Shown: positions 1 to 64,000 of the stretch, in pieces
Layout: each line of letters begins with the position of its first letter
Position numbering within the stretch: position 1 is the first letter of the stretch
Origin: Pseudomonadota bacterium
Lineage (GTDB): Bacteria > Desulfobacterota > Binatia > Binatales > Binataceae
DNA: 64,000 bases
Direction: 5' to 3'
Assembly: GCA_021324885.1 (NCBI GenBank)
Contig: JAJPIF010000013.1
Span: 1-64,000, forward strand
Position numbers and translations under genes: made by a program
The notes under the pieces: generated by a model
Told to the model about the DNA's origin: nothing
Database searches by the model: none
The model's input: only the letters and a program-made list of their open reading frames with translations

Positions 1-201
1 CTTCGGGCCGAGGGCGTCACGATCATTCTCGTTTCCCATGATCTTGGTCTCGCGCACCGCTTCGCAACGAAAGTTCTTTGCCTTAACACCAAGGCGCTTT
101 GCTTCGGTCCGCCGGAGCGAATGACTGCGCAAACGTTGCGCGAATTGTATGGCGAGGCGGTCCCGTCTTTCCACGACGGGAGCGAACCAGCGGCGCGCTG
201 A
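1..201 (+). CDS. Metal ABC transporter ATP-binding protein, C-terminal fragment
   Basis: Reading frame open from the first base to a TGA at 199-201; the 5' part lies outside the window, leaving 66 codons. The visible protein begins LRAEGVTIILVSHDLG, the stretch after Walker B that ends in the H-switch histidine (SHD), followed by the usual tail with LCLN and FGPPE. The next gene starts inside its stop codon (ATGA) and encodes an ABC-3 family metal permease, so the ATPase most likely energises uptake of Zn2+ or Mn2+ (ZnuC/MntA-like) at the inner face of the cytoplasmic membrane. Which metal is moved cannot be told from this fragment. A substrate-binding protein would be expected upstream. Confidence 0.85.
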   Translation, partial: LRAEGVTIILVSHDLGLAHRFATKVLCLNTKALCFGPPERMTAQTLRELYGEAVPSFHDGSEPAAR

Positions 202-974
202 TGAACGGCGAACTACTCAGTCCATGGTTCGTTGGCCTTGCGATCGTGGTGGCGCTCGCGGCCGGAATAACCGGGGCGTTCGCATTGATGAAGGGCATCA
301 CGCTGGCCGGTGATGTAATATCGCACATCGCACTGCCGGGCATCGGGCTGGCGCTGCTGCTGCAATTCCAGCCGCTGGTCGGCGGTGCAGCGACGCTATT
401 GCTGGGGACGCTTTTGATCGCGCGCCTGGAAGCTCGCTCCGGACTTGCCACGGAAACTACTATCGGCGTGGTGTTTGTAGCCTCGCTCGCGCTCGGCGCT
501 CTCCTGACGCCGGGCAAGGATCTGGAGGAAGCGCTGTTCGGCAATTTCAGCGCGGTATCGATCACTGAATTCGCGGCTGGGTTCATCGCGGCGGCGCTGG
601 TAATCGCCGTTCTGTGGAGCAAGCGACATCAACTGATCCTGCATCTTTTCTCGCCCGAACTTGCGGCCAGTCTGGGAGTCAATGGACAGCGGCTTAATCT
701 TCTATTTTTGCTGCTGTTCAGCTTGACTGTGCTGCTGGAGCTGACTTTTTTGGGCGCGCTGCTGGCGAGCGCGCTGATCATGATCCCGCCCGCGCTCGCC
801 CGCCGCCTGACCCATCGTCTGGTCATGTTTATGGCGATTTCAGCGATCGCCAGCGCATGCTCGATGGTCGGTGGAATCGCGTTCGCTGCCTGGCGAGCGC
901 TGCCGCTTGGTCCCGCAGTCGTCGCGGTCGCCTCGTTGCTGTTCGTGTGCTCGCTTGCGGTTACTGAGCGCTAA
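201..974 (+). CDS. Metal ABC transporter permease (ABC-3/ZnuB family)
   Basis: 257 residues from the ATG that overlaps the stop of the ATPase (ATGA). A longer reading from an upstream TTG would run through the ATPase gene and is not credible. The protein is almost entirely hydrophobic with about seven to eight membrane helices. It contains the ABC-3 family stretch ALMKGITLAGDVISHIALPG near residues 22-41, with the conserved SH(A/I)xLPG, and a late SALIMIPPALAR motif. Family members form the membrane channel for Zn2+, Mn2+ or Fe2+ import with a ZnuC-type ATPase. The length is normal for the family. The metal and its regulation are not evident; no Zur or MntR site is visible because the promoter is outside the window. 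Confidence 0.88.
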   Translation: MNGELLSPWFVGLAIVVALAAGITGAFALMKGITLAGDVISHIALPGIGLALLLQFQPLVGGAATLLLGTLLIARLEARSGLATETTIGVVFVASLALGALLTPGKDLEEALFGNFSAVSITEFAAGFIAAALVIAVLWSKRHQLILHLFSPELAASLGVNGQRLNLLFLLLFSLTVLLELTFLGALLASALIMIPPALARRLTHRLVMFMAISAIASACSMVGGIAFAAWRALPLGPAVVAVASLLFVCSLAVTER

Positions 975-1009
975 GATGCGCGCCCGCGCGAAGACGCTGT
1001 CAGCGCCGC

Positions 1010-1666
1010 TTAGCGCGCGAACCTGACGGCGCTGCCGATTACATCGCCAAGAGAAACGCGCCCGATCACTTGCGATAGACCGTCGGGAAATAGCGTGCTT
1101 GCGGTCCGTATGGCATCCAAGCGCGAACCGGCGGCTTGCTCCAACGCAAGCCGAAGCTCGGCGGACGAATAGTCGTGCGCCTCGCCCAGCAATTCGCCCC
1201 GCGATTGCGGTCCCCAACGGCGCGAAAGCCCGCCCAGACTGTGGCGGTTCAGCACCATCGCGACGACGCCTAGATGGGCGACGCGGACCGCCTCGCGCAG
1301 CGCGCCCGCCGGATCTTCGAGGAACTCCAGCGTCGTGACAAAGAGCGCCAGATCCGTGGAGCGGTCGCGAAATGGCAGGCGATGAGCGTCGCCCGCGACC
1401 ACTGGTAGCGCAGGGTAGCGCCGGTGGGCGTCGGCCAGCATTGCGGGCGCACGCTCCAGCCCAATCATGCTGAGGCCGTGCCCAGCCAAAAACGCGGCAA
1501 AGTGGCCGGTCCCGCATCCGATCTCAACGCCGCTGCGCGCATCCGGAAACGCCCGCAGCAGGTGCAGCAGCAACCTGCGCTCAGCCACATCGGCGCGCCG
1601 CCCTCGAGGCGTTGCGTACCACGCTTCATACCCAGCAGCCGCCCGCTCGAATATCTGCCAGGTCAC
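1010..1666 (-). CDS. Class I SAM-dependent methyltransferase
   Basis: About 218 residues if started at the GTG at 1664-1666 (VTWQIFERAAAGYEAWYATP), which resembles the usual beginning of this methyltransferase group (a xYExWYxTPxG stretch). An ATG 72 codons upstream at 1882 is also in frame, but the extra residues are a hydrophobic stretch that does not look like part of a methyltransferase. Motif I is VEIGCGTGHFAAFL, with the acidic residue of motif II at GLERAPAML and a VVAGDAHRLPF motif III-like segment. It belongs to the Methyltransf_11/UbiE-like group acting in the cytosol; the substrate is unknown. It converges on the metal permease gene and stands alone. Confidence 0.75.
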   Translation of the reverse strand: MTWQIFERAAAGYEAWYATPRGRRADVAERRLLLHLLRAFPDARSGVEIGCGTGHFAAFLAGHGLSMIGLERAPAMLADAHRRYPALPVVAGDAHRLPFRDRSTDLALFVTTLEFLEDPAGALREAVRVAHLGVVAMVLNRHSLGGLSRRWGPQSRGELLGEAHDYSSAELRLALEQAAGSRLDAIRTASTLFPDGLSQVIGRVSLGDVIGSAVRFAR

Positions 1667-2108
1667 CGGGTGCAGTCCGAAACGCGACAAGCGTTGGAAA
1701 CGGTGATGCTCATGACTACATGACCATTGGCGGCCGCCTGTGCAAAAGCTTCGCCTCGACACTTGGGCCAAACGTAAGCGTGAGAGTGCTCCTACTACCA
1801 GTCCGATCTCGATACCAAACTTTAGCGCGCCCGGCTCGTGCGCGAGCGCACCACCAAGGAGCCCGGCCAGCCCGATCGCCATCCCGCGCGCCCCCGCAGA
1901 AGCGATGACCCTCGCCTCGAACTGAGGCTTGCGGCTGGACTTATATGAGTCCGTAGGCGCGGGAACGCATGTGCTCCTGAATCAGGTCGGGTCAGCCGAT
2001 ACCCATTTTTCGATCGAGCTTGGTACGTTACCCATTCCGACACGCATCTGCTCCAGCAATTCTTCCACTGAGGGTTCCTGCGGTGCCGTTGATAATCCTC
2101 CTTGCAAA
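1667..2108. other. Gene-poor interval with a possible membrane-protein remnant
   Basis: No convincing intact gene in about 440 bases. On the minus strand the methyltransferase frame stays open upstream and encodes a hydrophobic run with AIGLAGLLGGALAHEPGALK and FGIEIGLVVGALSRL (about 1755-1885). This resembles the last helices of a multi-pass membrane protein rather than a methyltransferase N-terminus. It may be a decayed gene end or chance coding in GC-rich DNA. No terminator or promoter is clear. Confidence 0.3.
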
Positions 2109-3218
2109 CTAATAAAGCCGGCGGCGGAACAGCCATCCTGCCATCGCGAGAGTTGCTATTCCGATCAGCATCATCGGCCAATACTGAGGCATCAGAGACG
2201 AGGTCGAGGTGCCTTCGAGGAATACGCCGCGCACGATGATTAGAAAGTAGCGCATGGGATTGAGGTAAGTGATGTCCTGGATCAACGGCGGCATGTTGGC
2301 GATCGGGGTCGCGAATCCGGACAGAATTATGGAAGGCACCATGAACAGAAAAGTTCCGAGCAAAGCCTGCTGCTGCGTGACTGAGAGCGAGGAAATCATA
2401 AGCCCGATTCCGATCACCGAGAGCAGGAACAGGAACAAGCCGAGGTACAGAGGCACCAGCCCACCGCGCAGCGGCACCCCGAACCAGAGCACTCCGGCGG
2501 TGATAATGAACGTTGCCTCGACGCTGCCAATGAGCAGGCCGGGAATGCTCTTGCCCAGCAGGATGTCGATTGGCCGCATGGGCGTCACCAGCAGCTGATC
2601 GAAGGTCCCCGCTTCGCGCTCACGCGCTACGGATAGTGCGGTCACCAGAAGCGTCACCACCTGGGTGAGCAGCGCGACGATGCCAGGGACGATGAACCAT
2701 TGCGATTCGAGGTTCTCGTTGAAGCGCGATCGAATATCGAGCGTCGCCGGAGGCTTGTTTCCGCCCTGGCGCGCCGCCCACCAGGTATTGAAATCAGTCA
2801 CGATGGTGTTTGCGTATCCCATAACCAGCAGCGCGGTGTTCGAGTTACGTCCGTCCACGATTAACTGCACATGGCCGGGAACCCCGCGAAGGAGATCTCG
2901 ACTGAAGCGCCGGTCGATATGCAGGACCATCAATGCCTTGCGCTCATCGATGAGCGGCGCAACGTCCACGTCGCTGTGGATTACCGCCACCTGCTCAAAC
3001 GCGGGCGCCTCGGCAAAGCGCGCCACCAGGTCACGTGAGGGCTGGCTCCGGTCCTCGTTATACACCGCGAACGGCACGTGGTTGAGGTCGTAAGTTGCGG
3101 CATAGCCAAAGACCACGAGCTGGATGACGGGCGGACCGATCAGCACCATGCGGCTCTTCACGTCCTTAAGGACCGCAAGCAGTTCTTTAATTACCAGCGC
3201 AAAAACCTGGTGCAGCAT
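2109..3218 (-). CDS. ybhR: ABC-2 type transporter permease (YbhR-like)
   Basis: 369 residues, the size expected for YbhR/YhhJ-type ABC-2 permeases. The N-terminal helix (MVLIGPPVIQLVVFGYAA, about 24-41) is followed by a periplasmic domain to about residue 175. Five more helices follow, beginning WFIVPGIVALLTQVVTLL and ending LMLIGIATLAMAGWLF. The motif EREAGTFDQLLVTPMRP before the third helix is the standard coupling element of this family (E-RE-GT-E-LL-TP). It is last in the four-gene operon and begins 9 nt after the preceding permease. With YbhS it should form the heterodimeric inner-membrane channel of an exporter. The E. coli system has been linked to export of drugs and Na+/Li+; the substrate here is unknown. 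Confidence 0.9.
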   Translation of the reverse strand: MLHQVFALVIKELLAVLKDVKSRMVLIGPPVIQLVVFGYAATYDLNHVPFAVYNEDRSQPSRDLVARFAEAPAFEQVAVIHSDVDVAPLIDERKALMVLHIDRRFSRDLLRGVPGHVQLIVDGRNSNTALLVMGYANTIVTDFNTWWAARQGGNKPPATLDIRSRFNENLESQWFIVPGIVALLTQVVTLLVTALSVAREREAGTFDQLLVTPMRPIDILLGKSIPGLLIGSVEATFIITAGVLWFGVPLRGGLVPLYLGLFLFLLSVIGIGLMISSLSVTQQQALLGTFLFMVPSIILSGFATPIANMPPLIQDITYLNPMRYFLIIVRGVFLEGTSTSSLMPQYWPMMLIGIATLAMAGWLFRRRLY

Positions 3219-3227
3219 CGCTGGCCC

Positions 3228-4352
3228 TCATTCGAGGCTTTTGTGCGAGGCCCGGCGGGCAAGACCAAGAAATATCCCTGCCATAATCACCAGGGCGAGA
3301 ATGTTCGGAAGAATCACCCGCCAGACGTTGCCGGCGAGAAAGAGGGTTTGAAGGATCGTGACAAAATAGCGCGCGGCGACGATGTGCGTGATCAGTTGAA
3401 TTGCCGCCGGCATACTGCGGATATCGAAGACGAAGCCGGAAAGTATGAAAGCGGGGAGAAACGTCACGATGATGGCGATCTGACCGGCGACGAATTGGTT
3501 CTTGCTGACCACGGAAATCAGCAGGCCCATTCCCAGGGCACACAGAAGGAAAGCCGACGACGACGCCAGCAGCAGCCACAATGATCCTCTGAGCGGAACT
3601 CCAAAAAGCCATACCGCCATCGCGACCGATAATCCCATTCCGCCCATACCGAGCACGAAGTAGGGCAAAAGCTTGCTCAGGATTATTTCGTGGATACTGG
3701 CAGGGGTGACCAGCAGCGCTTCCATCGTCCCGCGCTCCCATTCACGCGCCACCACCATCGCGGTCAGCAAGGCGCCGGTCAGAGTCATAATTACCGCGAT
3801 AAGCCCGGGAACGAGGAAATCAGTGCTCGTCACCGAAGGGTTGAACCATACGCGAGCGTCCACCTGGACCGGGATTCTGAGCGGCAGACCCTGAGCCGCC
3901 TCGAACTTCGCCAGCCATACGGCCCAAACCTGCTGCAGATAACCCTCGATGATGCGCGCATTGTTGGCGTCAACGCCGTTGACCAGGAGTCCGATCGGAG
4001 CATCGCCCTCGCTCAACATCTGGCGGCTGAAGTCGCTGCGCAGCCACACAATGCCGTCCACCTCGCGCGCTCGCATCGCCTTTTCAGCCTCCTGCACGGT
4101 TCCAAAGCGCACCGGCACGAAGTAGGGAGATTGAAAAAAGCCGGCGGTGAAGCTTGCGGTGTCATGGTTGGGGTTTTCACATACGAGCGCGAGCGGCACA
4201 CGCTTGGCATCCAGGGATACCCCGTAGCCGAAGATCAGGAGAAGTATCACGGGCATCACAAAGGCGATGGCGATGCTCGAAGGGTCGCGCAGGATTTGCC
4301 AGGCCTCCTTGCGGACCAATCCGCGCAGCCTCATGATTCGCGCGGTGCTCAT
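3228..4352 (-). CDS. ybhS: ABC-2 type transporter permease (YbhS-like)
   Basis: 374 residues from the ATG at 4350-4352, which overlaps the TGA of the upstream double-ATPase gene (ATGA), arguing for translational coupling. Earlier in-frame starts lie inside the ATPase gene. The architecture is that of ABC-2 permeases: a first helix (IAIAFVMPVILLLIFGYGVS, about 26-45), a large periplasmic domain, then five helices with the coupling motif WERGTMEALLVTPAS. It is paralogous to the downstream YbhR-like protein and probably pairs with it. No defect is seen. Confidence 0.9.
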   Translation of the reverse strand: MSTARIMRLRGLVRKEAWQILRDPSSIAIAFVMPVILLLIFGYGVSLDAKRVPLALVCENPNHDTASFTAGFFQSPYFVPVRFGTVQEAEKAMRAREVDGIVWLRSDFSRQMLSEGDAPIGLLVNGVDANNARIIEGYLQQVWAVWLAKFEAAQGLPLRIPVQVDARVWFNPSVTSTDFLVPGLIAVIMTLTGALLTAMVVAREWERGTMEALLVTPASIHEIILSKLLPYFVLGMGGMGLSVAMAVWLFGVPLRGSLWLLLASSSAFLLCALGMGLLISVVSKNQFVAGQIAIIVTFLPAFILSGFVFDIRSMPAAIQLITHIVAARYFVTILQTLFLAGNVWRVILPNILALVIMAGIFLGLARRASHKSLE

Positions 4353-6136
4353 GCGGCACTTCGCACCTGCTGGTTTTCGGCTGCGGTGATGAGTGCAACG
4401 AAAGCATCTTCCATCGTCGGATTGGGAAGATCGTCGGAGCGAAAGCGCTCCCGCATCTCCTCGGAGGTGCCTTGCGCGAGAATCCGGCCTTGCGCCATTA
4501 TCACCAGCCGGTCGCAATACTCGGCTTCTTCCATGAAATGGGTCGTGACCATGATCGTGATGCCGCTTTCGGCCAGGCCATTGATCCGCCGCCAGAACTC
4601 TCGACGCCCGAGCGGATCAACACCTGAGGTAGGCTCGTCCAGAAACAAAATATCCGGCTGATGCATCAGGGCAACGGCCAGGGCGAGGCGTTGCTTGAAT
4701 CCCAACGGGAGGTCGCGGCTGGTCGCATCGGCAAACGGGCCCAGCTCGAATTCAGTCAGGGCCCACTCGACGCGCTCGCGCTGATGCGCTCCCTTGAGCC
4801 GGTAGGCACTGCTGAAAAACCGCAGGTTCTCAACCACCGACAGATCGCCATACAGCGAAAATTTTTGCGCCATGTAGCCGACATGGGTGCGCGCTTGCGC
4901 GGCGGCGCTGCGCAGATCGACTCCGGCAACCCGCAGCGTGCCCTCGGAGGCCGGCAAGAGCCCGCAGAGCATCCTGAAGGTTGTTGATTTGCCCGCGCCA
5001 TTGGCCCCCAGAAGACCGAACACCTCGCCTCGGCTGACCGTGAAATTCACGTCGCGCACCGCGTAGAAATCGCCAAATCGACGGCTTAAATTGCGCACTA
5101 CGATCACGTCTTCGCTCGGCCGGTACGAAGGAGCTGCGGCAGTGAATGCGGGAGCGGCACGAGCAGCTTCTGGCACGTTTACGGCGCCTTTGAGTAAAGT
5201 TACAAAACTGTCCTCGAAGCGCGCCGCAACCGGCGTTATCTGCGCGTCGGGCGCGGCACCGCCAGTGAGCTGCTCAGCAGTTGGCGTAACCGCTTGTTCG
5301 GTGACGACTCGCACACGAGAACCCTGGATTATCGCATCGAGGACACCTGGCGCCTGACTTACGCGCTCCTGCAACGCGCGTTTGGACAAATGGGAGGCAA
5401 ACACGTGAAAGCTGCGCCCTGCCAGTCTGCGCGTGAACGCCGCCGGTTCGTCCTGACCCAGAAGTCGGCCCTCATGCAGGAGGATCACTTCGTTACAGCG
5501 TTCGGCCTCGTCCAGGTATGCGGTGCTAAGCAGAACTGTCGCGGAGCGCTCCGCCACCAGGCGGTGAATAATGGCCCACAGCTCGCGTCGCGACACCGGG
5601 TCGACGCCGACTGTCGGTTCATCCAGCAGCAGGAGCGGCGGCGCGCCAACCAGCGAACAGGCCAGCCCGAGTTTTTGCTTCATCCCGCCGGAGAGCTTGC
5701 CTGCAAGCCTGCGCATGAAAGGCGCCAAACCCGTCATCCGCATCAGGTCCGAATAGTGGGCCCCGCGGTCCGCCTGCTGGACTGCGTGGAGGTCCGCGTA
5801 GAGATCGAGGTTTTCCTTCACGCTCAGATCCTCGTAGAGGCCGAAGCGTTGCGGCATGTAGCCGACGATCGATTGGACGCGCTGCGGTTGCGAAACAGCA
5901 TCGATACCGAGGACTGAAATCGTTCCCTGATCCGGAGTGAGCAAGCCGGCGACCAGCCGCATCAGGGTGGTCTTACCAGCGCCGTCGGGACCGATAAGAC
6001 CAGTTACGATTCCACGCCTTGCGGCGATGCTGACACCGTCAAGCGCATGCACGGTACGCCCTTTGGTGTGGAACCTTTTAGTGACCGAATTCAGTTCCAA
6101 TGCGGGATCAATGGATTTCCGAGTGTCCGCCGGCAT
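4349..6136 (-). CDS. ybhF: Double ABC-domain ATPase (YbhF-like)
   Basis: 595 residues with two complete ABC domains in one chain, as in E. coli YbhF. Domain 1 has Walker A GPDGAGKTT (about 49-57), signature LSGGMKQ (148-154) and Walker B LLLLDEPT (168-175). Domain 2 has Walker A GANGAGKST (377-385), Walker B ILFLDEPT (496-503) and a degenerate signature LPLGFKQ (476-482) in place of LSGGxxQ. That asymmetry is usual in this subfamily and suggests one full-strength and one weak ATP site. The linker at about 320-340 is Ala/Pro-rich. The start overlaps the end of the HlyD-like gene by 29 nt. It energises the two ABC-2 permeases encoded next. Confidence 0.92.
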   Translation of the reverse strand: MPADTRKSIDPALELNSVTKRFHTKGRTVHALDGVSIAARRGIVTGLIGPDGAGKTTLMRLVAGLLTPDQGTISVLGIDAVSQPQRVQSIVGYMPQRFGLYEDLSVKENLDLYADLHAVQQADRGAHYSDLMRMTGLAPFMRRLAGKLSGGMKQKLGLACSLVGAPPLLLLDEPTVGVDPVSRRELWAIIHRLVAERSATVLLSTAYLDEAERCNEVILLHEGRLLGQDEPAAFTRRLAGRSFHVFASHLSKRALQERVSQAPGVLDAIIQGSRVRVVTEQAVTPTAEQLTGGAAPDAQITPVAARFEDSFVTLLKGAVNVPEAARAAPAFTAAAPSYRPSEDVIVVRNLSRRFGDFYAVRDVNFTVSRGEVFGLLGANGAGKSTTFRMLCGLLPASEGTLRVAGVDLRSAAAQARTHVGYMAQKFSLYGDLSVVENLRFFSSAYRLKGAHQRERVEWALTEFELGPFADATSRDLPLGFKQRLALAVALMHQPDILFLDEPTSGVDPLGRREFWRRINGLAESGITIMVTTHFMEEAEYCDRLVIMAQGRILAQGTSEEMRERFRSDDLPNPTMEDAFVALITAAENQQVRSAA

Positions 6137-7118
6137 GATTCTGTTCTCCGCATCCCAGGCCGTTAATCTGATTGGCCGGCGGTACGGCCTGATTGAGCGC
6201 CAACGCCACCGTTGCCGGCATCCCGAGCCGCAATTCGTTCCGGGGGTTGCAGGCGTAAACGCGGACTTCGTAGACCAGACGCGTGCGCAGTTCCGGAGCC
6301 TCGACGCTTTTGGGGGTGAATTCCGCCGTCGGCGAGATGTAGCCGACCCAGCCCCGGAAAACCTTGCCCGGATAGCTGTCCGTGGTTATCGAGGCTTTCA
6401 TGCCAAGATAGATGCGAGCCATATAGGTTTCCGGAACATAGGCGCGCACCCAAAGCGGGTTCGTGAGCGCCATTGTGAAGGCCGGCACGCTGGGCGAAGC
6501 CATGTCACCAGGCTCCAGAATTCGATCTTCGATCACCCCATAAGAGTGCGCGTAAAGCCTGGTGCTGGCCAGGTTGACCTCGGCTAAGGCCAGCGCTGCC
6601 TCCTTGGACTTGAGCGCCGCCTCCGCGAGAGCCAGCTCACTTTGCGCGGCGGCCAGATTGGCAGTGGCGACGCGCAGCGCAGACTCGTCAGTCTGCGCCT
6701 GTTCCTCCGAGACGGTACCCTTCTTGAGCAGCCGAGCATCCCGCGCACTGATTCGCGCCGCGTTGGCGCGAGTGGCCATCGCGCTCGCGATATCTGCTTT
6801 GGCCTTAGCGACATTGGCGCGCTCCTGAACAACGTCCGCCCTGGCTTGATTGGCGCTGGCGGTATAGCGGCGAGCGTCGAGCTCCGCCAGCAACTCCCCT
6901 GGCCGGACAAAGTCGCCTTCCTGTACAAACATCCGAGCAATCCGGTCCGAGGCATCGAAAGCGACCTGGACCTCGCGGATGTCAACATTGCCGTAAAGCG
7001 TCAGGACGTTGTTTGGACCGCTGCGACCACGCAAAAACAGAAGCGACGCTATTGCTGCCACGGCCACGACCAGACCACCTATCGTCACCCTTCGCCGTTT
7101 GCTTAACTTAGCTGCCAT
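6108..7118 (-). CDS. ybhG: HlyD-family membrane fusion protein (YbhG-like)
   Basis: 336 residues from the ATG at 7116-7118; a TTG 18 codons upstream is the alternative. The chosen start gives the expected short cytoplasmic basic tail (AAKLSKRRR) followed by one membrane anchor (VTIGGLVVAVAAIASLLFLR). A biotinyl-lipoyl-like half motif follows (LTLYGNVDIREVQVAF). Next is a long Ala/Lys/Glu coiled-coil hairpin (about 85-185), then the second half motif and a beta-barrel. NVDIR is a YbhG/YhiI hallmark. The protein bridges the inner-membrane ABC exporter to an outer-membrane channel, for which the divergent NodT-type gene is the obvious candidate. First gene of the ybhGFSR-type operon. Confidence 0.9.
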   Translation of the reverse strand: MAAKLSKRRRVTIGGLVVAVAAIASLLFLRGRSGPNNVLTLYGNVDIREVQVAFDASDRIARMFVQEGDFVRPGELLAELDARRYTASANQARADVVQERANVAKAKADIASAMATRANAARISARDARLLKKGTVSEEQAQTDESALRVATANLAAAQSELALAEAALKSKEAALALAEVNLASTRLYAHSYGVIEDRILEPGDMASPSVPAFTMALTNPLWVRAYVPETYMARIYLGMKASITTDSYPGKVFRGWVGYISPTAEFTPKSVEAPELRTRLVYEVRVYACNPRNELRLGMPATVALALNQAVPPANQINGLGCGEQNHAGGHSEIH

Positions 7119-7423
7119 CAATATCGAAGCTTGCCGAAAATCTCCCGCGCTCCCGCTTGATTTATCTGGCAACCGCTATGCCAGCCAAGACTTCAGGTGG
7201 GCCGGTGCGACCAAACCCCAAATACCTCGCCGCTTGCTTTTTGAGCTGCCTTGATGCGTCCAAGGGACACAGTGCCTCCTATCGACACATTGAAAGTTAA
7301 CCTTCTGGCCCCGCGATCGATGACGCCAGGCTCAACGTGGGATTGACGCTGCGGTTCGTCATTTTGAACGCGGCATAGCGCTTGCGGTATTTCTGTATGC
7401 GTCTCCACTATTGGGAGTACTGG

Positions 7424-9034
7424 ATGAGAAAAGTGCATGCGCAATCGGTCTGCGTCCGGCGTGCGCATCGGTGGATTAGACTGGCGCTGGCGGCGCAAGC
7501 GATCTTCGCGCGGCCGCAGCGCCAGGTTTTTCTGATGCTGGCGTTCGCGATACTGGTCACCGGATGCGCCGTCGGACCCGATTTTGAACGTCCCGCGCCG
7601 CCACGGGTGACAGCTTACACTCCGGAAAAGGCGCCGACCGCATTGACGCCGAGTGGCAACGAGCCCGCCCAGCACTTAGTGAGTGGCAAAGCGATCCCGG
7701 CAGCCTGGTGGGAGGTGTTTCACTCGCCGTCACTTGACAATATGGTCCGGCAAGCGATTGTCGCCAGTCCTACGCTGGAAGCGGCAAGAGCGACACTCGC
7801 GCAGGCCCAACAGACGGTCCTCGAGGCCCGAGCTACCTATTATCCCTGGCTCGACTTCGCTGCCGCAGCCGAGCGCCAGCAGGGGCCGGCCTTCGTCCTT
7901 GGAATTCTGCCTAGCGGTAATCTTCCAGTCTTCAACCTCTACACCCTTGGACCAACCGTGAGTTTCTCGCCGGACGTGTTCGGCGGGACCAGACGGCAGG
8001 TCGAGCAACAGGCGGCACTGGCTCAAAACAAAGCATTCGAGCTGGGGGCCGCGCAGCTCACGATTACTGGCAGCGTCGTCACCCAAGCCCTGACCATCGC
8101 CTCGACGCGGCTGCAAATTCGTGCCGTTCGGCATATCGTTGCTGACGACGAAAAGAATCTGACGCTGGTAGAGCAGAAGTTCGCGGTGGGCCGCGTTGCT
8201 TCAACTGACGTTCTCCTTGCTGAGAGCCAACTGACCAATGACCGCGCGCTCCTGCCACCGCTGGGCCAGCAATTGGCCGCCGCAGAAGATGCTCTGGCTG
8301 TTTTGGTCGGCAAATTCCCGGCGGACTGGCGACAACCCGATTTCGAGCTGGCGGATTTCACCCTGCCCGCCGAGTTGCCGGTCAGCGTGCCTTCGGCCCT
8401 GGTCCATCAGCGCCCCGACATCCTTGCGGTGGAGGCGCAACTCCATGCCGCAAGCGCCGCGATCGGGGTCGCGGTTGCGCAGATGTATCCCACCATCACT
8501 TTATCCGCATCGGTGGAGACGGCGGCCTTGTTCCCCAGCGACTTGTTTCAGGGTTCGGGGCTGGTCTGGACGCTGCTCGGGGGCGTCACCAACCCGATCT
8601 TTCACGGCGGCGCTCTCAAGGCTCACAAGCAGGCCGCTGTTGACGCTTTTCGCGCGTCGTTTGCAACTTACCGCCAGACGGTTCTGCAGGCTTTCGAGCA
8701 AGTCGCCGATAACTTGCGCGCATTGGATCACGACGCGCAGCTGGTTGAAGCCACGCGCCACGCGCTCGATGTCGCTGACAGGTCTCTGGAACTCCAACGG
8801 TTCAGTTATACCGGTGGCAAGACCGACATACTTCTCCTCCTCGATGCCGAACGCAGCGAACAGCAGGCACGCCTGAGTTATGCGCGGGCTGAAGCACAAC
8901 GCTACATTGACAGCGCGCAGCTGTTCGTGGCCATGGGCGGTGGCTGGTGGGAAGACCGAACTCTTTGCGGCGACTGCCGGGACTTGCTTGGTTTGACCGG
9001 CGGAGTGACTCGCGAATCGAGCATGCCCCATTAA
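7424..9034 (+). CDS. RND/ABC efflux outer-membrane lipoprotein (NodT/OprM family)
   Basis: 536 residues from the ATG at 7424. That start is preceded by GGGAG at 7413-7417, whereas the ATG at 7382 has no such site. A hydrophobic stretch ends in the lipobox LVTGC, giving lipidated Cys about residue 48, followed by AVGPDF(E/x)RP, the classic start of mature NodT/OprM proteins. Two OEP repeats follow: the helical barrel segments with TLAQAQQTVLEARATYYPWL, and the second repeat with LVHQRPDILAVEAQLHAASA and FEQVADNLRAL. The C-terminus after the second repeat carries a short Cys-containing tail (TLCGDC). It forms the trimeric exit duct of tripartite exporters. It is divergent from the YbhG-like gene across about 300 bp and is probably its partner, although RND pumps also use this family. 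Confidence 0.88.
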   Translation: MRKVHAQSVCVRRAHRWIRLALAAQAIFARPQRQVFLMLAFAILVTGCAVGPDFERPAPPRVTAYTPEKAPTALTPSGNEPAQHLVSGKAIPAAWWEVFHSPSLDNMVRQAIVASPTLEAARATLAQAQQTVLEARATYYPWLDFAAAAERQQGPAFVLGILPSGNLPVFNLYTLGPTVSFSPDVFGGTRRQVEQQAALAQNKAFELGAAQLTITGSVVTQALTIASTRLQIRAVRHIVADDEKNLTLVEQKFAVGRVASTDVLLAESQLTNDRALLPPLGQQLAAAEDALAVLVGKFPADWRQPDFELADFTLPAELPVSVPSALVHQRPDILAVEAQLHAASAAIGVAVAQMYPTITLSASVETAALFPSDLFQGSGLVWTLLGGVTNPIFHGGALKAHKQAAVDAFRASFATYRQTVLQAFEQVADNLRALDHDAQLVEATRHALDVADRSLELQRFSYTGGKTDILLLLDAERSEQQARLSYARAEAQRYIDSAQLFVAMGGGWWEDRTLCGDCRDLLGLTGGVTRESSMPH

Positions 9035-9118
9035 GAATGTCCAAATGAGAGGGCGGGCCTGCCGTTTTCACGACTGTCCGGCCCGGAGCTGACGCGCGGG
9101 AAAGGACGCCAGCCCTGA

Positions 9119-11599
9119 TTGGGGGCCGTCTTGACATCGAGGCATCGTGCATGCTTTGGGCTATCCGTGTCCGTTCGTCTGCCCAGCTTACGACTGCGCC
9201 TGTTCGCATTGACGGTCGCCTGTGTTTTGTCGGCCGCAACACGGGCGATTGGGGCCGAGGGTATCGGCGCTTTTCTTTCCGACCTCAACGCGTTGCAGCC
9301 GCGCGTGGATCAGGGCGTGAACGATCCGCAGGTGGCCGGTGAAGTAATCAACGAGCTTGACGCCAACGAAGGGATTTTCGCCCACCTGACCACGGTTCCC
9401 GGCATTAGCCATGTCGAGTTGCTTGAGGCCTACAGCATGCTGGAACGGATGCTGGGGCGGATGTATGACGTTTATTTCAAAAAACACGAGGCGTGCCTGA
9501 CCGAAATCGGCAACGGCTCGGTCGATTGCGATTACTCGACGTTGGAACAGCTCGAGTTGCGCGCCCTCTATCCCTTGTCATGGCTGCGGTTTCACGGATC
9601 GATTCTATTCAATTCGCCCGAGGTCCGCCGCCGGATGCTGCAGAAGGCCGCCGCCGGTTTCACCCAGAGTGCGCTGCTGATCGTCTCACCTGAACTGATC
9701 CGCGAAAATCTGCTGGGGCGCGCCTACTGCGAGCGCGACCTCGGCCAATTCGATCGCTCCAGCTACAACAAGGCGATCGCCGATTTCCGTCAGGTGATGA
9801 CGGCGGGACCCGGCACGGCGCAATATCGCGCCGCCCAGCAGGGACTCGCGACCACCTACGCCGCGATGGGTGAGGTCGCAAAGGCGGCCGCTCTGAGCGC
9901 ACGCCTGGCACAGACCACCACCGGGGCAGAGATGCGGGGCGCTACGATGTTCCGGCTGCAACAGTTGTTCAAGGCCGAGGCTGAGGCGGGCGATCCGGCG
10001 CGCCGCGCGCAGTTGCATCGCGAGGCCGTGACCCTGCTGCGCGACTCATATGGCAGCCGCCGGGAATGGCCCAAAGCGCTGGCCGCGGTCGTCCACGACG
10101 TCGCCGATCCCGAAGCTGAATTCGGCGCATCCAACGACCCATTCGAGCAATACCTTGTGGCGGAAGTGCTGGTCGCCACGCGCCATCAGATGACGGCCGC
10201 CAAACATTATCTGGCCGCGGCGCGCAGCGGTCAGTACCCCCAGGGCTACAAGTACGCCATCGACATTTACTATACACAGGGCCGGCTGGACCTGATGGAT
10301 GCGCCATTGCAGGAGCTTGTCGATCAGCGCCATAACCCGATGGCCGAATGGGCTGCGTACATGCGCTTCAAAATCGCGCGAACCCAATGGGAACGGTCCA
10401 ACAGCCAGCGCCTCAATGAGCTGTGGATCGCGCGCGCGCACGATTACCTTGATCGTTTCCCGCGCGGCAAGTACGCCTATGAACCGCGTTTCAGACTGGC
10501 CGAGTTGATCCAGGCCCAGGGCAGGTATTCTGAAGCTGCCGCTCAGTACGATCAGGTCAAGGGCGATCCGTTCTATGATTTCGCGGCGACCTTCAAGGCC
10601 GCCCAATGCCGCTATCTGGAAATCCGCACCGCCGGCAACAAGGGCAAAGCCGCAAATACTCCGGCGTCCACCGATGCTCTCACCGCGGCCACAATCGCGG
10701 GACTGCGCAGCACCGTCGCCAGCGGACCGGCGATCGAAAAACGCACGCCCGCGGAAGGAAAATTTATCCATGCCGCGCGCGCAAACGCCACCTACATGCT
10801 GGCCGCCCTGCTCGAAGCTCAACCACGCAGGAATTACGCGGAAATCGCGGAATTGCTCGACGGCTTCGAAACCGCCTATCCGCAGATGGCCGCGGATTTC
10901 GACGAGGTTACGCTCTGGCGTTTGCAGGCGCTGGAACACACTGGCCAGTACGCGCTGGCCGAAGAGGAGATCAACCGTCTGCGGGCGCCCGGCCGCCCTG
11001 CCCCGTCGAACGACTTTATCAAAACGCTCGGGCTGGAGACCTGGAAGCAGGTCAAGGCTCGCGCCGACGCGGGCGACCGGGCGGGCGCGCTGGCCGACGC
11101 CCGTCTGACTGCTCTGCTGTATCAATACTTCGAGCAGCAGGCGGATGCGGGCAGGATGAGTGTCAGGAGCCTGACCGGAACGTTATCGATCCTGGGCCAG
11201 GCGTATGCGCTGATGAACGACAGCGCGCGGGCCAAGTCGATATTCGAGCAGGTGGCTGCCGCCTCACCTTCATCGCCCGACGCCAACGCCGGACTGGCGC
11301 GCCTGGCGCAGGCGCAAAAAGAATATCACCGGGCGTCCGACCTATGGAGTCGCGTGGAAGCCCAGGCCGCCGAGTCGGACGAACTTTGGTACGAGGCACG
11401 CTATAACCTGGCCCTCATCTATGCGGCCGACGGCAACCTCAAGGCCGCGTGCGGCAAGCTGGCCCAGACCCGCAGCGAGCATCCGAGCCTCGGAAGTCCG
11501 GAGATGAAAGTGCGTTGGGACGGACTGCAGCGCCGGCTCTGCCTGCATCAGGTGCTTGGCGATAGCGCCGCCTCGCCGCCGCAGCAAGCCGCCAGATGA
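9119..11599 (+). CDS. Secreted large TPR-repeat protein of an Exb/Tol-like cassette
   Basis: 826 residues from a TTG at 9119; a GTG at 9167 (810 residues) would remove a charged lead and leave a cleaner signal peptide (LRLRLFALTVACVLSAATRAIGA). Start is uncertain and neither has a strong ribosome site at ideal spacing. After the signal the protein is helical and repetitive, with many TPR-like units (for example LLGRAYCERDLGQFDRS, AQQGLATTYAAMGEVAKAAA, LAELIQAQGRYSEAAAQYDQ, LGQAYALMNDSARAKSIFEQ). The last unit is near residue 790. It should be periplasmic or tethered to the outer membrane. It lies 83 nt upstream of exbB and in the same direction as exbB-exbD-exbD-VWA. Such scaffolds often recruit partners; the exact role is unknown. 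Confidence 0.75.
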   Translation: MGAVLTSRHRACFGLSVSVRLPSLRLRLFALTVACVLSAATRAIGAEGIGAFLSDLNALQPRVDQGVNDPQVAGEVINELDANEGIFAHLTTVPGISHVELLEAYSMLERMLGRMYDVYFKKHEACLTEIGNGSVDCDYSTLEQLELRALYPLSWLRFHGSILFNSPEVRRRMLQKAAAGFTQSALLIVSPELIRENLLGRAYCERDLGQFDRSSYNKAIADFRQVMTAGPGTAQYRAAQQGLATTYAAMGEVAKAAALSARLAQTTTGAEMRGATMFRLQQLFKAEAEAGDPARRAQLHREAVTLLRDSYGSRREWPKALAAVVHDVADPEAEFGASNDPFEQYLVAEVLVATRHQMTAAKHYLAAARSGQYPQGYKYAIDIYYTQGRLDLMDAPLQELVDQRHNPMAEWAAYMRFKIARTQWERSNSQRLNELWIARAHDYLDRFPRGKYAYEPRFRLAELIQAQGRYSEAAAQYDQVKGDPFYDFAATFKAAQCRYLEIRTAGNKGKAANTPASTDALTAATIAGLRSTVASGPAIEKRTPAEGKFIHAARANATYMLAALLEAQPRRNYAEIAELLDGFETAYPQMAADFDEVTLWRLQALEHTGQYALAEEEINRLRAPGRPAPSNDFIKTLGLETWKQVKARADAGDRAGALADARLTALLYQYFEQQADAGRMSVRSLTGTLSILGQAYALMNDSARAKSIFEQVAAASPSSPDANAGLARLAQAQKEYHRASDLWSRVEAQAAESDELWYEARYNLALIYAADGNLKAACGKLAQTRSEHPSLGSPEMKVRWDGLQRRLCLHQVLGDSAASPPQQAAR

Positions 11600-11682
11600 A
11601 AATATCGGATCCGGCGGATGGATTAACTTGAGAAAAAATCTCGGGCGTTTCAGTTTCCGCAAGAGCAAGGAGAGTATAGGCA

Positions 11683-12324
11683 ATGCAACCGCAGTTCAGT
11701 ATCATCGCAATGATTCAGCAGGGGTATTACGCGACCTACCCGCTTATCGCGATCTCGGTGATTTGTATCGCGGTCATTGTGGAGCGTCTGTGGGCGTTGG
11801 GCGGATTGTGCAGCCGCACCACGCACGCGGCGGCGCAATTGCTCGAACCTCTGCGCCAGGGCGATTTCGATCAGGCGCTGAAAAAGACCGAAGCCCGCAA
11901 ACGTCCGTTCGAGCGCCTCTTTCATGCCGTAATCGCGGCCGCCGCCAGCCGCGATCGGGAAAAGCTGATGCAAATCGACGAGGAGCAGCGCTTCGAGGAA
12001 CTGCTCGAACTCAAACGCTACATCTGGGTGCTGGCGACCTCCGGCGCCTCCGCGCCTTTCATTGGGCTGTTCGGCACAGTGGTCGGCATTTTGACCGCGT
12101 TTCAGTCGATGGCGGTGATGGGGACTGGCGGCTTTTCTGTTGTCGCCGCGGGAATTTCCGAAGCGCTTATCTCGACCGCTTTGGGACTTGCGGTAGCTAT
12201 CATCGCGGTCATTTTCTACAACTATTTCTCGGTGCGCATCGACAATCTCAACGCGGTGATGCATGTCAGCGCCAATCGCCTGATTGAAGCGGCTTTGGAA
12301 GGCAGACAGGCCAATGGCAATTAG
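11683..12324 (+). CDS. exbB: MotA/TolQ/ExbB proton channel family protein
   Basis: 213 residues; AAGGAG at 11667-11672 precedes the ATG. Helix 1 is at about 18-38 (TYPLIAISVICIAVIVERLWAL). A cytoplasmic loop runs to about 115. Helix 2 (about 118-140) carries GASAPFIGLFGTVVGILTAF, and helix 3 (about 160-182) carries ISEALISTALGLAVAIIAV, both diagnostic for TolQ/ExbB. Family members form a pentameric inner-membrane stator that turns proton flow into movement of an ExbD/TolR dimer and a TonB/TolA-like effector. Here the partners are two ExbD genes immediately downstream (first overlap 11 nt) and a VWA protein. No tonB or tolA gene is nearby. Confidence 0.92.
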   Translation: MQPQFSIIAMIQQGYYATYPLIAISVICIAVIVERLWALGGLCSRTTHAAAQLLEPLRQGDFDQALKKTEARKRPFERLFHAVIAAAASRDREKLMQIDEEQRFEELLELKRYIWVLATSGASAPFIGLFGTVVGILTAFQSMAVMGTGGFSVVAAGISEALISTALGLAVAIIAVIFYNYFSVRIDNLNAVMHVSANRLIEAALEGRQANGN

Positions 12325-12754
12325 CAAACCATCCTCCGGCAACGGCGGCGGAATCTTCTGGCAGATCAATATCACGCCGCTGACCGATATATTCCTCGTC
12401 CTGCTGATCATCTTCATGATCACCGCGTCGATTTCGGTGGAATCCGCAGCGCATGTCGGACTGCCGCTGGCCGAAAACACCTCACCGGAAAAGCGCGGGG
12501 TTGTCGTCACCTACACCGTCGATCACGAGATATTCGTCAATTCCAAGGATATTCCCGCCTCGGAGCTGCAAAGCACCCTGCACGACGCGCTGGGCCGGAT
12601 CAATCCGAAAATAGTGGTGTTTCAGGGCGACCGCAAAATAATTCTGGCCGACATGGTCAAAATACTGCGAATCGCCAAAGCAGCCGGCGCCGACCAGATC
12701 GCGATCGCGGCCAGGCGCGCGTCGGTCGAGGAAATCGAGCGCTCGCTGCGTTAG
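12314..12754 (+). CDS. exbD: ExbD/TolR family protein, first copy
   Basis: 146 residues from an ATG that lies inside the end of exbB (11-nt overlap). A short cytoplasmic tail is followed by the single helix NITPLTDIFLVLLIIFM, with the essential protonatable Asp at residue 25, then a periplasmic domain typical of ExbD/TolR. Key elements are VDHEIFVNSKDI, VVFQGDRKIILADMVKIL and the AGADQIAIA end. Length and topology are normal. It is one of two adjacent ExbD paralogues, so the motor may use a heterodimer in the ExbB pore. Confidence 0.92.
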   Translation: MAISKPSSGNGGGIFWQINITPLTDIFLVLLIIFMITASISVESAAHVGLPLAENTSPEKRGVVVTYTVDHEIFVNSKDIPASELQSTLHDALGRINPKIVVFQGDRKIILADMVKILRIAKAAGADQIAIAARRASVEEIERSLR

Positions 12755-12782
12755 CGAACGCGGCCGATCATCTAGGGTCCAC

Positions 12783-13235
12783 ATGGCTATACCAAGCAGC
12801 AATGACAGCAGTTTGTTCGGCGAGATCAATATCACGCCGCTGACCGACATTTTCCTGGTCCTGCTGATCATTTTCATGGTCGGGGCGGCGGTGGCGATCG
12901 AGTCGGCCGCCCACGTCGGATTGCCGCAAGGCAAAGCGCAGGCCGCCAATGAGCCGCCCCAAAACGTAATCGTCGAGTTGACCGGCGAGCGACGCATCCT
13001 GGTCGATGGACACGAGGTTGGGCTTAACGATCTCGAACCGGTGCTCCACAATGTGCTGGAAAACCTGCATACCAGGGTGGTCATCTTCAAGGGCGACCCC
13101 AGTGTCATTCTGGGCGACATGGTAATCGTTCTTGACATTGCGAAACGGGCTGGCGCTCAGCAGCTCGGTGTTGCTGTTTCCGATACCGATTCCGCCGGCG
13201 CCGCACCCGTGCAGGCACCCAGCCCGGCGCCCTGA
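12783..13235 (+). CDS. exbD: ExbD/TolR family protein, second copy
   Basis: 150 residues, starting 28 nt after the first copy. The helix NITPLTDIFLVLLIIFM (Asp22) is identical to that of copy 1, while the periplasmic part differs (VELTGERRILVDGHEV, VVIFKGDPSVILGDMVIVL) and ends in an Ala/Pro-rich tail (APVQAPSPAP). This is the pattern of a tandem duplication in which the membrane part is constrained by ExbB and the periplasmic parts have diverged. It is followed after 15 nt by the VWA gene. Expected to sit with copy 1 in the same ExbB complex; homodimers cannot be excluded. Confidence 0.92.
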   Translation: MAIPSSNDSSLFGEINITPLTDIFLVLLIIFMVGAAVAIESAAHVGLPQGKAQAANEPPQNVIVELTGERRILVDGHEVGLNDLEPVLHNVLENLHTRVVIFKGDPSVILGDMVIVLDIAKRAGAQQLGVAVSDTDSAGAAPVQAPSPAP

Positions 13236-13250
13236 CGCGAGGCAAACATT

Positions 13251-14483
13251 ATGCTGGCTGGCAGACTGAGTAATCTTCCCGCCACTGCGCTGATAATCCT
13301 GGCCGTCTCGATTATTGTCGTCGCGGTGCTGCTGGGTCTGGCTTTTCAGGCTCTGCGGCGCCCGTTCGGATTCGAGCGCGGACGCGACGCCTGGCGCAGT
13401 CTCAAGGATGCGCTGCTTTTTCTGGCCGGACCTTTTCCCATCTCGATTGCGATCCATCTCGCGGTGCTGCTTTTTCTGATTCACGAAGTCAGGCAGGTGG
13501 CGGCACCCAGGTATATCAATATTCGTCTGGAGTCGGGCGGCGGAGGAGTTGGCGCCAGTCCCGATGTCAAACTGCCCCCGATGCCCGACCTCGCAACACC
13601 CGACACCGCTGTTAGTGCACTGTCCCTGCCTGTTCCAAAAATCGCATCGCAACGAACCCTCACCACCGCTTACACGAACGAGTACGTCCGCGCGGTAAAT
13701 CGCGGTCAGTACGGCGGCTTTGGCGGCGGATTCGGCGGTGGATATGGCGCCGGTTACGGCCGCGGAATCGGCAACGGTTTTGGCGGCTTCATCGGCCAAC
13801 TGCGCAAGAAGGGGCTCGACGTCGTGCTGGTGATCGACGGCACCGGCTCGATGCGCTTTGTGATGGATGAAGTAAAGGCCAGGATGGAACAACTGGTGCT
13901 TGCCATCCACCGACTGGTGCCTGTCGCGCGCATCGGTATCGTCCAATTCGGCGGGCGGGGCGAGCCTGACGAAATCCAGCCTTTTACGACCTCACCCGAC
14001 CAGTTGCAAGCCTTCCTGGGAAACATCAAAGCGCAAAACGGCAGCTACGACTGGCGCGAGGACACGCTGAAGGCCGTCAAGATCGCGGTTGACGGGATGC
14101 AATGGCGCCCTGATGCGAAGAAAGTCATCGTACTGGTGGGAGACACGCCTCCGTGGGACGAGGACTTCGCGCCGATCATGCAGCTAATCAGCAAGTTCCG
14201 TAGCGAAGACGGCACCTTCAACACGGTTGACGTGACCCAGGAGGAACACGAATTGTTCGAGCGCGAGGCGCTCAACGCCAAAACGATTTCCCCATTGCCG
14301 GATTTCTACCTGCTGACCCAGCACGCGTACCAGGAAATGGCGCGTGCCGGCGGCGGCGAATGGCGCAGCCTGACCAGGGACAAGAGCATTAATCAGTCAG
14401 TGCTGATCCTCGCCTTCGGCAAGCAGTGGCAATCGCAGATCGCGGCGTTCCAGACCGACGTCGCCGCTACCGAGGTGCGCTGA
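13251..14483 (+). CDS. VWA-domain protein with TonB/TolA-like membrane anchor
   Basis: 410 residues. Two N-terminal helices are seen: about 11-32 (TALIILAVSIIVVAVLLGLAF) and about 61-78 (PFPISIAIHLAVLLFLI). The second contains S65-x3-H69, the SxxxH pattern that TonB and TolA use to engage ExbB/ExbD or TolQ/TolR. A periplasmic linker follows with Pro-rich and Gly-rich parts (YGGFGGGFGGGYGAGYG, 154-170). A von Willebrand A domain starts about 188 with a MIDAS-like DGTGS (196-200), LVGDTPPWDED (295-305) and a C-terminal end near 400. It is last in the TPR-exbB-exbD-exbD-VWA operon. Inference: it is the force-transducing partner of this motor, with the VWA domain binding a protein or the cell wall. 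Ligand unknown. Confidence 0.82.
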   Translation: MLAGRLSNLPATALIILAVSIIVVAVLLGLAFQALRRPFGFERGRDAWRSLKDALLFLAGPFPISIAIHLAVLLFLIHEVRQVAAPRYINIRLESGGGGVGASPDVKLPPMPDLATPDTAVSALSLPVPKIASQRTLTTAYTNEYVRAVNRGQYGGFGGGFGGGYGAGYGRGIGNGFGGFIGQLRKKGLDVVLVIDGTGSMRFVMDEVKARMEQLVLAIHRLVPVARIGIVQFGGRGEPDEIQPFTTSPDQLQAFLGNIKAQNGSYDWREDTLKAVKIAVDGMQWRPDAKKVIVLVGDTPPWDEDFAPIMQLISKFRSEDGTFNTVDVTQEEHELFEREALNAKTISPLPDFYLLTQHAYQEMARAGGGEWRSLTRDKSINQSVLILAFGKQWQSQIAAFQTDVAATEVR

Positions 14484-14533
14484 ACGCGCATCGCCATTCT
14501 TACGCGCCATTTCGCCGGGCCCCGATCGCCTTC

Positions 14534-14734
14534 TCACCCGTTGCTCCTGGTTTGGACGGACTCCTTCTTCGACGGCGGGTGCTGCCCGTATTTGTAGGCC
14601 TGATAAGCGCTGTACCCTAAACCGGGTATCATCAACGCGGGACAGCCGGTCATAAGAAAAGACAAGCCCAGCAGGAGCATCGCGATCGCGAGCATCCGGC
14701 GAAGTTTTTCGTATCGTGTGATGACAGGCGCCAT
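14534..14734 (-). CDS. Small putative lipoprotein
   Basis: About 66 residues from an ATG at 14732-14734, preceded on the minus strand by a GGGA-containing stretch; a TTG at 14770 gives 78 residues. A basic start (EKLRR) leads into MLAIAMLLLGLSFLMTGC, a good lipoprotein signal with a lipobox ending in Cys, then PALMIPGLGYSAYQAYKYG and a polar tail. This is the general form of many small envelope lipoproteins of unknown function. It converges with the VWA gene and lies 99 nt downstream of hypB. No function can be assigned; a chance open frame cannot be excluded. Confidence 0.5.
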   Translation of the reverse strand: MAPVITRYEKLRRMLAIAMLLLGLSFLMTGCPALMIPGLGYSAYQAYKYGQHPPSKKESVQTRSNG

Positions 14735-14833
14735 TCCGTCCCAAGCTCGGATGCTGGTCACGACTCTCAAATTCCCGTCTAGCCGCGGGACCCTGAAGTG
14801 TTGAAGCCATTTAAAGCATAAATGCTGAAATGA

Positions 14834-15664
14834 TCACAGCGCGGCCCTTGCGCGCAGCCAGTCATACCATGGTTGCAGGCCGATTCCGCGCAAGGCTGAG
14901 AGCTGAAAATACCGCAGCTTCGGATTAACCTGGCGCGCATAGGTCAGGCAGCTTTCAAGATCGAACTCCAGATGCGGCAGCAGGTCGGCCTTGCTCAGGA
15001 CCATGATGTCGGCGGCGCGGAACATGTGCGGATACTTCAAAGGCTTGTCTTCGCCCTCGGTTACGGACATGATCACGACCCGCGAGGTTTCCCCCAGATC
15101 GAACAATGCGGGACATACGAGATTGCCCACGTTTTCGATCAACACCAACGAATTCAGCGGCGGATCCAACTCGTGCAACGCGCGGTCGAGCATGCCGGCA
15201 TCCAGATGGCATCCGGTGCCGGTATTGATCTGAATCACTTTGCAGCCGGCGGCGCGAATCCGCTCGGCGTCGCGAATCGTCTCCTGATCGCCCTCGACAA
15301 CTGAAATCGGCACCTCCCTGCCGAGATCGCGGATCGTATGCTCCAGCAATGTGGTTTTGCCCGCTCCCGGACTGCTCATCAGGTTAACCGCAAAAATATT
15401 GCGGCCTTCGAGCCATTCGCGGTTGCGCTGCGCGATCCGATTGTTCCTGGCCAGGATATCCTGCTCCAGCCGAATCGTGCGATGTCCGGGTTCATGCTGC
15501 GCACGTGCCTGCGTATGAGCCCCATCGCCGTGATGGTGCCTGCCTTCGTGCGAATGGCCGTGCTGGTGCTCGTGAGAATGTTGCGCGGTCCGATCGGGCG
15601 GCTCGCCGCCGAAATTCGTGACCGTCGATTCGGCCTCTTCGGAGCATCCACAGGTGCTACACAT
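14834..15664 (-). CDS. hypB: Hydrogenase nickel incorporation GTPase HypB
   Basis: 276 residues. It starts with MCSTCGC, the high-affinity CxxCGC nickel motif. A His-rich tract follows (about 29-61), of the type that stores nickel in several HypB proteins. The G domain has the P-loop MSSPGAGKTT (about 96-105), VVEGDQET and LSKADLLP, with the metal site in NTGTGCHLD. HypB uses GTP to deliver Ni2+ to the hydrogenase large-subunit precursor together with HypA, whose gene overlaps its start by 8 nt. Last of the seven-gene operon. Confidence 0.97.
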   Translation of the reverse strand: MCSTCGCSEEAESTVTNFGGEPPDRTAQHSHEHQHGHSHEGRHHHGDGAHTQARAQHEPGHRTIRLEQDILARNNRIAQRNREWLEGRNIFAVNLMSSPGAGKTTLLEHTIRDLGREVPISVVEGDQETIRDAERIRAAGCKVIQINTGTGCHLDAGMLDRALHELDPPLNSLVLIENVGNLVCPALFDLGETSRVVIMSVTEGEDKPLKYPHMFRAADIMVLSKADLLPHLEFDLESCLTYARQVNPKLRYFQLSALRGIGLQPWYDWLRARAAL

Positions 15665-15992
15665 CGGCTATCTCCACGCTTCGAATTTTGAGTTCCTGGC
15701 CGGAAATGAGATCGGTTTCGGCGCTGCCGCATCGGCAAGCGGTGAACAGGTCGGCGACTTCGAAATGGGCGCGGCAGCTCCGGCATATCGCGCGGCCGGG
15801 CGTTTCGATGATTTCCAGACGCGCTGCTTCAAGCAACGTGCCCTGAGTGCAAATCTCGAAGCATAAACGCACCGAATCACAAACCACGCCGGAAAGGTTT
15901 CCGATTTCGAGTTCCACCCGGGTGACCCTCGCGTCGGGGAGCAGCTCGCTTATCTGATCCACCACGCTTTGGGTCAACGCCAATTCGTGCAT
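15657..15992 (-). CDS. hypA: Hydrogenase maturation nickel metallochaperone HypA
   Basis: 111 residues beginning MHELAL, with the nickel-binding N-terminal His2 and the VRLCFE stretch typical of HypA. The zinc site is CRSC followed by TACRCGS: the second pair is CxC rather than the usual CxxC, so one residue is missing from the zinc loop. The protein hands nickel to HypB and docks on the hydrogenase large subunit; it may also serve urease if one exists. It overlaps hypF by 19 nt at its start and hypB by 8 nt at its end. Confidence 0.95.
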   Translation of the reverse strand: MHELALTQSVVDQISELLPDARVTRVELEIGNLSGVVCDSVRLCFEICTQGTLLEAARLEIIETPGRAICRSCRAHFEVADLFTACRCGSAETDLISGQELKIRSVEIADV

Positions 15993-18346
15993 GGCAGCGC
16001 CTCGCTGTTTCTCCGCTCAGGGAGGGGTGAAGTCAACTGGTGCGCTCCGCGCCAAAAGTCAATGGCCGCGGCTATGGCGGTCTGGCCCAGGGAAATGCCC
16101 GCGTCGTTGGCGGGCACGCGCGAATGAGTGATCACCCGGAATCCCCGCGCCAGAAGTTTCTGCGATGCCCGTTCAAGCAGGAGGATGTTTTGGAACACGC
16201 CGCCGCTGAGCGCTACCAGATTAAAGCCGGACTCGTCGCGAATCATTTCGCATACCGACGCTATCGTCTGGGCAAGCCCGTTGTGAAAGCGCGCGGACAC
16301 GATCTCGCGCGCGATAGCGGTGCGGATATCGTCCACGGCGGAGCGCACCAGATCGGCACCGGCAATTCGCAGCACCTCCGAGCGCCTGATGCCGGCGGGA
16401 TAAGCGCCGCGCTCATTGACATCGGCGATCTGCTCGAACTCGGTTGCCGCCTGACCTTCATAGTTGACCGTGTCGCGAATGCCGGCTATTGACGCGACCG
16501 CGTCGAACAATCTTCCGGCGCTGGAAGTCAGCGGCGAGTTGACCTTCGCGTGCATGGCGGCGGCAACCGCGTTCCAGCAACTGCGATTGCGTTCGAAGAC
16601 ATCCAAATCGGCGGGAATATCCGGACCATAAATCAGGTCCAGATATGCCAGCGCCATGCGCCATGGCTGTTTAATCGCGGCGGTGCCTCCAGGCATCGGG
16701 ACGGTTTCGAAATGAGCAACGCGCCTGAATTGACGCAAATCGGCCACCATGAATTCCCCTCCCCACAAGGTCGCATCCGTCCCGTACCCAAGACCGTCGA
16801 AGGCGACACCGATCGCTGGTCCTTCCTCACCATTGTCCGCCAGACATGCCGCAATGTGCGCGTGATGGTGCTGCACACCGATAACTTCGATGTCGCGCAG
16901 GCCCACGGCGTACCTGGTCGAAAGGTATTCGGGATGAAGATCATGCACGGCCAGTTGGGGATTAATTTCGAACAGCCGCCGCAGGTGCTCGATTCCCTCC
17001 ATAAATGCACGCAAGCTTCGATAATTTTCGAGATCGCCAATATGATGGGAGATAACAGCGGTACGATCGCGCATAAGGCAAAAGGTGTTTTTCAGTTCGG
17101 CTCCGCAGCCAAGGATCGGCCGACGCGCGCCAATCGGCATCGTCAATGGCCCAGGCGCATAGCCGCGCGAACGCCGGACCGCCATCTCGCGCCCGCCTAC
17201 CACGCGTACGACCGAATCGTCGGTCCGAATATGGATGGGGCGGTTGTGAGTCAGAAAAAAATCAGCGATCGGCGCCAGCCGCTCCATTGCTTCGTGATCG
17301 TGATATGCGATGGGTTCGTCCGCGACGTTGCCACTGGTCAGCACGATCGGTTCGGCGACGCGCTCGCACAGTAGATGATGCACAGGAGTGTAGGGAAGCA
17401 TCAGGCCGACGAAGCGATTAGCTGGGGCGACCGCCCTCGCCAATCGCGCATCCGGGCGGCGGCGGACCAGTACGATCGGCCGGCGCGGCCCGCTCAGCAG
17501 CCGTTCCTCGGCCTGGTCGATAAAAGCCAGGCGCCGCGCCGACTGGAGATCGGCCGCCATTACGGCGAACGGCTTGTCTTCGCGATGCTTGCGCGAGCGC
17601 AACGCGCAGGCCGCGGCTTCGTCGGCGGCAGCCGCCGCCAAATGGTATCCGCCGAGTCCTTTGACCGCGACAATGTGTCCGGCGGCGATCAGGCGCGCAG
17701 CGGTGTCAACCGGATCGCCGGAGACTTCGACCCCGGCGCGGTCGATCAGGCGCAAACGCGGTCCGCATCGAGGACAGCTGATCGGCTGCGCATGGAAGCG
17801 GCGATCCGAGGGGTCATGGTATTCGCGCGCGCACTGTGCGCACATCGGGAAACCCGCCATCGTGGTGGAGGGCCGATCATAAGGAATATCGCGGATAATC
17901 GTGAAACGAGGCCCGCAATTCGTGCAGTTCGTGAACGGATAGCGGTAGCGCCGATTTGCCGGATCGAAGATCTCGCGCAGGCAGTCGGCGCAGGTCGCGA
18001 TGTCGGGCGCAATCAGCGTGCGGCGCAGTCCTGCGGATCGGCTGTCTGCGATCCTGAACTCGCGTTCGCCTCGCGTTTCGACGTCGGTTACCGCGATGCG
18101 ATCGATGGCGGCCAGAACCGGCGCTTCGCGTGGTAATCGTGCCACGAACTCGCGGACCGCGCCGGCACTGCCTTCGACTTCGATCACGACTCCGCGATAG
18201 TCGTTAATAACATGGCCGCCGAGCCCCAGGCGCGCCGCCAGCGAATATACAAATGGACGAAAGCCAACGCCCTGCACGATGCCTTCCACCCGGACCGCGC
18301 GCCGGATGAAAGCCGCCGCATCGCCTGTGATCTGGGCTTGATTCAT
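15974..18346 (-). CDS. hypF: Carbamoyltransferase HypF
   Basis: 790 residues from the ATG at 18344-18346 (MNQAQITGDAA). Upstream in-frame codons run into hypE and lack family character. The domains are in order. Acylphosphatase comes first (VEGIVQGVGFRPFVYSL, about 20-36). Two zinc fingers of form Cx2Cx18Cx2C follow (C119/C122/C141/C144 and C169/C172/C191/C194). A YrdC-like domain has VAVKGLGGYHLA, and a Kae1-like domain has QHHHAHIAACL and GVAFDGLGYG. HypF makes the carbamoyl group that HypE converts to cyanide for the NiFe active site. All expected motifs are intact and the size is normal. Confidence 0.97.
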   Translation of the reverse strand: MNQAQITGDAAAFIRRAVRVEGIVQGVGFRPFVYSLAARLGLGGHVINDYRGVVIEVEGSAGAVREFVARLPREAPVLAAIDRIAVTDVETRGEREFRIADSRSAGLRRTLIAPDIATCADCLREIFDPANRRYRYPFTNCTNCGPRFTIIRDIPYDRPSTTMAGFPMCAQCAREYHDPSDRRFHAQPISCPRCGPRLRLIDRAGVEVSGDPVDTAARLIAAGHIVAVKGLGGYHLAAAAADEAAACALRSRKHREDKPFAVMAADLQSARRLAFIDQAEERLLSGPRRPIVLVRRRPDARLARAVAPANRFVGLMLPYTPVHHLLCERVAEPIVLTSGNVADEPIAYHDHEAMERLAPIADFFLTHNRPIHIRTDDSVVRVVGGREMAVRRSRGYAPGPLTMPIGARRPILGCGAELKNTFCLMRDRTAVISHHIGDLENYRSLRAFMEGIEHLRRLFEINPQLAVHDLHPEYLSTRYAVGLRDIEVIGVQHHHAHIAACLADNGEEGPAIGVAFDGLGYGTDATLWGGEFMVADLRQFRRVAHFETVPMPGGTAAIKQPWRMALAYLDLIYGPDIPADLDVFERNRSCWNAVAAAMHAKVNSPLTSSAGRLFDAVASIAGIRDTVNYEGQAATEFEQIADVNERGAYPAGIRRSEVLRIAGADLVRSAVDDIRTAIAREIVSARFHNGLAQTIASVCEMIRDESGFNLVALSGGVFQNILLLERASQKLLARGFRVITHSRVPANDAGISLGQTAIAAAIDFWRGAHQLTSPLPERRNSEALPCTNWR

Positions 18347-18378
18347 AGTGCGCCGGCATTCCGCCTGGCAGATTTGCT

Positions 18379-19434
18379 TCAGCAGATTCGCGGCAACGCC
18401 TCCGCAAAAGGCAGGTCCAGCACGCGCTCGCCGCCAACCGGCGTTTTCACAAGGACGACTCCCGGATGACGCGCGGTGACGCGGCCGATACACGCCGCGT
18501 CGCGTCCCAGCGGATGGGCGCGCATGGCCTCCAGCACCCGTTCGCCATGCTCTGGCGGCACGAATGCCACCAGCTTGCCTTCGTTGGCAACCAGCAGCGG
18601 ATCCAGTCCCAGGATTTCGCATGCGCCCTTTACCGTGTCGCGTAACGGGATGGTCGTCTCGTCCACTTCGATTCCCAGGTGGCGGCGCGCGGCGAACTCG
18701 ACCAGTGTCGCCGCGAGGCCTCCGCGCGTCGGATCGCGCATCGCATGTATTTGCGGACAGACGCGCAGCGCGGCCGCGGCAAGATCATGCAGCGGGGCGG
18801 TGTCGCTGCGCAACTCGCCTTCGAACTCCAGTCCCTCGCGCTGCGACAGGATCGCGATACCGTGATCGCCGATCGTGCCCGACAGCAGGATCGCATCGCC
18901 CGGCCCGATTCGCGCCGAGGAAAGCTCGATCCCGCGGGGAATCAGGCCGATGCCCGAGGTGTTGATAAAAACCTTGTCGCCGCTACCCTTGCCCACTACC
19001 TTGGTGTCGCCGGTTACGATCTTCACGCCGGCGCGCTGTGCGGCGCGGCCCGCCGATTCCACCAGGCGCCGCAGATCGGCGATCGGCAAGCCCTCTTCCA
19101 GAATGAAGGCCAGCGAAAGATACAGCGGTTGCGCGCCCCCCATCGCGAGGTCATTTACCGTGCCGTTGACCGCCAGTTCGCCGATATCGCCTCCGGGAAA
19201 AAAGATCGGCGTCACCACGTAGGAATCCGTGGTAAAGGCCAGACGCGACCCGTTGAGCGAGACCACGGCCTGATCGTCGAGCAATTCCAGTTCAGGATTG
19301 CGAAAAGCCGGCACGATCAGATTTTCGATAAGTTGGGCGCTGAGCTTGCCGCCGCTGCCATGGCCCATCAGGATTTCCGTCACCTGACTGATGGGCAGCG
19401 GGCATTGCCCGAAAGGCGTGTCTTCAGATGACAT
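18379..19434 (-). CDS. hypE: Hydrogenase expression/formation protein HypE
   Basis: 351 residues from the ATG at 19432-19434, inside the end of the upstream SIS gene (11-nt overlap). PurM-like ATP-binding fold: MGHGSGGKLS near the start, DDQAVV, GDTKVVGKGSGDKV and MRDPTRGGLA. It ends in PRIC, whose C-terminal Cys is the site that carries the thiocarbamate/thiocyanate made from the HypF carbamoyl group. It then passes cyanide to the HypC-HypD complex. Complete and unremarkable. Confidence 0.97.
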   Translation of the reverse strand: MSSEDTPFGQCPLPISQVTEILMGHGSGGKLSAQLIENLIVPAFRNPELELLDDQAVVSLNGSRLAFTTDSYVVTPIFFPGGDIGELAVNGTVNDLAMGGAQPLYLSLAFILEEGLPIADLRRLVESAGRAAQRAGVKIVTGDTKVVGKGSGDKVFINTSGIGLIPRGIELSSARIGPGDAILLSGTIGDHGIAILSQREGLEFEGELRSDTAPLHDLAAAALRVCPQIHAMRDPTRGGLAATLVEFAARRHLGIEVDETTIPLRDTVKGACEILGLDPLLVANEGKLVAFVPPEHGERVLEAMRAHPLGRDAACIGRVTARHPGVVLVKTPVGGERVLDLPFAEALPRIC

Positions 19435-20005
19435 CGTCCGCCCCCATTTGGACATGCAGCAGGTCCCACAACAGATGGAGCAGCGCGGTGTGGGTTTCCT
19501 GGATGCGGTGAATCGACCACGACTTGACGGTGAAGCAATAATCGCACACGCCGGGCATCTGGCCGCCGTCGCGCCCGGCAAAACCAATCGTCAGCAGCCC
19601 CTTGTCGCGCGCGCGCCGCAGCGCCCGATTCACGTTGGCGGAGGCGCCCGAAGTCGAAATTCCCAGCGCGATATCTTCGGGCCGTCCCAGCAGGTCGAGC
19701 TGATCGACGAACACGTAGGAAAAATCCTTGTCGTTGCCGATCGCGGTCAGCGTGGCGGTGTCGATGGTTAACGCGAGCGCCGCAAGGGCTTTGCGTTTTT
19801 CGATGATCGGATGCTGGAACTCGACCGCGATGTGCTGCGCGTCACAGGCTGAGCCGCCGTTGCCCATCGCGATCAGCCGGCCGCCGCGCGCAAACCGTTG
19901 CGCCATCTCGGTTACGCATCGTTCCAGCGGCTCCGCGTTTTCCTCGAAGAAGGCGGTGATGGTGGCGGCGCTTTCGCGCGCTTTACGCAGGATGCTTTCT
20001 TTCAT
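19424..20005 (-). CDS. gmhA: SIS-domain phosphosugar isomerase (GmhA-like) inside the hyp operon
   Basis: 193 residues with a single SIS domain: [16 protein letters not shown] (about 48-63), [16 protein letters not shown] and a helical C-terminus with [16 protein letters not shown]. These are the features of D-sedoheptulose-7-phosphate isomerase (GmhA), the first step of ADP-heptose synthesis. Its start overlaps the hypD stop by 4 nt and its end overlaps hypE by 11 nt, so it is an integral member of the operon. GmhA-like genes have been seen in other hyp clusters, where their role is not established. It could make heptose for LPS or act on a maturation-related sugar phosphate. Confidence 0.88.
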
Positions 20006-21159
20006 TTCCCGGCCAATGGCGCGCCGGTGAACTCACCGCCGTTGGTGTCGAGATAGCGTCCGTACTGATAGTAGGCGGCGCACGCTCCTTCCGCGGACAC
20101 CATGGTGGCGCCCAATGGATTTTGCGGCGTGCACTTTTTGCCGAACGCCGGGCAGTCGCACGGTTTTTTGAGCCCGCGCAGGATCAGGCCGCTGATACAT
20201 TCGGGCGGCTCGCGCGTGTCGATCGCGTCGACTTCGAAAATCTTTTCCGCGTCGTGATTGCGGTATTCATAGCGGAGCTTGTAGCCGGATTTGGGAATCG
20301 AGCCGACCCCCCGCCATTTGCGGTCGCCCACTTCGAACACTTCGAAAATCAGGTCCCGCGCCGCGCGATTGCCCTCCCGCGTCACCGCCCGCACGTACTG
20401 ATTTTCGACCGCCACCCTCCCCTCCTCGAGCTGCCGCACCGCCATCAGAATCCCTTCCAGGAGATCGACCGGCTCAAATCCGGTGATCACGATGGGAACG
20501 CGATAATGCGCCGAGAGCGATTCATACTCGCGATAACCCATCACCGCACACACATGGCCCGGCCCCAAGAACGCCTGCACCCGATTCCCTGGCGCCTGAT
20601 GGATCGCCGCGATCGACGGCGGCACCAACACGTGCGAGACCAGCATCGAAAAGTTTTTCACACCCGTGCGCCTGGCCTGATGCAGCGCCATCGCGTTGGC
20701 TGGCGCCGTGGTCTCAAACCCGATACCGAAAAAAACGACCTTGCGATTGGGATTTTCCCGCGCAATCCGCAGCGCATCCAGAGGCGAGTAAACAACGCGC
20801 ACGTCGGCGCCGCGGCCTTTGAGCGTCAGCAGGTCGGCGTGCGATCCGGGCACTCTGAGCATGTCGCCGAACGACGTGAAGATAACGTCGGGCCGCTGCG
20901 CAATCGCGTGCGCCCGATCGATCATCTCCAGCGAGGTGACGCAGACCGGGCATCCGGGACCATGCACCAGTTCCAGGCCGCCGGGGAGCATGCGGTCGAT
21001 CCCATAGCGGACAATCGAATGGGTCTGGCCGCCGCACACTTCCATCAGCACCCACGGGCGTGTTACCACTGCGGCGATCTTGCGGGTCAGTCCCGCCGCG
21101 ATTTCGCTATTTCGATATTCGTCGAGGTACTTCACGGCCGTGCTCTGATTGGGATGCAT
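20002..21159 (-). CDS. hypD: Hydrogenase formation protein HypD
   Basis: 385 residues from the ATG at 21157-21159 ([16 protein letters not shown]), which lies within the end of hypC (53-nt overlap). HypD signatures are [10 protein letters not shown] (Cys42), GPGCPVCVT (Cys70, Cys73), GFETTAP and the Cys-rich [4Fe-4S] end ([29 protein letters not shown]). HypD with HypC assembles the Fe(CN)2CO unit of NiFe hydrogenase. All cysteines expected by eye are present. Confidence 0.97.
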
Positions 21160-21400
21160 CGGCAGCCAGTTCCGCAGTCTGCCCGAATTCTTCGAGGATC
21201 CGATAGGTGCGCGCCGCCTCCTGCGCGTCGATCGTGGCAATCGCGAATCCAACGTGGACCACCACGAAATCGCCTTTCACTGCCTCGGGCACATACTCCA
21301 GGCAGACTTCGCGGGTGATGCCGGCAAAGCGAACCTTGCCGACGCGCAGTCCCTGATCCTCATTGATTTCCAGGATTTCACCGGGGATACCCAGGCACAT
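21107..21400 (-). CDS. hypC: Hydrogenase assembly chaperone HypC/HupF
   Basis: 97 residues from the ATG at 21398-21400, preceded by a perfect AGGAGG (21406-21411, minus strand) five bases upstream. It starts MCLGIPGEI, the invariant HypC beginning whose Cys2 binds the iron unit and the large-subunit precursor. [17 protein letters not shown] and [12 protein letters not shown] complete the small beta-barrel. A longer C-terminus (about 20 residues past the barrel) overlaps hypD. First gene of hypC-D-gmhA-E-F-A-B. Confidence 0.96.
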
Positions 21401-21405
21401 CGGCG

Positions 21406-21411
21406 CCTCCT
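21406..21411 (-). promoter_or_regulatory. Strong Shine-Dalgarno site of hypC
   Basis: AGGAGG on the minus strand, 5 nt before the hypC ATG. It decides the start over the much longer upstream open frame that reaches 21601. Confidence 0.8.
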
Positions 21412-21429
21412 CTGCGCGGTTCAGGTCGT

Positions 21430-21472
21430 TTTCCCCTACAAAACGGACATCCGGACATCCACCTTTTCCCCA
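21430..21472. promoter_or_regulatory. Repeat-structured element upstream of the hyp operon
   Basis: On the plus strand: TTTTCCCC (21430-21437), seven bases, two tandem copies of CGGACATC (21445-21460), four bases, then a second TTTTCCCC (21465-21472). It lies 30-72 bp upstream of the hypC start, where an operator or promoter would sit. No known consensus (sigma-54, Fnr, NikR) was recognised. The repeats are seen directly; the regulatory role is inference. Confidence 0.4.
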
Positions 21473-21829
21473 AAATAAACCTCTGGCATCGGATGCGAAA
21501 GGGGCGCAAGCCGAAATCGCCATATCGAAGACGTTTCGCCCTCCAATTGCTGCGCAGCCTCGTCCACGACGCGCACGTTGACCTTCCACCACTTCGGTCA
21601 CCCACTTAAGCGTAACGCGGCGTTCGAAGGCAAACTGCCATAAGCGGCGGCAAATCGTCGCTCACGTGTTGCACCGATTAGCTGCCATCTTCTGCCTTCC
21701 TGGCCCGCTCACCGTCAGCATGTCAGGGGGTAGATTGCCCTTGCCAGTTTGTTTGTTTTTTCGGGTCCGCCTCCATTTGTTGCGCTTGCGGCCGATGGAG
21801 CATAATCAGATCGCACACACGGGAGCATC
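21473..21829. other. Divergent intergenic region, hyp operon / thiolase
   Basis: About 360 bp with no convincing gene on either strand. It should hold promoters for hypC leftward and the thiolase rightward. A weak sigma-70-like pair, TTGCGC (21780-21785) and CATAAT (21801-21806) with a 15-bp spacer, lies just before the thiolase. Confidence 0.35.
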
Positions 21830-22990
21830 ATGCACGGCAAAGCGGCAGTGGTTGGAATAGGCGAGTCGAAGTATTACAAGGCCGGCGCCTCGCCGCATTC
21901 AGCCCTTCAACTCGCGTCGATCGCGATCAGAAACGCGATTGACGACGCGGGGCTTGTCCCCGCAGATATCGACGGGCTGGTGACCTTCATGGACACCACC
22001 CGCCAGCACGCCCATCTGTGCTCGTGGCTGGGCTTCGAGACGTTGAATTTCGCGGCCAATCCGATGAGCGGCGGCGGCAATCTCTGCATGGCGGCGATCA
22101 ATCTGGCCGACGCCGCGATCAGCGCGGGGTACGCGCGCAACGTGGTTGTTTACCGCGCGATCAACCAGGGACGCGAGGGACGCTACGGACGCAGCCGCGG
22201 CGCCGGCTTCGCGATCGGAGAGGAAGCCTATCGCGCGCCCTTCGGCGCCGGCGTCCCGGCGATATGGAACGCACTGCTGACCAAACGCTTCATGCATGAT
22301 TACGGAATCTCGCAGAACGCCCTGGCGGAAATCGCCCTGGCCTGCTACGCCCACGCACAGCGCAATCCGCGCGCCGTGATGCACGGACGTCCGCTGACGC
22401 GCGAGGCTTATGATAATTCGCGATGGATCTCCGAACCGTTCCATCTTTTCGACTGTTGCCAGGAAAGCGACGGCGCTTGCGCTCTGGTGCTGACCGGCGC
22501 CGAGCGCGCGCGCGATTTGCGCCGTCGACCGGCTTACATTTTGGCGGCAGCCTCCGGGATGGATTCCAAGGGCGCGCTCTGGGCATTTAACGATCCGGAC
22601 TTTCCCCATCGCAGCTACCGTAAAATCGGCAAGCAGCTCTGGGAGCGGGCAGGCGTCGAACCCTCGGACATCAAGGTGGCGCAGTTCTATGAGAATTTCA
22701 CCGGCACGACGCTGATGGCTCTGGCGGACATCGGCTTTTGCGCGCCGCATGAGGTGGAAGGGTTCGTCGCTGAGGGGGCCTTGCGATGGCCAAACGGACG
22801 GCTGCCGCTCAACACCAGCGGCGGCAATCTGGCCGAGGCCTACATTCACGGATTGCAACTGGCCAATGAGGCAGTGCGCCAGATCCGCGGTGATTCGACC
22901 TGTCAGGTCGACGGCGTCGAGTTGAGCCTCGCCGTCGGCGGTCCGGCAACGCCACCCGGCAGCGCCGTGCTGTTCAGCCGCAATCCATGA
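21830..22990 (+). CDS. Thiolase-fold protein (SCP2/lipid-transfer type)
   Basis: 386 residues; GGGAG at 21821-21825 precedes the ATG. Thiolase fold: AAVVGIGESKYY, a central dimer core SGGGNLCMAAINLADAAISAG, YGISQNALAEIALACYAHA, FDCCQESDGACALVL and LNTSGGNLAEAYIHG. The region that holds the nucleophilic Cys in true thiolases reads SGGGNLC, with the Cys displaced, so ordinary Claisen chemistry is doubtful. Such proteins pair with DUF35 partners; mycobacterial Ltp2, the best studied, is a retro-aldolase acting on steroid side-chain acyl-CoAs. The next gene, 9 nt on, is a DUF35 protein. Substrate unknown. Confidence 0.82.
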   Translation: MHGKAAVVGIGESKYYKAGASPHSALQLASIAIRNAIDDAGLVPADIDGLVTFMDTTRQHAHLCSWLGFETLNFAANPMSGGGNLCMAAINLADAAISAGYARNVVVYRAINQGREGRYGRSRGAGFAIGEEAYRAPFGAGVPAIWNALLTKRFMHDYGISQNALAEIALACYAHAQRNPRAVMHGRPLTREAYDNSRWISEPFHLFDCCQESDGACALVLTGAERARDLRRRPAYILAAASGMDSKGALWAFNDPDFPHRSYRKIGKQLWERAGVEPSDIKVAQFYENFTGTTLMALADIGFCAPHEVEGFVAEGALRWPNGRLPLNTSGGNLAEAYIHGLQLANEAVRQIRGDSTCQVDGVELSLAVGGPATPPGSAVLFSRNP

Positions 22991-22999
22991 GGAATTCGC

Positions 23000-23449
23000 A
23001 TGGCCAGGTCCGAGCGATACATGCCCGATCAATGGATTTTACCGGCACTGACGCCGGAAAATCGGGCCTTTTTTACCAGCGGCGAATTGCGGCTTCAGCG
23101 ATGCCGCGCGTGCGGCGCCGTGCAACATCCGCCGGGCGAGCTTTGCAACGTGTGCCAGGCGCTGGAATTCGACTATGTGGCGGCGCGGCCTGAGGGTGTG
23201 GTGGAAAGCTTCACGATTGTGCATCACGTGACCAATCCGATGCTCGAGCAGAGGGTTCCATACAATGTCGCCATAATCAGCCTGCGCGATTATCCACACG
23301 TGCGCATCGTGGGCAATGTGATCGATGTCGCGCCCGGTCAGATGAGGATTGGGATGCCGGTAACCTGCACCTGGGCCGAGGTCAGGCGCGAAGGCGACGG
23401 CGCCGATCCGATTACCATCTACATCCCGCAGTGGAAGCACGCGGATTAA
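23000..23449 (+). CDS. DUF35 / Zn-ribbon OB-fold protein, thiolase partner
   Basis: 149 residues. An N-terminal helix with FFTSGELRLQRC leads to a rubredoxin-like zinc ribbon (CRACG and CNVC, about residues 35-53). An OB-fold follows, with VESFTIVHHVTNPM, VPYNVAIISL, VRIVGNVID and GMPVTCTWAEV. DUF35 proteins form complexes with SCP2-type thiolases and are needed for stability or acyl-CoA binding, as in ChsH2-Ltp2. It lies between the thiolase and an SDR whose start overlaps its stop (TAATG), so the three are probably one transcript. Confidence 0.88.
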   Translation: MARSERYMPDQWILPALTPENRAFFTSGELRLQRCRACGAVQHPPGELCNVCQALEFDYVAARPEGVVESFTIVHHVTNPMLEQRVPYNVAIISLRDYPHVRIVGNVIDVAPGQMRIGMPVTCTWAEVRREGDGADPITIYIPQWKHAD

Positions 23450-24357
23450 TGGACAAACCAATGAAGGACATCAGGGGCAAAGTTGCGGTCATTACCGGTG
23501 GCGCAAGCGGGATCGGGCGGGCGACGGGAGCTTTGCTGGCCAGCCGCGGCATGAAAGTGGTGCTGGCGGATATCGAGCCGAGCGCATTGGACGAAACGGT
23601 TGCGGAGCTGCGGGCCCAGGCGCTCGAAGTAAGCGGGGTGCGCACTGACGTGTCGAAGTTCGACTCGATGAGCAATCTGCTGCACCAGACGCTCGCGCGC
23701 CATGGCAAAGTGCATGTCGCGTTTCTCAACGCAGGCGTTTCCGGCTATGCGCCGGGCGCCCTGTGGGAGCATGAGATCAACGACTGGGCTTGGCTTATCG
23801 GCGTCAACCTGTGGGGCGTGATCAACGGCGTCAAAGCATTTGTGCCGGCGATGCTGGAGCATGGCGAGGAGGGGCAGGTAGTAATCACCTCGTCCTCGGT
23901 GGGAGTGGTCGCGCCGGTGCCATCGGCGCCCGAGTATTCGATGTCGAAGGCAGCGATCTTCAGTATCGCTGAAATGCTGTACGCGCAACTGCGGCAGCGT
24001 CAGGCGAAGATCACCGCCTCGGTGCTGGTGCCGCCGGGCACGATCAACACGGGCCTCTTCAGCGCCGTCCGCAATCGGCAGCCGGAGTACGCGCCGTCCC
24101 GACCGCGCAAGGAAATCACAGTAACTTACGATGACCTGCTCAAGCGGATGAATCAGGCAGGCAATCCGCGCCGTCCGATCCAGCCCGAGGAAGTGGCGGA
24201 TTATGTGCTCGACGGAATTGTGGAGGGCCGCTTCTGGATTCTGCCCGATCAGCGCCACCCGGATATCGCGCGCAACTTTGACGAGATCATCCGCGCGCGC
24301 GCCGACGCGATACTAAGCCGCGGCGATCCGCTGCTGTATTTGCAGAAGGCGGTATAA
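23449..24357 (+). CDS. Short-chain dehydrogenase/reductase
   Basis: 302 residues from the ATG that shares a base with the DUF35 stop (TAATG); an ATG four codons later is possible. Classical SDR: nucleotide-binding TGGASGIG (about 17-24), Asp at VLADIE suggesting NAD preference, LNAGVSG, catalytic SSS then YSMSK, and PPGTINT. A C-terminal extension of about 50 residues (PRRPIQPEEVADYV onward) resembles SDRs that act on bulky alcohols or ketones. Likely oxidises a beta-hydroxy intermediate of the same acyl-CoA pathway as the two genes before it, but this is inference. Confidence 0.85.
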   Translation: MDKPMKDIRGKVAVITGGASGIGRATGALLASRGMKVVLADIEPSALDETVAELRAQALEVSGVRTDVSKFDSMSNLLHQTLARHGKVHVAFLNAGVSGYAPGALWEHEINDWAWLIGVNLWGVINGVKAFVPAMLEHGEEGQVVITSSSVGVVAPVPSAPEYSMSKAAIFSIAEMLYAQLRQRQAKITASVLVPPGTINTGLFSAVRNRQPEYAPSRPRKEITVTYDDLLKRMNQAGNPRRPIQPEEVADYVLDGIVEGRFWILPDQRHPDIARNFDEIIRARADAILSRGDPLLYLQKAV

Positions 24358-24465
24358 GGGCTGGAGCGCGGCAGCGAGCCACAGCCAGGCTCTGAGGCAG
24401 CGGCGCGGACGTTTATGGAGAGCGCGCCTTGTCTCCATTGCCCTGCAATAACGGTTCGTTTACAC

Positions 24466-24505
24466 GTTGCGCTTTCCGCCGCCTGGCAGCGGCGGAAAGC
24501 GCAAC
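24466..24505. terminator. Perfect 17-bp inverted repeat between convergent genes
   Basis: GTTGCGCTTTCCGCCGC (24466-24482), loop CTGGCA, and its exact reverse complement (24489-24505). It sits between the ends of two convergent SDR genes. There is no T-run on either side, so it is a stem-loop that could end transcription or protect 3' ends in both directions, not a textbook intrinsic terminator. Confidence 0.6.
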
Positions 24506-24512
24506 GCTAAAT

Positions 24513-25400
24513 CTACATGATACGCGGTTTTTCCAAATCGCGCGCCAGCGTGCGACGCATCACCTTGAACAGCTCGTCGATATCCCAGGGACCATTGTTG
24601 TATACGATCTTGTCCCAGAAAATATGACGGTAGCGCAACAGGCGGTATCCCTCGGAGCCGAAAATCTGCCCGTTGATTTCCGCCGCTTCGTCGCTGGCCA
24701 GATAGATGATGATCGGGGCGACATTGGCCGGATCGGACGGCGTGCCGGCTGCGGTTTCGCTGGTGGGGATGTTGATGCCGCGATCGCGCGGGACCATATC
24801 CGTCATCCGGGTTGCCGCCTGCGGCATTATCGCGTTGCAGGTAATGCCGTATTTGCCCAGCGCGTTGGCGCAACTGAAGGTCAGTCCGAGGATCCCGGCT
24901 TTGGCCGCCGCGTAATTGGGCTGTCCGGGACTGCCGAGCGCGGCGGCAGATGAGATGTTGATGATACGCCCATGTTTGCGCTCACGCATATGCACCGAGG
25001 CGAAACGGCTGCAATTAAACGTGCCTTTCAGATGGACGTTAATAACCGCGTCCCATTCGTCTTCGGTCATGTTGAAAATCATTCGATCGCGCAAAATACC
25101 TGCGACGTTCACCAGGATGTCGAGCTTGCCGAATTCCTTGATCGCCTGACTCACCATCGCTTCGGCGTCCGACCATTTGGCGACGTTGCCGCTGTTTACT
25201 GCCGCCTGGCCGCCGGCGGCCTTGATTTCCGCCACCACCTGCCCGGCGGGTGAGGCGGCTTCCTTTTCGCCGGCCAGCGAAACGCCGTAATCGTTGACCA
25301 GCACTGCGGCGCCCTGGGCCGCCAGTCCCTTCGCGATTGCCCGTCCCAGTCCGCGCCCCGCGCCCGTCACCAATGCCGCTTTGCCATCGAGTTTGCCCAT
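24513..25400 (-). CDS. Short-chain dehydrogenase (MFE-2-like 3-hydroxyacyl type)
   Basis: 295 residues. It starts MGKLDGKAALVTGAGRGLGR, followed by VLVNDYGVSL. The AlaValLeuValAsnAsp pattern plus a following insert is typical of the SDR group related to peroxisomal multifunctional enzyme type 2. NVAGILRDRM, SSAAALGSPGQPNYAAAK (catalytic Tyr and Lys) and CNAIMPQAATRM follow. It ends in a roughly 40-residue tail. Probably an NAD-dependent 3-hydroxyacyl-CoA dehydrogenase-like enzyme in the cytosol. It converges with the previous SDR across the hairpin at 24466-24505. Confidence 0.85.
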   Translation of the reverse strand: MGKLDGKAALVTGAGRGLGRAIAKGLAAQGAAVLVNDYGVSLAGEKEAASPAGQVVAEIKAAGGQAAVNSGNVAKWSDAEAMVSQAIKEFGKLDILVNVAGILRDRMIFNMTEDEWDAVINVHLKGTFNCSRFASVHMRERKHGRIINISSAAALGSPGQPNYAAAKAGILGLTFSCANALGKYGITCNAIMPQAATRMTDMVPRDRGINIPTSETAAGTPSDPANVAPIIIYLASDEAAEINGQIFGSEGYRLLRYRHIFWDKIVYNNGPWDIDELFKVMRRTLARDLEKPRIM

Positions 25401-25516
25401 GTTCGTGTGCCCCTGTTCCTCTTTCGGAGTTCGCCCAATGTTAGGGCGATCGGATTATAGCGGCAAGCCACCGCGTCGATCGTGGAATCATCGCCAGCCG
25501 CGAATGTGTCAGGCCT

Positions 25517-27070
25517 TCACACATCACCTCGAATACGTCGCGCCTGTCTGGCCATTTCAAACAGTTTTCGCGTCCGCTCCTCAATGGCGCGATCGGCGGC
25601 CAAGCGCTCGACAGGTTGCGGCAGCCGATAGGTCCAATTGCGGTCGTCCACCGAGCCCGGCACGTTGATCCGCTCCTCCCAGCCGAACAGATCCTGGATC
25701 GGAGCCAGCACCAGCCGAGAGGGCGACGCATAGAGCTGCCCCAGGATGGCGTCGAGCAGATCCGTCTTAAGCGTGGGGGAAGCAATATCGAGCGATGCCG
25801 GAAACTTCATCGCGCTGGCCAGCTGCAAACGCTCTGCCGGCGCGCTCTCGCGCCACCATTGCGCAAGCGTTTCGGTGTCGTGAGTCGAAGTCACGGCCAC
25901 CGACAATTCGGGAAACTCGGCGGGCGGGATGAAACGCTCGCGCGGGGTGTGCCAGTCCTTTTTCTCCCATCTGAAAACCTTCAATCCCAACACACCCAGC
26001 GCGGTCAGCGAGAGCCGGACCCAGGGCGGGACGGTACCGAGATCCTCGCCGATGATCCGGCCCTCGCCGATCTCCTGATTGAGCATCATGAAGAACGCTT
26101 CGCCCTGTTCGCGCTGGGCCGCCTCGGACTGCGGAAAAAATTCGCCCGGCTCATCCGGATCGGAACTGAAAGAGTAGGTGCGATAAAATCCGACCACGTG
26201 ATCGATGCGCACGGCGTCGTACAGTTGGGCCGATTTGCGGGCGCGCTCGCGCCACCATCGCAGGTCGTCGGAGCGCATCCGCGGCCAGTTCGGCATCGGC
26301 AGGCCCCATCGCTGACCGCTGGCGCTAAAGGCGTCGGGCGGCGCGCCGACCTGCCTATCGAGGATGAACAGATGCTGATTGGACCATACGTCGGCGCTGT
26401 CGGTGGCCGGCAGAAAGGCCAGATCACCGATCAGACCGATGCCCCAGGCGGCCAGCTCGGCGCGCGCATTCCGCCACTGCTCGTGAGCGAGGTACTGCCA
26501 ATAGCTGTACATCGTCATCGCGCTTTGCAGCTCGCGCCGCGCGGCCGCTATCGGCGCGCGCTCGAAATCACGGATGTCGGCGGGCCAGTGTTGCCAACCA
26601 GCCCAGTCAAAACGGTCCTTGAGCGCGCGGAACAGTGCGTAGTCCTCGAGCCAATGCCTGTTTTCCGCCACGAATTTTTCGAAAGCGCTGCGCTCTGCGG
26701 CGCCGGCATGCTGGTAGAAATGGGCAAATGCCGCACGGAGCAACGGCAGCTTGAGCGCGCGCAATTCGGCTCTCGCAATAGTTCGGCGGCCGCGAACCCG
26801 GGTCCGGGCCCGCTCGATCTCCTCGTGCGGGACTCCGACCAGTTCGTCAACGGAAACGTAAAGCGGATCGATCGAGAAAACGCTCAACGCGCTGTATGGA
26901 CTGTTCTCCCCGGCGGCGGTTTCACTCAGGGGAAGGAGTTGGAGCATTCGATGGCCCATCTTCAGTATCCAACGGGCGAACGGACGCAGAGCGCCGATAT
27001 CGCCACGGCCGAGGTCATTCTCAGTCCACAGCGAAAACAGGGGCAAAAGGATAGCAGCGGCCCGTTCCAT
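25517..27070 (-). CDS. malQ: 4-alpha-glucanotransferase (GH77, amylomaltase)
   Basis: 517 residues from the ATG at 27068-27070, preceded by GGAG six bases upstream; a TTG eight codons earlier lacks support. GH77 landmarks are LPLFSLWTENDLGRGD near the start, NSPYSALSVFSIDPLY and VRIDHVVGFYRTYS (nucleophile Asp about 290). Also present are IIGEDLGTVPPWV (acid/base Glu about 342) and TSTHDTETLAQWW (third carboxylate). The enzyme transfers maltooligosaccharide segments between alpha-1,4-glucans in glycogen or maltodextrin use. No other glycogen gene is nearby, so its pathway partners are elsewhere. Size is normal for the bacterial short form. Confidence 0.94.
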   Translation of the reverse strand: MERAAAILLPLFSLWTENDLGRGDIGALRPFARWILKMGHRMLQLLPLSETAAGENSPYSALSVFSIDPLYVSVDELVGVPHEEIERARTRVRGRRTIARAELRALKLPLLRAAFAHFYQHAGAAERSAFEKFVAENRHWLEDYALFRALKDRFDWAGWQHWPADIRDFERAPIAAARRELQSAMTMYSYWQYLAHEQWRNARAELAAWGIGLIGDLAFLPATDSADVWSNQHLFILDRQVGAPPDAFSASGQRWGLPMPNWPRMRSDDLRWWRERARKSAQLYDAVRIDHVVGFYRTYSFSSDPDEPGEFFPQSEAAQREQGEAFFMMLNQEIGEGRIIGEDLGTVPPWVRLSLTALGVLGLKVFRWEKKDWHTPRERFIPPAEFPELSVAVTSTHDTETLAQWWRESAPAERLQLASAMKFPASLDIASPTLKTDLLDAILGQLYASPSRLVLAPIQDLFGWEERINVPGSVDDRNWTYRLPQPVERLAADRAIEERTRKLFEMARQARRIRGDV

Positions 27071-27213
27071 CGTCTGCTCCGAACCAATATTCAATCAGAT
27101 TCAGGTTAGCAGACAGACCGAAACAACGCGCCGGATCAGGACCGACACGGATGGCTTTTTGAGCACTTGCGATTATAAAGTTCAGGGCGAACAACCGACC
27201 GAAGGAATTAACG

Positions 27214-28485
27214 ATGCGCAAGGTGTCGATATTCTTTTTCCGCCGACGGCTGACGCAGGCCTCCCACGTTTTTGTTCTGATGCTGCTCGCGACCTTGTTC
27301 GTGTTCGATGCGCGGAGCGCAACGGCATGGTGTCAAAGCGAGCCTGAATCTCAAGCCGACCTTAACACCCCTTTGACCGCCCCCGGTGGTCCTCCCGGAT
27401 TGCTCGACGTTCAGCCGGTCTGGCAACCTGCGCCAATCATCGTGCAAGGCAAAGCCTATCTTGTTTATGAATTGCTGATAACCAACTTCCAGAACGCGGA
27501 GGTCACCCTGGAATCGCTACGGGCCGACTCCGGTCCGACGGCGGTGTTCAACTTCGACGGCGACGAGCTGCAGCGGATGGTCGATCTTCCCCGGCACTAT
27601 GGAACGAATCTCCGGAAGTTGACCTTCGCGCCCCTGAGCGCGCGCATGCTCTTGCTCTGGCTTCCGTTCTCCTCCGCTCAGCTTCCGCATCGGATCATCC
27701 ACAGGGTCACTTACAGCATTTCATCGAAGCCAGATGACACCAATGCGGAGCACCGCGTGATGAATGCGGAAACGGGGCCTCTGCATGTCGATTACAAGGC
27801 CGCGCCGATCCTTATCGGACCGCCGCTGCGGGGCAACAATTGGCTGGCCGCAAACGGCCCGTCCAACACGTCCAGTCATCGGCGGGCATTTTTCGTCGCC
27901 AACGGCCGAATTTATTTTCCCGAGCGTTTCGCGATCGACTTCGTGCAAATCGGCCCCGACGGCAAAACCTGCACCGGCAACCCCAAAGACAACCACAGCT
28001 ATCATGCCTACGGCGCCGACATAATCGCGGTTGCCGACGGCAGAATTGTCGATGCCAGGAGTGGTATGCAGGACAACGTTCCGGGCTCGACCACGGGTCC
28101 GATCACCATGGCCACGATCGCCGGCGATTATTTGATCGAAGACATCGGTCACGGCGCCTATGCGTTTTACGCTCACCTCAAGCCGGGCAGCATCAAGGTG
28201 TGGGTCGGCGCGATGGTCAAGCGCGGCCAGGTGCTGGCGAGCCTGGGCAATACCGGCAACTCATCGGAACCCCATCTGCATTTTCACGTGATCGACACGC
28301 CCACTGCGCTGAGCGGCAACGGCCTCCCCTACGCGTTCGACCGCTTTTCGATCGTGCCGGGCCATGTTAATGAATCGGCTTCGGAGGTCGCCTTCGAATA
28401 TGCACCCGGAAAACCGCTGCCCGTGAGTAATTCATTGGTGCTGGAGAACACGCTGATGGACTTCCCGTCCAGCCGGCAACACTGA
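27214..28485 (+). CDS. Secreted M23-type (LytM-fold) protein
   Basis: 423 residues. A signal peptide (HVFVLMLLATLFVFDARSATA) is followed by a beta-rich region of about 170 residues. An M23/LytM-like domain runs from about residue 225 to 375: RFAIDF, YGADIIAVADGRIVDA, GAYAFYAHLKPGSI and EPHLHFHV. The HxH metal pair and the Asp are present, but the first His of the HxxxD motif is Arg (R-F-A-I-D), as in a subgroup of secreted M23-like proteins. Catalysis on peptidoglycan is therefore uncertain; it may be a binding or regulatory homologue. It is 28 nt upstream of an SDR with a separate ribosome site. Confidence 0.82.
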   Translation: MRKVSIFFFRRRLTQASHVFVLMLLATLFVFDARSATAWCQSEPESQADLNTPLTAPGGPPGLLDVQPVWQPAPIIVQGKAYLVYELLITNFQNAEVTLESLRADSGPTAVFNFDGDELQRMVDLPRHYGTNLRKLTFAPLSARMLLLWLPFSSAQLPHRIIHRVTYSISSKPDDTNAEHRVMNAETGPLHVDYKAAPILIGPPLRGNNWLAANGPSNTSSHRRAFFVANGRIYFPERFAIDFVQIGPDGKTCTGNPKDNHSYHAYGADIIAVADGRIVDARSGMQDNVPGSTTGPITMATIAGDYLIEDIGHGAYAFYAHLKPGSIKVWVGAMVKRGQVLASLGNTGNSSEPHLHFHVIDTPTALSGNGLPYAFDRFSIVPGHVNESASEVAFEYAPGKPLPVSNSLVLENTLMDFPSSRQH

Positions 28486-28512
28486 GCGGGATTGCAGCGC
28501 GGGAGTTTCGCC

Positions 28513-29448
28513 GTGGCCGACAGCCAATCCTGGAACGTCAACGATGTACCCGATTGCTCCGGCAGAACGGTCGTGATCACCGGGGCGAACAGCGGAATCG
28601 GTTACGAGGCCGCGCGTGCGCTGGCGCGCCGCCACGCCAAGGTGATCCTTGCCTGCCGCAGCCTCGAGAAGGCGCGCGCCGCGGCATCGGCAATTTGCGC
28701 CGGAGATTCGCTGGCTGTGGAAGTAATGGAACTCGATCTGGCCAGCCTCAAATCCATCCGCGCCTTCGCGCAGTCCTTTCATCTACGCAATCAGCGGCTC
28801 GACGTCTTATGCAACAACGCGGGTGTGATGGCAATACCGTATAGCCGCACCGTGGACGGTTTCGAGATGCAGTTCGGCACCAACCATCTGGGGCATTTCG
28901 CTTTGACCGGGCTGCTGCTTGACGCGCTGATGGCAACGCCCGGCTCGCGCGTGGTCACGGTCAGCAGCGGGATGCATCGGGTGGGCAGCATCCGGTTTGA
29001 CAACCTGCAATGGGAGCGCGGCGGTTATCAGAAATGGCTGGCTTATGGACGCAGCAAGCTGGCCAATCTGCTGTTCGCAATCGAATTGCAGCGCAGGGCG
29101 GAGCGCAGCGGCAAGGTCCTGATCAGCGCCGCCTGCAATCCGGGTTACGCGGCCACCAATCTGCAAGCGGCCGGGCCGAAAATGGAAGGCTCACGTTTAA
29201 TGCAATCGTTTTGGGCGTTCTCCAACCGCTACTTCGCCGAAAGCGCAGCTACCGGCGCCTGGCCGACGCTGTACGCGGCCACCTCGCCCGAGGTGCGCGG
29301 CGGCGATTACATCGCGCCAATCTATTTGGGCACAGCACGCAAATCGCCGCATCGAGCACGTCCCAGTTCTGCCGCGCGCGACCCTGAAACGGCCGCGCGC
29401 CTGTGGGAGATTTCCGAGCAGCTTACCGGCGTGCAATACGCGATTTAG
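28513..29448 (+). CDS. Short-chain dehydrogenase (retinol dehydrogenase-like)
   Basis: 311 residues from a GTG at 28513 with GGGAG at 28501-28505 seven bases upstream; a TTG at 28492 has no such site. Extended SDR pattern: TGANSGIGYEAARALARR, ACRS (Arg suggests NADP), ELDLASLKSIRAF, NNAGVM, NHLGHFALTGLLL, VSSGMH and catalytic YGRSK. This is the arrangement of retinol dehydrogenase/WW-domain oxidoreductase-like bacterial enzymes, usually of broad carbonyl specificity. Physiological substrate unknown. Confidence 0.86.
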   Translation: MADSQSWNVNDVPDCSGRTVVITGANSGIGYEAARALARRHAKVILACRSLEKARAAASAICAGDSLAVEVMELDLASLKSIRAFAQSFHLRNQRLDVLCNNAGVMAIPYSRTVDGFEMQFGTNHLGHFALTGLLLDALMATPGSRVVTVSSGMHRVGSIRFDNLQWERGGYQKWLAYGRSKLANLLFAIELQRRAERSGKVLISAACNPGYAATNLQAAGPKMEGSRLMQSFWAFSNRYFAESAATGAWPTLYAATSPEVRGGDYIAPIYLGTARKSPHRARPSSAARDPETAARLWEISEQLTGVQYAI

Positions 29449-29464
29449 ATTTTACCAACCGGGG

Positions 29465-31495
29465 TCAGGATTTTTCTCCCAGCAAGCTCCGGAGTTCTTC
29501 GGCGAGTCCCGAGAATCGCTGTATGCCGCGCGCGATGCCGGTTCGCAACAGTTCCGGCTTCCCCACCATAATTGCGCAATTTCTGCCGCGTGTAACCGCC
29601 GTGTATAGTGCTTCACGGGTCAGAATCGGTATATCGCGATCCGGCAGCACAATCGCGACACTGTCGAACTCTGATCCCTGCGCCTTGTGAATCGTGGTCG
29701 CGTAGCACAACTCAACGCAATCGCGCAGCGCCGCCAGCTGGAATGCGACGAACCTGCCGCCGCGCTCGAAAATCGCCATCGGCGCGGCGCGCGCAACAGA
29801 TCGGCGTACCCGAACGACCACGCCTTGATCGCCGTTAAACAGCATCCGCTCATAGTCGTTGCGCACCACCATAACGGGTTCGCCCGGCACGAAATCGCGC
29901 TCGGCGCTGGCCTGGAGCGCGTCGATTCGCCGCCGGTGAAGCGCTGCATTGATGCGTTCGGAGCCCGCCGGCAGCACGCGCGTGAAGCAGAGAATGCGGG
30001 AAGCCGCCATGTGATCGAAAATCCGCTGCAGATCGGCTCGCGCCGCCTCATCGAATTCGCCCTGGTGTTCGACAAAGGTCTGCGCGCACAGCTTGTCCAC
30101 GTCAGCGGCTTGGATGCGCGAGGAATACCAATGGTCCAGGAAGTCTTCCAGTTGTCCAGCGCCAGACAACAGTTCGACACCGGCGAACTTCAGCTCCCCG
30201 GCCCGCAGGCGCAACGCAACGGCGTCTTGCCGGTTGGGTTGCGCGATGCTGTCGTCGCCCGATCTGATCGCATCCGCGACCCGGAACACCGCCCTGCCGG
30301 CCGGCGTGCTCGTGTCCATCCGGTAGCTGTGAGCAAGCCGTGTGCAGACGCCGTGATAACGATCCGGTTGGGCCTGGAGCTCATTCGCCGCCTGGACGAG
30401 GTCCCGGAACACCGCGCCGGCGGCCACCGACGGAAGTTGATCGGCGTCGCCAAGCAGGATCAAGCGCGTATCGGATTGGAGCGCGCTGACCAGCCGCTCC
30501 ATCAAAGTCAGATCGAGCATCGAGCTCTCATCGACAATAACCGCGGCGGCATCGAGTTGGTTATTGCGATGATAGAGAAAACGGCCGCGGTCCTGTGAGA
30601 AGCCGAGCAAACGATGGATCGTGCGTGGTTGCAGTCCGGCGTCGATGAGCGAGCGATCCACGGCGGCGGGCTTTTCGATAACCCGCAACCCTTGCGCGAT
30701 ACTCTCGCCCATCCGAAAGGCGGCCTTGCCGGTGGGCGCGGCCAGCTCGATTTTTTTTGGATCGATTCCCGTTCTGACCAGCACCCGCAAAATCGCCAGG
30801 ATTATCGAGGTCTTGCCGGTACCGGGGCCGCCCGAAACCAGCACCAGGCGGCGCGCGGCCGCATTGGCGACCGCCCCGCGCTGCTCCGCGGACAGGACAA
30901 GGCCATTTTGCTCAAGGCCGCGACCGATCTCCTCGACCGCGGCCCCGATCTTTTTTTGCATCCGCGAATCGGGAGCATCATGCGTCAGGCGAGCGGCGAT
31001 CAGTTGCGCAAGACTGACTTCCGCCTGCCGTATGCGATGGTGATAAATAAACGGGCGCAGAAAAATCAGGGGCCGATAATCGGTGTTGGCGCGCCCAATG
31101 ACGTGGGGCGCAAGATTTGAATCGAGCAGATGCTCGATTGCCGCGCAGATTTCATCGACCTCATCCACAGCTTCATCCCCGCACAACGCCCCGAGGATTC
31201 GGCGCATCGGCGCGCGCGCCTGCCTCCCGATCACGGGCAGGCGGGTGCTGCCTTCCTGCAACGCGGCGAGCGAGGCCATAACCAGCAGAATCAGAGCGAA
31301 TCTTTGCTTATCGTCCAGCGGCTCCATCAAGGCGATTTCATACGCCACGTGAACCACGGCCGGATCGAGATTAAGTTCGGACGCGCCAGTCTGAAGCTGA
31401 CGAAGCCGGTGGCGCAATTCATCATCGCCGGCGCCATCGCCATGATAGCGTTGCCATATCGTTGCGAGTCCCAGGTTATTCCAGCGTTCGTTCAT
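29465..31495 (-). CDS. recD: Exodeoxyribonuclease V subunit alpha RecD
   Basis: 676 residues. An N-terminal helical domain precedes a superfamily 1B helicase: Walker A VSGGPGTGKTS (about 220-230), Walker B-like VDESSMLD, LILLGDADQLPSV, and the late YATTIHKAQGSEFDSV motif. The size is close to E. coli RecD (608) with modest insertions. It is the fast 5'-3' motor of RecBCD and lowers nuclease control at Chi. Its start overlaps the recB stop by 4 nt. Complete. Confidence 0.96.
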   Translation of the reverse strand: MNERWNNLGLATIWQRYHGDGAGDDELRHRLRQLQTGASELNLDPAVVHVAYEIALMEPLDDKQRFALILLVMASLAALQEGSTRLPVIGRQARAPMRRILGALCGDEAVDEVDEICAAIEHLLDSNLAPHVIGRANTDYRPLIFLRPFIYHHRIRQAEVSLAQLIAARLTHDAPDSRMQKKIGAAVEEIGRGLEQNGLVLSAEQRGAVANAAARRLVLVSGGPGTGKTSIILAILRVLVRTGIDPKKIELAAPTGKAAFRMGESIAQGLRVIEKPAAVDRSLIDAGLQPRTIHRLLGFSQDRGRFLYHRNNQLDAAAVIVDESSMLDLTLMERLVSALQSDTRLILLGDADQLPSVAAGAVFRDLVQAANELQAQPDRYHGVCTRLAHSYRMDTSTPAGRAVFRVADAIRSGDDSIAQPNRQDAVALRLRAGELKFAGVELLSGAGQLEDFLDHWYSSRIQAADVDKLCAQTFVEHQGEFDEAARADLQRIFDHMAASRILCFTRVLPAGSERINAALHRRRIDALQASAERDFVPGEPVMVVRNDYERMLFNGDQGVVVRVRRSVARAAPMAIFERGGRFVAFQLAALRDCVELCYATTIHKAQGSEFDSVAIVLPDRDIPILTREALYTAVTRGRNCAIMVGKPELLRTGIARGIQRFSGLAEELRSLLGEKS

Positions 31496-34400
31496 GGCTG
31501 CGGAGCATCCACCGCAAGCGCGCCCATCAAGTACGATTCATAGGCGCAGATTTCGCTCCACGCCGGGCGATGGAAATAAACGCCGCGGCGTCCGCCGGAA
31601 TCGATCCCGCGCAGAAAGATATACAACAAACCGCCGAACCGCCGCCCATAGTCATCTTCGTCGCGGATTTGCAGCAGCCGCAGCACACCGATCGAATAGA
31701 TCCGCGCCTGGATCAGGTAATTGTTGGTGACGTGCTGTTCGATTGCCTCCGGCTCATAGGACGCCAGGTGATCGCTTTTCCAGTCGGCAAAATAGGTCAA
31801 ACCACCATCTTCGAATACGAAATCGACGAAACCTTTGAGATAGCCGCGCTCGACCTTCCATTGTCCGCGCGACGCCGTGATGAGCAGCGGATGAGTCGAT
31901 TCGGGGATCGGATAGACGAATTCCATTTCGCGCGCGCTGCGGCATTGATGAAGCGGCCCCACCATGCGGCCGTCGGGCAAGGCAATCGGCGTAGTGAGCG
32001 CGTTATATACGATCTGAGTGCCGCGCTCGAACCAGGCTTCCTTCACATGATGACGCCGCATCGCGGCGCGAAACAGGCCGGCAACATCGTCGCGTTTGCG
32101 CCAGACCTCTAAGCGATCCGCAAACGAGTCCATCGCCGCTCGTTCAATCACTTCATGGAGGTAGAGACCGACCTCGCGCCCGCCCGCAAGGTCGCCTTCC
32201 TCGGCTGCGGATTCGAGGTCGAGCTTGAACTCCTCATCTGCAATCTCCCAGCGTTCGCCCTTCTCCGAGCGCCGCAGCGAGGTGTAGGAGCGCATGACCA
32301 GCGGTAGGTGATTACGTCTGAGATTCCACAGCGCTCCTTCGGATTCAACTCCCCGAGGCTCGTCCATCAAGACGGCAGGCGGCATCCATTGAGCAAGCCG
32401 CTTCGACAACCCCTTGCGGTCGTAGCCGTCGGCGGACGGCTCGGCAACATCGTGGATCGCGAACAGTTTCGACTCGCTTGTGCAGACTTCCGCTTCAATG
32501 GCCAGCAGCCGGCTATTGAGCGCCGCGTAATAACCGTTGAGTTTCACCTTGGTCGAATCTTCGGGGATCAGCGGCAGATAAACACGAGCCCGCGCGCGGG
32601 TTAATCCGACATAGAGCAGGCGTTCGTCTTCCTCTTTCTGCTCCATGGTTAGCTGGCGATTGAACGAATCTCTGGCTGCTTTTCCTATCGCGAACCGCCG
32701 CTCGCGCTGTTCATCGTGATAGACGGCCAGCTCGCTGCGGCCATTGATCCTGCCGAACCCACCGAACAGCGCCACCACGTCGGCTTCCAGGCCCTTGCTC
32801 ATATGAACGGTGATTACAGAGACCGCTCTGCTTTCGTTTTCCAGGCGCTGGATGTTCGGCTCGTTACCCTGGGGCATGGCGCGTTCGGCGATATAGTCTT
32901 CGAGCAGTCCGATTACCTGTTCGAGATCGAGCCGGCCGGCGGTGGCGGAACTCAGAAGAAGCTCGAAGATGTGCTGATAATTGGTTAAGCGCCGTTCCGT
33001 GCCGGTCAGAAAGAGCTCCCGCGCGGTCAGTCCGCTTTGATGGAGCAAAGCGTCGAACAGGTCCGCCAAACGGCCACGGTCGGCGATCCCCTTCCATTCG
33101 TGAAGCCGTTCGTTCAAGGGACTGCCGGAGGGCACGTCGTCGATCAGCGCCAAATCCCGCAGCGGCACCGAGAAGAACGGCGACAGCCAGGCCTTGAGCC
33201 GATTGGAGCGCAGATGGGGCTGGGCCACTGCGCGCAAAATGTCGAGCACATGAGTCGCTTCGGGAGTCTGAAACAAGCCGTCCTGCTTGTAGAACTTGAA
33301 GGGCACGCCGGCCTCGCTCAGGTAACCGCCAATTTCGGCGCTTTCCTGGCGCGTGCGGGTCAGTACGAAAACGTCCTGGGGCTCAATGCATCGGGGCGGC
33401 TGATCCTTGTCCTCGATAGCGATTTGATCGACGTCCACCGTCAGGATCTGACGCAACTGTTCCGCGATATGACGGCCGATGGCGAGCCGGACTTCGGGTG
33501 CCGAAGCCTTCCCCTCGCTCTTCTGATAGCGCATCAGCACCACCGGCACGATCGGTTGGCCTTTGCGATCGAGAGCCCGGCGCTGCGGCCGGCCACAGCG
33601 CAAAGGCGTATCGTAACGAATCAGTCCCTGGAAGAGAGCCTGCGGCGCGTTGCGATCGAAAATTTGATTGCAGGCATCGATCAAATCAGAAGTCGAGCGA
33701 AAGTTCTCATCCAATCGAATTACTGAATCGGTGGAGGTAGCCAACTCACCACGGGCTTTAAGGTAGGTGAACACATCGGCGCCGCGAAAGCCGTATATAG
33801 CTTGCTTGGGATCGCCGACGACGTAAAGCCGGCAGCCGGAATCCGTGGCGGCAAAAACACGGCGGAAAATTTCCCATTGCAAATCGTCGGTATCCTGGAA
33901 TTCGTCAACCAGCGCGCAGCGAAAACGATTGCGCAGCGCTGCGATCAGAGCCGGGCCGCCGGCTCCGTCAAGCGCTCCCGCCACCCACGACAGCATATCG
34001 TCGTAATCGACGAGCCCGCGCTCGCGCTTTTCATGCTGCAGGCGTTGCGCTACCGGCGGCAGGAACGAATCGACCAGTTCCCATTCCCGCGATTTGACCG
34101 CCGCGTCTGCCTCATTGAGCGTGTGTATCAGGTTCAGCGCCTGCTGATATCGCGCTGCCGTTTCCATTTGCGCGCTGTCGAGGATCAGATCGATGAGCGC
34201 TTTAACCTCGAGATGCGCCAGCCCCTCGGTCAAAGGTCCGCTGGCGCCCCCCGCCTGAGCGATAACTTCATCGAGCGCAGCAATTATGTCCAGCGCTTTT
34301 GTCAGCCGCCGCTTGCTCAAGCCCAGGTGCATGCACAGGTCTCGCAGGCTGTCGCCGTCATAGGAATCGATCAATCGCTGAATGATCGCGGTTCGCGCGC

Positions 34401-35022
34401 CGAAGTCGCGAGAGCGCAGATAGCGGCGCTGGTGGGCTTCAAACAACAGCCGCTCGATATCGTCAGGAGCCATACCCTTGACGTCCGGTCCGGTTCCGGT
34501 AAGCCATTTTTCCAGCAGCGCGCGGGTCTGTCCGCCCACCGCCAGTTGATCGCGCAGCGCGGCGCGAAACGCATCGTGAAAAGCGCCGCGAGAGTCAGTG
34601 AGTTCGAGTTCCAGCAGCGCCCCGCTTTGAAAGGCGAAATCTGTCAGCACGCGATGGCAAAAGCCGTGGATCGTGAAGATCGGTGCCCGATCGAAGCCGC
34701 GGTAAGCCTGCTCAAGCCCTCGGCGCATCGTTTCGTCGATCGCGATCGCGTCAGTTTCTCCGCCGGGCTGCCGATCGGGCATACCGAGCAGAATTTTTCC
34801 GATTGCCTCGCGGATGCGGGTCCGCAATTCAGCGGTGGCCTTCTCGGTAAACGTTACAACCAGGATTTGATCGATCGTGCATTCGCCGGAAAGCAGCAAT
34901 TCGAGCACCAGATGCTCGATAGCGAAAGTCTTGCCGGTTCCGGCGCTCGCCTCGATCACCGCACGCCGGTGTCGAAGGATCCGTTCGGTAATTCGGGGGC
35001 GGCTGTAAAAGCCCGCGCTCAT
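31492..35022 (-). CDS. recB: Exodeoxyribonuclease V subunit beta RecB
   Basis: 1176 residues. UvrD-type SF1A helicase: Walker A EASAGTGKT (about 24-32), VTFTEKATAELR, ALVDEFQDTDDLQWEIF, VGDPKQAIYGFRGADVF, VHMSKGLEADVV and YVGLTRARARVY. The C-terminal RecB nuclease domain has GFVDFVFEDGG and YFADWKSDHL (catalytic Asp and Lys) followed by YLIQARIYSI. It works with RecC and RecD in double-strand break repair and degradation of linear DNA. 4-nt overlaps on both sides show a single translation-coupled operon. Confidence 0.97.
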   Translation of the reverse strand: MSAGFYSRPRITERILRHRRAVIEASAGTGKTFAIEHLVLELLLSGECTIDQILVVTFTEKATAELRTRIREAIGKILLGMPDRQPGGETDAIAIDETMRRGLEQAYRGFDRAPIFTIHGFCHRVLTDFAFQSGALLELELTDSRGAFHDAFRAALRDQLAVGGQTRALLEKWLTGTGPDVKGMAPDDIERLLFEAHQRRYLRSRDFGARTAIIQRLIDSYDGDSLRDLCMHLGLSKRRLTKALDIIAALDEVIAQAGGASGPLTEGLAHLEVKALIDLILDSAQMETAARYQQALNLIHTLNEADAAVKSREWELVDSFLPPVAQRLQHEKRERGLVDYDDMLSWVAGALDGAGGPALIAALRNRFRCALVDEFQDTDDLQWEIFRRVFAATDSGCRLYVVGDPKQAIYGFRGADVFTYLKARGELATSTDSVIRLDENFRSTSDLIDACNQIFDRNAPQALFQGLIRYDTPLRCGRPQRRALDRKGQPIVPVVLMRYQKSEGKASAPEVRLAIGRHIAEQLRQILTVDVDQIAIEDKDQPPRCIEPQDVFVLTRTRQESAEIGGYLSEAGVPFKFYKQDGLFQTPEATHVLDILRAVAQPHLRSNRLKAWLSPFFSVPLRDLALIDDVPSGSPLNERLHEWKGIADRGRLADLFDALLHQSGLTARELFLTGTERRLTNYQHIFELLLSSATAGRLDLEQVIGLLEDYIAERAMPQGNEPNIQRLENESRAVSVITVHMSKGLEADVVALFGGFGRINGRSELAVYHDEQRERRFAIGKAARDSFNRQLTMEQKEEDERLLYVGLTRARARVYLPLIPEDSTKVKLNGYYAALNSRLLAIEAEVCTSESKLFAIHDVAEPSADGYDRKGLSKRLAQWMPPAVLMDEPRGVESEGALWNLRRNHLPLVMRSYTSLRRSEKGERWEIADEEFKLDLESAAEEGDLAGGREVGLYLHEVIERAAMDSFADRLEVWRKRDDVAGLFRAAMRRHHVKEAWFERGTQIVYNALTTPIALPDGRMVGPLHQCRSAREMEFVYPIPESTHPLLITASRGQWKVERGYLKGFVDFVFEDGGLTYFADWKSDHLASYEPEAIEQHVTNNYLIQARIYSIGVLRLLQIRDEDDYGRRFGGLLYIFLRGIDSGGRRGVYFHRPAWSEICAYESYLMGALAVDAPQP

Positions 35023-38000
35023 AGCGCGTTTCCCTCTCCAAAGATCGCGATAATCGGCCCGAAGCGGCGCTTTATGATTTGTTTAACGTCGCCGGGATTG
35101 GGCGCGGGATACTGGCGCGGGTCGCGAATCGGTCCGTAATTGGAACGGCAGGGAATCAGGTCATTTTCGCGGAAATTTTCGATCGCGTCCGCGATTTCAC
35201 GCGAACTCGGCCAGATTCCTCCTTTCTTTCTTTTCAACTTCAGAATATCTCTTACCGCCTCGATAGGCAGGAAGTAGTTGTTCTGGCCGGAAAAAATATC
35301 TTCGGCGAGCTGCGTGAGGTACTCTTTCGCCTGCTCCGGCGAGGGCACCGTCAAAGTGCGGACAAGTTTCACCGGATCCGCGGATTCATCCGAGGCCCCC
35401 AGCACAATCGAGTCGAAGCGGGCGGAATTGATTTTGCCCGCCGCGGCCAGAGCGAATGCGGCGAGAAACCCGTTCAAAAAATGGTGCGGCTCGGCATCGC
35501 TTTTACGTGCTACGCAGATGATCGACTTGTCCAATGCGCCGGATACGCTGAGCGTTGCGCGCAGCGCCACCCGCAACCTCCTGACCGACCCGCGACGGCG
35601 CATCGGGACTTCAAGCCGAATCGGGTCAAGAACAACGTCGGCCCTGTCGGCGTCCTCGGCCGCTCCTCCAATCCGAATCCGCTTCCATCCGTCCAGGTTG
35701 GTGATCCCCAGGCTGAGAGCCTGATATACGCAGAGTCGAAGACGCATCAGGAAAGCGTTGCTGACCGCATCGGCGAACGGCCCTACCGGGGCCCGGCCGG
35801 CCAGTTGATGCAGTCGTAGCATCTGTTCGAAATGCGCGCGGGCTTTTTCAAGTTCGCCGCCACCCTGCCAGAAGGATTCCCGCAGCAGCACCGCTCGCTC
35901 AAATCCGCTCTGGACCAGCGGTTCGTTCTCCGCCTCTTCTTCATCGCCATCGTCGTCAGCGACCATACCCAGGGCGTATTGCGCAGCCCCCTGCAGAGGG
36001 CATTGCAGGTATTTTGCCAGCGCGGTCAACGACAGAGGAATTTCGCGCTCCTCTTCGGGCAGTTCCGGGCTGTCGAGCGGCACTTCGATAATGTTGAGGG
36101 CGCGACTGAGTTTGTCCCGCACGGTGGGCGAGAGCATCTCCAGGGTCAGCTCCTCGCGGCGCACTTCGCGGCCGCACGATTGCTCGAGATCCGCGCGCAA
36201 CGCCATCATGCGCGCCGCGGTGGGCGCGTTGCGGTCGAAAGTCAGCAGTTTACCTTGCGCTGCATTGCCCGCAAGCACGGGAAAGTAATCGGGATCGTAG
36301 GTGTTGCGCGGATGGGTAACGGTCAGTTTGCTGACTTCCTCCGCGCTCAACCAGGCGCCGGCAATCGATTGCAGTTCGCGCAGCAACGGCGACGGCTCGA
36401 GGTTCTGGCCGGTTAAGGCGTCGCGCGAGACCCAGGACATTATGAAGCGCTCGCGCGCGGCCAGCAGGGTTTCCAAAAACAGGTAGCGATCGCGCTGGCT
36501 GGGGCTGACGTCGCCGGCGCGCCGCGACGCCGACCTCAGATCGAGCAAATCGCGACGCTCGCGTTGCGGGAACATATTTTCGCCCATCCCCAGCGCGAAA
36601 ATCATCCGGAACGGAATCGACCTCAAGGCCGAAAACGAACCCACCGCGACACCGCCTTCCGCATACCGGCCCTGTTCGGATTGCGCGGCTTGTATCCGGG
36701 CCAGCGCTCGCGCGCAGGCCACCTCGTAACCGACCGGCTCGCCTCGCAGCTCCTCAGGTCCCATCGATTCGATCGCGCCCGCGCAATACTCCGCGGCCAT
36801 CTGTCCCTCAAATTCTGCCGGCTTCACGTAGGTCCGCACGAATTCGCCCAGCAGCGGCGCCCACAGGGAGATCGGAAGACGGCGATCGCGCAAATCGAGC
36901 GCTTCAGCCAGTAGCTGGCGCGTGCTGGCAATCAACGATGCGAGGGCAGGCAACTCATCCTGGGCGGTTGGGCAGGGCAGATATTGGTTCCCGTCGGCGT
37001 CGGGAATCGTGGCGGCTGCACTGTCGTGCGCCTCGCCCATAAAAACTCCCAGAGCCAGACGGCGCAAAGCCTGGTCCCAATGGAACAGGTTGAGTGGTCT
37101 GATGTAAGTGTCGGCCATCTCCAAGGCGTCGGCGCCGAAAAACACGCCAGCCGCGCGGCACCATTGATCCCATTGCCCCAAATCAACGGTTGTCCCTGCG
37201 GCGATTGCCGGGTGCGTGATCAGATTGAGCACGGCGTCGCGGCTGAACCGCCCTTTGGGAAATTCGAGCAGCAATTGCACCGCTTCGGCGACCCCCGCCT
37301 CGGCGCCAGGCGGCCGGTCAACCAGGTTTACCGGAATCTGGTAGCGCTGCGCGAAGACCGGTTCGATATGAGGCAAATACGCGGCAATCTCGGCGTCGGG
37401 AATAAGCAGGGCGATCTGATGGAAGCGCAGCGGCCGCTCAGGGGCCGCTTTGCTGTTGTCGCGGATCAGCGACCATATCGAATCGGCGACGACCTCCACC
37501 TCACGCCGGACGCCGGGACAGGCAAGAAAACGGATGCTTTCGTCCGCCGCGGCGCTGACGGCTTCGGTCGTCAGGCGATGCGGTTGGCGGCACAGGATCG
37601 CTTCCTGGATTCGGCCGAGCAGGGTCGGCGCCTGCGCCTCGTTTAAAACGTGCTTGAAATGCGCGACGAAATCGCAGTCGGTCAGTTCGTTAAGCAGTCT
37701 GATGTATTCGCGCCCCGGCTTGCCCCACAGCACCAGAGCGAGGTTGTCGTCCTCCTTGTCCAGGCCAAAGGGATCTTCGGCGCTTTCCACAATGGCGCCC
37801 ACTTTACGGTCGCGGCGGGCCAGCTGTTGACGAATACCGGCGTATGAAGCGTCCGCGTCTTCCCAGAATTCCATACAGGGATTGAGGGCATAGATGTGCA
37901 ATTCGGTCATCGAACCGATGCGGGCAAAGGCGCGAACAAATTCCGGCCCGGCGTAGGACAGTCCGAAAATGTGCAGTGGCGTGGCGAGCGCGCCGCGCAG

Positions 38001-38633
38001 CTTTTCAGGCGCAACCGCCTCGAGCATTGAATTGAGCAAAAAACACGGCTGCTGTTGACCGTTAATCCAGCGCGGCAGCAAACGTCCGTCTGGGCCGAAG
38101 ATCGACACAAAAAGATGACGCTGCCATTGCTCGGTTTCGCGCATCGATTCCAGTTCAGGCGCAAATCCATGGCGCCAGCGAGCCAGCATCGAGGCGCGCG
38201 AAATCGAATATTCGCGGAACAAATGCGCCGTCCGCACGCTGAGCTCGAACAGCCGCATCTCCTCATCGCGGGTACGCCGCGAGCCGGAACTGACATAATC
38301 CGCGACCGCCTTCAGCTGAGGCTGACCAGCCTCTAAGCCGCTGCGCAGACATTCGAATACGACCAGTTCGAGGTCGTCGGTTTCGAGCACCGGGGAGGCG
38401 GGATCGGCGGCGGCAATTAAACGGGCGAGATAACGGCGGAGAAATGGAAATTCGATATTCGCCGCAACCCCGTTGATTTCAGCCAGGCGCAGCTTGAGAA
38501 ACTGTTCGATGATCCGATTGGGTACGATGATTACGGCGCGCGCCAGGGGATCCTCGCGCTGCTGCGCGCCGACGCTGCGCGCCAGAGGATTGATCAGCTC
38601 CTCGAGGCGATTTGAATAATGAAGATGAATCAT
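35019..38633 (-). CDS. recC: Exodeoxyribonuclease V subunit gamma RecC
   Basis: 1204 residues starting MIHLHYSNRLEELI. RecC features are VIVPNRIIEQFLKLRLAE, NIEFPFLRRYLARLI, FGLSYAGPEF, PLRFHQIALLIPD, FSALRSIPFRMIFALGMGENMFP and a C-terminal inactive nuclease-like domain. RecC recognises Chi and splits the duplex ahead of RecB and RecD. It is the promoter-proximal gene of recC-recB-recD. The Chi sequence used by this organism cannot be read from the gene. Confidence 0.96.
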   Translation of the reverse strand: MIHLHYSNRLEELINPLARSVGAQQREDPLARAVIIVPNRIIEQFLKLRLAEINGVAANIEFPFLRRYLARLIAAADPASPVLETDDLELVVFECLRSGLEAGQPQLKAVADYVSSGSRRTRDEEMRLFELSVRTAHLFREYSISRASMLARWRHGFAPELESMRETEQWQRHLFVSIFGPDGRLLPRWINGQQQPCFLLNSMLEAVAPEKLRGALATPLHIFGLSYAGPEFVRAFARIGSMTELHIYALNPCMEFWEDADASYAGIRQQLARRDRKVGAIVESAEDPFGLDKEDDNLALVLWGKPGREYIRLLNELTDCDFVAHFKHVLNEAQAPTLLGRIQEAILCRQPHRLTTEAVSAAADESIRFLACPGVRREVEVVADSIWSLIRDNSKAAPERPLRFHQIALLIPDAEIAAYLPHIEPVFAQRYQIPVNLVDRPPGAEAGVAEAVQLLLEFPKGRFSRDAVLNLITHPAIAAGTTVDLGQWDQWCRAAGVFFGADALEMADTYIRPLNLFHWDQALRRLALGVFMGEAHDSAAATIPDADGNQYLPCPTAQDELPALASLIASTRQLLAEALDLRDRRLPISLWAPLLGEFVRTYVKPAEFEGQMAAEYCAGAIESMGPEELRGEPVGYEVACARALARIQAAQSEQGRYAEGGVAVGSFSALRSIPFRMIFALGMGENMFPQRERRDLLDLRSASRRAGDVSPSQRDRYLFLETLLAARERFIMSWVSRDALTGQNLEPSPLLRELQSIAGAWLSAEEVSKLTVTHPRNTYDPDYFPVLAGNAAQGKLLTFDRNAPTAARMMALRADLEQSCGREVRREELTLEMLSPTVRDKLSRALNIIEVPLDSPELPEEEREIPLSLTALAKYLQCPLQGAAQYALGMVADDDGDEEEAENEPLVQSGFERAVLLRESFWQGGGELEKARAHFEQMLRLHQLAGRAPVGPFADAVSNAFLMRLRLCVYQALSLGITNLDGWKRIRIGGAAEDADRADVVLDPIRLEVPMRRRGSVRRLRVALRATLSVSGALDKSIICVARKSDAEPHHFLNGFLAAFALAAAGKINSARFDSIVLGASDESADPVKLVRTLTVPSPEQAKEYLTQLAEDIFSGQNNYFLPIEAVRDILKLKRKKGGIWPSSREIADAIENFRENDLIPCRSNYGPIRDPRQYPAPNPGDVKQIIKRRFGPIIAIFGEGNAL

Positions 38634-38742
38634 CGCAAGCGCTGGGTTACATCTTTGAAGAAAAACGTAAAGTCCGGCTCTTTGAGAATCAATAATGCGC
38701 TATTGCGACCCTGACCGCGAAACGGGGATCCACAAATCCGGC

Positions 38743-39054
38743 CTAGCTGGAGTTGTCGATTTGCGCATGGGGAGAAACAATCTCGATCGGACCGCGATCG
38801 GGTCGGAGCAACGGGTCGTTGTCTTCCAGGCATTTGCCGAACGACCAGGCTACCGCGCTGGCGTTGGAGGGATCGAGTTCGAGGCTGCGATCGTCGAGCG
38901 CCCTCCGCATCTTGTTGCACTCCGCCCCGGAACTGTACCGTCCGTATATGGTCCATTGAAAGAGCGGAGCCGTGATTGCGACGTTGGCTGGACGGCCGCC
39001 CTCGCCAATATAGATGCCGTCGCGGGACGCTGTGATTGGTGGGATGATCAGCAC
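38743..39054 (-). CDS. Small secreted or membrane-anchored protein of unknown function
   Basis: 103 residues from a GTG at 39052-39054. The frame stays open upstream and a CTG at 39109-39111, six bases after GAGGGAGG (39118-39125, minus strand), would give 122 residues with a proper hydrophobic anchor (IRVSIAVLAGWVLIIPP). That is probably the real start, although CTG is rare. After LIIPP comes APLFQWTIYGRYSSGAEC, then a variable middle and CLEDNDPLLRPDRGP. The order (hydrophobic start with IPP, APL-x-W, a Cys, and a late C-x2-(D/N)DP-x-L) is a pattern I recall from small uncharacterised proteins of Deltaproteobacteria-like genomes. No function is known. Alone, upstream of recC on the same strand. 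Confidence 0.6.
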   Translation of the reverse strand: MLIIPPITASRDGIYIGEGGRPANVAITAPLFQWTIYGRYSSGAECNKMRRALDDRSLELDPSNASAVAWSFGKCLEDNDPLLRPDRGPIEIVSPHAQIDNSS

Positions 39055-39111
39055 CCATCCGGCGAGGACAGCGATGCTGACTCGGATTGATCCACATGAC
39101 AGGTTGTTCAG

Positions 39112-39404
39112 TTCCGGCCTCCCTCAACGCTCATACTCAAAATGCATGCTGGCGCAACGACGCCGCGCAGCGCGCCCTGGATTGGCCAAACTACGATTTC
39201 GCCGGTGCGCCGTCCACCAGCTCGGCCTTATTGTACCCCTGAAACGCTGCGGAATTGTCCTGCTTCAGCATGAAAGCTAACAAAAACACCAGACCGTGAT
39301 GCCCTGCAAGGTTGCGGCATCTTCTGTTGAGTGGAAGATTGAATGTTTATCCCGGTGAGCGGCTTGCGGCGACGCCGAAGAAGGATTCGCCGGAGGTCCT
39401 CTCC
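39112..39404. other. Divergent intergenic region
   Basis: About 290 bp between the small secreted protein gene (leftward) and the Hint-domain gene (rightward). No gene, repeat or clear promoter pair is recognised. It contains the GGAGG site at 39392-39396 of the rightward gene. Confidence 0.3.
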
Positions 39405-39995
39405 TTGACGGGGAATGCTATGCGATCTGAAGAACCAAGAACTGCCAATCCGGCCAACCAATGCCTTGCCGCGGGACAGCGGGTGTGCACCGTCAAGGGC
39501 GCCGTCAGCGTTGAAACACTAGCGAAAAACGGCACTTTCCAGGCCGTTTGCTATGACCACGCGGCGCGGCGCTTCGTTTTGAGAAACGCCACGGCCAGCC
39601 TGGCGGGACGCAAGGACGCGCTCCGCTTGCACACCGACAACGGCGCCTTCGAGATGACCGCCGATCAGCTGGTGATCTTGCAATCCGGACAAGCTCGGGC
39701 GGCGGCCGAATTGCAGCCCGGAGCAAGGCTCTCCGGGTTCGCGCTAAAGCCGCAGCCTGATTTTCGACTCACGTCGGGCGACTCGGGTGGCGATCATTTC
39801 GATCTGGATCACCTGACCACCGCCGACTGCGCGGTCGCCAATTGGTACCCGGTGCCTTCCGTGGAGGCATTGGGGGAGGCCGACGTTTACAAGGTCGATC
39901 TCGCCGCCGGCGATCAATCCAATTTACTGATCTGGAGGATGGGCCCCGGCGGCGGCATCGGAATCGCGATCGTTGCGCAGCAGGATCACAAATGA
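39405..39995 (+). CDS. Free-standing Hint (intein/hedgehog-like) domain protein
   Basis: About 196 residues from a TTG at 39405, chosen because GGAGG (39392-39396) lies eight bases upstream; an ATG five codons later (39420) and a TTG at 39312 are alternatives. Cys20 opens CLAAGQRVCTVKGAVSVETL, which matches intein block A (C-L-x2-G-x2-V-x5-G-x3-I/V-x2-L). LHTDNGAFEMTADQLVIL matches block B, with Gln where the usual TxxH His sits. VYKVDLAAGDQSNLLIW resembles block F. There is no block G His-Asn and no extein after it, so self-splicing is unlikely; autocleavage or an inactive fold is possible. The next gene, an SDR, starts inside its stop codon (ATGA). Confidence 0.6.
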   Translation: MTGNAMRSEEPRTANPANQCLAAGQRVCTVKGAVSVETLAKNGTFQAVCYDHAARRFVLRNATASLAGRKDALRLHTDNGAFEMTADQLVILQSGQARAAAELQPGARLSGFALKPQPDFRLTSGDSGGDHFDLDHLTTADCAVANWYPVPSVEALGEADVYKVDLAAGDQSNLLIWRMGPGGGIGIAIVAQQDHK

Positions 39996-40753
39996 GACTG
40001 GCCAACAAGGTTGCATTAATCACCGGCGCGGGCGCCGGGATGGGTTCGGCGGCGGCGCTGATGTTCGCGAGCGAAGGCGCGGCGATAGCCGCCGTCGACA
40101 TCGACGAAACAGCCGCCACGCAGACCGCCCGACGCATCGTCGGCCAGGGCGGACACGCCATCGCAATCCGCGCCGACGTTGCGCAAGCCGCCGACGTACG
40201 GGAGATGTTTGCCCGCACCGTAAAAGAACTCGGCCGCCTCGATATCGTTTACAACAACGCCGCCATTATCGAGGAGAAGACCGAACTGGCGAACTTCGAT
40301 GACGACGACTTCGATCGGGTGATTGGGGTGAATCTGCGCGGCGTCTATCTGGGAATGAAATACGCCCTGCCCCATCTGATTGCGGCGGGCGGCGGTTCAA
40401 TCATCAACACCGGATCGATCGCGGGTTTGATCTCCTTCCGCGGCTCTCCCGCCTATACCGCGGCCAAAGCTGGCGTCGTGGCGCTGACCAAAGTGGCAGG
40501 TTTGCAATGGGCCAAACATAACATCCGGGTCAACGCGATCTGTCCAGGTCCGGTGTTCACCCCGATGGCGGAGGGGATACATCGGCGGATGACCGGGCGG
40601 CAGCTGCGTCCGACCAGCAAGATGCCGATGTCGGCCAGCGGCCGGATGGGGACGGCGGAAGAGATAGCGCGGGTGGCACTATTTTTGGCGAGCGACGATT
40701 CATCTTATATCAATGCCACGCCGATCACGGTCGATGGCGGCTTCGGAGTCTAG
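39992..40753 (+). CDS. Short-chain dehydrogenase/reductase
   Basis: 253 residues from the ATG overlapping the Hint-protein stop (ATGA). Classical SDR: TGAGAGMGSAAAL, AVDIDE (Asp for NAD), NNAAIIEEKTEL, GSIAGLISFRGSPAYTAAK (catalytic Tyr/Lys), CPGPVFTPM and a C-terminal ITVDGGFGV. Size is standard for FabG-like/3-alpha-HSD-like enzymes. It is followed without a gap by the acyltransferase (TAGTG overlap), so it probably serves the same lipid pathway. Confidence 0.87.
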   Translation: MRLANKVALITGAGAGMGSAAALMFASEGAAIAAVDIDETAATQTARRIVGQGGHAIAIRADVAQAADVREMFARTVKELGRLDIVYNNAAIIEEKTELANFDDDDFDRVIGVNLRGVYLGMKYALPHLIAAGGGSIINTGSIAGLISFRGSPAYTAAKAGVVALTKVAGLQWAKHNIRVNAICPGPVFTPMAEGIHRRMTGRQLRPTSKMPMSASGRMGTAEEIARVALFLASDDSSYINATPITVDGGFGV

Positions 40754-41454
40754 TGGCCGCGATCAAGCTGCCGGTTAATTGGCGCCGGCGCCTGCGTTTT
40801 TTCACCCTCCAAAGAATCGTCCTGCCGCTGGCCATCGGCCCCTTCCGTCTGCTGGTCCGGAGCTGGCGTGTAGACCCTCCCTATGGACCGGATTTACAGG
40901 CAGCCGAAGCTTCTCCTCGCCTCATAATCGTGACCTGGCACGGGATGCTCCTATATCTGCTGCGATACGTCCAATTTGTTTTGGGACGCGGCCGACGTCC
41001 GGTCATGCTGGTCAGCCCGAGCCTGGATGGGCAGCTGGCGGTCGCGATGCTGACGCATTTCGGCGTTGATTATGTCTGGGGTACCCGAGGTGCGCGCGGA
41101 GTGAGCGGCTCGCGCAGGTTCATCGAGCGCGTCGCCTCAGGAGAGGTCGGCATAATCGCCGCCGACGGCCCCCGCGGTCCTTGCGGCGTCGCCAAGCTCG
41201 GAGTTTTGGAACTTGCCGCGCTGGCCGATGCGCGTTTGCTGATCGTGACCGCCTCGACTTCACACGGGTTGGGACTGGGTGCATGGGATCGAAGCAGTCT
41301 GCCGCTCCCCTTCGCCCGGTTAAATATGAAGTTGCGCATGTTCGCGCCGCCGCCGGATTTGAGCATTGAAGCTCAGTTGCAGGCGATGCAGTCGGAAATG
41401 ACGGCGATGGCGCAAGCGATCCAAAGCCCGGTATCGAGCCGGCCGCCGGCATGA
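40753..41454 (+). CDS. Lysophospholipid acyltransferase-like protein (DUF374)
   Basis: 233 residues from a GTG that overlaps the SDR stop (TAGTG). DUF374 features are LIIVTWHGMLLYLLRY (the WHG motif of this LPLAT branch), VSPSLDGQLAV, GTRGARGVSGSRRFI, and IIAADGPRGP with the following VAKLGVLELAALADA. The N-terminus has a basic stretch and a hydrophobic helix for membrane contact. Members transfer acyl chains to lipid or lipid A-like acceptors at the inner membrane; the acceptor here is unknown. Tight coupling to the SDR and the downstream ligase suggests a dedicated acyl lipid. Confidence 0.85.
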   Translation: MAAIKLPVNWRRRLRFFTLQRIVLPLAIGPFRLLVRSWRVDPPYGPDLQAAEASPRLIIVTWHGMLLYLLRYVQFVLGRGRRPVMLVSPSLDGQLAVAMLTHFGVDYVWGTRGARGVSGSRRFIERVASGEVGIIAADGPRGPCGVAKLGVLELAALADARLLIVTASTSHGLGLGAWDRSSLPLPFARLNMKLRMFAPPPDLSIEAQLQAMQSEMTAMAQAIQSPVSSRPPA

Positions 41455-41540
41455 TTGCCCCCGTACGGTTTTGTAGCGCGCGGAAAGCTGATTAGAATCG
41501 GTGCAGGCTGGCGACAAAATTCAGGCCGGTCAGGTAGCGC

Positions 41541-43043
41541 ATGGCTGAACAGATGACACTGGCATCACTGGTCGGGGATCTGGGATCATCCGATCCGGCA
41601 ATCATTGATCCTGCGTCGCGCGCAATCAGTTACAAAGATTTAGGCGATCAGGTCGAGCGTCTGGCAGCCGGTTTTCGTCATGCAGGACTGGGGCCTGGCG
41701 ACTGCGTTGCAATGATCCTGCCCAATGGCCTTGAGATGCTCGTCCTGTTTCTGGCACTGACTCGCGCCCGCCTGGTGGCCGCGCCATTGAATCCCGCTTA
41801 CAAGGCTGACGAACTGCGCTTTTACATGCATGACGCACAGGCGCACGTGGTCATCGCCGAAAGTGCAAGCGATGCCGCCAAAGAAGCCGCCGCCGGGCTC
41901 GGTTTGCCCTTATGGACGCCGTCCAGCGACCGCCCGGGCACGGTCGAGCTCTCGGCACTGAACAAGGATGCGCCCGGCAGCGCGGAGCCCCCGCAGGCCG
42001 CCGACGTCGCCCTGTTTCTGCATACCAGTGGGACCACGAGCAGGCCCAAGGGTGTGCCGCTTACTCATTCCAACGTGCTGCATTCGGCCCGCAACATTGC
42101 GCGGCATTATGCCCTGACGCCACAGGATCGGAGCCTGGTGGTGATGCCGCTGTTTCACGTTCACGGGCTAATCGGCGCCGCGCTCTCCACCTTGGCGTCG
42201 GGCGGCGCCGTGATCGTGCCGCCACGCTTTTCCGCATCGGAGTTTTGGACGCTGGCGCGCGACCATCGAGCGACGTGGTACACTGCCGTACCGACCATCC
42301 ACCAGGTGCTGCTGGCCAGAGCGGACAACGACGGCGCTCCCCGCGGCGTAATGCGGTTTATCCGGTCGTGCTCGGCGGCGCTGGCGCCCGCGGTGCTGGC
42401 GCAGCTGGAAAGGCGTTTCGAAGCGCCGCTGATCGAAGCCTATGGGATGACCGAAGCGGCGCATCAAGCCGCTTCCAATCCGCTGCCGCCGCTGACGCGC
42501 AAACCGGGCAGCGTCGGACCGGGCACCGCTGAAATATCGATCGTGGACGAATCGGGGCGCCATCTGGGACCGAATCAGCCTGGCGAAGTGGTACTGCGCG
42601 GACCCAACGTGATGGGCGGATACCATAATAATCCGCAAGCCAACGCCGCCGCGTTCATCGACGGATGGTTTCGCACCGGCGATCAGGGCGTGCTTGACGG
42701 CGAGGGCTACCTGACGCTGATTGGTCGCATCAAGGAGCTAATCAATCGCGGCGGTGAGAAGATTTCGCCGGCTGAGGTTGATGCGGTGTTGCTGCAGCAT
42801 CCGGCGGTCGCCGAGGCCGCGGCATTTGGCGTACCGGATCGCAAATACGGCGAGGAAATATGCGCGGCCGCGGTACTCCGCAAAGAGGTCAGCGCGAACG
42901 AACTGATCGCCTATTGCCGCGGCCACCTCGCGGATTTCAAAGTGCCCAAAACCATCCACATCGTCAGCGCACTACCCAAAGGCCCCACCGGCAAGATCCA
43001 GCGCCGCGAACTTACGTCAAAGTACTCGCCCGCGGGGAAATGA
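41541..43043 (+). CDS. AMP-dependent acyl-CoA ligase (Pcs60/AAE3-like)
   Basis: 500 residues. ANL superfamily motifs in order: LHTSGTTSRPKGV (A3), VVMPLFHVHGL (A4), EAYGMTEAAHQ (A5), FRTGDQG (A7), GRIKELINRGGEKISP (A8) and PKGPTGKIQRREL (A10 with the catalytic Lys). The stretch MTEAAHQAASNPLPP followed by KPGSVG resembles the Pcs60/AAE3 branch, whose characterised members activate oxalate, but the substrate cannot be decided by eye. It is 86 nt after the DUF374 gene on the same strand and could supply its acyl-CoA. Confidence 0.9.
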   Translation: MAEQMTLASLVGDLGSSDPAIIDPASRAISYKDLGDQVERLAAGFRHAGLGPGDCVAMILPNGLEMLVLFLALTRARLVAAPLNPAYKADELRFYMHDAQAHVVIAESASDAAKEAAAGLGLPLWTPSSDRPGTVELSALNKDAPGSAEPPQAADVALFLHTSGTTSRPKGVPLTHSNVLHSARNIARHYALTPQDRSLVVMPLFHVHGLIGAALSTLASGGAVIVPPRFSASEFWTLARDHRATWYTAVPTIHQVLLARADNDGAPRGVMRFIRSCSAALAPAVLAQLERRFEAPLIEAYGMTEAAHQAASNPLPPLTRKPGSVGPGTAEISIVDESGRHLGPNQPGEVVLRGPNVMGGYHNNPQANAAAFIDGWFRTGDQGVLDGEGYLTLIGRIKELINRGGEKISPAEVDAVLLQHPAVAEAAAFGVPDRKYGEEICAAAVLRKEVSANELIAYCRGHLADFKVPKTIHIVSALPKGPTGKIQRRELTSKYSPAGK

Positions 43044-43086
43044 CGGCAGGCTGGATGGGTCGGTTCGTTCCACTGACCAGATATTC

Positions 43087-43512
43087 CTAAGCCTGTTTGC
43101 GCAGGCGGAACTTTGGCAGCGTTACTTCCTCGGTGACGTCATCGAACTGGACTTCGACCGGCAGGCCGATGCGCAGTTGGTCGGGCGGGACATCGACCAC
43201 CCAGGTTGCCATTCGCACGCCTTCGTCCAGTTCCACGATCACAATCGCGTAGGGGACCGCATCGGCAAACTGCGGCAACATCGGCTGGCTGGTCGTGGAC
43301 CAACTGAATACTTTGCCCTTTCCGGCCGATTTTGCCCATTCGTAATCGAACGACCCGCAATCCGGGCACATCTCGCGCGGCACATGGCGCCATGCTCCGC
43401 AGCTCGAGCATTTCTGAAACCGCAGTTCGTGCTGCTTGCAGTAGCCGTAGAAATCACGCGCCAGACCCCTCATCGGGGGCAGCAGGCGTTTGTATTGAGA
43501 TGTCGCTTCCAT
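43087..43512 (-). CDS. DUF35 / Zn-ribbon OB-fold protein, thiolase partner
   Basis: 141 residues. N-terminal helix with FYGYCKQHELRFQKC, zinc ribbon CSSCG and CPDCG (about 35-52), then an OB-fold (GKGKVFSWSTTSQPML, VPYAIVIVELDEGV, ATWVVDVPPDQLRIGLPVEVQF). It lies 3 nt after the thiolase on the same strand, the usual arrangement for the DUF35/SCP2-thiolase complexes. It is a clear paralogue in type of the protein at 23000-23449. Confidence 0.9.
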   Translation of the reverse strand: MEATSQYKRLLPPMRGLARDFYGYCKQHELRFQKCSSCGAWRHVPREMCPDCGSFDYEWAKSAGKGKVFSWSTTSQPMLPQFADAVPYAIVIVELDEGVRMATWVVDVPPDQLRIGLPVEVQFDDVTEEVTLPKFRLRKQA

Positions 43513-43515
43513 GTC

Positions 43516-44685
43516 CTACCTCCTGAGCACCACGAGGCTTCCGTCGCCGAAATCGCCGAACCCGGTGACCACGCCGACTTCCGCGTCCTTGACCTGGCGT
43601 TCGCCGCACTGACCGCGCAACTGCCGCGTCGCCTCGGCAATATGATTGACGCCGGCCACGTGAGCCTCGGAAAGCAGCCCGCCATGAGTGTTGAATGGCA
43701 ACTCGCCGCCCAGCTCAATGCGCCCGTTCTGGACGAATTGCCAGGCCTCGCCCAGTTTGCATACCCCCAGCGCCTCCAGTTCCAGCAGCACGATATGAGT
43801 GAAACAGTCGTAAATTTGAACGAAGTCGAGATCTCGCACGCCGACCTCCGCCATCTCAAAGGCTTTGGGCGCGGCGTAAAACAACCCGATTTTGAAGAAG
43901 TCCTTGCGCCCTGGAATGTCGTCGGCAGGCAGCGGATGGCCCTCGGCGGTGCCCGCGATATATACCGGCCGCTGCTTCAGATCTTTGGCGCGCTCGGCCG
44001 AACTGATGATCACCGCGCAGGCGCCGTCGGTCTCAAGGCAGCAGTCGAACAGCCGGAATGGTTGCGCGATCATGCGCGCGTTGCGATAGTCCTCCATCGT
44101 CAGAGGACGGCCGCGCATGTAGGCCTTGTCGTTGAGTTGGGCGTGTTTGCGCGCGGCCAATGCGACCGCCGCCGGCCCTTCGATGGGGACCTGGAATTCC
44201 TGGATGTAGCGCGTCGCCAGCCAGGCGAACCATTGCGCCGGGACCGCCAGTCCATAGGGCATGTAGTATTCCGACATGGTCAGACCGAACGAGGGCGGGA
44301 GGCCAACGGGCCCGCTGCGTCCGGCACCGCGCACGCCGGCGCCGGAATAAGCGTTCCATCCGACCGGAATCAGGACGTTGTTCGCGATTCCCAACGCCAC
44401 CGCCATCGCCGCCGTCTGCACAGCCGCAACCGGCGCCGCCCCGCCGATATTGCTGGACGCAGAGTAGCGAAGGTCGGGAATTCCGAGATTGGCCGCCAGA
44501 TGCTCGACCGTCGGCATCGGCATCGGCAGCACCATCCCGTCGATATCGTGCGGTTTGAGGCCGGCGTCGTCGAGCGCAGCCATGGTTGCGTGCAGAATCT
44601 GGTTAAGCTGGCTGCGATCGGTGCCGCGCGTGTATGCGGTCTCACCGACCCCGACCACACAGGCCTTGTCTTTTAATGGATGCAT
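43516..44685 (-). CDS. Thiolase-fold protein (SCP2/lipid-transfer type)
   Basis: 389 residues. Thiolase fold: KACVVGVGETAYTRG, SASSNIGGAAPVAAVQTAAMAV, YGLAVPAQWFAWLATRYIQE, FDCCLETDGACAVII, VQIYDCFTHIVLLELEALG and LPFNTHGGLLSEAHVAG. The dimer-core stretch has Gly-Gly-Ala and no nucleophilic Cys, so it is not a classical thiolase; Ltp-type retro-aldolase or acyl-transfer roles are possible. It is co-directional with its DUF35 partner and convergent with the acyl-CoA ligase. RBS and promoter are not striking. Confidence 0.87.
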   Translation of the reverse strand: MHPLKDKACVVGVGETAYTRGTDRSQLNQILHATMAALDDAGLKPHDIDGMVLPMPMPTVEHLAANLGIPDLRYSASSNIGGAAPVAAVQTAAMAVALGIANNVLIPVGWNAYSGAGVRGAGRSGPVGLPPSFGLTMSEYYMPYGLAVPAQWFAWLATRYIQEFQVPIEGPAAVALAARKHAQLNDKAYMRGRPLTMEDYRNARMIAQPFRLFDCCLETDGACAVIISSAERAKDLKQRPVYIAGTAEGHPLPADDIPGRKDFFKIGLFYAAPKAFEMAEVGVRDLDFVQIYDCFTHIVLLELEALGVCKLGEAWQFVQNGRIELGGELPFNTHGGLLSEAHVAGVNHIAEATRQLRGQCGERQVKDAEVGVVTGFGDFGDGSLVVLRR

Positions 44686-44833
44686 CTGTCGTCCTCCCGC
44701 CTGCGAATTGGTCCCGAAGGCTGTGATTTGGAATACAACCCGGTTGATGCGCCGTCGTCAAGCACCGCACTATTACCCCGGTTGACGCGAATAGGAGTAG
44801 GCTGAATCAGCGTTAATCAAGGGAGTGCTGCCG

Positions 44834-45127
44834 ATGCTGTACATCGCCTTATACAAGAACAAGCCGGGAGTCGCGCTCAAGAGCAAGGAGGTAATGGAAA
44901 AGTCGCGCAAATGGTGGAACGAAGGCGGTAAGCCCAAGGGTTTAAAGACCATCGCCATATACGGCGCACTTGGCACGGACGCCCCCGATGTGATCGTCTT
45001 CGAAACCGATAGTCACGACGACATCCGCAAGATGATCAGTTTCTGGCGCGATACGACCGACTTTGAGGTCTTTCCGGGAATCGACCTGGCGTCGGATTTC
45101 CGCAAACAGGGAATGAAGGTGTCCTAG
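44834..45127 (+). CDS. DUF3303-like small protein
   Basis: 97 residues from the ATG at 44834, with AGGGAG eight bases upstream; a GTG three codons earlier is possible. Ferredoxin-like alpha+beta pattern: MLYIALYKNKPG, KWWNEGGKPKGLKTIAIYGALG, VIVFETDSHDDIRKMI and FWRDTTDFEVFPGIDL. The P-x-G-x-K...ETD...FW...DFEV-x-P order matches DUF3303 as I know it. No function is established for that family. It is divergent from the thiolase and stands alone. Confidence 0.68.
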   Translation: MLYIALYKNKPGVALKSKEVMEKSRKWWNEGGKPKGLKTIAIYGALGTDAPDVIVFETDSHDDIRKMISFWRDTTDFEVFPGIDLASDFRKQGMKVS

Positions 45128-45167
45128 CCTGAACCCAAAATCCCGACGCGCCAGATAAGGCGAAGCG

Positions 45168-46289
45168 TTAGCGGCTCGACACCAGGTTTTCGAACAGACG
45201 CACGTAGCGATCGGCCATCAATGCCGGCGCGAACTCGCGGCGCGCGCGCTCCAGCCCTCTGCTGGTGATCTCGCCTCCCAGTTCCGGATTTTTCAGCAGT
45301 CGGATCAGCGCCGAGGCCAGGTCATCAACCGCGTCAGGGCGCGCCAGGATTGCGGCGGGCTCCTCGGCACCGGTAACGTCCGTGACTCCGCCCAATGCGT
45401 AGGCGACGATAGGGATGCCGCACGCCATCGCATCGAGCGCCGTTTGCGAAAGCCCCTCGCGCAAAGTCGAACGGGTGGCGATCAGGATGGCGTCGGAGGC
45501 GACCATCGCGGGAACAACATCGTCCAGATGGCCAAAAAATCGCACCTTCGTTTCGACGCCAAAGCGGCGCGCCAAATCCTTCCCGTCCGGTGTGCGGTGC
45601 CGGGTGTCCTTGCGCCCGCAAACCAGCATATTCACATCGCCCAAAACCTGATTGGCATGGCGCAGCGCCGCCATCGCATCTTCGATTCCCTTGCCCAGGT
45701 TGATCCCCCCAAAAAACCCGACCCAGCGGCCGGCAGGCGCCAGCCCGAGGCTGGTTCGGGCACGGATGCGCTCGGCAAAATCCGGCGGGCTTGGCCGAAC
45801 CGGGAACCGGGTAGCATTGACAATCGTATGCACCTTGGCAGGGGCGATTGCCGAATCCACCAGCAAAGTTTCGCGCACGCTGCTGCTCACCGCCACGACG
45901 GCGTCGGCGCGCCGTCCCACCAGGTGCCGCAGCGGCGAGGAAATCGGCAGTCCCATGTGCCGGACCAGGACCAGTCGCGGACCGCTGAGCTTACGCGGCA
46001 TCAGAGACGACCACACCCACAGGTCGGAGGTGGTGACCAGCAACAAATCGGGCGATGAAATCCAAACCGTCCTGGCGATCAAAAAAGGCGCGAACACGTT
46101 GAGCGAGCCTCCGATCATGGCCGGATAAACCCGAATTCCGGCCTTGATTAGCGCGCTTTGCCATTGCCGGCCGCGCGGGCACACGGCCTCCACGCGATGC
46201 CCCCGCTTCAGCAATATTTCAGCCAGTTGCAGGGTCACCCTCTCGGCACCACCAACGATGCGCGCACCGGAAACCAGCAGGATCTTCAT
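45168..46289 (-). CDS. Glycosyltransferase family 4
   Basis: 373 residues, GT-B fold. N-terminal VSGARIVGGAERVTLQLAEIL is a standard GT4 acceptor-domain opening. Further on are VGFFGGINLGKGIEDAMAAL, RFFGHLDDVVPAMVASDAI and the donor motif REGLSQTALDAMACGIPIVA. The EX7E pair reads EX7D here (Asp in the second position), a tolerated but less common form. It probably uses a nucleotide sugar to extend a surface glycan at the cytoplasmic membrane. It converges with the DUF3303-like gene and lies at the edge of the glycan region. Confidence 0.88.
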   Translation of the reverse strand: MKILLVSGARIVGGAERVTLQLAEILLKRGHRVEAVCPRGRQWQSALIKAGIRVYPAMIGGSLNVFAPFLIARTVWISSPDLLLVTTSDLWVWSSLMPRKLSGPRLVLVRHMGLPISSPLRHLVGRRADAVVAVSSSVRETLLVDSAIAPAKVHTIVNATRFPVRPSPPDFAERIRARTSLGLAPAGRWVGFFGGINLGKGIEDAMAALRHANQVLGDVNMLVCGRKDTRHRTPDGKDLARRFGVETKVRFFGHLDDVVPAMVASDAILIATRSTLREGLSQTALDAMACGIPIVAYALGGVTDVTGAEEPAAILARPDAVDDLASALIRLLKNPELGGEITSRGLERARREFAPALMADRYVRLFENLVSSR

Positions 46290-46589
46290 CGACTCAGTCT
46301 CAGCTTTAATAGTTCATTCATGCCAGCCTGGCGACAGTTTTCCTCGCTTTGAGGAGGGCGATCACCATATGCCGCAATCGCTTCTCGCATCGCCATAACC
46401 GAGCTTGCGGTCCGATCCCGGTAAGGCAATTGAGATGCGTCTATGCTCTCGATAGCTGTCCACCGGCCACGTAATATGATTGGTTGGATGCGGTCGGCGC
46501 TTGGTCGCGCCGGCACTGGTGCAGCTTTGAAGCCTGCGGTTGAATCATCTGCGATAGAACTCGGCGCTCCCGGATGGCGCTTGGGGGAT
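46290..46589. other. Divergent region between GT4 and the LptG-type gene
   Basis: About 300 bp. From an ATG at 46443 the frame of the next gene is open, giving a possible 49-residue N-terminal extension that is polar and unlike any LptG N-terminus. Otherwise nothing is recognised. Confidence 0.3.
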
Positions 46590-47714
46590 ATGGACGTCGG
46601 CGCAAGCGGAGGTGTGCGCAAACACGGGCGCCGCCTTCCCCCCACCGCCGCATGGCTGGTTGTCAGGATGTTCGGCGAAACCTTCCTGGGTGCGCTCCTG
46701 ACCTTTATCGTGCTCGATTTGCTGGCTTCCTTCATCGACAAGTTTGACGACCTGGTTTCCTACGGTTTGTTTAAGCCGGCTGGAATGGAATACCTGATTC
46801 TCAAACTGCCTTTGATGACCACGCAACTGATCCCGGTCGCCTGCCTGGCCGGCGTCTTACTGGGCATGGCAATGCTTAATCGCAACGGTGAATTGCTTGC
46901 CCTTCAGGGGCTGGGAATCAGCCGATGGGGAATCGCTTTCCCCCTATTACTGATTTCGGTATTGCTATCGGCGGTTACCTTTGGCCTCAACGAAACGGTA
47001 GTTCCGGGCGCGACCCGGCAATCGAAATACCTGCTCGACGGCGTAATCCACCATCAGGCGCAATTCAACTATATGGCGCAAAACTGGTTGCGGACGCGCG
47101 ACTGCTTTGTCGGGGTCAAGAGCTACGACACTGTGCATCAGCGATTGTTGGGCCTGCGTATTTTTCAACTCGGGCCCGACTACACGATCCGTGCTATTTA
47201 CAGCGCCGAGAGCGCGGATTGGAACGGCAGGCAATGGATTTTCGCGGGGCTGAAGGTGCTTAACCTCAAGCATCCCAAGGGCGAACTGAAACAGAAACCG
47301 GCGCCACGCTTTCACCTCGACGCCAAACCTGGAGATTTTTCCTTCGCGCTATTAACTCCGGAGGAATTCAGCCTTTCCGAACTCGACAAGTATATCGCCA
47401 AGCTGCGCCGCAACGGCCTCGACCCGGGCTCCTACCTGGTCGACCGCGACGTGAAATTCGCGCTGCCCCTTTCCTGCCTCGTGATGATGTTTTGCGGCCT
47501 CGCCCTCAGCCTGGATCCGGTGCCGCGCTCATCCGGTGCCGGACGTGGCTTTATTCTTGGCCTCGGCTTGGGTGTCAGTTACTGGATCACCCTGGGCTTC
47601 ACCATTTCTTTTGGAAGATCGGGCATTATGCCCGCCTGGCTGGCGGCGTGGCTGCCCAATCTGTTGTTCGCCCTTTTGGGGACGGCGCTGTTCCTGACCG
47701 GCGAAGAGCGCTGA
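46590..47714 (+). CDS. lptG: LptF/LptG-family permease
   Basis: 374 residues from the ATG at 46590; an ATG at 46443 gives 423 residues, but E. coli LptF/G are about 360-366 and the extra part lacks hydrophobicity. YjgP/YjgQ pattern: helix 1 with FGETFLGALLTFIVLDLLASF, ILKLPLMTTQLIPVACLAGVLLGMAMLNRNGELLALQGLGIS (helices 2-3), a periplasmic beta-jellyroll domain (about 150-270), then three C-terminal helices with FALPLSCLVMMFCGLALS and GLGLGVSYWI. It forms half of the LptB2FG channel that extracts LPS. The LptF partner is not adjacent in this window. The following locus codes for glycan enzymes. Confidence 0.85.
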   Translation: MDVGASGGVRKHGRRLPPTAAWLVVRMFGETFLGALLTFIVLDLLASFIDKFDDLVSYGLFKPAGMEYLILKLPLMTTQLIPVACLAGVLLGMAMLNRNGELLALQGLGISRWGIAFPLLLISVLLSAVTFGLNETVVPGATRQSKYLLDGVIHHQAQFNYMAQNWLRTRDCFVGVKSYDTVHQRLLGLRIFQLGPDYTIRAIYSAESADWNGRQWIFAGLKVLNLKHPKGELKQKPAPRFHLDAKPGDFSFALLTPEEFSLSELDKYIAKLRRNGLDPGSYLVDRDVKFALPLSCLVMMFCGLALSLDPVPRSSGAGRGFILGLGLGVSYWITLGFTISFGRSGIMPAWLAAWLPNLLFALLGTALFLTGEER

Positions 47715-47737
47715 GCGTCCAGCGGTCGTTCTCCTAT

Positions 47738-47767
47738 TTGGTCTTATCCCCCTTATTTTGATATATT
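47738..47767 (+). promoter_or_regulatory. Candidate sigma-70 promoter before the IPT/TIG-like gene
   Basis: TTGGTC (47738-47743) and TATATT (47762-47767) separated by 18 bp, in an AT-rich patch of otherwise GC-rich DNA between two co-directional genes. It is about 60 bp upstream of the GTG. Plausible by position and match only. Confidence 0.35.
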
Positions 47768-47815
47768 GCCCGCCAGCGCGCTAAACCTCCCGCAATCCGG
47801 GCGGTTGCGCTAAAA

Positions 47816-47823
47816 GGGGGGGG
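47816..47823 (+). repeat. Eight-G homopolymer in the ribosome-binding region
   Basis: A run of eight G preceded by AAAA and followed by ACTC and the GTG start at 47828. It supplies the Shine-Dalgarno contacts for the secreted protein. Homopolymer G tracts are prone to slippage, so its length could vary between cells. Confidence 0.55.
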
Positions 47824-47827
47824 ACTC

Positions 47828-48910
47828 GTGGCTACGCATCGACTGTTTCCAAGCGCCGCTATTCTGCTGCTTGCCTTATTGCTACGACCCGGCCTTGTTG
47901 GCGGGCAGGGGTGGACCGCAAAGGTCCGGACTCAGGGTTCTGTTAATGGGTCCGCGACTACTGGCCCTGCGATTAGCAGCGTTCCCGGTGTTATCGACGT
48001 TGGCGACAACTTCGTCATCTCCGGCACGGGCTTTGATCCGGACTCGTTGGTCAATTTCTTCGTCGCGACATCCAGCGGCGCGATAAACTACGGTCCGCTG
48101 GTTCCGTGGTCCATTCTCAGCAACAGCCTCAGCGTCTTTGTTCCGGTATCAGTCAGCCAGGGCCAGGGAGTCGTTAGTATGGAGGTCGTCAACACCGACC
48201 AGGTGGGCTTTGTTTCCAATACGGCTTACGCCTTGCTTCAGGGCAATCCAGCCGCGGGGTTTCCAAGTCTCGTCGCGATCAATGGGAATGGTTTGTCTCC
48301 CACCAGCCTCAACCCTGGTATCGCGCTGGCTAATGTTGAAACCGTCGTGGTTCCGGGCTCAACCGTAACGCTGACCGGGAAAGGTTTCGATACTGACAAC
48401 GGTGTCGCCGTGGACGTGTTCTGCGGATGTCCGGGCGGCAAAGCCGGGCCGTATTATTTCACCCACGGCACCGCAGGCTTAACTTCGACCGGGCTGACCT
48501 TCACCTTGCCGTCGGGCGCGTCAGGCCCGGTCACAGGTCCAGGGTCGATCCGGGTCACCAATCTGGGCAATTTCCTTGCCAGCGCCTCCGTTGCAGTGCC
48601 GATCGGCGCGCGCATCACGGTGACCAGCGTCAGTCAGTCAGGCTCGACCATAACCGTAAACGGCACCGGGTTCTCCAATCTCACCGTGATCAACCTTTTC
48701 AATGAACAGGGCGGCTCGGTGGTCAACCTGGGCGGCCTGGATTCCGAAGGCAACCCGAACATCACCATCAGCCTTGTCAGCGACAAGCAGTTCACCTTCA
48801 CCTTGCCTGCCGGCGTTTCGGGTGCCGCTTATGTGCAGGCGCTCAATCCGCCCTTCATACCGTTCACCAGTTCGGGTAACTCGTCCGGCGGCGCTTTCAC
48901 TGCCAATTAG
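47828..48910 (+). CDS. Secreted protein with IPT/TIG-like repeats
   Basis: 360 residues from a GTG; signal peptide about 1-26 (FPSAAILLLALLLRPGLVGG). The mature protein is rich in Gly, Ser, Thr, Val and has about three Ig-like units, each beginning with an xVxxGxxxxIxGxGF element: PGVIDVGDNFVISGTGFDPDS, VVVPGSTVTLTGKGFDTDN and SQSGSTITVNGTGFSNLT. That is the IPT/TIG hallmark. Two Cys (FCGCPGG) occur in the second unit. It is probably an extracellular or outer-membrane-associated adhesive or structural protein. It sits between the LptG-type gene and a glycan methyltransferase. Confidence 0.75.
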   Translation: MATHRLFPSAAILLLALLLRPGLVGGQGWTAKVRTQGSVNGSATTGPAISSVPGVIDVGDNFVISGTGFDPDSLVNFFVATSSGAINYGPLVPWSILSNSLSVFVPVSVSQGQGVVSMEVVNTDQVGFVSNTAYALLQGNPAAGFPSLVAINGNGLSPTSLNPGIALANVETVVVPGSTVTLTGKGFDTDNGVAVDVFCGCPGGKAGPYYFTHGTAGLTSTGLTFTLPSGASGPVTGPGSIRVTNLGNFLASASVAVPIGARITVTSVSQSGSTITVNGTGFSNLTVINLFNEQGGSVVNLGGLDSEGNPNITISLVSDKQFTFTLPAGVSGAAYVQALNPPFIPFTSSGNSSGGAFTAN

Positions 48911-48979
48911 GTTGAAGCCGTCGCAACGATGCCTCCAGCGCCGGGTTAGGTTACAATCATCGGCGCTAAGGAGACGGTG

Positions 48980-50377
48980 ATGGACGAAGACCGCAATATC
49001 GATCTCGACCGGATGATGGAACAGATGCGGTTGAAGATCCGCGAGAACCGGCGCAGCGCCGGCTCCGCTTGTACCACTGAGGAACGCGGCGCTCAATTAA
49101 ATCGCGATCTCGGCGAGCTCCATCGCGCTTACGATCTTGGTCAGGTATCGCTGGACCCCGGCCGCAGGCGTTTCGGCCGCGTAATGTTGCGGGCGGCAGA
49201 AACGGTGGCCGGTTTGCTGGCGCCCATAACCCGCCGTCAATCCGAGTACAACGCCGCCAATACCCGGCTGATCACTCATCTGAACAGTGAAATCGAGGCA
49301 ATGCAGGCCAGGTTCAAGGAATTGGCCGAATCCGGCATACGGCAGGCAGAGGAAAGTCAAAGACACATTCAGGTCCTGATGCGCGGGCTGACCAAATCCT
49401 ATACCGACGATCTGGCTGCGCATGCGCAAACGCTCGCGGATCTGAGACGGCGTCTGGACGCATCGGAGGGACGCCTTTCGGTATTCGAGCATCGGCAGCG
49501 TGAAATTGGCGATCGCGTTCAATCATTCGACGAATTGCGTGAGATCCTGGTCAAATCGCGCGGCCATCTGGATGAACTAAGGCTGATCCGCCAGCGGCTG
49601 TTGCGCCTGGAGCGCAGGCTGCGCCATCTGCTGGCCGGACAGCCGTCCCCGGATGGGGCCGTTTCCTTGCCGTCGGCTTCTTCATACCAAAGCCTGAGCG
49701 GGATGGATTACGTCGCCTTTGAAGATCGCGTGCGCGACAGTCAAACCGTCAAAGAAAAGCAACGGCGTTATCTGAAGTACTTCGCCGGCAAATCCCCGGT
49801 GATCGACGCCGGATGCGGCAAGGGCGAATTCCTCGAATTGCTGCACGCTGCGGGAATCGATGCCAAGGGCCTCGATCTCAATCTCGATATGACGCTCGAA
49901 TGCCGGGAAAAGGGACTCGAAGTCGAGCATTGCGACGCGATCGAATACCTCGCGCGTCAGCCCGACGCTTCGGTCGGAGGCATCTTTTCCGCCCAGGTAA
50001 TCGAGCATCTGACTTCCGCCCAGCTCAGCGCGATGATCGCGTTGAGCTGGCGCAAGCTGAAGCCGGGAGGCGTCGTGGTGCTCGAGACGCTCAACCCTGA
50101 GTCGATTTTCGTTCAATACAGATGGTTCTGGATGGATCCGAGCCACGTGCGCCTGGTCCATCCGCAGACCCTTCAGTTCATGCTCGAATCGACCGGCTTC
50201 AGCGACGTGGCGTGCGAATTTCTAAGCCCCCCGCACGAAGGTATCCCGCTCCCTCCCCTGCACACGGGCGCAAACGGGTCGCTGGACGAATTCAACCAAG
50301 CCACGGATTACCTGAATAAGCTGTTATACGGCCCATGGGAGTACGCGATGATCGGCACAAAAAATCTCTCCACCTGA
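48980..50377 (+). CDS. SAM methyltransferase with long coiled-coil N-terminus
   Basis: 465 residues from the ATG at 48980, six bases after AAGGAGA. Residues about 95-215 are a heptad-rich coiled coil (LNSEIEAMQARFKELAE, LADLRRRLDASEGRL, LRLIRQRLLRLERRL). The methyltransferase domain follows: motif I VIDAGCGKGEFLELL (about 274-288), GLDLN, QVIEHL and LKPGGVVVLET. A C-terminal cap has WMDPSHVRLVHPQTLQFML. The fusion of a coiled coil to a methyltransferase recalls enzymes that cap O-polysaccharides and set chain length (WbdD-like), but no kinase domain is seen. It probably modifies the glycan made by the neighbouring transferases. Confidence 0.82.
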   Translation: MDEDRNIDLDRMMEQMRLKIRENRRSAGSACTTEERGAQLNRDLGELHRAYDLGQVSLDPGRRRFGRVMLRAAETVAGLLAPITRRQSEYNAANTRLITHLNSEIEAMQARFKELAESGIRQAEESQRHIQVLMRGLTKSYTDDLAAHAQTLADLRRRLDASEGRLSVFEHRQREIGDRVQSFDELREILVKSRGHLDELRLIRQRLLRLERRLRHLLAGQPSPDGAVSLPSASSYQSLSGMDYVAFEDRVRDSQTVKEKQRRYLKYFAGKSPVIDAGCGKGEFLELLHAAGIDAKGLDLNLDMTLECREKGLEVEHCDAIEYLARQPDASVGGIFSAQVIEHLTSAQLSAMIALSWRKLKPGGVVVLETLNPESIFVQYRWFWMDPSHVRLVHPQTLQFMLESTGFSDVACEFLSPPHEGIPLPPLHTGANGSLDEFNQATDYLNKLLYGPWEYAMIGTKNLST

Positions 50378-50421
50378 AAGCGGGAAGCGGTCGCAGGAAA
50401 AAAGCAGGCGGCCACGCTCTT

Positions 50422-51843
50422 TCAAGTGGAAAGAATAGCTGCGAAATCTACGGATAAAACCGCCAGTCCGACAGTGCGGCCGCCCTGGTCTTTGCGTGGC
50501 TCGATCGCGTCGATCAACATCTCGTAACATCCCGCCGGCAGCCGGCACGTAAATTCCGCTTCCTCCCACCCCTTGCCTTGAGACTCCAGCCGGAACCGAA
50601 CGAGTGCATCGAGGCTGCCAACCTCGCGCACGCTGATATCCGCCTTGGGGCCGGCCGTTGTCGCGAAAAATCCGAGATGGCAGCTCTCGGCGCCGTCGAT
50701 CAGGTGGAAAAAAGCCGACGCGTGCGCGTCGGTCCAGCGAAAGCGAAAGCCGTTGTCGCTGGTCTCCAGACAATGCCATCCGAAATTCAGCGCGCCCGTT
50801 TCCGCGTTCCCGTCGAACCTCAAACTGGCGCCCCAAGTAGACGGATCGGGTTGCAATGCGCCGTTCTCCACCACCGGAGGCGGGAACTGGCCCCATGATG
50901 GATCCACCAGGTGCCAGAAAGCGCTCTTGTGGGGCCCAATCCGCCGACGCCATCCAAGAGCCGACACCAGGCGCCCGATGTTCCATATCCACGCCTTCAA
51001 CAGCGCCAGCCGCAACTCGCGCGGGACCCGGGTGAAATGCCCCAGCTCATGCGCAAACCAAGCGGCCAGATGGCGCGCCGGATAGTATTTCAGGACCGTC
51101 CTGATCCGCGCGCGCTCGCACATGTACGCGCGTTGCGGAAGAAACGCGTCTGAGTGGCCCCATCCATGATCGATCCACGCCTGAGGCGCAACCACAACCT
51201 TGTACCCACACGACCACAGCCAGATGCCCAACTCGACATCCTCGTACCATTTGACGGGCAGCGCATCGAAGCGGCCCATCCGCATCAGGGCGTCCTTGCG
51301 TGCGACGATTCCGCAGCCCATCGGGAACAGGACCTCGTGCGGAATCTCGGCGAACTCGTACGGCGCATGATAACAGAAGTCGCCGCCGTAACCCTGCCGG
51401 TTAATCGTTCCGCCGCACGCATTCAATACGATTTTGCGATTGGCGAAGAACACTATCGACGCCACCGCGCCGATGCTTTCATCCGATTCAAGCGTATGCA
51501 CCGCCGCCGCGAGCCAGTCCGGGTTTGCATAGCCGTCATTGTCGATGAACGCGATGATCTCCCCTCTGGCTTGATCGAGTCCAAGATTACGCCCGCCCGG
51601 CACTCCCAAATTGACTGGGCTGTTAACCACGCGAACGCCCCGGCTCGCATATCGCTGCAGGATCGCCGGGCTCGCGTCCGTCGAATTATTATCCACCACG
51701 ATGATTTCAAAATTCGGATAGCTTTGGGCGAGCAGATGCTCCAGGCACCGCTCGATAATCGCGCCGCCGTTGTAATTCAGAACGATGACGCTCACGAGCC
51801 TGCTATTGGCCGCGACGTCAGGAAGTTGTTGGGCGGTTGGCAT
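50422..51843 (-). CDS. Glycosyltransferase family 2 with C-terminal beta-rich module
   Basis: 473 residues from the ATG at 51841-51843; a GTG one codon earlier is possible. GT-A domain: VSVIVLNYNGGAIIERCLEHLL, VVDNNSTDASPAIL, NLGVPGGRNLGLDQARGE, FIDNDGYANPDWL (DND in place of DxD), and MGCGIVARKDALMRMG. A helical link (about 245-310) leads to a C-terminal module from about 330 with GWHCLE, FRFRWTDAHAS and ending GLAVLSVDF. A matching module is in the next GT2 gene. It resembles rhamnosyltransferase-type GT2 enzymes. It is divergent from the next gene and converges with the methyltransferase. Confidence 0.88.
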   Translation of the reverse strand: MPTAQQLPDVAANSRLVSVIVLNYNGGAIIERCLEHLLAQSYPNFEIIVVDNNSTDASPAILQRYASRGVRVVNSPVNLGVPGGRNLGLDQARGEIIAFIDNDGYANPDWLAAAVHTLESDESIGAVASIVFFANRKIVLNACGGTINRQGYGGDFCYHAPYEFAEIPHEVLFPMGCGIVARKDALMRMGRFDALPVKWYEDVELGIWLWSCGYKVVVAPQAWIDHGWGHSDAFLPQRAYMCERARIRTVLKYYPARHLAAWFAHELGHFTRVPRELRLALLKAWIWNIGRLVSALGWRRRIGPHKSAFWHLVDPSWGQFPPPVVENGALQPDPSTWGASLRFDGNAETGALNFGWHCLETSDNGFRFRWTDAHASAFFHLIDGAESCHLGFFATTAGPKADISVREVGSLDALVRFRLESQGKGWEEAEFTCRLPAGCYEMLIDAIEPRKDQGGRTVGLAVLSVDFAAILST

Positions 51844-51978
51844 CACTCAGCCCGCGCTACCCGATTCATCGATGGCTGTTCACGAGTCCCTGCGACAAGG
51901 GCGCTCCCGACTCCCTTCGAAACCCAGATTTGGCTAGAATGGGCCGCCCGAAGCAAGTCTCGGCTCAGCGTATAGTTC

Positions 51979-53394
51979 GTGCAAGTCGAACAAAATATCG
52001 GACCGCACCGTGCAAATCCGCCACCCGCGCGCCCTCGTGTCAGCGTGATCGTACTCAATTTCAACGGTGAAAGGATAATCGGCAAATGCCTCGACCATCT
52101 ACTGGCCCAGACCTACCGCGATTTTGAAATCCTGGTGGTCGACAACAACTCCGTCGATGGCAGCCTTGCGATTGCGCAAAGCTATCTCACTTGCGGCAAA
52201 CTCTCGATTGTCCGTGCCAGCCGCAATCTCGGCGTGGCCGGCGGACGCAACCTGGGGCTGCGCTACGTGCAGGGCGAGATAATCGCGTTCATCGACAACG
52301 ACGGCTACGCCGCCCCGGGCTGGCTGGCGGAAGCCGTGCGCACGATGGACTCTGATCCCCGAATCGGTGCGGTCGCGCCGATGGTCTTTTTCCATCGCAA
52401 CAAGACTATTCTCAACGGCGCCGGCGGCAGCATGAACTACCAGGGCTATGGCCGCGACCTGTGCTTCGGCACTCCCTACGAATTCGCCCAGCTCAAGGAC
52501 CGCGTCCTGTACCCGATGGGCTGCGGCATGGTGGTGCGGCGCACAATCTTTGATCGCTTCGGCCGCTTCGATCCGAAATCGGTCTATTACTATGACGACA
52601 CCGAACTGGGAATCCGGGTGTGGCGGGCGGGATTGCAGGTAGCGCTCGCGCCCGACTCCTGGGTCGATCATGATTTCAAATCCACCGCCCGCTATTTTTC
52701 CAACCGGGCACTTTCTTTCGAGAAGGCCAGAGTCAGGGTCGCGCTGAAACATTTCCCGCTCAGCAAACTGCCGCGATGGTGTCTGGGGGAAGCCATCCTG
52801 ATCTGGCGTCTTCAACCTGACGTCCGGCGCCTTGTGCTGCGCTCGTGGATTTGGAACCTGATGCATCTGCCCTCCGCGCTTGCCATTCGATTCAGGTTCA
52901 GACTGCGCCGCAACCCGCTCTGGAGCCTGCTTGAACCCTGCTGGGGCCAGTTCAATCCGCCGGTGCCCAACAGCGTCGCCCGTGACCCTGATTTGGCGCG
53001 GGCCGGCGCCGTCCTCGTAATGGGACAAAATGACGAACCCCACCTCAATTACGGCTGGTACGACCTCGACTGGGACGGCGAGCGCGTCTTTCGCTGGACC
53101 ACGCAACACGCCTCGCTGCTTTTCCGCTTGCCCGGACAGGTCACTGGCTGCACGGTCGCATTTCTGGGCCTTGAACGCCGGCAAAGAGTTCGGATGATAG
53201 TGCGCGCGGTTGGCACGCTGAAACCATTGAACGAGAATTCCTTTGAATTATCGCCGCCGGGATGGACCTGGACGACCTTCAGTATGCATCTGGCCGCTGG
53301 CGCCTACGAACTGCTGTTTGTTGCCGATACCGAGTACCTCGATTCCAAGGGCCGCATCCTGGGCGTCGCTGTGTCGATGATCCGTTTTGAATAG
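51979..53394 (+). CDS. Glycosyltransferase family 2 with C-terminal beta-rich module
   Basis: 471 residues from a GTG at 51979. GT-A domain: VSVIVLNFNGERIIGKCLDHLL, VVDNNSVDGSLAIA, NLGVAGGRNLGLRYVQGE, FIDNDGYAAPGWL and MGCGMVVRRTIFDRFG. A C-terminal module from about 325 carries YGWYDLDWDGERVFRWT and QHASLLFRL. It is strongly similar over its full length to the protein on the other strand at 50422-51843, so the two are paralogues from an inverted duplication. First of a co-directional set with two GT4 genes. Confidence 0.88.
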   Translation: MQVEQNIGPHRANPPPARPRVSVIVLNFNGERIIGKCLDHLLAQTYRDFEILVVDNNSVDGSLAIAQSYLTCGKLSIVRASRNLGVAGGRNLGLRYVQGEIIAFIDNDGYAAPGWLAEAVRTMDSDPRIGAVAPMVFFHRNKTILNGAGGSMNYQGYGRDLCFGTPYEFAQLKDRVLYPMGCGMVVRRTIFDRFGRFDPKSVYYYDDTELGIRVWRAGLQVALAPDSWVDHDFKSTARYFSNRALSFEKARVRVALKHFPLSKLPRWCLGEAILIWRLQPDVRRLVLRSWIWNLMHLPSALAIRFRFRLRRNPLWSLLEPCWGQFNPPVPNSVARDPDLARAGAVLVMGQNDEPHLNYGWYDLDWDGERVFRWTTQHASLLFRLPGQVTGCTVAFLGLERRQRVRMIVRAVGTLKPLNENSFELSPPGWTWTTFSMHLAAGAYELLFVADTEYLDSKGRILGVAVSMIRFE

Positions 53395-53399
53395 GCATT

Positions 53400-54710
53400 G
53401 TGAGGGCGCTTCATATATTCCCCATGTTCGGCCCCGACCTGGTGAATGGCTCGGAACGTCATGAGTATCTACTTTCCAGGAAGCTGGTGGAATTGGGTGT
53501 TCTGGTCGATGTCCTCACCACCCAGACCAAAAACGCTCGCCAGACTTCCGCGTTTTCCAGTGCCTGGCCCCGCGACTATCCCGAGCGGGTCGAAATTATC
53601 GATGGAATGCGGGTGGAACGTTTTCCGGCCACTTTCTCGCTTTCGCCCCGGATTGGTCACACGGTCTCACGCCTGATGCTTAGGCGATGGGCGCGGGAAG
53701 AGCGGCGATTCGGCGTAATGGTCAAAGGTTCGCAAAATATGTTTGACTATTACTATCGTCGCGCCATCGAACGTCCCCGGATCTATGATGTGATGATGGT
53801 ACTGGCCAGGGGTCCACATTGCGCCCGCTTGACCGCGCGCTTGGCGCGAACAATCCGGCGTTACGACGTGCTCCTGGTCGGTTTCGTGCCATTCGCGCTG
53901 AACTGGCATGTCCTGGCGGTGGCTCGCGCATGGCGCAAACCCGTAGTGCTTCTCGCGCTGTTCCATCCTGACGATCTCTACCATCATTTTCGCTCTATCT
54001 ATTGGTGCTTCAACCGCGCCAACGCAATTCTGGCGCAGACCACCTACAGCATGGAGCTTTTCAAGCGCCGCTTTCCCGCCTCCAGACCGATCTTGGCGGG
54101 CGTCGGCGTGCATCTGGCTGAGTTCGATGGCGGCGCGCAGCGGGGCGCGCGATTCCGCAAGCGATATGGACTCGAAGGTGGCAAGATCGTGCTGTTCGTG
54201 GGTCGCAAGGAATACTTCAAACGCTACGATCTTGCTATTCGCGCCGTCGATCTGGTTGTTGACGACCGCATCCGCTTGGTCATGATCGGACGCGACGTGG
54301 ACCGCCAGCCAATTTCGTCGCCCCGCGTAACTTACCTGGGAGAGATGCCGCGCGAAGATGTCATCGACGCCTACCATGCCTGCGACCTCCTGCTGCTCCC
54401 CTCCGAAAGCGAGAGCTTCGGCTGGGTCTTGCTGGAAGCGTGGGCCTGCCGCAAACCCGTGATAGGCAACCGCCTATGCGCTCCGGTGGCGGCAGTAATC
54501 AGCGACGGCCAGGACGGATTTCTCTGCACCGGCGCGGACGAGATGGCCAATCGAATCGCGCGTCTCATCGCGAGTCCCGACCTGGCGCAAAAACTCGGCC
54601 AGTCGGGATACGAAAAAACCGCCGCGTTTTATACTTGGGATGCGATCGGGCAGCGAGTCCGCCAACTCTACACGCGGCTGACCGGCAGCAAATTCGCTGA
54701 GCTGGATTGA
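53400..54710 (+). CDS. Glycosyltransferase family 4, tandem copy 1
   Basis: 436 residues from a GTG five nt after the preceding gene. GT-B fold: HIFPMFGPDLVNGSERHEYL at the start, RKEYFKRYDLAIRAVD in the donor domain, VTYLGEMPREDVIDAYHACD and SESESFGWVLLEAWACRKPV, which contains an intact EX7E. The middle region has LLALFHPDDLYHHFRSIYW, which is shared with the next gene. It probably adds a sugar to the surface glycan from the cytosolic side of the membrane. Confidence 0.9.
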   Translation: MRALHIFPMFGPDLVNGSERHEYLLSRKLVELGVLVDVLTTQTKNARQTSAFSSAWPRDYPERVEIIDGMRVERFPATFSLSPRIGHTVSRLMLRRWAREERRFGVMVKGSQNMFDYYYRRAIERPRIYDVMMVLARGPHCARLTARLARTIRRYDVLLVGFVPFALNWHVLAVARAWRKPVVLLALFHPDDLYHHFRSIYWCFNRANAILAQTTYSMELFKRRFPASRPILAGVGVHLAEFDGGAQRGARFRKRYGLEGGKIVLFVGRKEYFKRYDLAIRAVDLVVDDRIRLVMIGRDVDRQPISSPRVTYLGEMPREDVIDAYHACDLLLLPSESESFGWVLLEAWACRKPVIGNRLCAPVAAVISDGQDGFLCTGADEMANRIARLIASPDLAQKLGQSGYEKTAAFYTWDAIGQRVRQLYTRLTGSKFAELD

Positions 54711-54723
54711 TAGCTGTCATCCC

Positions 54724-56067
54724 ATGAGAGTCGTTCATGTTTTTCCCCAGTTCACTCCCGAGTCCACCAACGGATCGGAACGATATGAGTATCTGCTTTG
54801 CCGCAAGCTGGTGGAAATAGGAGTCGAGCTCGAAATCCTGACCACGACAACGAAAGATTTCATACCCGTCGCGCCGTTTTGCCTGCACTGGCCGCATCAG
54901 TATGTGGAATCGGCAGAAGAACGCGATGGCATTCGAATCAGGCGCCTGCGCGCCACCTTTCAGGTGCCACGCCGACTGGGGTATTTCGTTTCCCGGCGCA
55001 TCGAAAACCGGTGGAGGCGCGAGGAAGCGCGCTACGGCACGATGCTCAAAGGGTCGCGCAATTACGTCGATTCGTTCCATCAGCGGGCGATCACGCGGCC
55101 GTTGATCTACGATTTGATCGCCACTTTCGGGCGCGGGCCATACTCATTTAGCCTGCTCAGGGCCATGGCCGGGGCGATCCGGCGCTGCGATCTCGTGCAG
55201 GTCGGCTTCACGCCCTTCGCAACCTGCTGGCAGGCGGTCGCGATCGCGCGGCTGTTGCGCAAGCCGGCAGTCGTGCTCGCCCTGTTCCATCCCGAGGACC
55301 TTTCGCATCATTTCCGGACTATATATTGGAGCTTTTCCAGGGCCAGCGCGGTTCTTATGCAGACGCAGCATAGTTCGAATATAGTGCAGCGCCTGCTGCC
55401 GGCCACAAACCCAGTTGTTGTCGGCGCCGGCGTCAATCGTGAAGACTTCGCCGATTCCAAAGTGTCAGGGGCACGCTTCCGCAGCAAATACAATCTTAAG
55501 GGCAGGAAGCTTGCCCTCTTTGTCGGGCGCAAGGAATTGTTCAAGCGCTACGATATCGCGATCCAGGCGGTTGAATCGCTTCCTGGCGACAATCTCCATC
55601 TGATCATGATCGGCCGCGACATCGATCGTCGTCCGCTCTCGCACCGCCGCGTGACCTACCTCGGCGAACTGCCCCAGGAAGACGTGGCGGACGCCTATGA
55701 CGCCTGCGACGTGTTCGTAATGCCCTCGGAAAACGAGAGTTTCGGTATCGTGTTTTTGGAAGCATGGGCGCGCCGCAAACCGGTGATCGGAAATCGTCTG
55801 TGCGCGGCGGTAGCTTCGGTCATCGAGCACGGAAAAGACGGGTTCCTCTGTTCAGGTGTCCGAGAAACAGCGGAAGCAATCGCGCGCCTGATCGCCGATC
55901 CGGCCCTGGCCGCAAGCATGGGCCACGCAGGCTACGATAAAACGGTCAGCAATTACACCTGGGATGTCATAGCCCGGAAGGTCGAACGGCTCTATATCAA
56001 TTTGGCGCGGCCGAGTAGTTCGCCTTCGCCTCCCGACAACGCTTCCTTACGGGTGGCCAGTTCCTGA
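54724..56067 (+). CDS. Glycosyltransferase family 4, tandem copy 2
   Basis: 447 residues, 13 nt after its paralogue. It shares the same motifs: VHVFPQFTPESTNGSERYEYL, VLALFHPEDLSHHFRTIYW, GRKELFKRYDIAIQAVE, VTYLGELPQEDVADAYDACD and SENESFGIVFLEAWARRKPV (intact EX7E). A short Ser/Pro-rich tail ends the protein, and its last 21 bases overlap the convergent radical SAM gene. A recent-looking tandem duplication followed by divergence, suggesting two successive and similar linkages. Confidence 0.9.
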   Translation: MRVVHVFPQFTPESTNGSERYEYLLCRKLVEIGVELEILTTTTKDFIPVAPFCLHWPHQYVESAEERDGIRIRRLRATFQVPRRLGYFVSRRIENRWRREEARYGTMLKGSRNYVDSFHQRAITRPLIYDLIATFGRGPYSFSLLRAMAGAIRRCDLVQVGFTPFATCWQAVAIARLLRKPAVVLALFHPEDLSHHFRTIYWSFSRASAVLMQTQHSSNIVQRLLPATNPVVVGAGVNREDFADSKVSGARFRSKYNLKGRKLALFVGRKELFKRYDIAIQAVESLPGDNLHLIMIGRDIDRRPLSHRRVTYLGELPQEDVADAYDACDVFVMPSENESFGIVFLEAWARRKPVIGNRLCAAVASVIEHGKDGFLCSGVRETAEAIARLIADPALAASMGHAGYDKTVSNYTWDVIARKVERLYINLARPSSSPSPPDNASLRVASS

Positions 56068-57729
56068 TCTTTCACCCTGTCGCGGTTGCGCCCCGTCGCG
56101 GAAGATGCATGTTCCGAAGCGGCAGATTCCGCGCGGCTCGTGATTCACCGTGCGACGCCACTGCGCCATCGCGGGTCCGTTCCATATGGTCCAGAAATCT
56201 TCGTCGTAGAGATTGCCAACCCTGGTCTGGTCCAGATTGATGCAGCACGGAGCTACCGTACCGTCGGCGCATATGAAGCAGTCCGCCCACGCCATGTAGC
56301 ATCTGCGCAGCGGGTCGTTTGCGGGATGCTCCGCCAGCCCGGTTGCCAGGGCATAATACTCATCCAGGCGCGGCGTCGCGTCGACGTTTTCCTGCACTGC
56401 AGCCTGCATTTCCCGGTTCAGTTCAGCATCTGAACAATCAACCGGGCACGGGTTTACCCTGATGCCGAGCCGCGTTCCTTCGCGGACCGCTTTCAACAAT
56501 TCGCGCATTGCCTGATCCGATGCATACACGAGCCGCGACCGTTCGATGTAGTCGGAAAAATTTCCGTAATTGTGGATGGAGAGAAACTGCACTTCCATCA
56601 CGTCGTAGTTCTTGGACCAGCGGACCAAATCCACCAACTGATGCAGATTTGAACGCTGCGCAACGCATTGGATGCGGAGGTTGAAGCGCTTGTTGCGGAT
56701 TTTTTTTTGCAAATCCCGCAGATGCTCCAGGGCGCCGGCCACCTTGCTGAACTTCGCAGGGGCGCGCAACCGTTCGAAGTCCTTCTCGTAGGGGCTGTCA
56801 ATGGACACGCTCAGGAAGAATCCGCCCTCGACCAGCGTCTTCATGTTGTGCTCAGTGAAGAGCGTACCATTGGTAAGCAGCGCCGGAACGAAAGTGTATT
56901 CGCGGCTCGTCTGCAAAATCGTGTCTATGTTTGGATGGAGCAGGGTTTCACCGTTGCCGCTGTACCATACCATTGCAGCGCCCGGAAACAGTTTGTCGGC
57001 AATTTCGTGAAACAGGTATGGCGACATGAAATGAATCGTTTCCTTGCGTGCAGCAGGTTGAACATAGGCCTGAAAACAGCTCGGACACCGCAGATTGCAA
57101 AGCCATGTCACTTCCACATAAAGCTTCAGAGGCGTCGATTTGACATGGTCAACTTCGGCGGTTCGTTCGCTGGTGTTCAAAATCGCGTTGCGTTCCCGCC
57201 TGCGCCTGTTTGCCCCACCCGCCCGAAACTGACCGGAGCATCTGCGCCATTGCGCCTTGTTCCCGTTCCACAGGAATGCTTCCGCTTTGTAGCACACCAC
57301 CTCCTTGGCGGCGATGACTCGTACATCCAGTAGTCTGATTCCGTGCCACCGCGGATCGTCGGGCGTCTGGAAGGTATCACCCACGGCGAAGCCCAGGTGT
57401 CGCGCTCCAGCGCCCATGCGCCAGGGCAGCCGGAACGAGACCCGCTGAATGCCGGCGCTTAACATCCTCTCCTCGATCGGTTGCGTGTCTGCAAAGAAGG
57501 TCAGGGTCGTCGGGGCGCGCGACTCCAGTAACAGTTCAACTTCGCGGATGCTGTCGACGGCCGGGTAAAAGCCAAAGAAACGCCGGGACCAGCGGAAGCC
57601 CTGAGACCCGTCGTGCTCAAGCCAGGACATACCGTAGCTCAGACAACGATCCTCGTGGCGGACTGGCAATTCCGCATCGTCGCTTGTGCCAAGCCAGTTC
57701 TGGATGCGATTTGTCAAAAATCCGGCCAT
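56047..57729 (-). CDS. Radical SAM/SPASM-domain protein with N-terminal accessory module
   Basis: 560 residues from the ATG at 57727-57729; a TTG 11 codons upstream is possible. Residues about 30-140 form a beta-rich module with LSYGMSWLE and GFRWSRRFF that resembles the C-terminal module of the two GT2 proteins nearby. The radical SAM core starts VEVTWLCNLRCPSC (CX3CX2C at about 211, 215, 218) with WYSGNGETLLHPN and SIDSPYEKDFERL. A C-terminal SPASM-like part has CYMAWADCFICADGTVAPCC and CRFGTCIF. Such enzymes modify peptides, sugars or cofactors; in a glycan locus a sugar modification is a fair guess only. Confidence 0.87.
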   Translation of the reverse strand: MAGFLTNRIQNWLGTSDDAELPVRHEDRCLSYGMSWLEHDGSQGFRWSRRFFGFYPAVDSIREVELLLESRAPTTLTFFADTQPIEERMLSAGIQRVSFRLPWRMGAGARHLGFAVGDTFQTPDDPRWHGIRLLDVRVIAAKEVVCYKAEAFLWNGNKAQWRRCSGQFRAGGANRRRRERNAILNTSERTAEVDHVKSTPLKLYVEVTWLCNLRCPSCFQAYVQPAARKETIHFMSPYLFHEIADKLFPGAAMVWYSGNGETLLHPNIDTILQTSREYTFVPALLTNGTLFTEHNMKTLVEGGFFLSVSIDSPYEKDFERLRAPAKFSKVAGALEHLRDLQKKIRNKRFNLRIQCVAQRSNLHQLVDLVRWSKNYDVMEVQFLSIHNYGNFSDYIERSRLVYASDQAMRELLKAVREGTRLGIRVNPCPVDCSDAELNREMQAAVQENVDATPRLDEYYALATGLAEHPANDPLRRCYMAWADCFICADGTVAPCCINLDQTRVGNLYDEDFWTIWNGPAMAQWRRTVNHEPRGICRFGTCIFRDGAQPRQGERSGTGHP

Positions 57730-58006
57730 TACACTGCCGCAATACGCGCCAAAATGGGCCAATTATACCCGCCCTCCCCGGCGTTGCAAAATCGACCAAC
57801 CTCGCCCCCGCACACCTTGCGCCAGTCCTGCAACTTCAGAGGGCTGTCACGCGGGCCACGACCATTTACAGGAAAGTCGTTCGACCTCCAGTTCCAGGGC
57901 CCGAGTCTCCAGGTACCTTGATGTGGAATCAGTCCAGATGTATCTCAATGGTCGGGTGAATTCTGGCGCCGTCTTCACGCATTCACTGACCGGCGCCGTT
58001 CTGTCG

Positions 58007-59383
58007 ATGGAAATCGATCATTCAAAGCATTGGGTTTCTCCACGGGCGCGCTTTTTTGTAGCCGGGATGTTTCTGTTTGTTTTCACGGCCGCGATTTTCT
58101 ATTTATCCCCGGCTAATCAGATGACCGACAGTATGTATTCGATGCTGCTGAGCGAGACGCTCCTCAGGCATCGAAGCGTCGACCTGAACTATGCTCACCT
58201 GACATCAGGCGGTGCCCCCGATAACAGCAGGAACGGGCTACCCTATCAAACCATTATGGTCAACGGGCGATTGCTCTACTACCTCGGATGGGGCAGTTCA
58301 ATTCTGGCGCTTCCTGGGGTTGCCGCTTTGAATGCGCTCGGAATTTCAACCCTGGGCCCCGGCGGCAGCTACGATTGGCATGGTGAATTACGAATTGAAC
58401 GTCCGCTCGCTGCCGCAATTGCGGCCGGGGTAACTTGGGAGACATTCTGTCTCGGCTCCTTAATCGGACTGCCGACAGCCTGGGCGGCGGCTATCGCTCT
58501 TGCCCTGGCCTTTGGTACCCAGGTCTGGTCTGGAGCATCAAGGGCACTGTGGCCTCAGACATGGCTGTTGCTTCTTGTTACCACGGCAATCTGGTTGCTG
58601 GTGAAATGGGAACGCGGTGAGGGTCATTTCAGGCCGATGCTGATGGCATCGCTGCTTTCCTGGATGTATTTTGTCCGGCCCGCGTCAGCGTCAGAGATCA
58701 TAGTGATAAGCCTGTATGTATTAGTGGCCTATCCGTCAAAAAAACTCGCATTTTTTGGCACGGGGATGGCCTGGTTCGGCTCATTCATTGCCTTTTCATT
58801 TTATTTCTTCCGAGCGCCGCTTCCGCCTTATTATCACGAACTTGGGTTGTTAAGCTTGCATGATTTTTTTCGCAATTTGGCCGGCCTACTGGTAAGTCCC
58901 AGCCGAGGGATACTCATTTTCTGCCCCTTGGTGCTGTTTGCGCTGTGCGTGCCATTGCTTTACTGGAAACATCTGGAACACAAGCGCCTTGCTCTGACGG
59001 CTTACGCCCTGATCGTCGTCGAACTCGCGATGCTTTCCAGTTTCAGGCTCTGGTGGGGCGGTTGGAGTTATGGTCCCCGAGAGATGACCGATGCGATTCC
59101 GTTTTTTGCGCTACTCGCCATTCTTGGTTCGAAGGCATTGCTAGCCGATCATTCTCTCTCTGTGCGCAAACGAAGAGCGCTGATTGCGACCGGCATTGTG
59201 CTGGTCATCTCAAGCGCGTCAATCAATGCGCCCGGCGCTCTCTCGGAGCAGGCTTTCGCCTGGAACGCGTGGGCCGATGTTGATTATCATCCCGCGAGGC
59301 TGTGGGATTGGCGACGTGCGCAGTTTCTCGCCCCCTTTTTAAAAACCGCTCCCAAACACTGGCGTCGCGATCCCGTCAATTAG
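58007..59383 (+). CDS. Multi-pass membrane protein of the glycan locus (possible GT-C type)
   Basis: 458 residues from the ATG at 58007; ATG at 57938 and an open frame back to 57686 are alternatives, but the latter runs over the radical SAM gene start. About ten hydrophobic helices begin with FFVAGMFLFVFTAAIFYLS. A first periplasmic loop contains DSMYSMLLSETLL and PYQTIMVNGRLLYYLGWG. The C-terminus faces out with WRRAQFLAPFL. This topology recalls GT-C (PMT/ArnT-like) membrane glycosyltransferases, but the diagnostic Asp-Glu pair of the first loop is not clear. Call it an integral membrane protein of the polysaccharide locus. Confidence 0.7.
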   Translation: MEIDHSKHWVSPRARFFVAGMFLFVFTAAIFYLSPANQMTDSMYSMLLSETLLRHRSVDLNYAHLTSGGAPDNSRNGLPYQTIMVNGRLLYYLGWGSSILALPGVAALNALGISTLGPGGSYDWHGELRIERPLAAAIAAGVTWETFCLGSLIGLPTAWAAAIALALAFGTQVWSGASRALWPQTWLLLLVTTAIWLLVKWERGEGHFRPMLMASLLSWMYFVRPASASEIIVISLYVLVAYPSKKLAFFGTGMAWFGSFIAFSFYFFRAPLPPYYHELGLLSLHDFFRNLAGLLVSPSRGILIFCPLVLFALCVPLLYWKHLEHKRLALTAYALIVVELAMLSSFRLWWGGWSYGPREMTDAIPFFALLAILGSKALLADHSLSVRKRRALIATGIVLVISSASINAPGALSEQAFAWNAWADVDYHPARLWDWRRAQFLAPFLKTAPKHWRRDPVN

Positions 59384-59649
59384 AACGACACGAGCGGTTC
59401 AAACCGCATCGACCTGAAGGTTCTGAAATTGGACCGGAATTCGCTCGCCCACGCGCACGATATTCGGGCCGCGACCGGCTTGCGTGCCGATGCCGGAATT
59501 CCCGGCCATCTAAACCCGGCCTCCCGCCTTCGTTCACCTGCTTCGCCAGCAATTCCTTGGAACCATGATAATGATCACACAACCGCGGCTTTTTGCTAGA
59601 TTTATACGACTGCCCGCGGTGAAGCGCGGACTACGATGGTGAGTGCGTG

Positions 59650-60861
59650 ATGAATGCCTTTTCGGGCAAAGCGGAAGCGGTGGCCGGCGCCACACGCCTT
59701 GAAGAAGAGCTTGAAGTTTCGGTCGTCCTCCCCTGCCTCAATGAAGCCGATACAGTGGCGACCTGCGTCACAACCGCAATCGAGAGTTTGCGCCGCCTTG
59801 GACTGCGCGGAGAGGTGCTGGTGGTGGACAACGGCTCCGATGACGGGTCGCCGGAAATCGCGCGCGCAGCAGGAGCCCGGGTCATATTGGAACCGATGCG
59901 CGGTTACGGCAACGCGTTGCGGCGCGGCGCCGAGGAAGCCCGCGCCAATTTCATCGTGATGGCTGACGCCGACGATTCCTACGACCTGTCCGAACTGGGG
60001 CGCTTCGTCGATCAATTGCGCGCCGGCGCGGACCTGGTGATGGGGTCGCGGCTGAAGGGACGCATCGAACCCGGCGCGATGCCGTGGCTCAACCAGCGAA
60101 TCGGCAATCCTCTGCTCTCGGGGATACTCAACCTTTTGTTTAAGGGCCGCGTCTCCGATGCCCATTGCGGGATGCGCGCGCTGACTAAAGACGCCTATCG
60201 CCGGATGAAGGCCACCGCACCCGGAATGGAATTCGCCTCTGAAATGGTGATCAAGGCGTCGCTGGCCAAAATGCGGATCGTCGATATTCCGATCACGCTG
60301 CGGCGCGACGGGCGCGCATCACACGGCCCCCACCTGCGTCCGCTGCGCGACGGATGGCGCCATCTGCGCTTCATGCTGTTGCATTCGCCGACCTGGCTTT
60401 TCCTCATCCCAGGCGCATTCCTGATGCTGATCGGAATTGTGCCGCTGTTTGTGCTCGGATGGGGTCCCGTCAGGGTCGCCGGCCTCACCTTCGATTACCA
60501 TTACATGCTGGTGGGCAGCCTGCTGACAATTCTCGGTTTCCAGGTCGTGATGACGGGCCTGTTCGCCAAGGCCTATTGTCATGGCGTGCGGCTATACGAA
60601 TCCGATCCGATGCTTGAGACGCTCCAGCGCCATTTCAACCTCGAACGCGGGATCCTGCTGGGCGCGGCGTTATTCCTGGGGGGATTTGTCCTGGATGCAA
60701 GAATACTCATCCGATGGCTCCAAAGCGGGATGGGCGCGCTCAACGCGATCCGGCCCGCAACCCAGGCTTCAACCCTGATGATTATCGGCGCGCAAACAAT
60801 CTTTTCGTCGTTCTTCCTGAGCCTGCTCTGGCTGGTGCGGCCTCGCGAAAATGACCACTGA
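59650..60861 (+). CDS. Glycosyltransferase family 2 with C-terminal membrane helices (DPM1-like)
   Basis: 403 residues from the ATG at 59650, directly after an in-frame GTG. GT-A domain of the dolichol-phosphate mannosyltransferase type: VSVVLPCLNEADTVATCV, VVDNGSDDGSPEIA, GYGNALRRGAEEA, MADADDSYDLSEL (DAD) and GMRALTKDAYRRM. Then come FASEMVIKAS and four C-terminal helices (from about 248, WLFLIPGAFLMLIGIVPL). Members load a sugar onto a polyprenyl phosphate. Overlaps the next GT4 gene by 11 nt. A 266-bp stretch upstream holds nothing recognisable. Confidence 0.9.
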   Translation: MNAFSGKAEAVAGATRLEEELEVSVVLPCLNEADTVATCVTTAIESLRRLGLRGEVLVVDNGSDDGSPEIARAAGARVILEPMRGYGNALRRGAEEARANFIVMADADDSYDLSELGRFVDQLRAGADLVMGSRLKGRIEPGAMPWLNQRIGNPLLSGILNLLFKGRVSDAHCGMRALTKDAYRRMKATAPGMEFASEMVIKASLAKMRIVDIPITLRRDGRASHGPHLRPLRDGWRHLRFMLLHSPTWLFLIPGAFLMLIGIVPLFVLGWGPVRVAGLTFDYHYMLVGSLLTILGFQVVMTGLFAKAYCHGVRLYESDPMLETLQRHFNLERGILLGAALFLGGFVLDARILIRWLQSGMGALNAIRPATQASTLMIIGAQTIFSSFFLSLLWLVRPRENDH

Positions 60862-62062
60862 GCAGGTGCGTCGCGACGACGCGCCGCTGCGAATCGCGAT
60901 CGTTTACGATTGCCTGTATCCCCATACCATCGGCGGCTGCGAGCGCTGGTATCGTGCGGTCGCTGAACGCCTTGCCCGGCGCCATCGCGTGAGTTACCTC
61001 ACCCGCACTCAATGGGACGCGGGCGGCGGACCCGACGCGCCGGCGGGCGTGGAAGTGATCGCCTTTGACGCAGGACGGAAGCTTTACACCGCGTCAGGTC
61101 GGCGCAGGATCATGCCGCCGTTGCGCTTCGGGATAGCCGTGCTGCTCCACCTGATGCGCAACCGCCATCATTATGACGTCGTCCATACATGCAGCTTCCC
61201 GTACTTCCCATTGTTGGCCGCCGTCGCTGCGAAGCGGGCAGGCGGTCCGGCCGTGTTAACCGATTGGATCGAAGTCTGGACGGATGATTACTGGCGCGCC
61301 TATCTCGGCCGGGTCGGCGGCGCGTTCGGCTCGGCAGTACAGAAATTGTGCATTTCCCTGACCGGGCCTTCTTTCACCCTTTCCGCACTGGCTGCCAGAG
61401 TCTTGCGCGAGCATGGTTATCGCGGCAATCCGAACCTGCTCAAAGGGATTTACGACGGTCCTGTTTTGCCGCCGCCGACGCAGATCCAAAGGCCGCCCAT
61501 CCTCGTTTATGCCGGCCGCCATATCCCGGAAAAGCAGTTGACGCTGATTCCACAGGCCGTCGCGATCGCGCGCCATGACCTGCCCGAACTGCGCGCGGTT
61601 ATTTTTGGCGACGGTCCCGAGCGCCCGCGCGTCCTCAATGAAGTAGCGCGGCTGGGGCTTGACGGTGTCGTGCAATGTCCCGGCTTTGCGCCGTGGGCGC
61701 AAATCGATTGCGCACTGGCTTCCGCGATGTGCCTGATACTGCCGTCGCGCCGCGAGGGTTACGGACTGGTAGTGATCGAAGCTGCCGCCCGCGGAACCCC
61801 TTCCGTTGTTATAGAGGGTGCTGATAATGCCGCAACCAGCCTGATCGAAAATGGCATCAACGGCTTCGTGGTGCACGCCGCGCAGCCGGCGGCGCTCGCG
61901 GAAGCGATCGTCCGCACACATGCTGCCGGTCCCGCACTGGTCCGCAGTACGTACAGCTGGTTTCGGGCTCATGCCGACGAACTGAGCGTGGACAATTCGG
62001 TCAGGCAGATCGAAATGGCTTATCGGTCGCTTGTCAAAAGCGCTGCTGTCTGCAAAACGTGA
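60851..62062 (+). CDS. Glycosyltransferase family 4
   Basis: 403 residues; ATG within the end of the GT2 gene. GT-B fold: RIAIVYDCLYPHTIGGCERWYRAV, VVHTCSFPYFPLLAA, ILVYAGRHIPEKQLTLIPQAV, AVIFGDGPERPRVLN and SRREGYGLVVIEAAARGTPSVV, in which the EX7E motif is intact. It works with the coupled polyprenyl-phosphate transferase in a shared step of glycan building. The TGA is followed 8 nt later by the start of an oxidoreductase. Confidence 0.9.
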   Translation: MTTEQVRRDDAPLRIAIVYDCLYPHTIGGCERWYRAVAERLARRHRVSYLTRTQWDAGGGPDAPAGVEVIAFDAGRKLYTASGRRRIMPPLRFGIAVLLHLMRNRHHYDVVHTCSFPYFPLLAAVAAKRAGGPAVLTDWIEVWTDDYWRAYLGRVGGAFGSAVQKLCISLTGPSFTLSALAARVLREHGYRGNPNLLKGIYDGPVLPPPTQIQRPPILVYAGRHIPEKQLTLIPQAVAIARHDLPELRAVIFGDGPERPRVLNEVARLGLDGVVQCPGFAPWAQIDCALASAMCLILPSRREGYGLVVIEAAARGTPSVVIEGADNAATSLIENGINGFVVHAAQPAALAEAIVRTHAAGPALVRSTYSWFRAHADELSVDNSVRQIEMAYRSLVKSAAVCKT

Positions 62063-62070
62063 GAACAGGC

Positions 62071-63069
62071 ATGAAGGCATACGAACTGCGAAACCAGGCG
62101 GGCAGCACCGTGCTGTCGATTGTCGAACGGCCGCAGCCCACGCCCGCGGCCGGCGAGGTCGTGGTCAGGATTCGCGCCGCATCGCTCAATTACCGCGACC
62201 TGTTGATCAGCAAGGCGCCACGCCCTGCCCCCCTGATCCCGCTATGCGATGGCGCCGGCGAGGTGGTCGATGTTGGCGTCGGCGTGACCACCGTCAAAGC
62301 CGGAGACCATGTCGCCGGCACTTATTTCCAGGATTGGATTTCAGGACCACTCAATCCCCGCATCTTCCGGACCGTTCTCGGTCAAACTGTTAACGGCGTC
62401 CTGGCTGAATACGCAACGTTGAAAGAGCATGGCGTCGTCCGCTTCCCAAAACATTTGTCGTTTGAGGAAGCCGCCACCCTGCCCTGCGCCGGACTCACCG
62501 CGTGGCAGGCGCTCATAACCGAGGGACGCATCAAGGCGGGCGACACGGTCCTGGTGATGGGAACAGGTGGGGTTTCGATTTTCGCTCTCCAGTTCGCCTT
62601 GATGGCGGGCGCCAGGGTAATCGCGACGACGGGCACGGAATCCAAGCTGGATCGGCTGCGATCACTTGGGGCCGACGCAGTCATCAACTACAAGACCACG
62701 CCGGAGTGGGACAAAAACGTCCTGGAACTGACCGGTGGAATCGGCGTGGATCATGTGGTCGAAGTGGGAGGCGCGGGAACGCTGCCGCGATCGCTCAAAG
62801 CTCTGCGTCACGGCGGATTCATCAGCCTGATTGGCGTGCTGGGCGGCGCCGGCGAGAAGTTCAGCCCCGGCAACATCATCCTCAAAGGAGCGCGACTGCA
62901 AGGAATCTTCGTCGGCTCCAGGGAGATGTTCGAGGAAATGAACCGGGCCATCGCACAAAACGGCATGCGTCCGGTGATCGATCGCACCTTCCAGTTCGAA
63001 GAAGCTCCGCAGGCATTGGCATTTCTGGAAAGCGGCCGGCATTTCGGCAAAGTCTGCATCCAGGTGTAG
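62071..63069 (+). CDS. Zinc-independent MDR alcohol dehydrogenase/quinone reductase-like
   Basis: 332 residues from the ATG at 62071; a GTG at 62059 overlaps the upstream gene. Medium-chain dehydrogenase fold: PLIPLCDGAGEVVDVGVGV, AGDHVAGTYFQDW, LPCAGLTAWQALI, and nucleotide site VLVMGTGGVSIFALQFA. LPRSLKALRHGGFISLIGVLGG follows. The structural-zinc Cys cluster and the usual catalytic-zinc Cys/His set are missing, pointing to the NADPH quinone reductase-like branch. Substrate unknown; probably unrelated to the glycan genes. Confidence 0.87.
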   Translation: MKAYELRNQAGSTVLSIVERPQPTPAAGEVVVRIRAASLNYRDLLISKAPRPAPLIPLCDGAGEVVDVGVGVTTVKAGDHVAGTYFQDWISGPLNPRIFRTVLGQTVNGVLAEYATLKEHGVVRFPKHLSFEEAATLPCAGLTAWQALITEGRIKAGDTVLVMGTGGVSIFALQFALMAGARVIATTGTESKLDRLRSLGADAVINYKTTPEWDKNVLELTGGIGVDHVVEVGGAGTLPRSLKALRHGGFISLIGVLGGAGEKFSPGNIILKGARLQGIFVGSREMFEEMNRAIAQNGMRPVIDRTFQFEEAPQALAFLESGRHFGKVCIQV

Positions 63070-63151
63070 GGTCGTTTAGTAATCAGCACCCGACTTCTTC
63101 TCTCATTCTTCGGCCTTGCTCACATGGTGGGGGCCAAAAAGGGCTTCACCC

Positions 63152-64000
63152 TCATCGCGTCGCCGGAATTACAGGCAGCGTCAGGTAGGATGCCGTCCCG
63201 CTCTGATGCATCACGGTTTGCAAGGCCGGGCGTGTCTCAGCGTCGGCGAACAGGTCGTGCCCCGTGTTGGGATTGCGGTCAAAGCGCGGGAAATTGCTCG
63301 ACGCTATTTCCAGCCTGATGCGATGGCCGGCTTTGAAGACGTTGGCGGTCGACCACATGTCGATCGTGTACTCGTACACTTTGCCCGGCGTCAGCAGCAC
63401 CGGATGCGAGCGCGATTCACGGTAGCGCGCCCGGATAATACCATCAGTCAGATTGCGCGCCAGGCATCCGCATTCATCGACATCCACCAGCTTGGCGGTG
63501 AAATCAGTGCCGGGCGCTGAGGAGGACGCATAAAGCGTCAGGCTGACCGGTCCAATCACTTCGACGTCTTCGGTCAGCACCTCGCTGGTGTAGACCAGCA
63601 CGTCGGGGCGCGCCTCGATCGGGCTCTGATCGTACGCGCCGCCCGGCACCACGGCCGCGTAGCAGCACAGTCCGCCTCCGCGCGTGGGCGTCGGATCTAA
63701 CGGATTGTAGAGGAAAGCGTCAGGCGGTTCATAACCGGGCGCCTCCCTGGACAGCACGCCGTCGCCATTGGCGGTATTGGCGCGGCCGCGGCTGTGCAGG
63801 TAATAGCGCTGCCATTGCGTGCGCGCAAGCGGATATTCGTTTTCATCGCGCCACCGGTTGACGCCCATCACGAACAGCTTTACCGGCGGCAGTTCGGTGC
63901 CCTGCTCGATACCTTTCAAATGGCGGTCGAAGAACTTCAGCGCGTGCCCGTCGAGATCGACCGAAACCGCGGCGGCGCGATAACCGTAGTCCACCTCGCC
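63152..64000 (-). CDS. CocE/NonD-family hydrolase, 3' part
   Basis: About 282 codons; the 5' part lies beyond the right edge. The visible region has the end of the alpha/beta hydrolase domain (FFDRHLKGIEQG) and VKLFVMGVNRWRDENEYPLA. The C-terminal jellyroll follows: EVLTEDVEVIGPVSLTLYASSSAPGTDFTAKLVDV, PGKVYEYTIDMWSTANVFKAGHRIRLEIASSNFPRFDRNPNTG. This is the X-Pro dipeptidyl-peptidase/cocaine esterase family end. The catalytic His is expected near the start of the visible part; Ser and Asp lie off the window. Substrate unknown (ester or amide). Confidence 0.9.
   Translation of the reverse strand, partial: GEVDYGYRAAAVSVDLDGHALKFFDRHLKGIEQGTELPPVKLFVMGVNRWRDENEYPLARTQWQRYYLHSRGRANTANGDGVLSREAPGYEPPDAFLYNPLDPTPTRGGGLCCYAAVVPGGAYDQSPIEARPDVLVYTSEVLTEDVEVIGPVSLTLYASSSAPGTDFTAKLVDVDECGCLARNLTDGIIRARYRESRSHPVLLTPGKVYEYTIDMWSTANVFKAGHRIRLEIASSNFPRFDRNPNTGHDLFADAETRPALQTVMHQSGTASYLTLPVIPATR

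Follow-up and report, generated by a model that had tools for sequence, protein, structure and literature searches.

A VWA-domain protein with an SxxxH membrane helix as a probable TonB/TolA-like transducer of an ExbB/ExbD motor in Binataceae

How ExbB/TolQ motors match and drive the helices of their transducers is an unsettled question, and the locus described here raises it for a protein that carries a VWA head. The locus lies in a Binataceae genome, of which we analysed a contiguous stretch of 64,000 nucleotides (hereafter the window). The original prediction had pointed to an SxxxH signature in the second helix of a VWA-domain protein and had proposed this protein as the likely force transducer of the cassette. 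Our study supports that proposal through the conservation of the motif, the predicted topology of the protein and a match on the motor side, from which we infer the transmission of force itself.

Gene order and architecture of the VWA protein

The genes concerned are the following:

9119..11599, + strand: TPR-repeat protein, start uncertain (PF14559, E 1.4e-9)
11683..12324, + strand: ExbB/TolQ-type motor subunit, 213 aa (PF01618, E 4.5e-30)
12314..12754, + strand: ExbD-like subunit 1 (PF02472, E 4.4e-21)
12783..13235, + strand: ExbD-like subunit 2 (PF02472, E 4.2e-22)
13251..14483, + strand: VWA-domain protein, the probable transducer, 410 aa (open reading frame; Pfam VWA_2/VWA)

They form a run on one strand in which the VWA gene comes last, and the order ExbB-ExbD-ExbD-VWA is also that of the near loci that include ExbB. 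Each of these near loci has two ExbD genes, as detected with an ExbD profile built here, and the same profile finds one ExbD in each of the distant vWA loci, the exception being L035 with its second motor. The TPR gene occupies the same place as in the window in two same-genus loci (L003 and L004) and is found, through weak blastp matches, in 16 of the 17 distant loci L034-L050; none was found in nine further loci of the same family that have ExbB, two of these loci being cut short upstream. In L051-L054 and L057, the fetched 8-12 kb contain a vWA gene with SxxxH and no ExbB. Elsewhere in the genomes of L051-L054 there is another vWA gene with ExbB/ExbD, as if several heads shared one motor.

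Within the VWA gene, we distinguish the following features:

13281..13355, + strand: extra N-terminal membrane helix, residues 11-35 (AlphaFold2; hydrophobic segment in homologues)
13431..13502, + strand: SxxxH helix, probable motor-binding helix, residues 61-84 (alignment, AlphaFold2)
13443..13445, + strand: Ser65 codon (Ser in 38/39 homologues)
13455..13457, + strand: His69 codon (His in 39/39 homologues)
13503..13781, + strand: Gly-rich linker, residues 85-177, mostly disordered in the model (AlphaFold2 pLDDT)
13512..13532, + strand: candidate motor box (D-box-like strand) YINIRLE, residues 88-94 (near-row conservation, D-box comparison)
13782..14417, + strand: VWA domain, residues 178-389 (Pfam; Foldseek)
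13836..13850, + strand: first metal-site motif DGTGS, residues 196-200 (39-row alignment)

The head matches VWA_2 (PF13519, residues 191-298, E 6.8e-12) and VWA (PF00092, residues 190-332, E 9.5e-11), and a Pfam search at E<=0.1 returned only VWA-type families and a sub-cut-off keratin match, with no TonB_C. Comparison of the protein with the PDB by sequence gave no match at E<=0.01; a Foldseek comparison of the VWA domain with the PDB gave best matches that include BatB (3ibs, the best) and integrin I domains. In the first metal-site motif, D196 and T198 are invariant and S200 is conserved in at least 90% of 39 aligned rows; Asp298, of the later metal motif, is absent from the columns listed as 90% conserved in those rows.

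Ahead of the VWA domain, hydropathy reveals strong segments, and AlphaFold2 (39 sequences, mean pLDDT 74) models helices at residues 11-35, 46-58 and 61-84, followed by a confident domain from about residue 180. Both approaches predict the segment bearing the motif to be a membrane helix, as had been assumed. The inter-helix loop contains 6 K/R and 3 D/E, so that by the positive-inside rule it is predicted to be cytoplasmic, with helix 61-84 running in-to-out like that of TonB; the N-terminus and the C-terminal part of the protein are both predicted to be periplasmic. A linker does follow the helix, with pLDDT under 50 at residues 88-107, 109-148 and 152-174, and its composition is more Gly- than Pro-rich, where a Pro/Gly-rich linker had been announced. 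This linker, predicted to be largely disordered, and the VWA head agree with those of the published vWA force transducers. One linker position, Pro129, is the same in all rows (39/39), in a region otherwise modelled with low confidence, and precedes a low-confidence predicted helix at residues 133-150.

Conservation of the SxxxH helix and lineage-specific features

Translation of 13431-13484 on the + strand gives PFPISIAIHLAVLLFLIH, which includes Ser65 and His69 of the VWA protein and confirms the S65-x3-H69 spacing in its second helix. TolA has the same Ser/His spacing, as stated originally, although the quoted sequence SVVLH does not hold, E. coli TolA being given as SAVLH in PMC12215075. 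The two residues are the most conserved of the helix, as anticipated: His69 is present in all 39 rows of our alignment and Ser65 in 38, with Ala in L042, while the surrounding columns 64, 66-68 and 70-72 vary. The homologues aligned are 27-82% identical to the window protein, those of its genus reaching 81-82% and those from other families in the class falling as low as 27%, and the distant rows keep the motif (His in 13/13, Ser in 12/13). Among columns filled in at least 35 rows over residues 1-186, only Pro129 equals His69 in conservation. As for the SHLS motif of published vWA transducers, S65, H69 and L76 are present (Leu76 is Leu in 26 of the 30 rows with a letter there) and the final Ser is replaced by Val80.

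The 39 rows were drawn from 46 distinct homologues after omission of truncated sequences (L025, L026, L027 3-560 and L028) and near copies (L033, L041 and L047). A contig-level scan matched only two loci, both of the same genus, and the diversity of the homologues comes from whole genomes. Among 57 related genomes, the VWA protein has a match at E<=1e-3 in 48 (at E<=1e-40 in 42, weak only in 6) and none in 9, and a phylum-wide search gave a match at E<=1e-20 in 28 of 297 genomes. The phylum search added 17 new loci. All nine scoring 171-187 bits have SxxxH, and the sequence fetched includes ExbB for eight of them, the exception being L164, which is close to the end of a contig. At 80-89 bits, the remaining eight all have neither SxxxH nor ExbB in the fetched stretch, and these controls may simply belong to other VWA families. 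Within the window itself, SxxxH occurs in one of the 40 TM-like segments of 43 gene-like ORFs (the longest non-overlapping ORFs of 120 aa or more), namely the helix of the VWA protein.

The helix that precedes the SxxxH helix is confined to the near homologues: a hydrophobic segment is found upstream in 26 of the 27 that reach there (the exception is L053; L025, truncated before the helix, is left out of this count) and in none of the 16 distant homologues. One face of this helix is conserved, with Ser20 in 23/26 and Ala25 in 24/26 near rows, and Gly60-Pro61, ahead of the SxxxH helix, is kept in 26/26. The candidate motor box is also conserved in the near rows (I89 in 25/26, V/I91 in 25/26, L/F/M93 in 26/26), and AlphaFold2 models it as disorder. 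It resembles the D-box pattern given in PMC10907165, with departures at position six (E94) and, for the majority of near rows, at position two (Met in 15/26).

Ser25 of ExbB and its match with the transducer His

11755..11757, + strand: ExbB Ser25 codon, aligned with TolQ Ser28 (alignment)

In E. coli, TonB Ser16 and His20 are described as interacting with ExbB Ser34 and Trp38, of which Trp38 touches Pro190 in the third helix, and in the cryo-EM structure TolA His22 contacts TolQ Ser28, Ile29 and Trp32 (PMC12215075). HMMER places Ser25 of the window ExbB opposite TolQ Ser28 and Ile29 opposite Trp32, in a short piece whose score (-3.8 bits) is not significant, and in a helix-3 piece of 60 bits it places Ile174 opposite the Pro. 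In a MAFFT alignment, these three columns also contain the Ser, Trp and Pro that TolQ-type motors of other genomes have. Ser25 is present in all 26 vWA-linked ExbB proteins besides that of the window, Trp in none and Pro in two, the second motor of L035 and L039. That second motor of L035 (192-1329) is an ExbB-ExbD pair of the same cluster, on the far side of the TPR gene; it keeps the Pro and has lost the Trp. Trp and Pro belong to a relay that has been proposed for proton gating in ExbB and TolQ; in the window, the codons at their places, 11767-11769 and 12202-12204, encode Ile29 and Ile174 instead. Since the equivalents of Trp38 and Pro190 are absent, coupling cannot match that of TonB/TolA in every detail.

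The motors with TolB in the stretch are all Ser-Trp-Pro (23/23), compared with Ser-Ile-Ile in the window; Tol motors were defined by this TolB match because a definition by Trp and Pro was circular. Against NCBIfam models, the window ExbB scores best with TolQ, below the TolQ cut-off. Many Gly-type motors are also without Trp, Pro or both. The idea that the loss of Trp and Pro is special to vWA motors was rejected, as the motors of L083 and L073, beside SxxxH transducers of TonB_2 type, lack both. In the window genome (loci L070, G000:C14:1-6000, and L069, G000:C2:191500-199000), the TonB, identified by TonB_C, is without SxxxH and goes with an ExbB in which Gly replaces the Ser, whereas the TolA has SxxxH and a Ser-Trp-Pro TolQ partner.

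The match between the two sides was examined over 111 distinct ExbB ORFs in loci from 57 related genomes, a set that does not hold every ExbB of each genome; the stretches comprised 80 picked by hand among the PF01618 matches listed and two of the window genome. A transducer was paired with an ExbB if the two were encoded on one strand no more than 3 kb apart; it was defined by its head (a VWA profile, or a TonB_C profile built from four Pfam-confirmed seeds) and not by its helix. This paired 94 of the 111, the window pair being the 95th. The 17 dropped were L066, L067 (the window's own copy), L079, L081, L084, L087, L089, L090, L092, L096, L097, L098, L106, L113, L115, L147 and L150, of which 16 are Ser-type and one, L079, Gly-type. 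Two discordant automatic rows were set by hand: in L128 a wrong overlapping frame had been taken, the TolA ORF (L128:2187-3305) having SAIAH, and in L044 a helix Pro broke the pattern, SAAIH being visible. In L035, the vWA gene assigned to the second ExbB lies 2.6 kb away and may not be its partner.

With these two rows set, none of the 95 pairs is discordant: all 59 pairs with ExbB Ser25 have the helix His and all 36 with another residue are without it. Ser25 is the sole perfect predictor of the transducer His among 150 ExbB columns (those filled in at least 85 of the 95 rows), and the next-best single-residue ExbB rule reaches 93%. At the position four residues ahead of the His, 5 of the 59 (L042, L127, L148, L085 and L074) have Ala or Val instead of the Ser seen in most. 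The 36 non-Ser pairs represent 32 different transducers, L082, L094, L103 and L112 having two motors each; their helix reads [S/A]xxxW in 21, SxxxY in 3 and neither in 12, and in these 12 the motor position is Gly in 10, Leu in one and Thr in one. Several non-Ser pairs (L088, L091, L099, L100, L101 and L103) carry a His towards the end of the helix that is not part of SxxxH. In Gly-type loci (L068, L072, L099, L122 and others), a bulky Trp or Tyr, at the place that His takes in others, would face the Gly, as if compensating. On the ExbB tree, each trait switches about three times, with two independent pairs on supported branches and a sign test p of 0.5, so that shared ancestry could explain much of the Ser-His match. 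With few independent switches underlying it, the match points to a putative contact of the kind described for TonB and TolA.

Known systems and rival readings

The idea of a force transducer for this gene arrangement is already in print: Williams-Jones et al. (2025) describe clustered TPR, tolQ-like, two tolR-like and vWA genes of unknown function (PMC12204202). According to the same source, the published vWA transducers have an SHLS helix, a motor box, a linker of about 100 residues and a VWA head, and one has been modelled on the edge of the motor via a conserved His (His35 of its TMH). The window protein shares with them the gene cluster, the SHLS-type helix, the linker and the VWA head; whereas they are described with a TMH (PMC12204202), it adds an N-terminal helix before the SHLS helix and is for this reason filed as a variant rather than a plain member. 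No mention of a two-transmembrane or second-TMH form was found in the main text of PMC12204202, and the two-helix form, the motor without Trp and Pro and the match of Ser with His were not found in the available text of PMC12204202, PMC12215075 and PMC12905483 or in the literature searched. The second family, TPH-vWA, is described with tolQ and no tolR, and with a pore-helix Asp instead of SHLS (PMC12204202); a VWA protein and a TolQ-like motor are common to it and the window, but the window locus has the SHLS-type motif and two ExbD genes. With TonB, the window protein shares the SxxxH helix, a motor-box-like strand, the linker and ExbB/ExbD partners, but it has a VWA head in place of TonB_C, and its motor has neither the Trp nor the Pro found in E. 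coli ExbB. TolA has the SxxxH helix in common with it and differs in its TolA/TonB head and in its Ser-Trp-Pro motor, compared with Ser-Ile-Ile here. Membership of TonB/TolA was rejected on the head domain (Pfam). The VWA fold is also that of BatA/BatB; to our knowledge, Bat proteins do not occur in ExbB/ExbD operons.

We propose, with a probability of roughly 0.8, that the VWA protein transduces force in the manner of TonB and TolA, a VWA domain taking the place of their head. Its second helix would dock, as the helices of those two proteins do, on the outer side of ExbB, where His69 (and Ser65) would face Ser25. Proton flow through the ExbB pentamer would then turn or shift the ExbD pair and, by analogy with TonB and TolA, the motor box may bind ExbD, the pull may pass through the Gly-rich linker and the VWA domain may grip a partner, for which the TPR protein of the neighbouring gene is a candidate. 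The proposal is built on the observed operon, conservation and motor-transducer matching and on a predicted topology; from these we infer the physical contact, the binding of the motor box, the transmission of force and the partner. The comparison supports putative docking through His69 and Ser65.

The same docking could also serve a protein that acts as a regulator or plug rather than a force rod, its VWA domain sensing a ligand and gating proton flow. The extra conserved helix and the missing Trp/Pro relay, which suggest a coupling different from that of TonB/TolA, and the shortness of the linker (about 93 residues) would suit such a role, but published vWA transducers are described with a similar disordered linker of about 100 residues (PMC12204202) and the motor-box-like strand is kept, and we consider it unlikely. 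If the Ser-His match reflected descent only, with no contact and the VWA protein merely a member of the operon, the few evolutionary switches and the non-significant sign test would be accounted for; however, Ser25 is the single best of 150 columns that all share the same tree, and its position is that of a contact residue in cryo-EM structures (PMC12215075), which makes this explanation very improbable. We give still less credence to the conservation of Ser and His for packing between the protein's own two helices, or for some other reason unrelated to ExbB: near homologues do have an additional helix with a conserved Ser/Ala face, yet the distant homologues, 0 of 16 of which have the extra helix, keep His in 13/13 and Ser in 12/13, and ExbB Ser25 matches the transducer His in 95 pairs.

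A tentative extension of the force-transducer reading, and one that we regard as rather doubtful, is a distinct form of 5:2 coupling in which SxxxH docking is kept, the Trp-Pro relay has become aliphatic, and the lineage-specific Ser/Ala-faced helix and two different ExbDs take over part of the coupling. More generally, the pairing of transducer and motor would be specified by a lock and key of motor Ser and transducer His, which could be swapped for Gly with Trp/Tyr. In a family that combines the SxxxH handle with a different head and one helix more but has no Trp-Pro relay, docking and gating may be separable, so that each could be tested alone, and the Ser25-His match, if it holds more widely, would provide a sequence rule to pair transducers with motors in genomes.

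The surroundings of the locus were named by eye. Downstream, at 14834-21600 on the minus strand, lie convergent ORFs resembling the hydrogenase maturation proteins HypA, HypB, HypF, HypE, HypD and HypC, together with an SIS-type isomerase-like ORF; upstream, 6108-9034 holds a membrane-fusion-protein-like ORF on the minus strand and an outer-membrane-efflux-like ORF on the plus strand.
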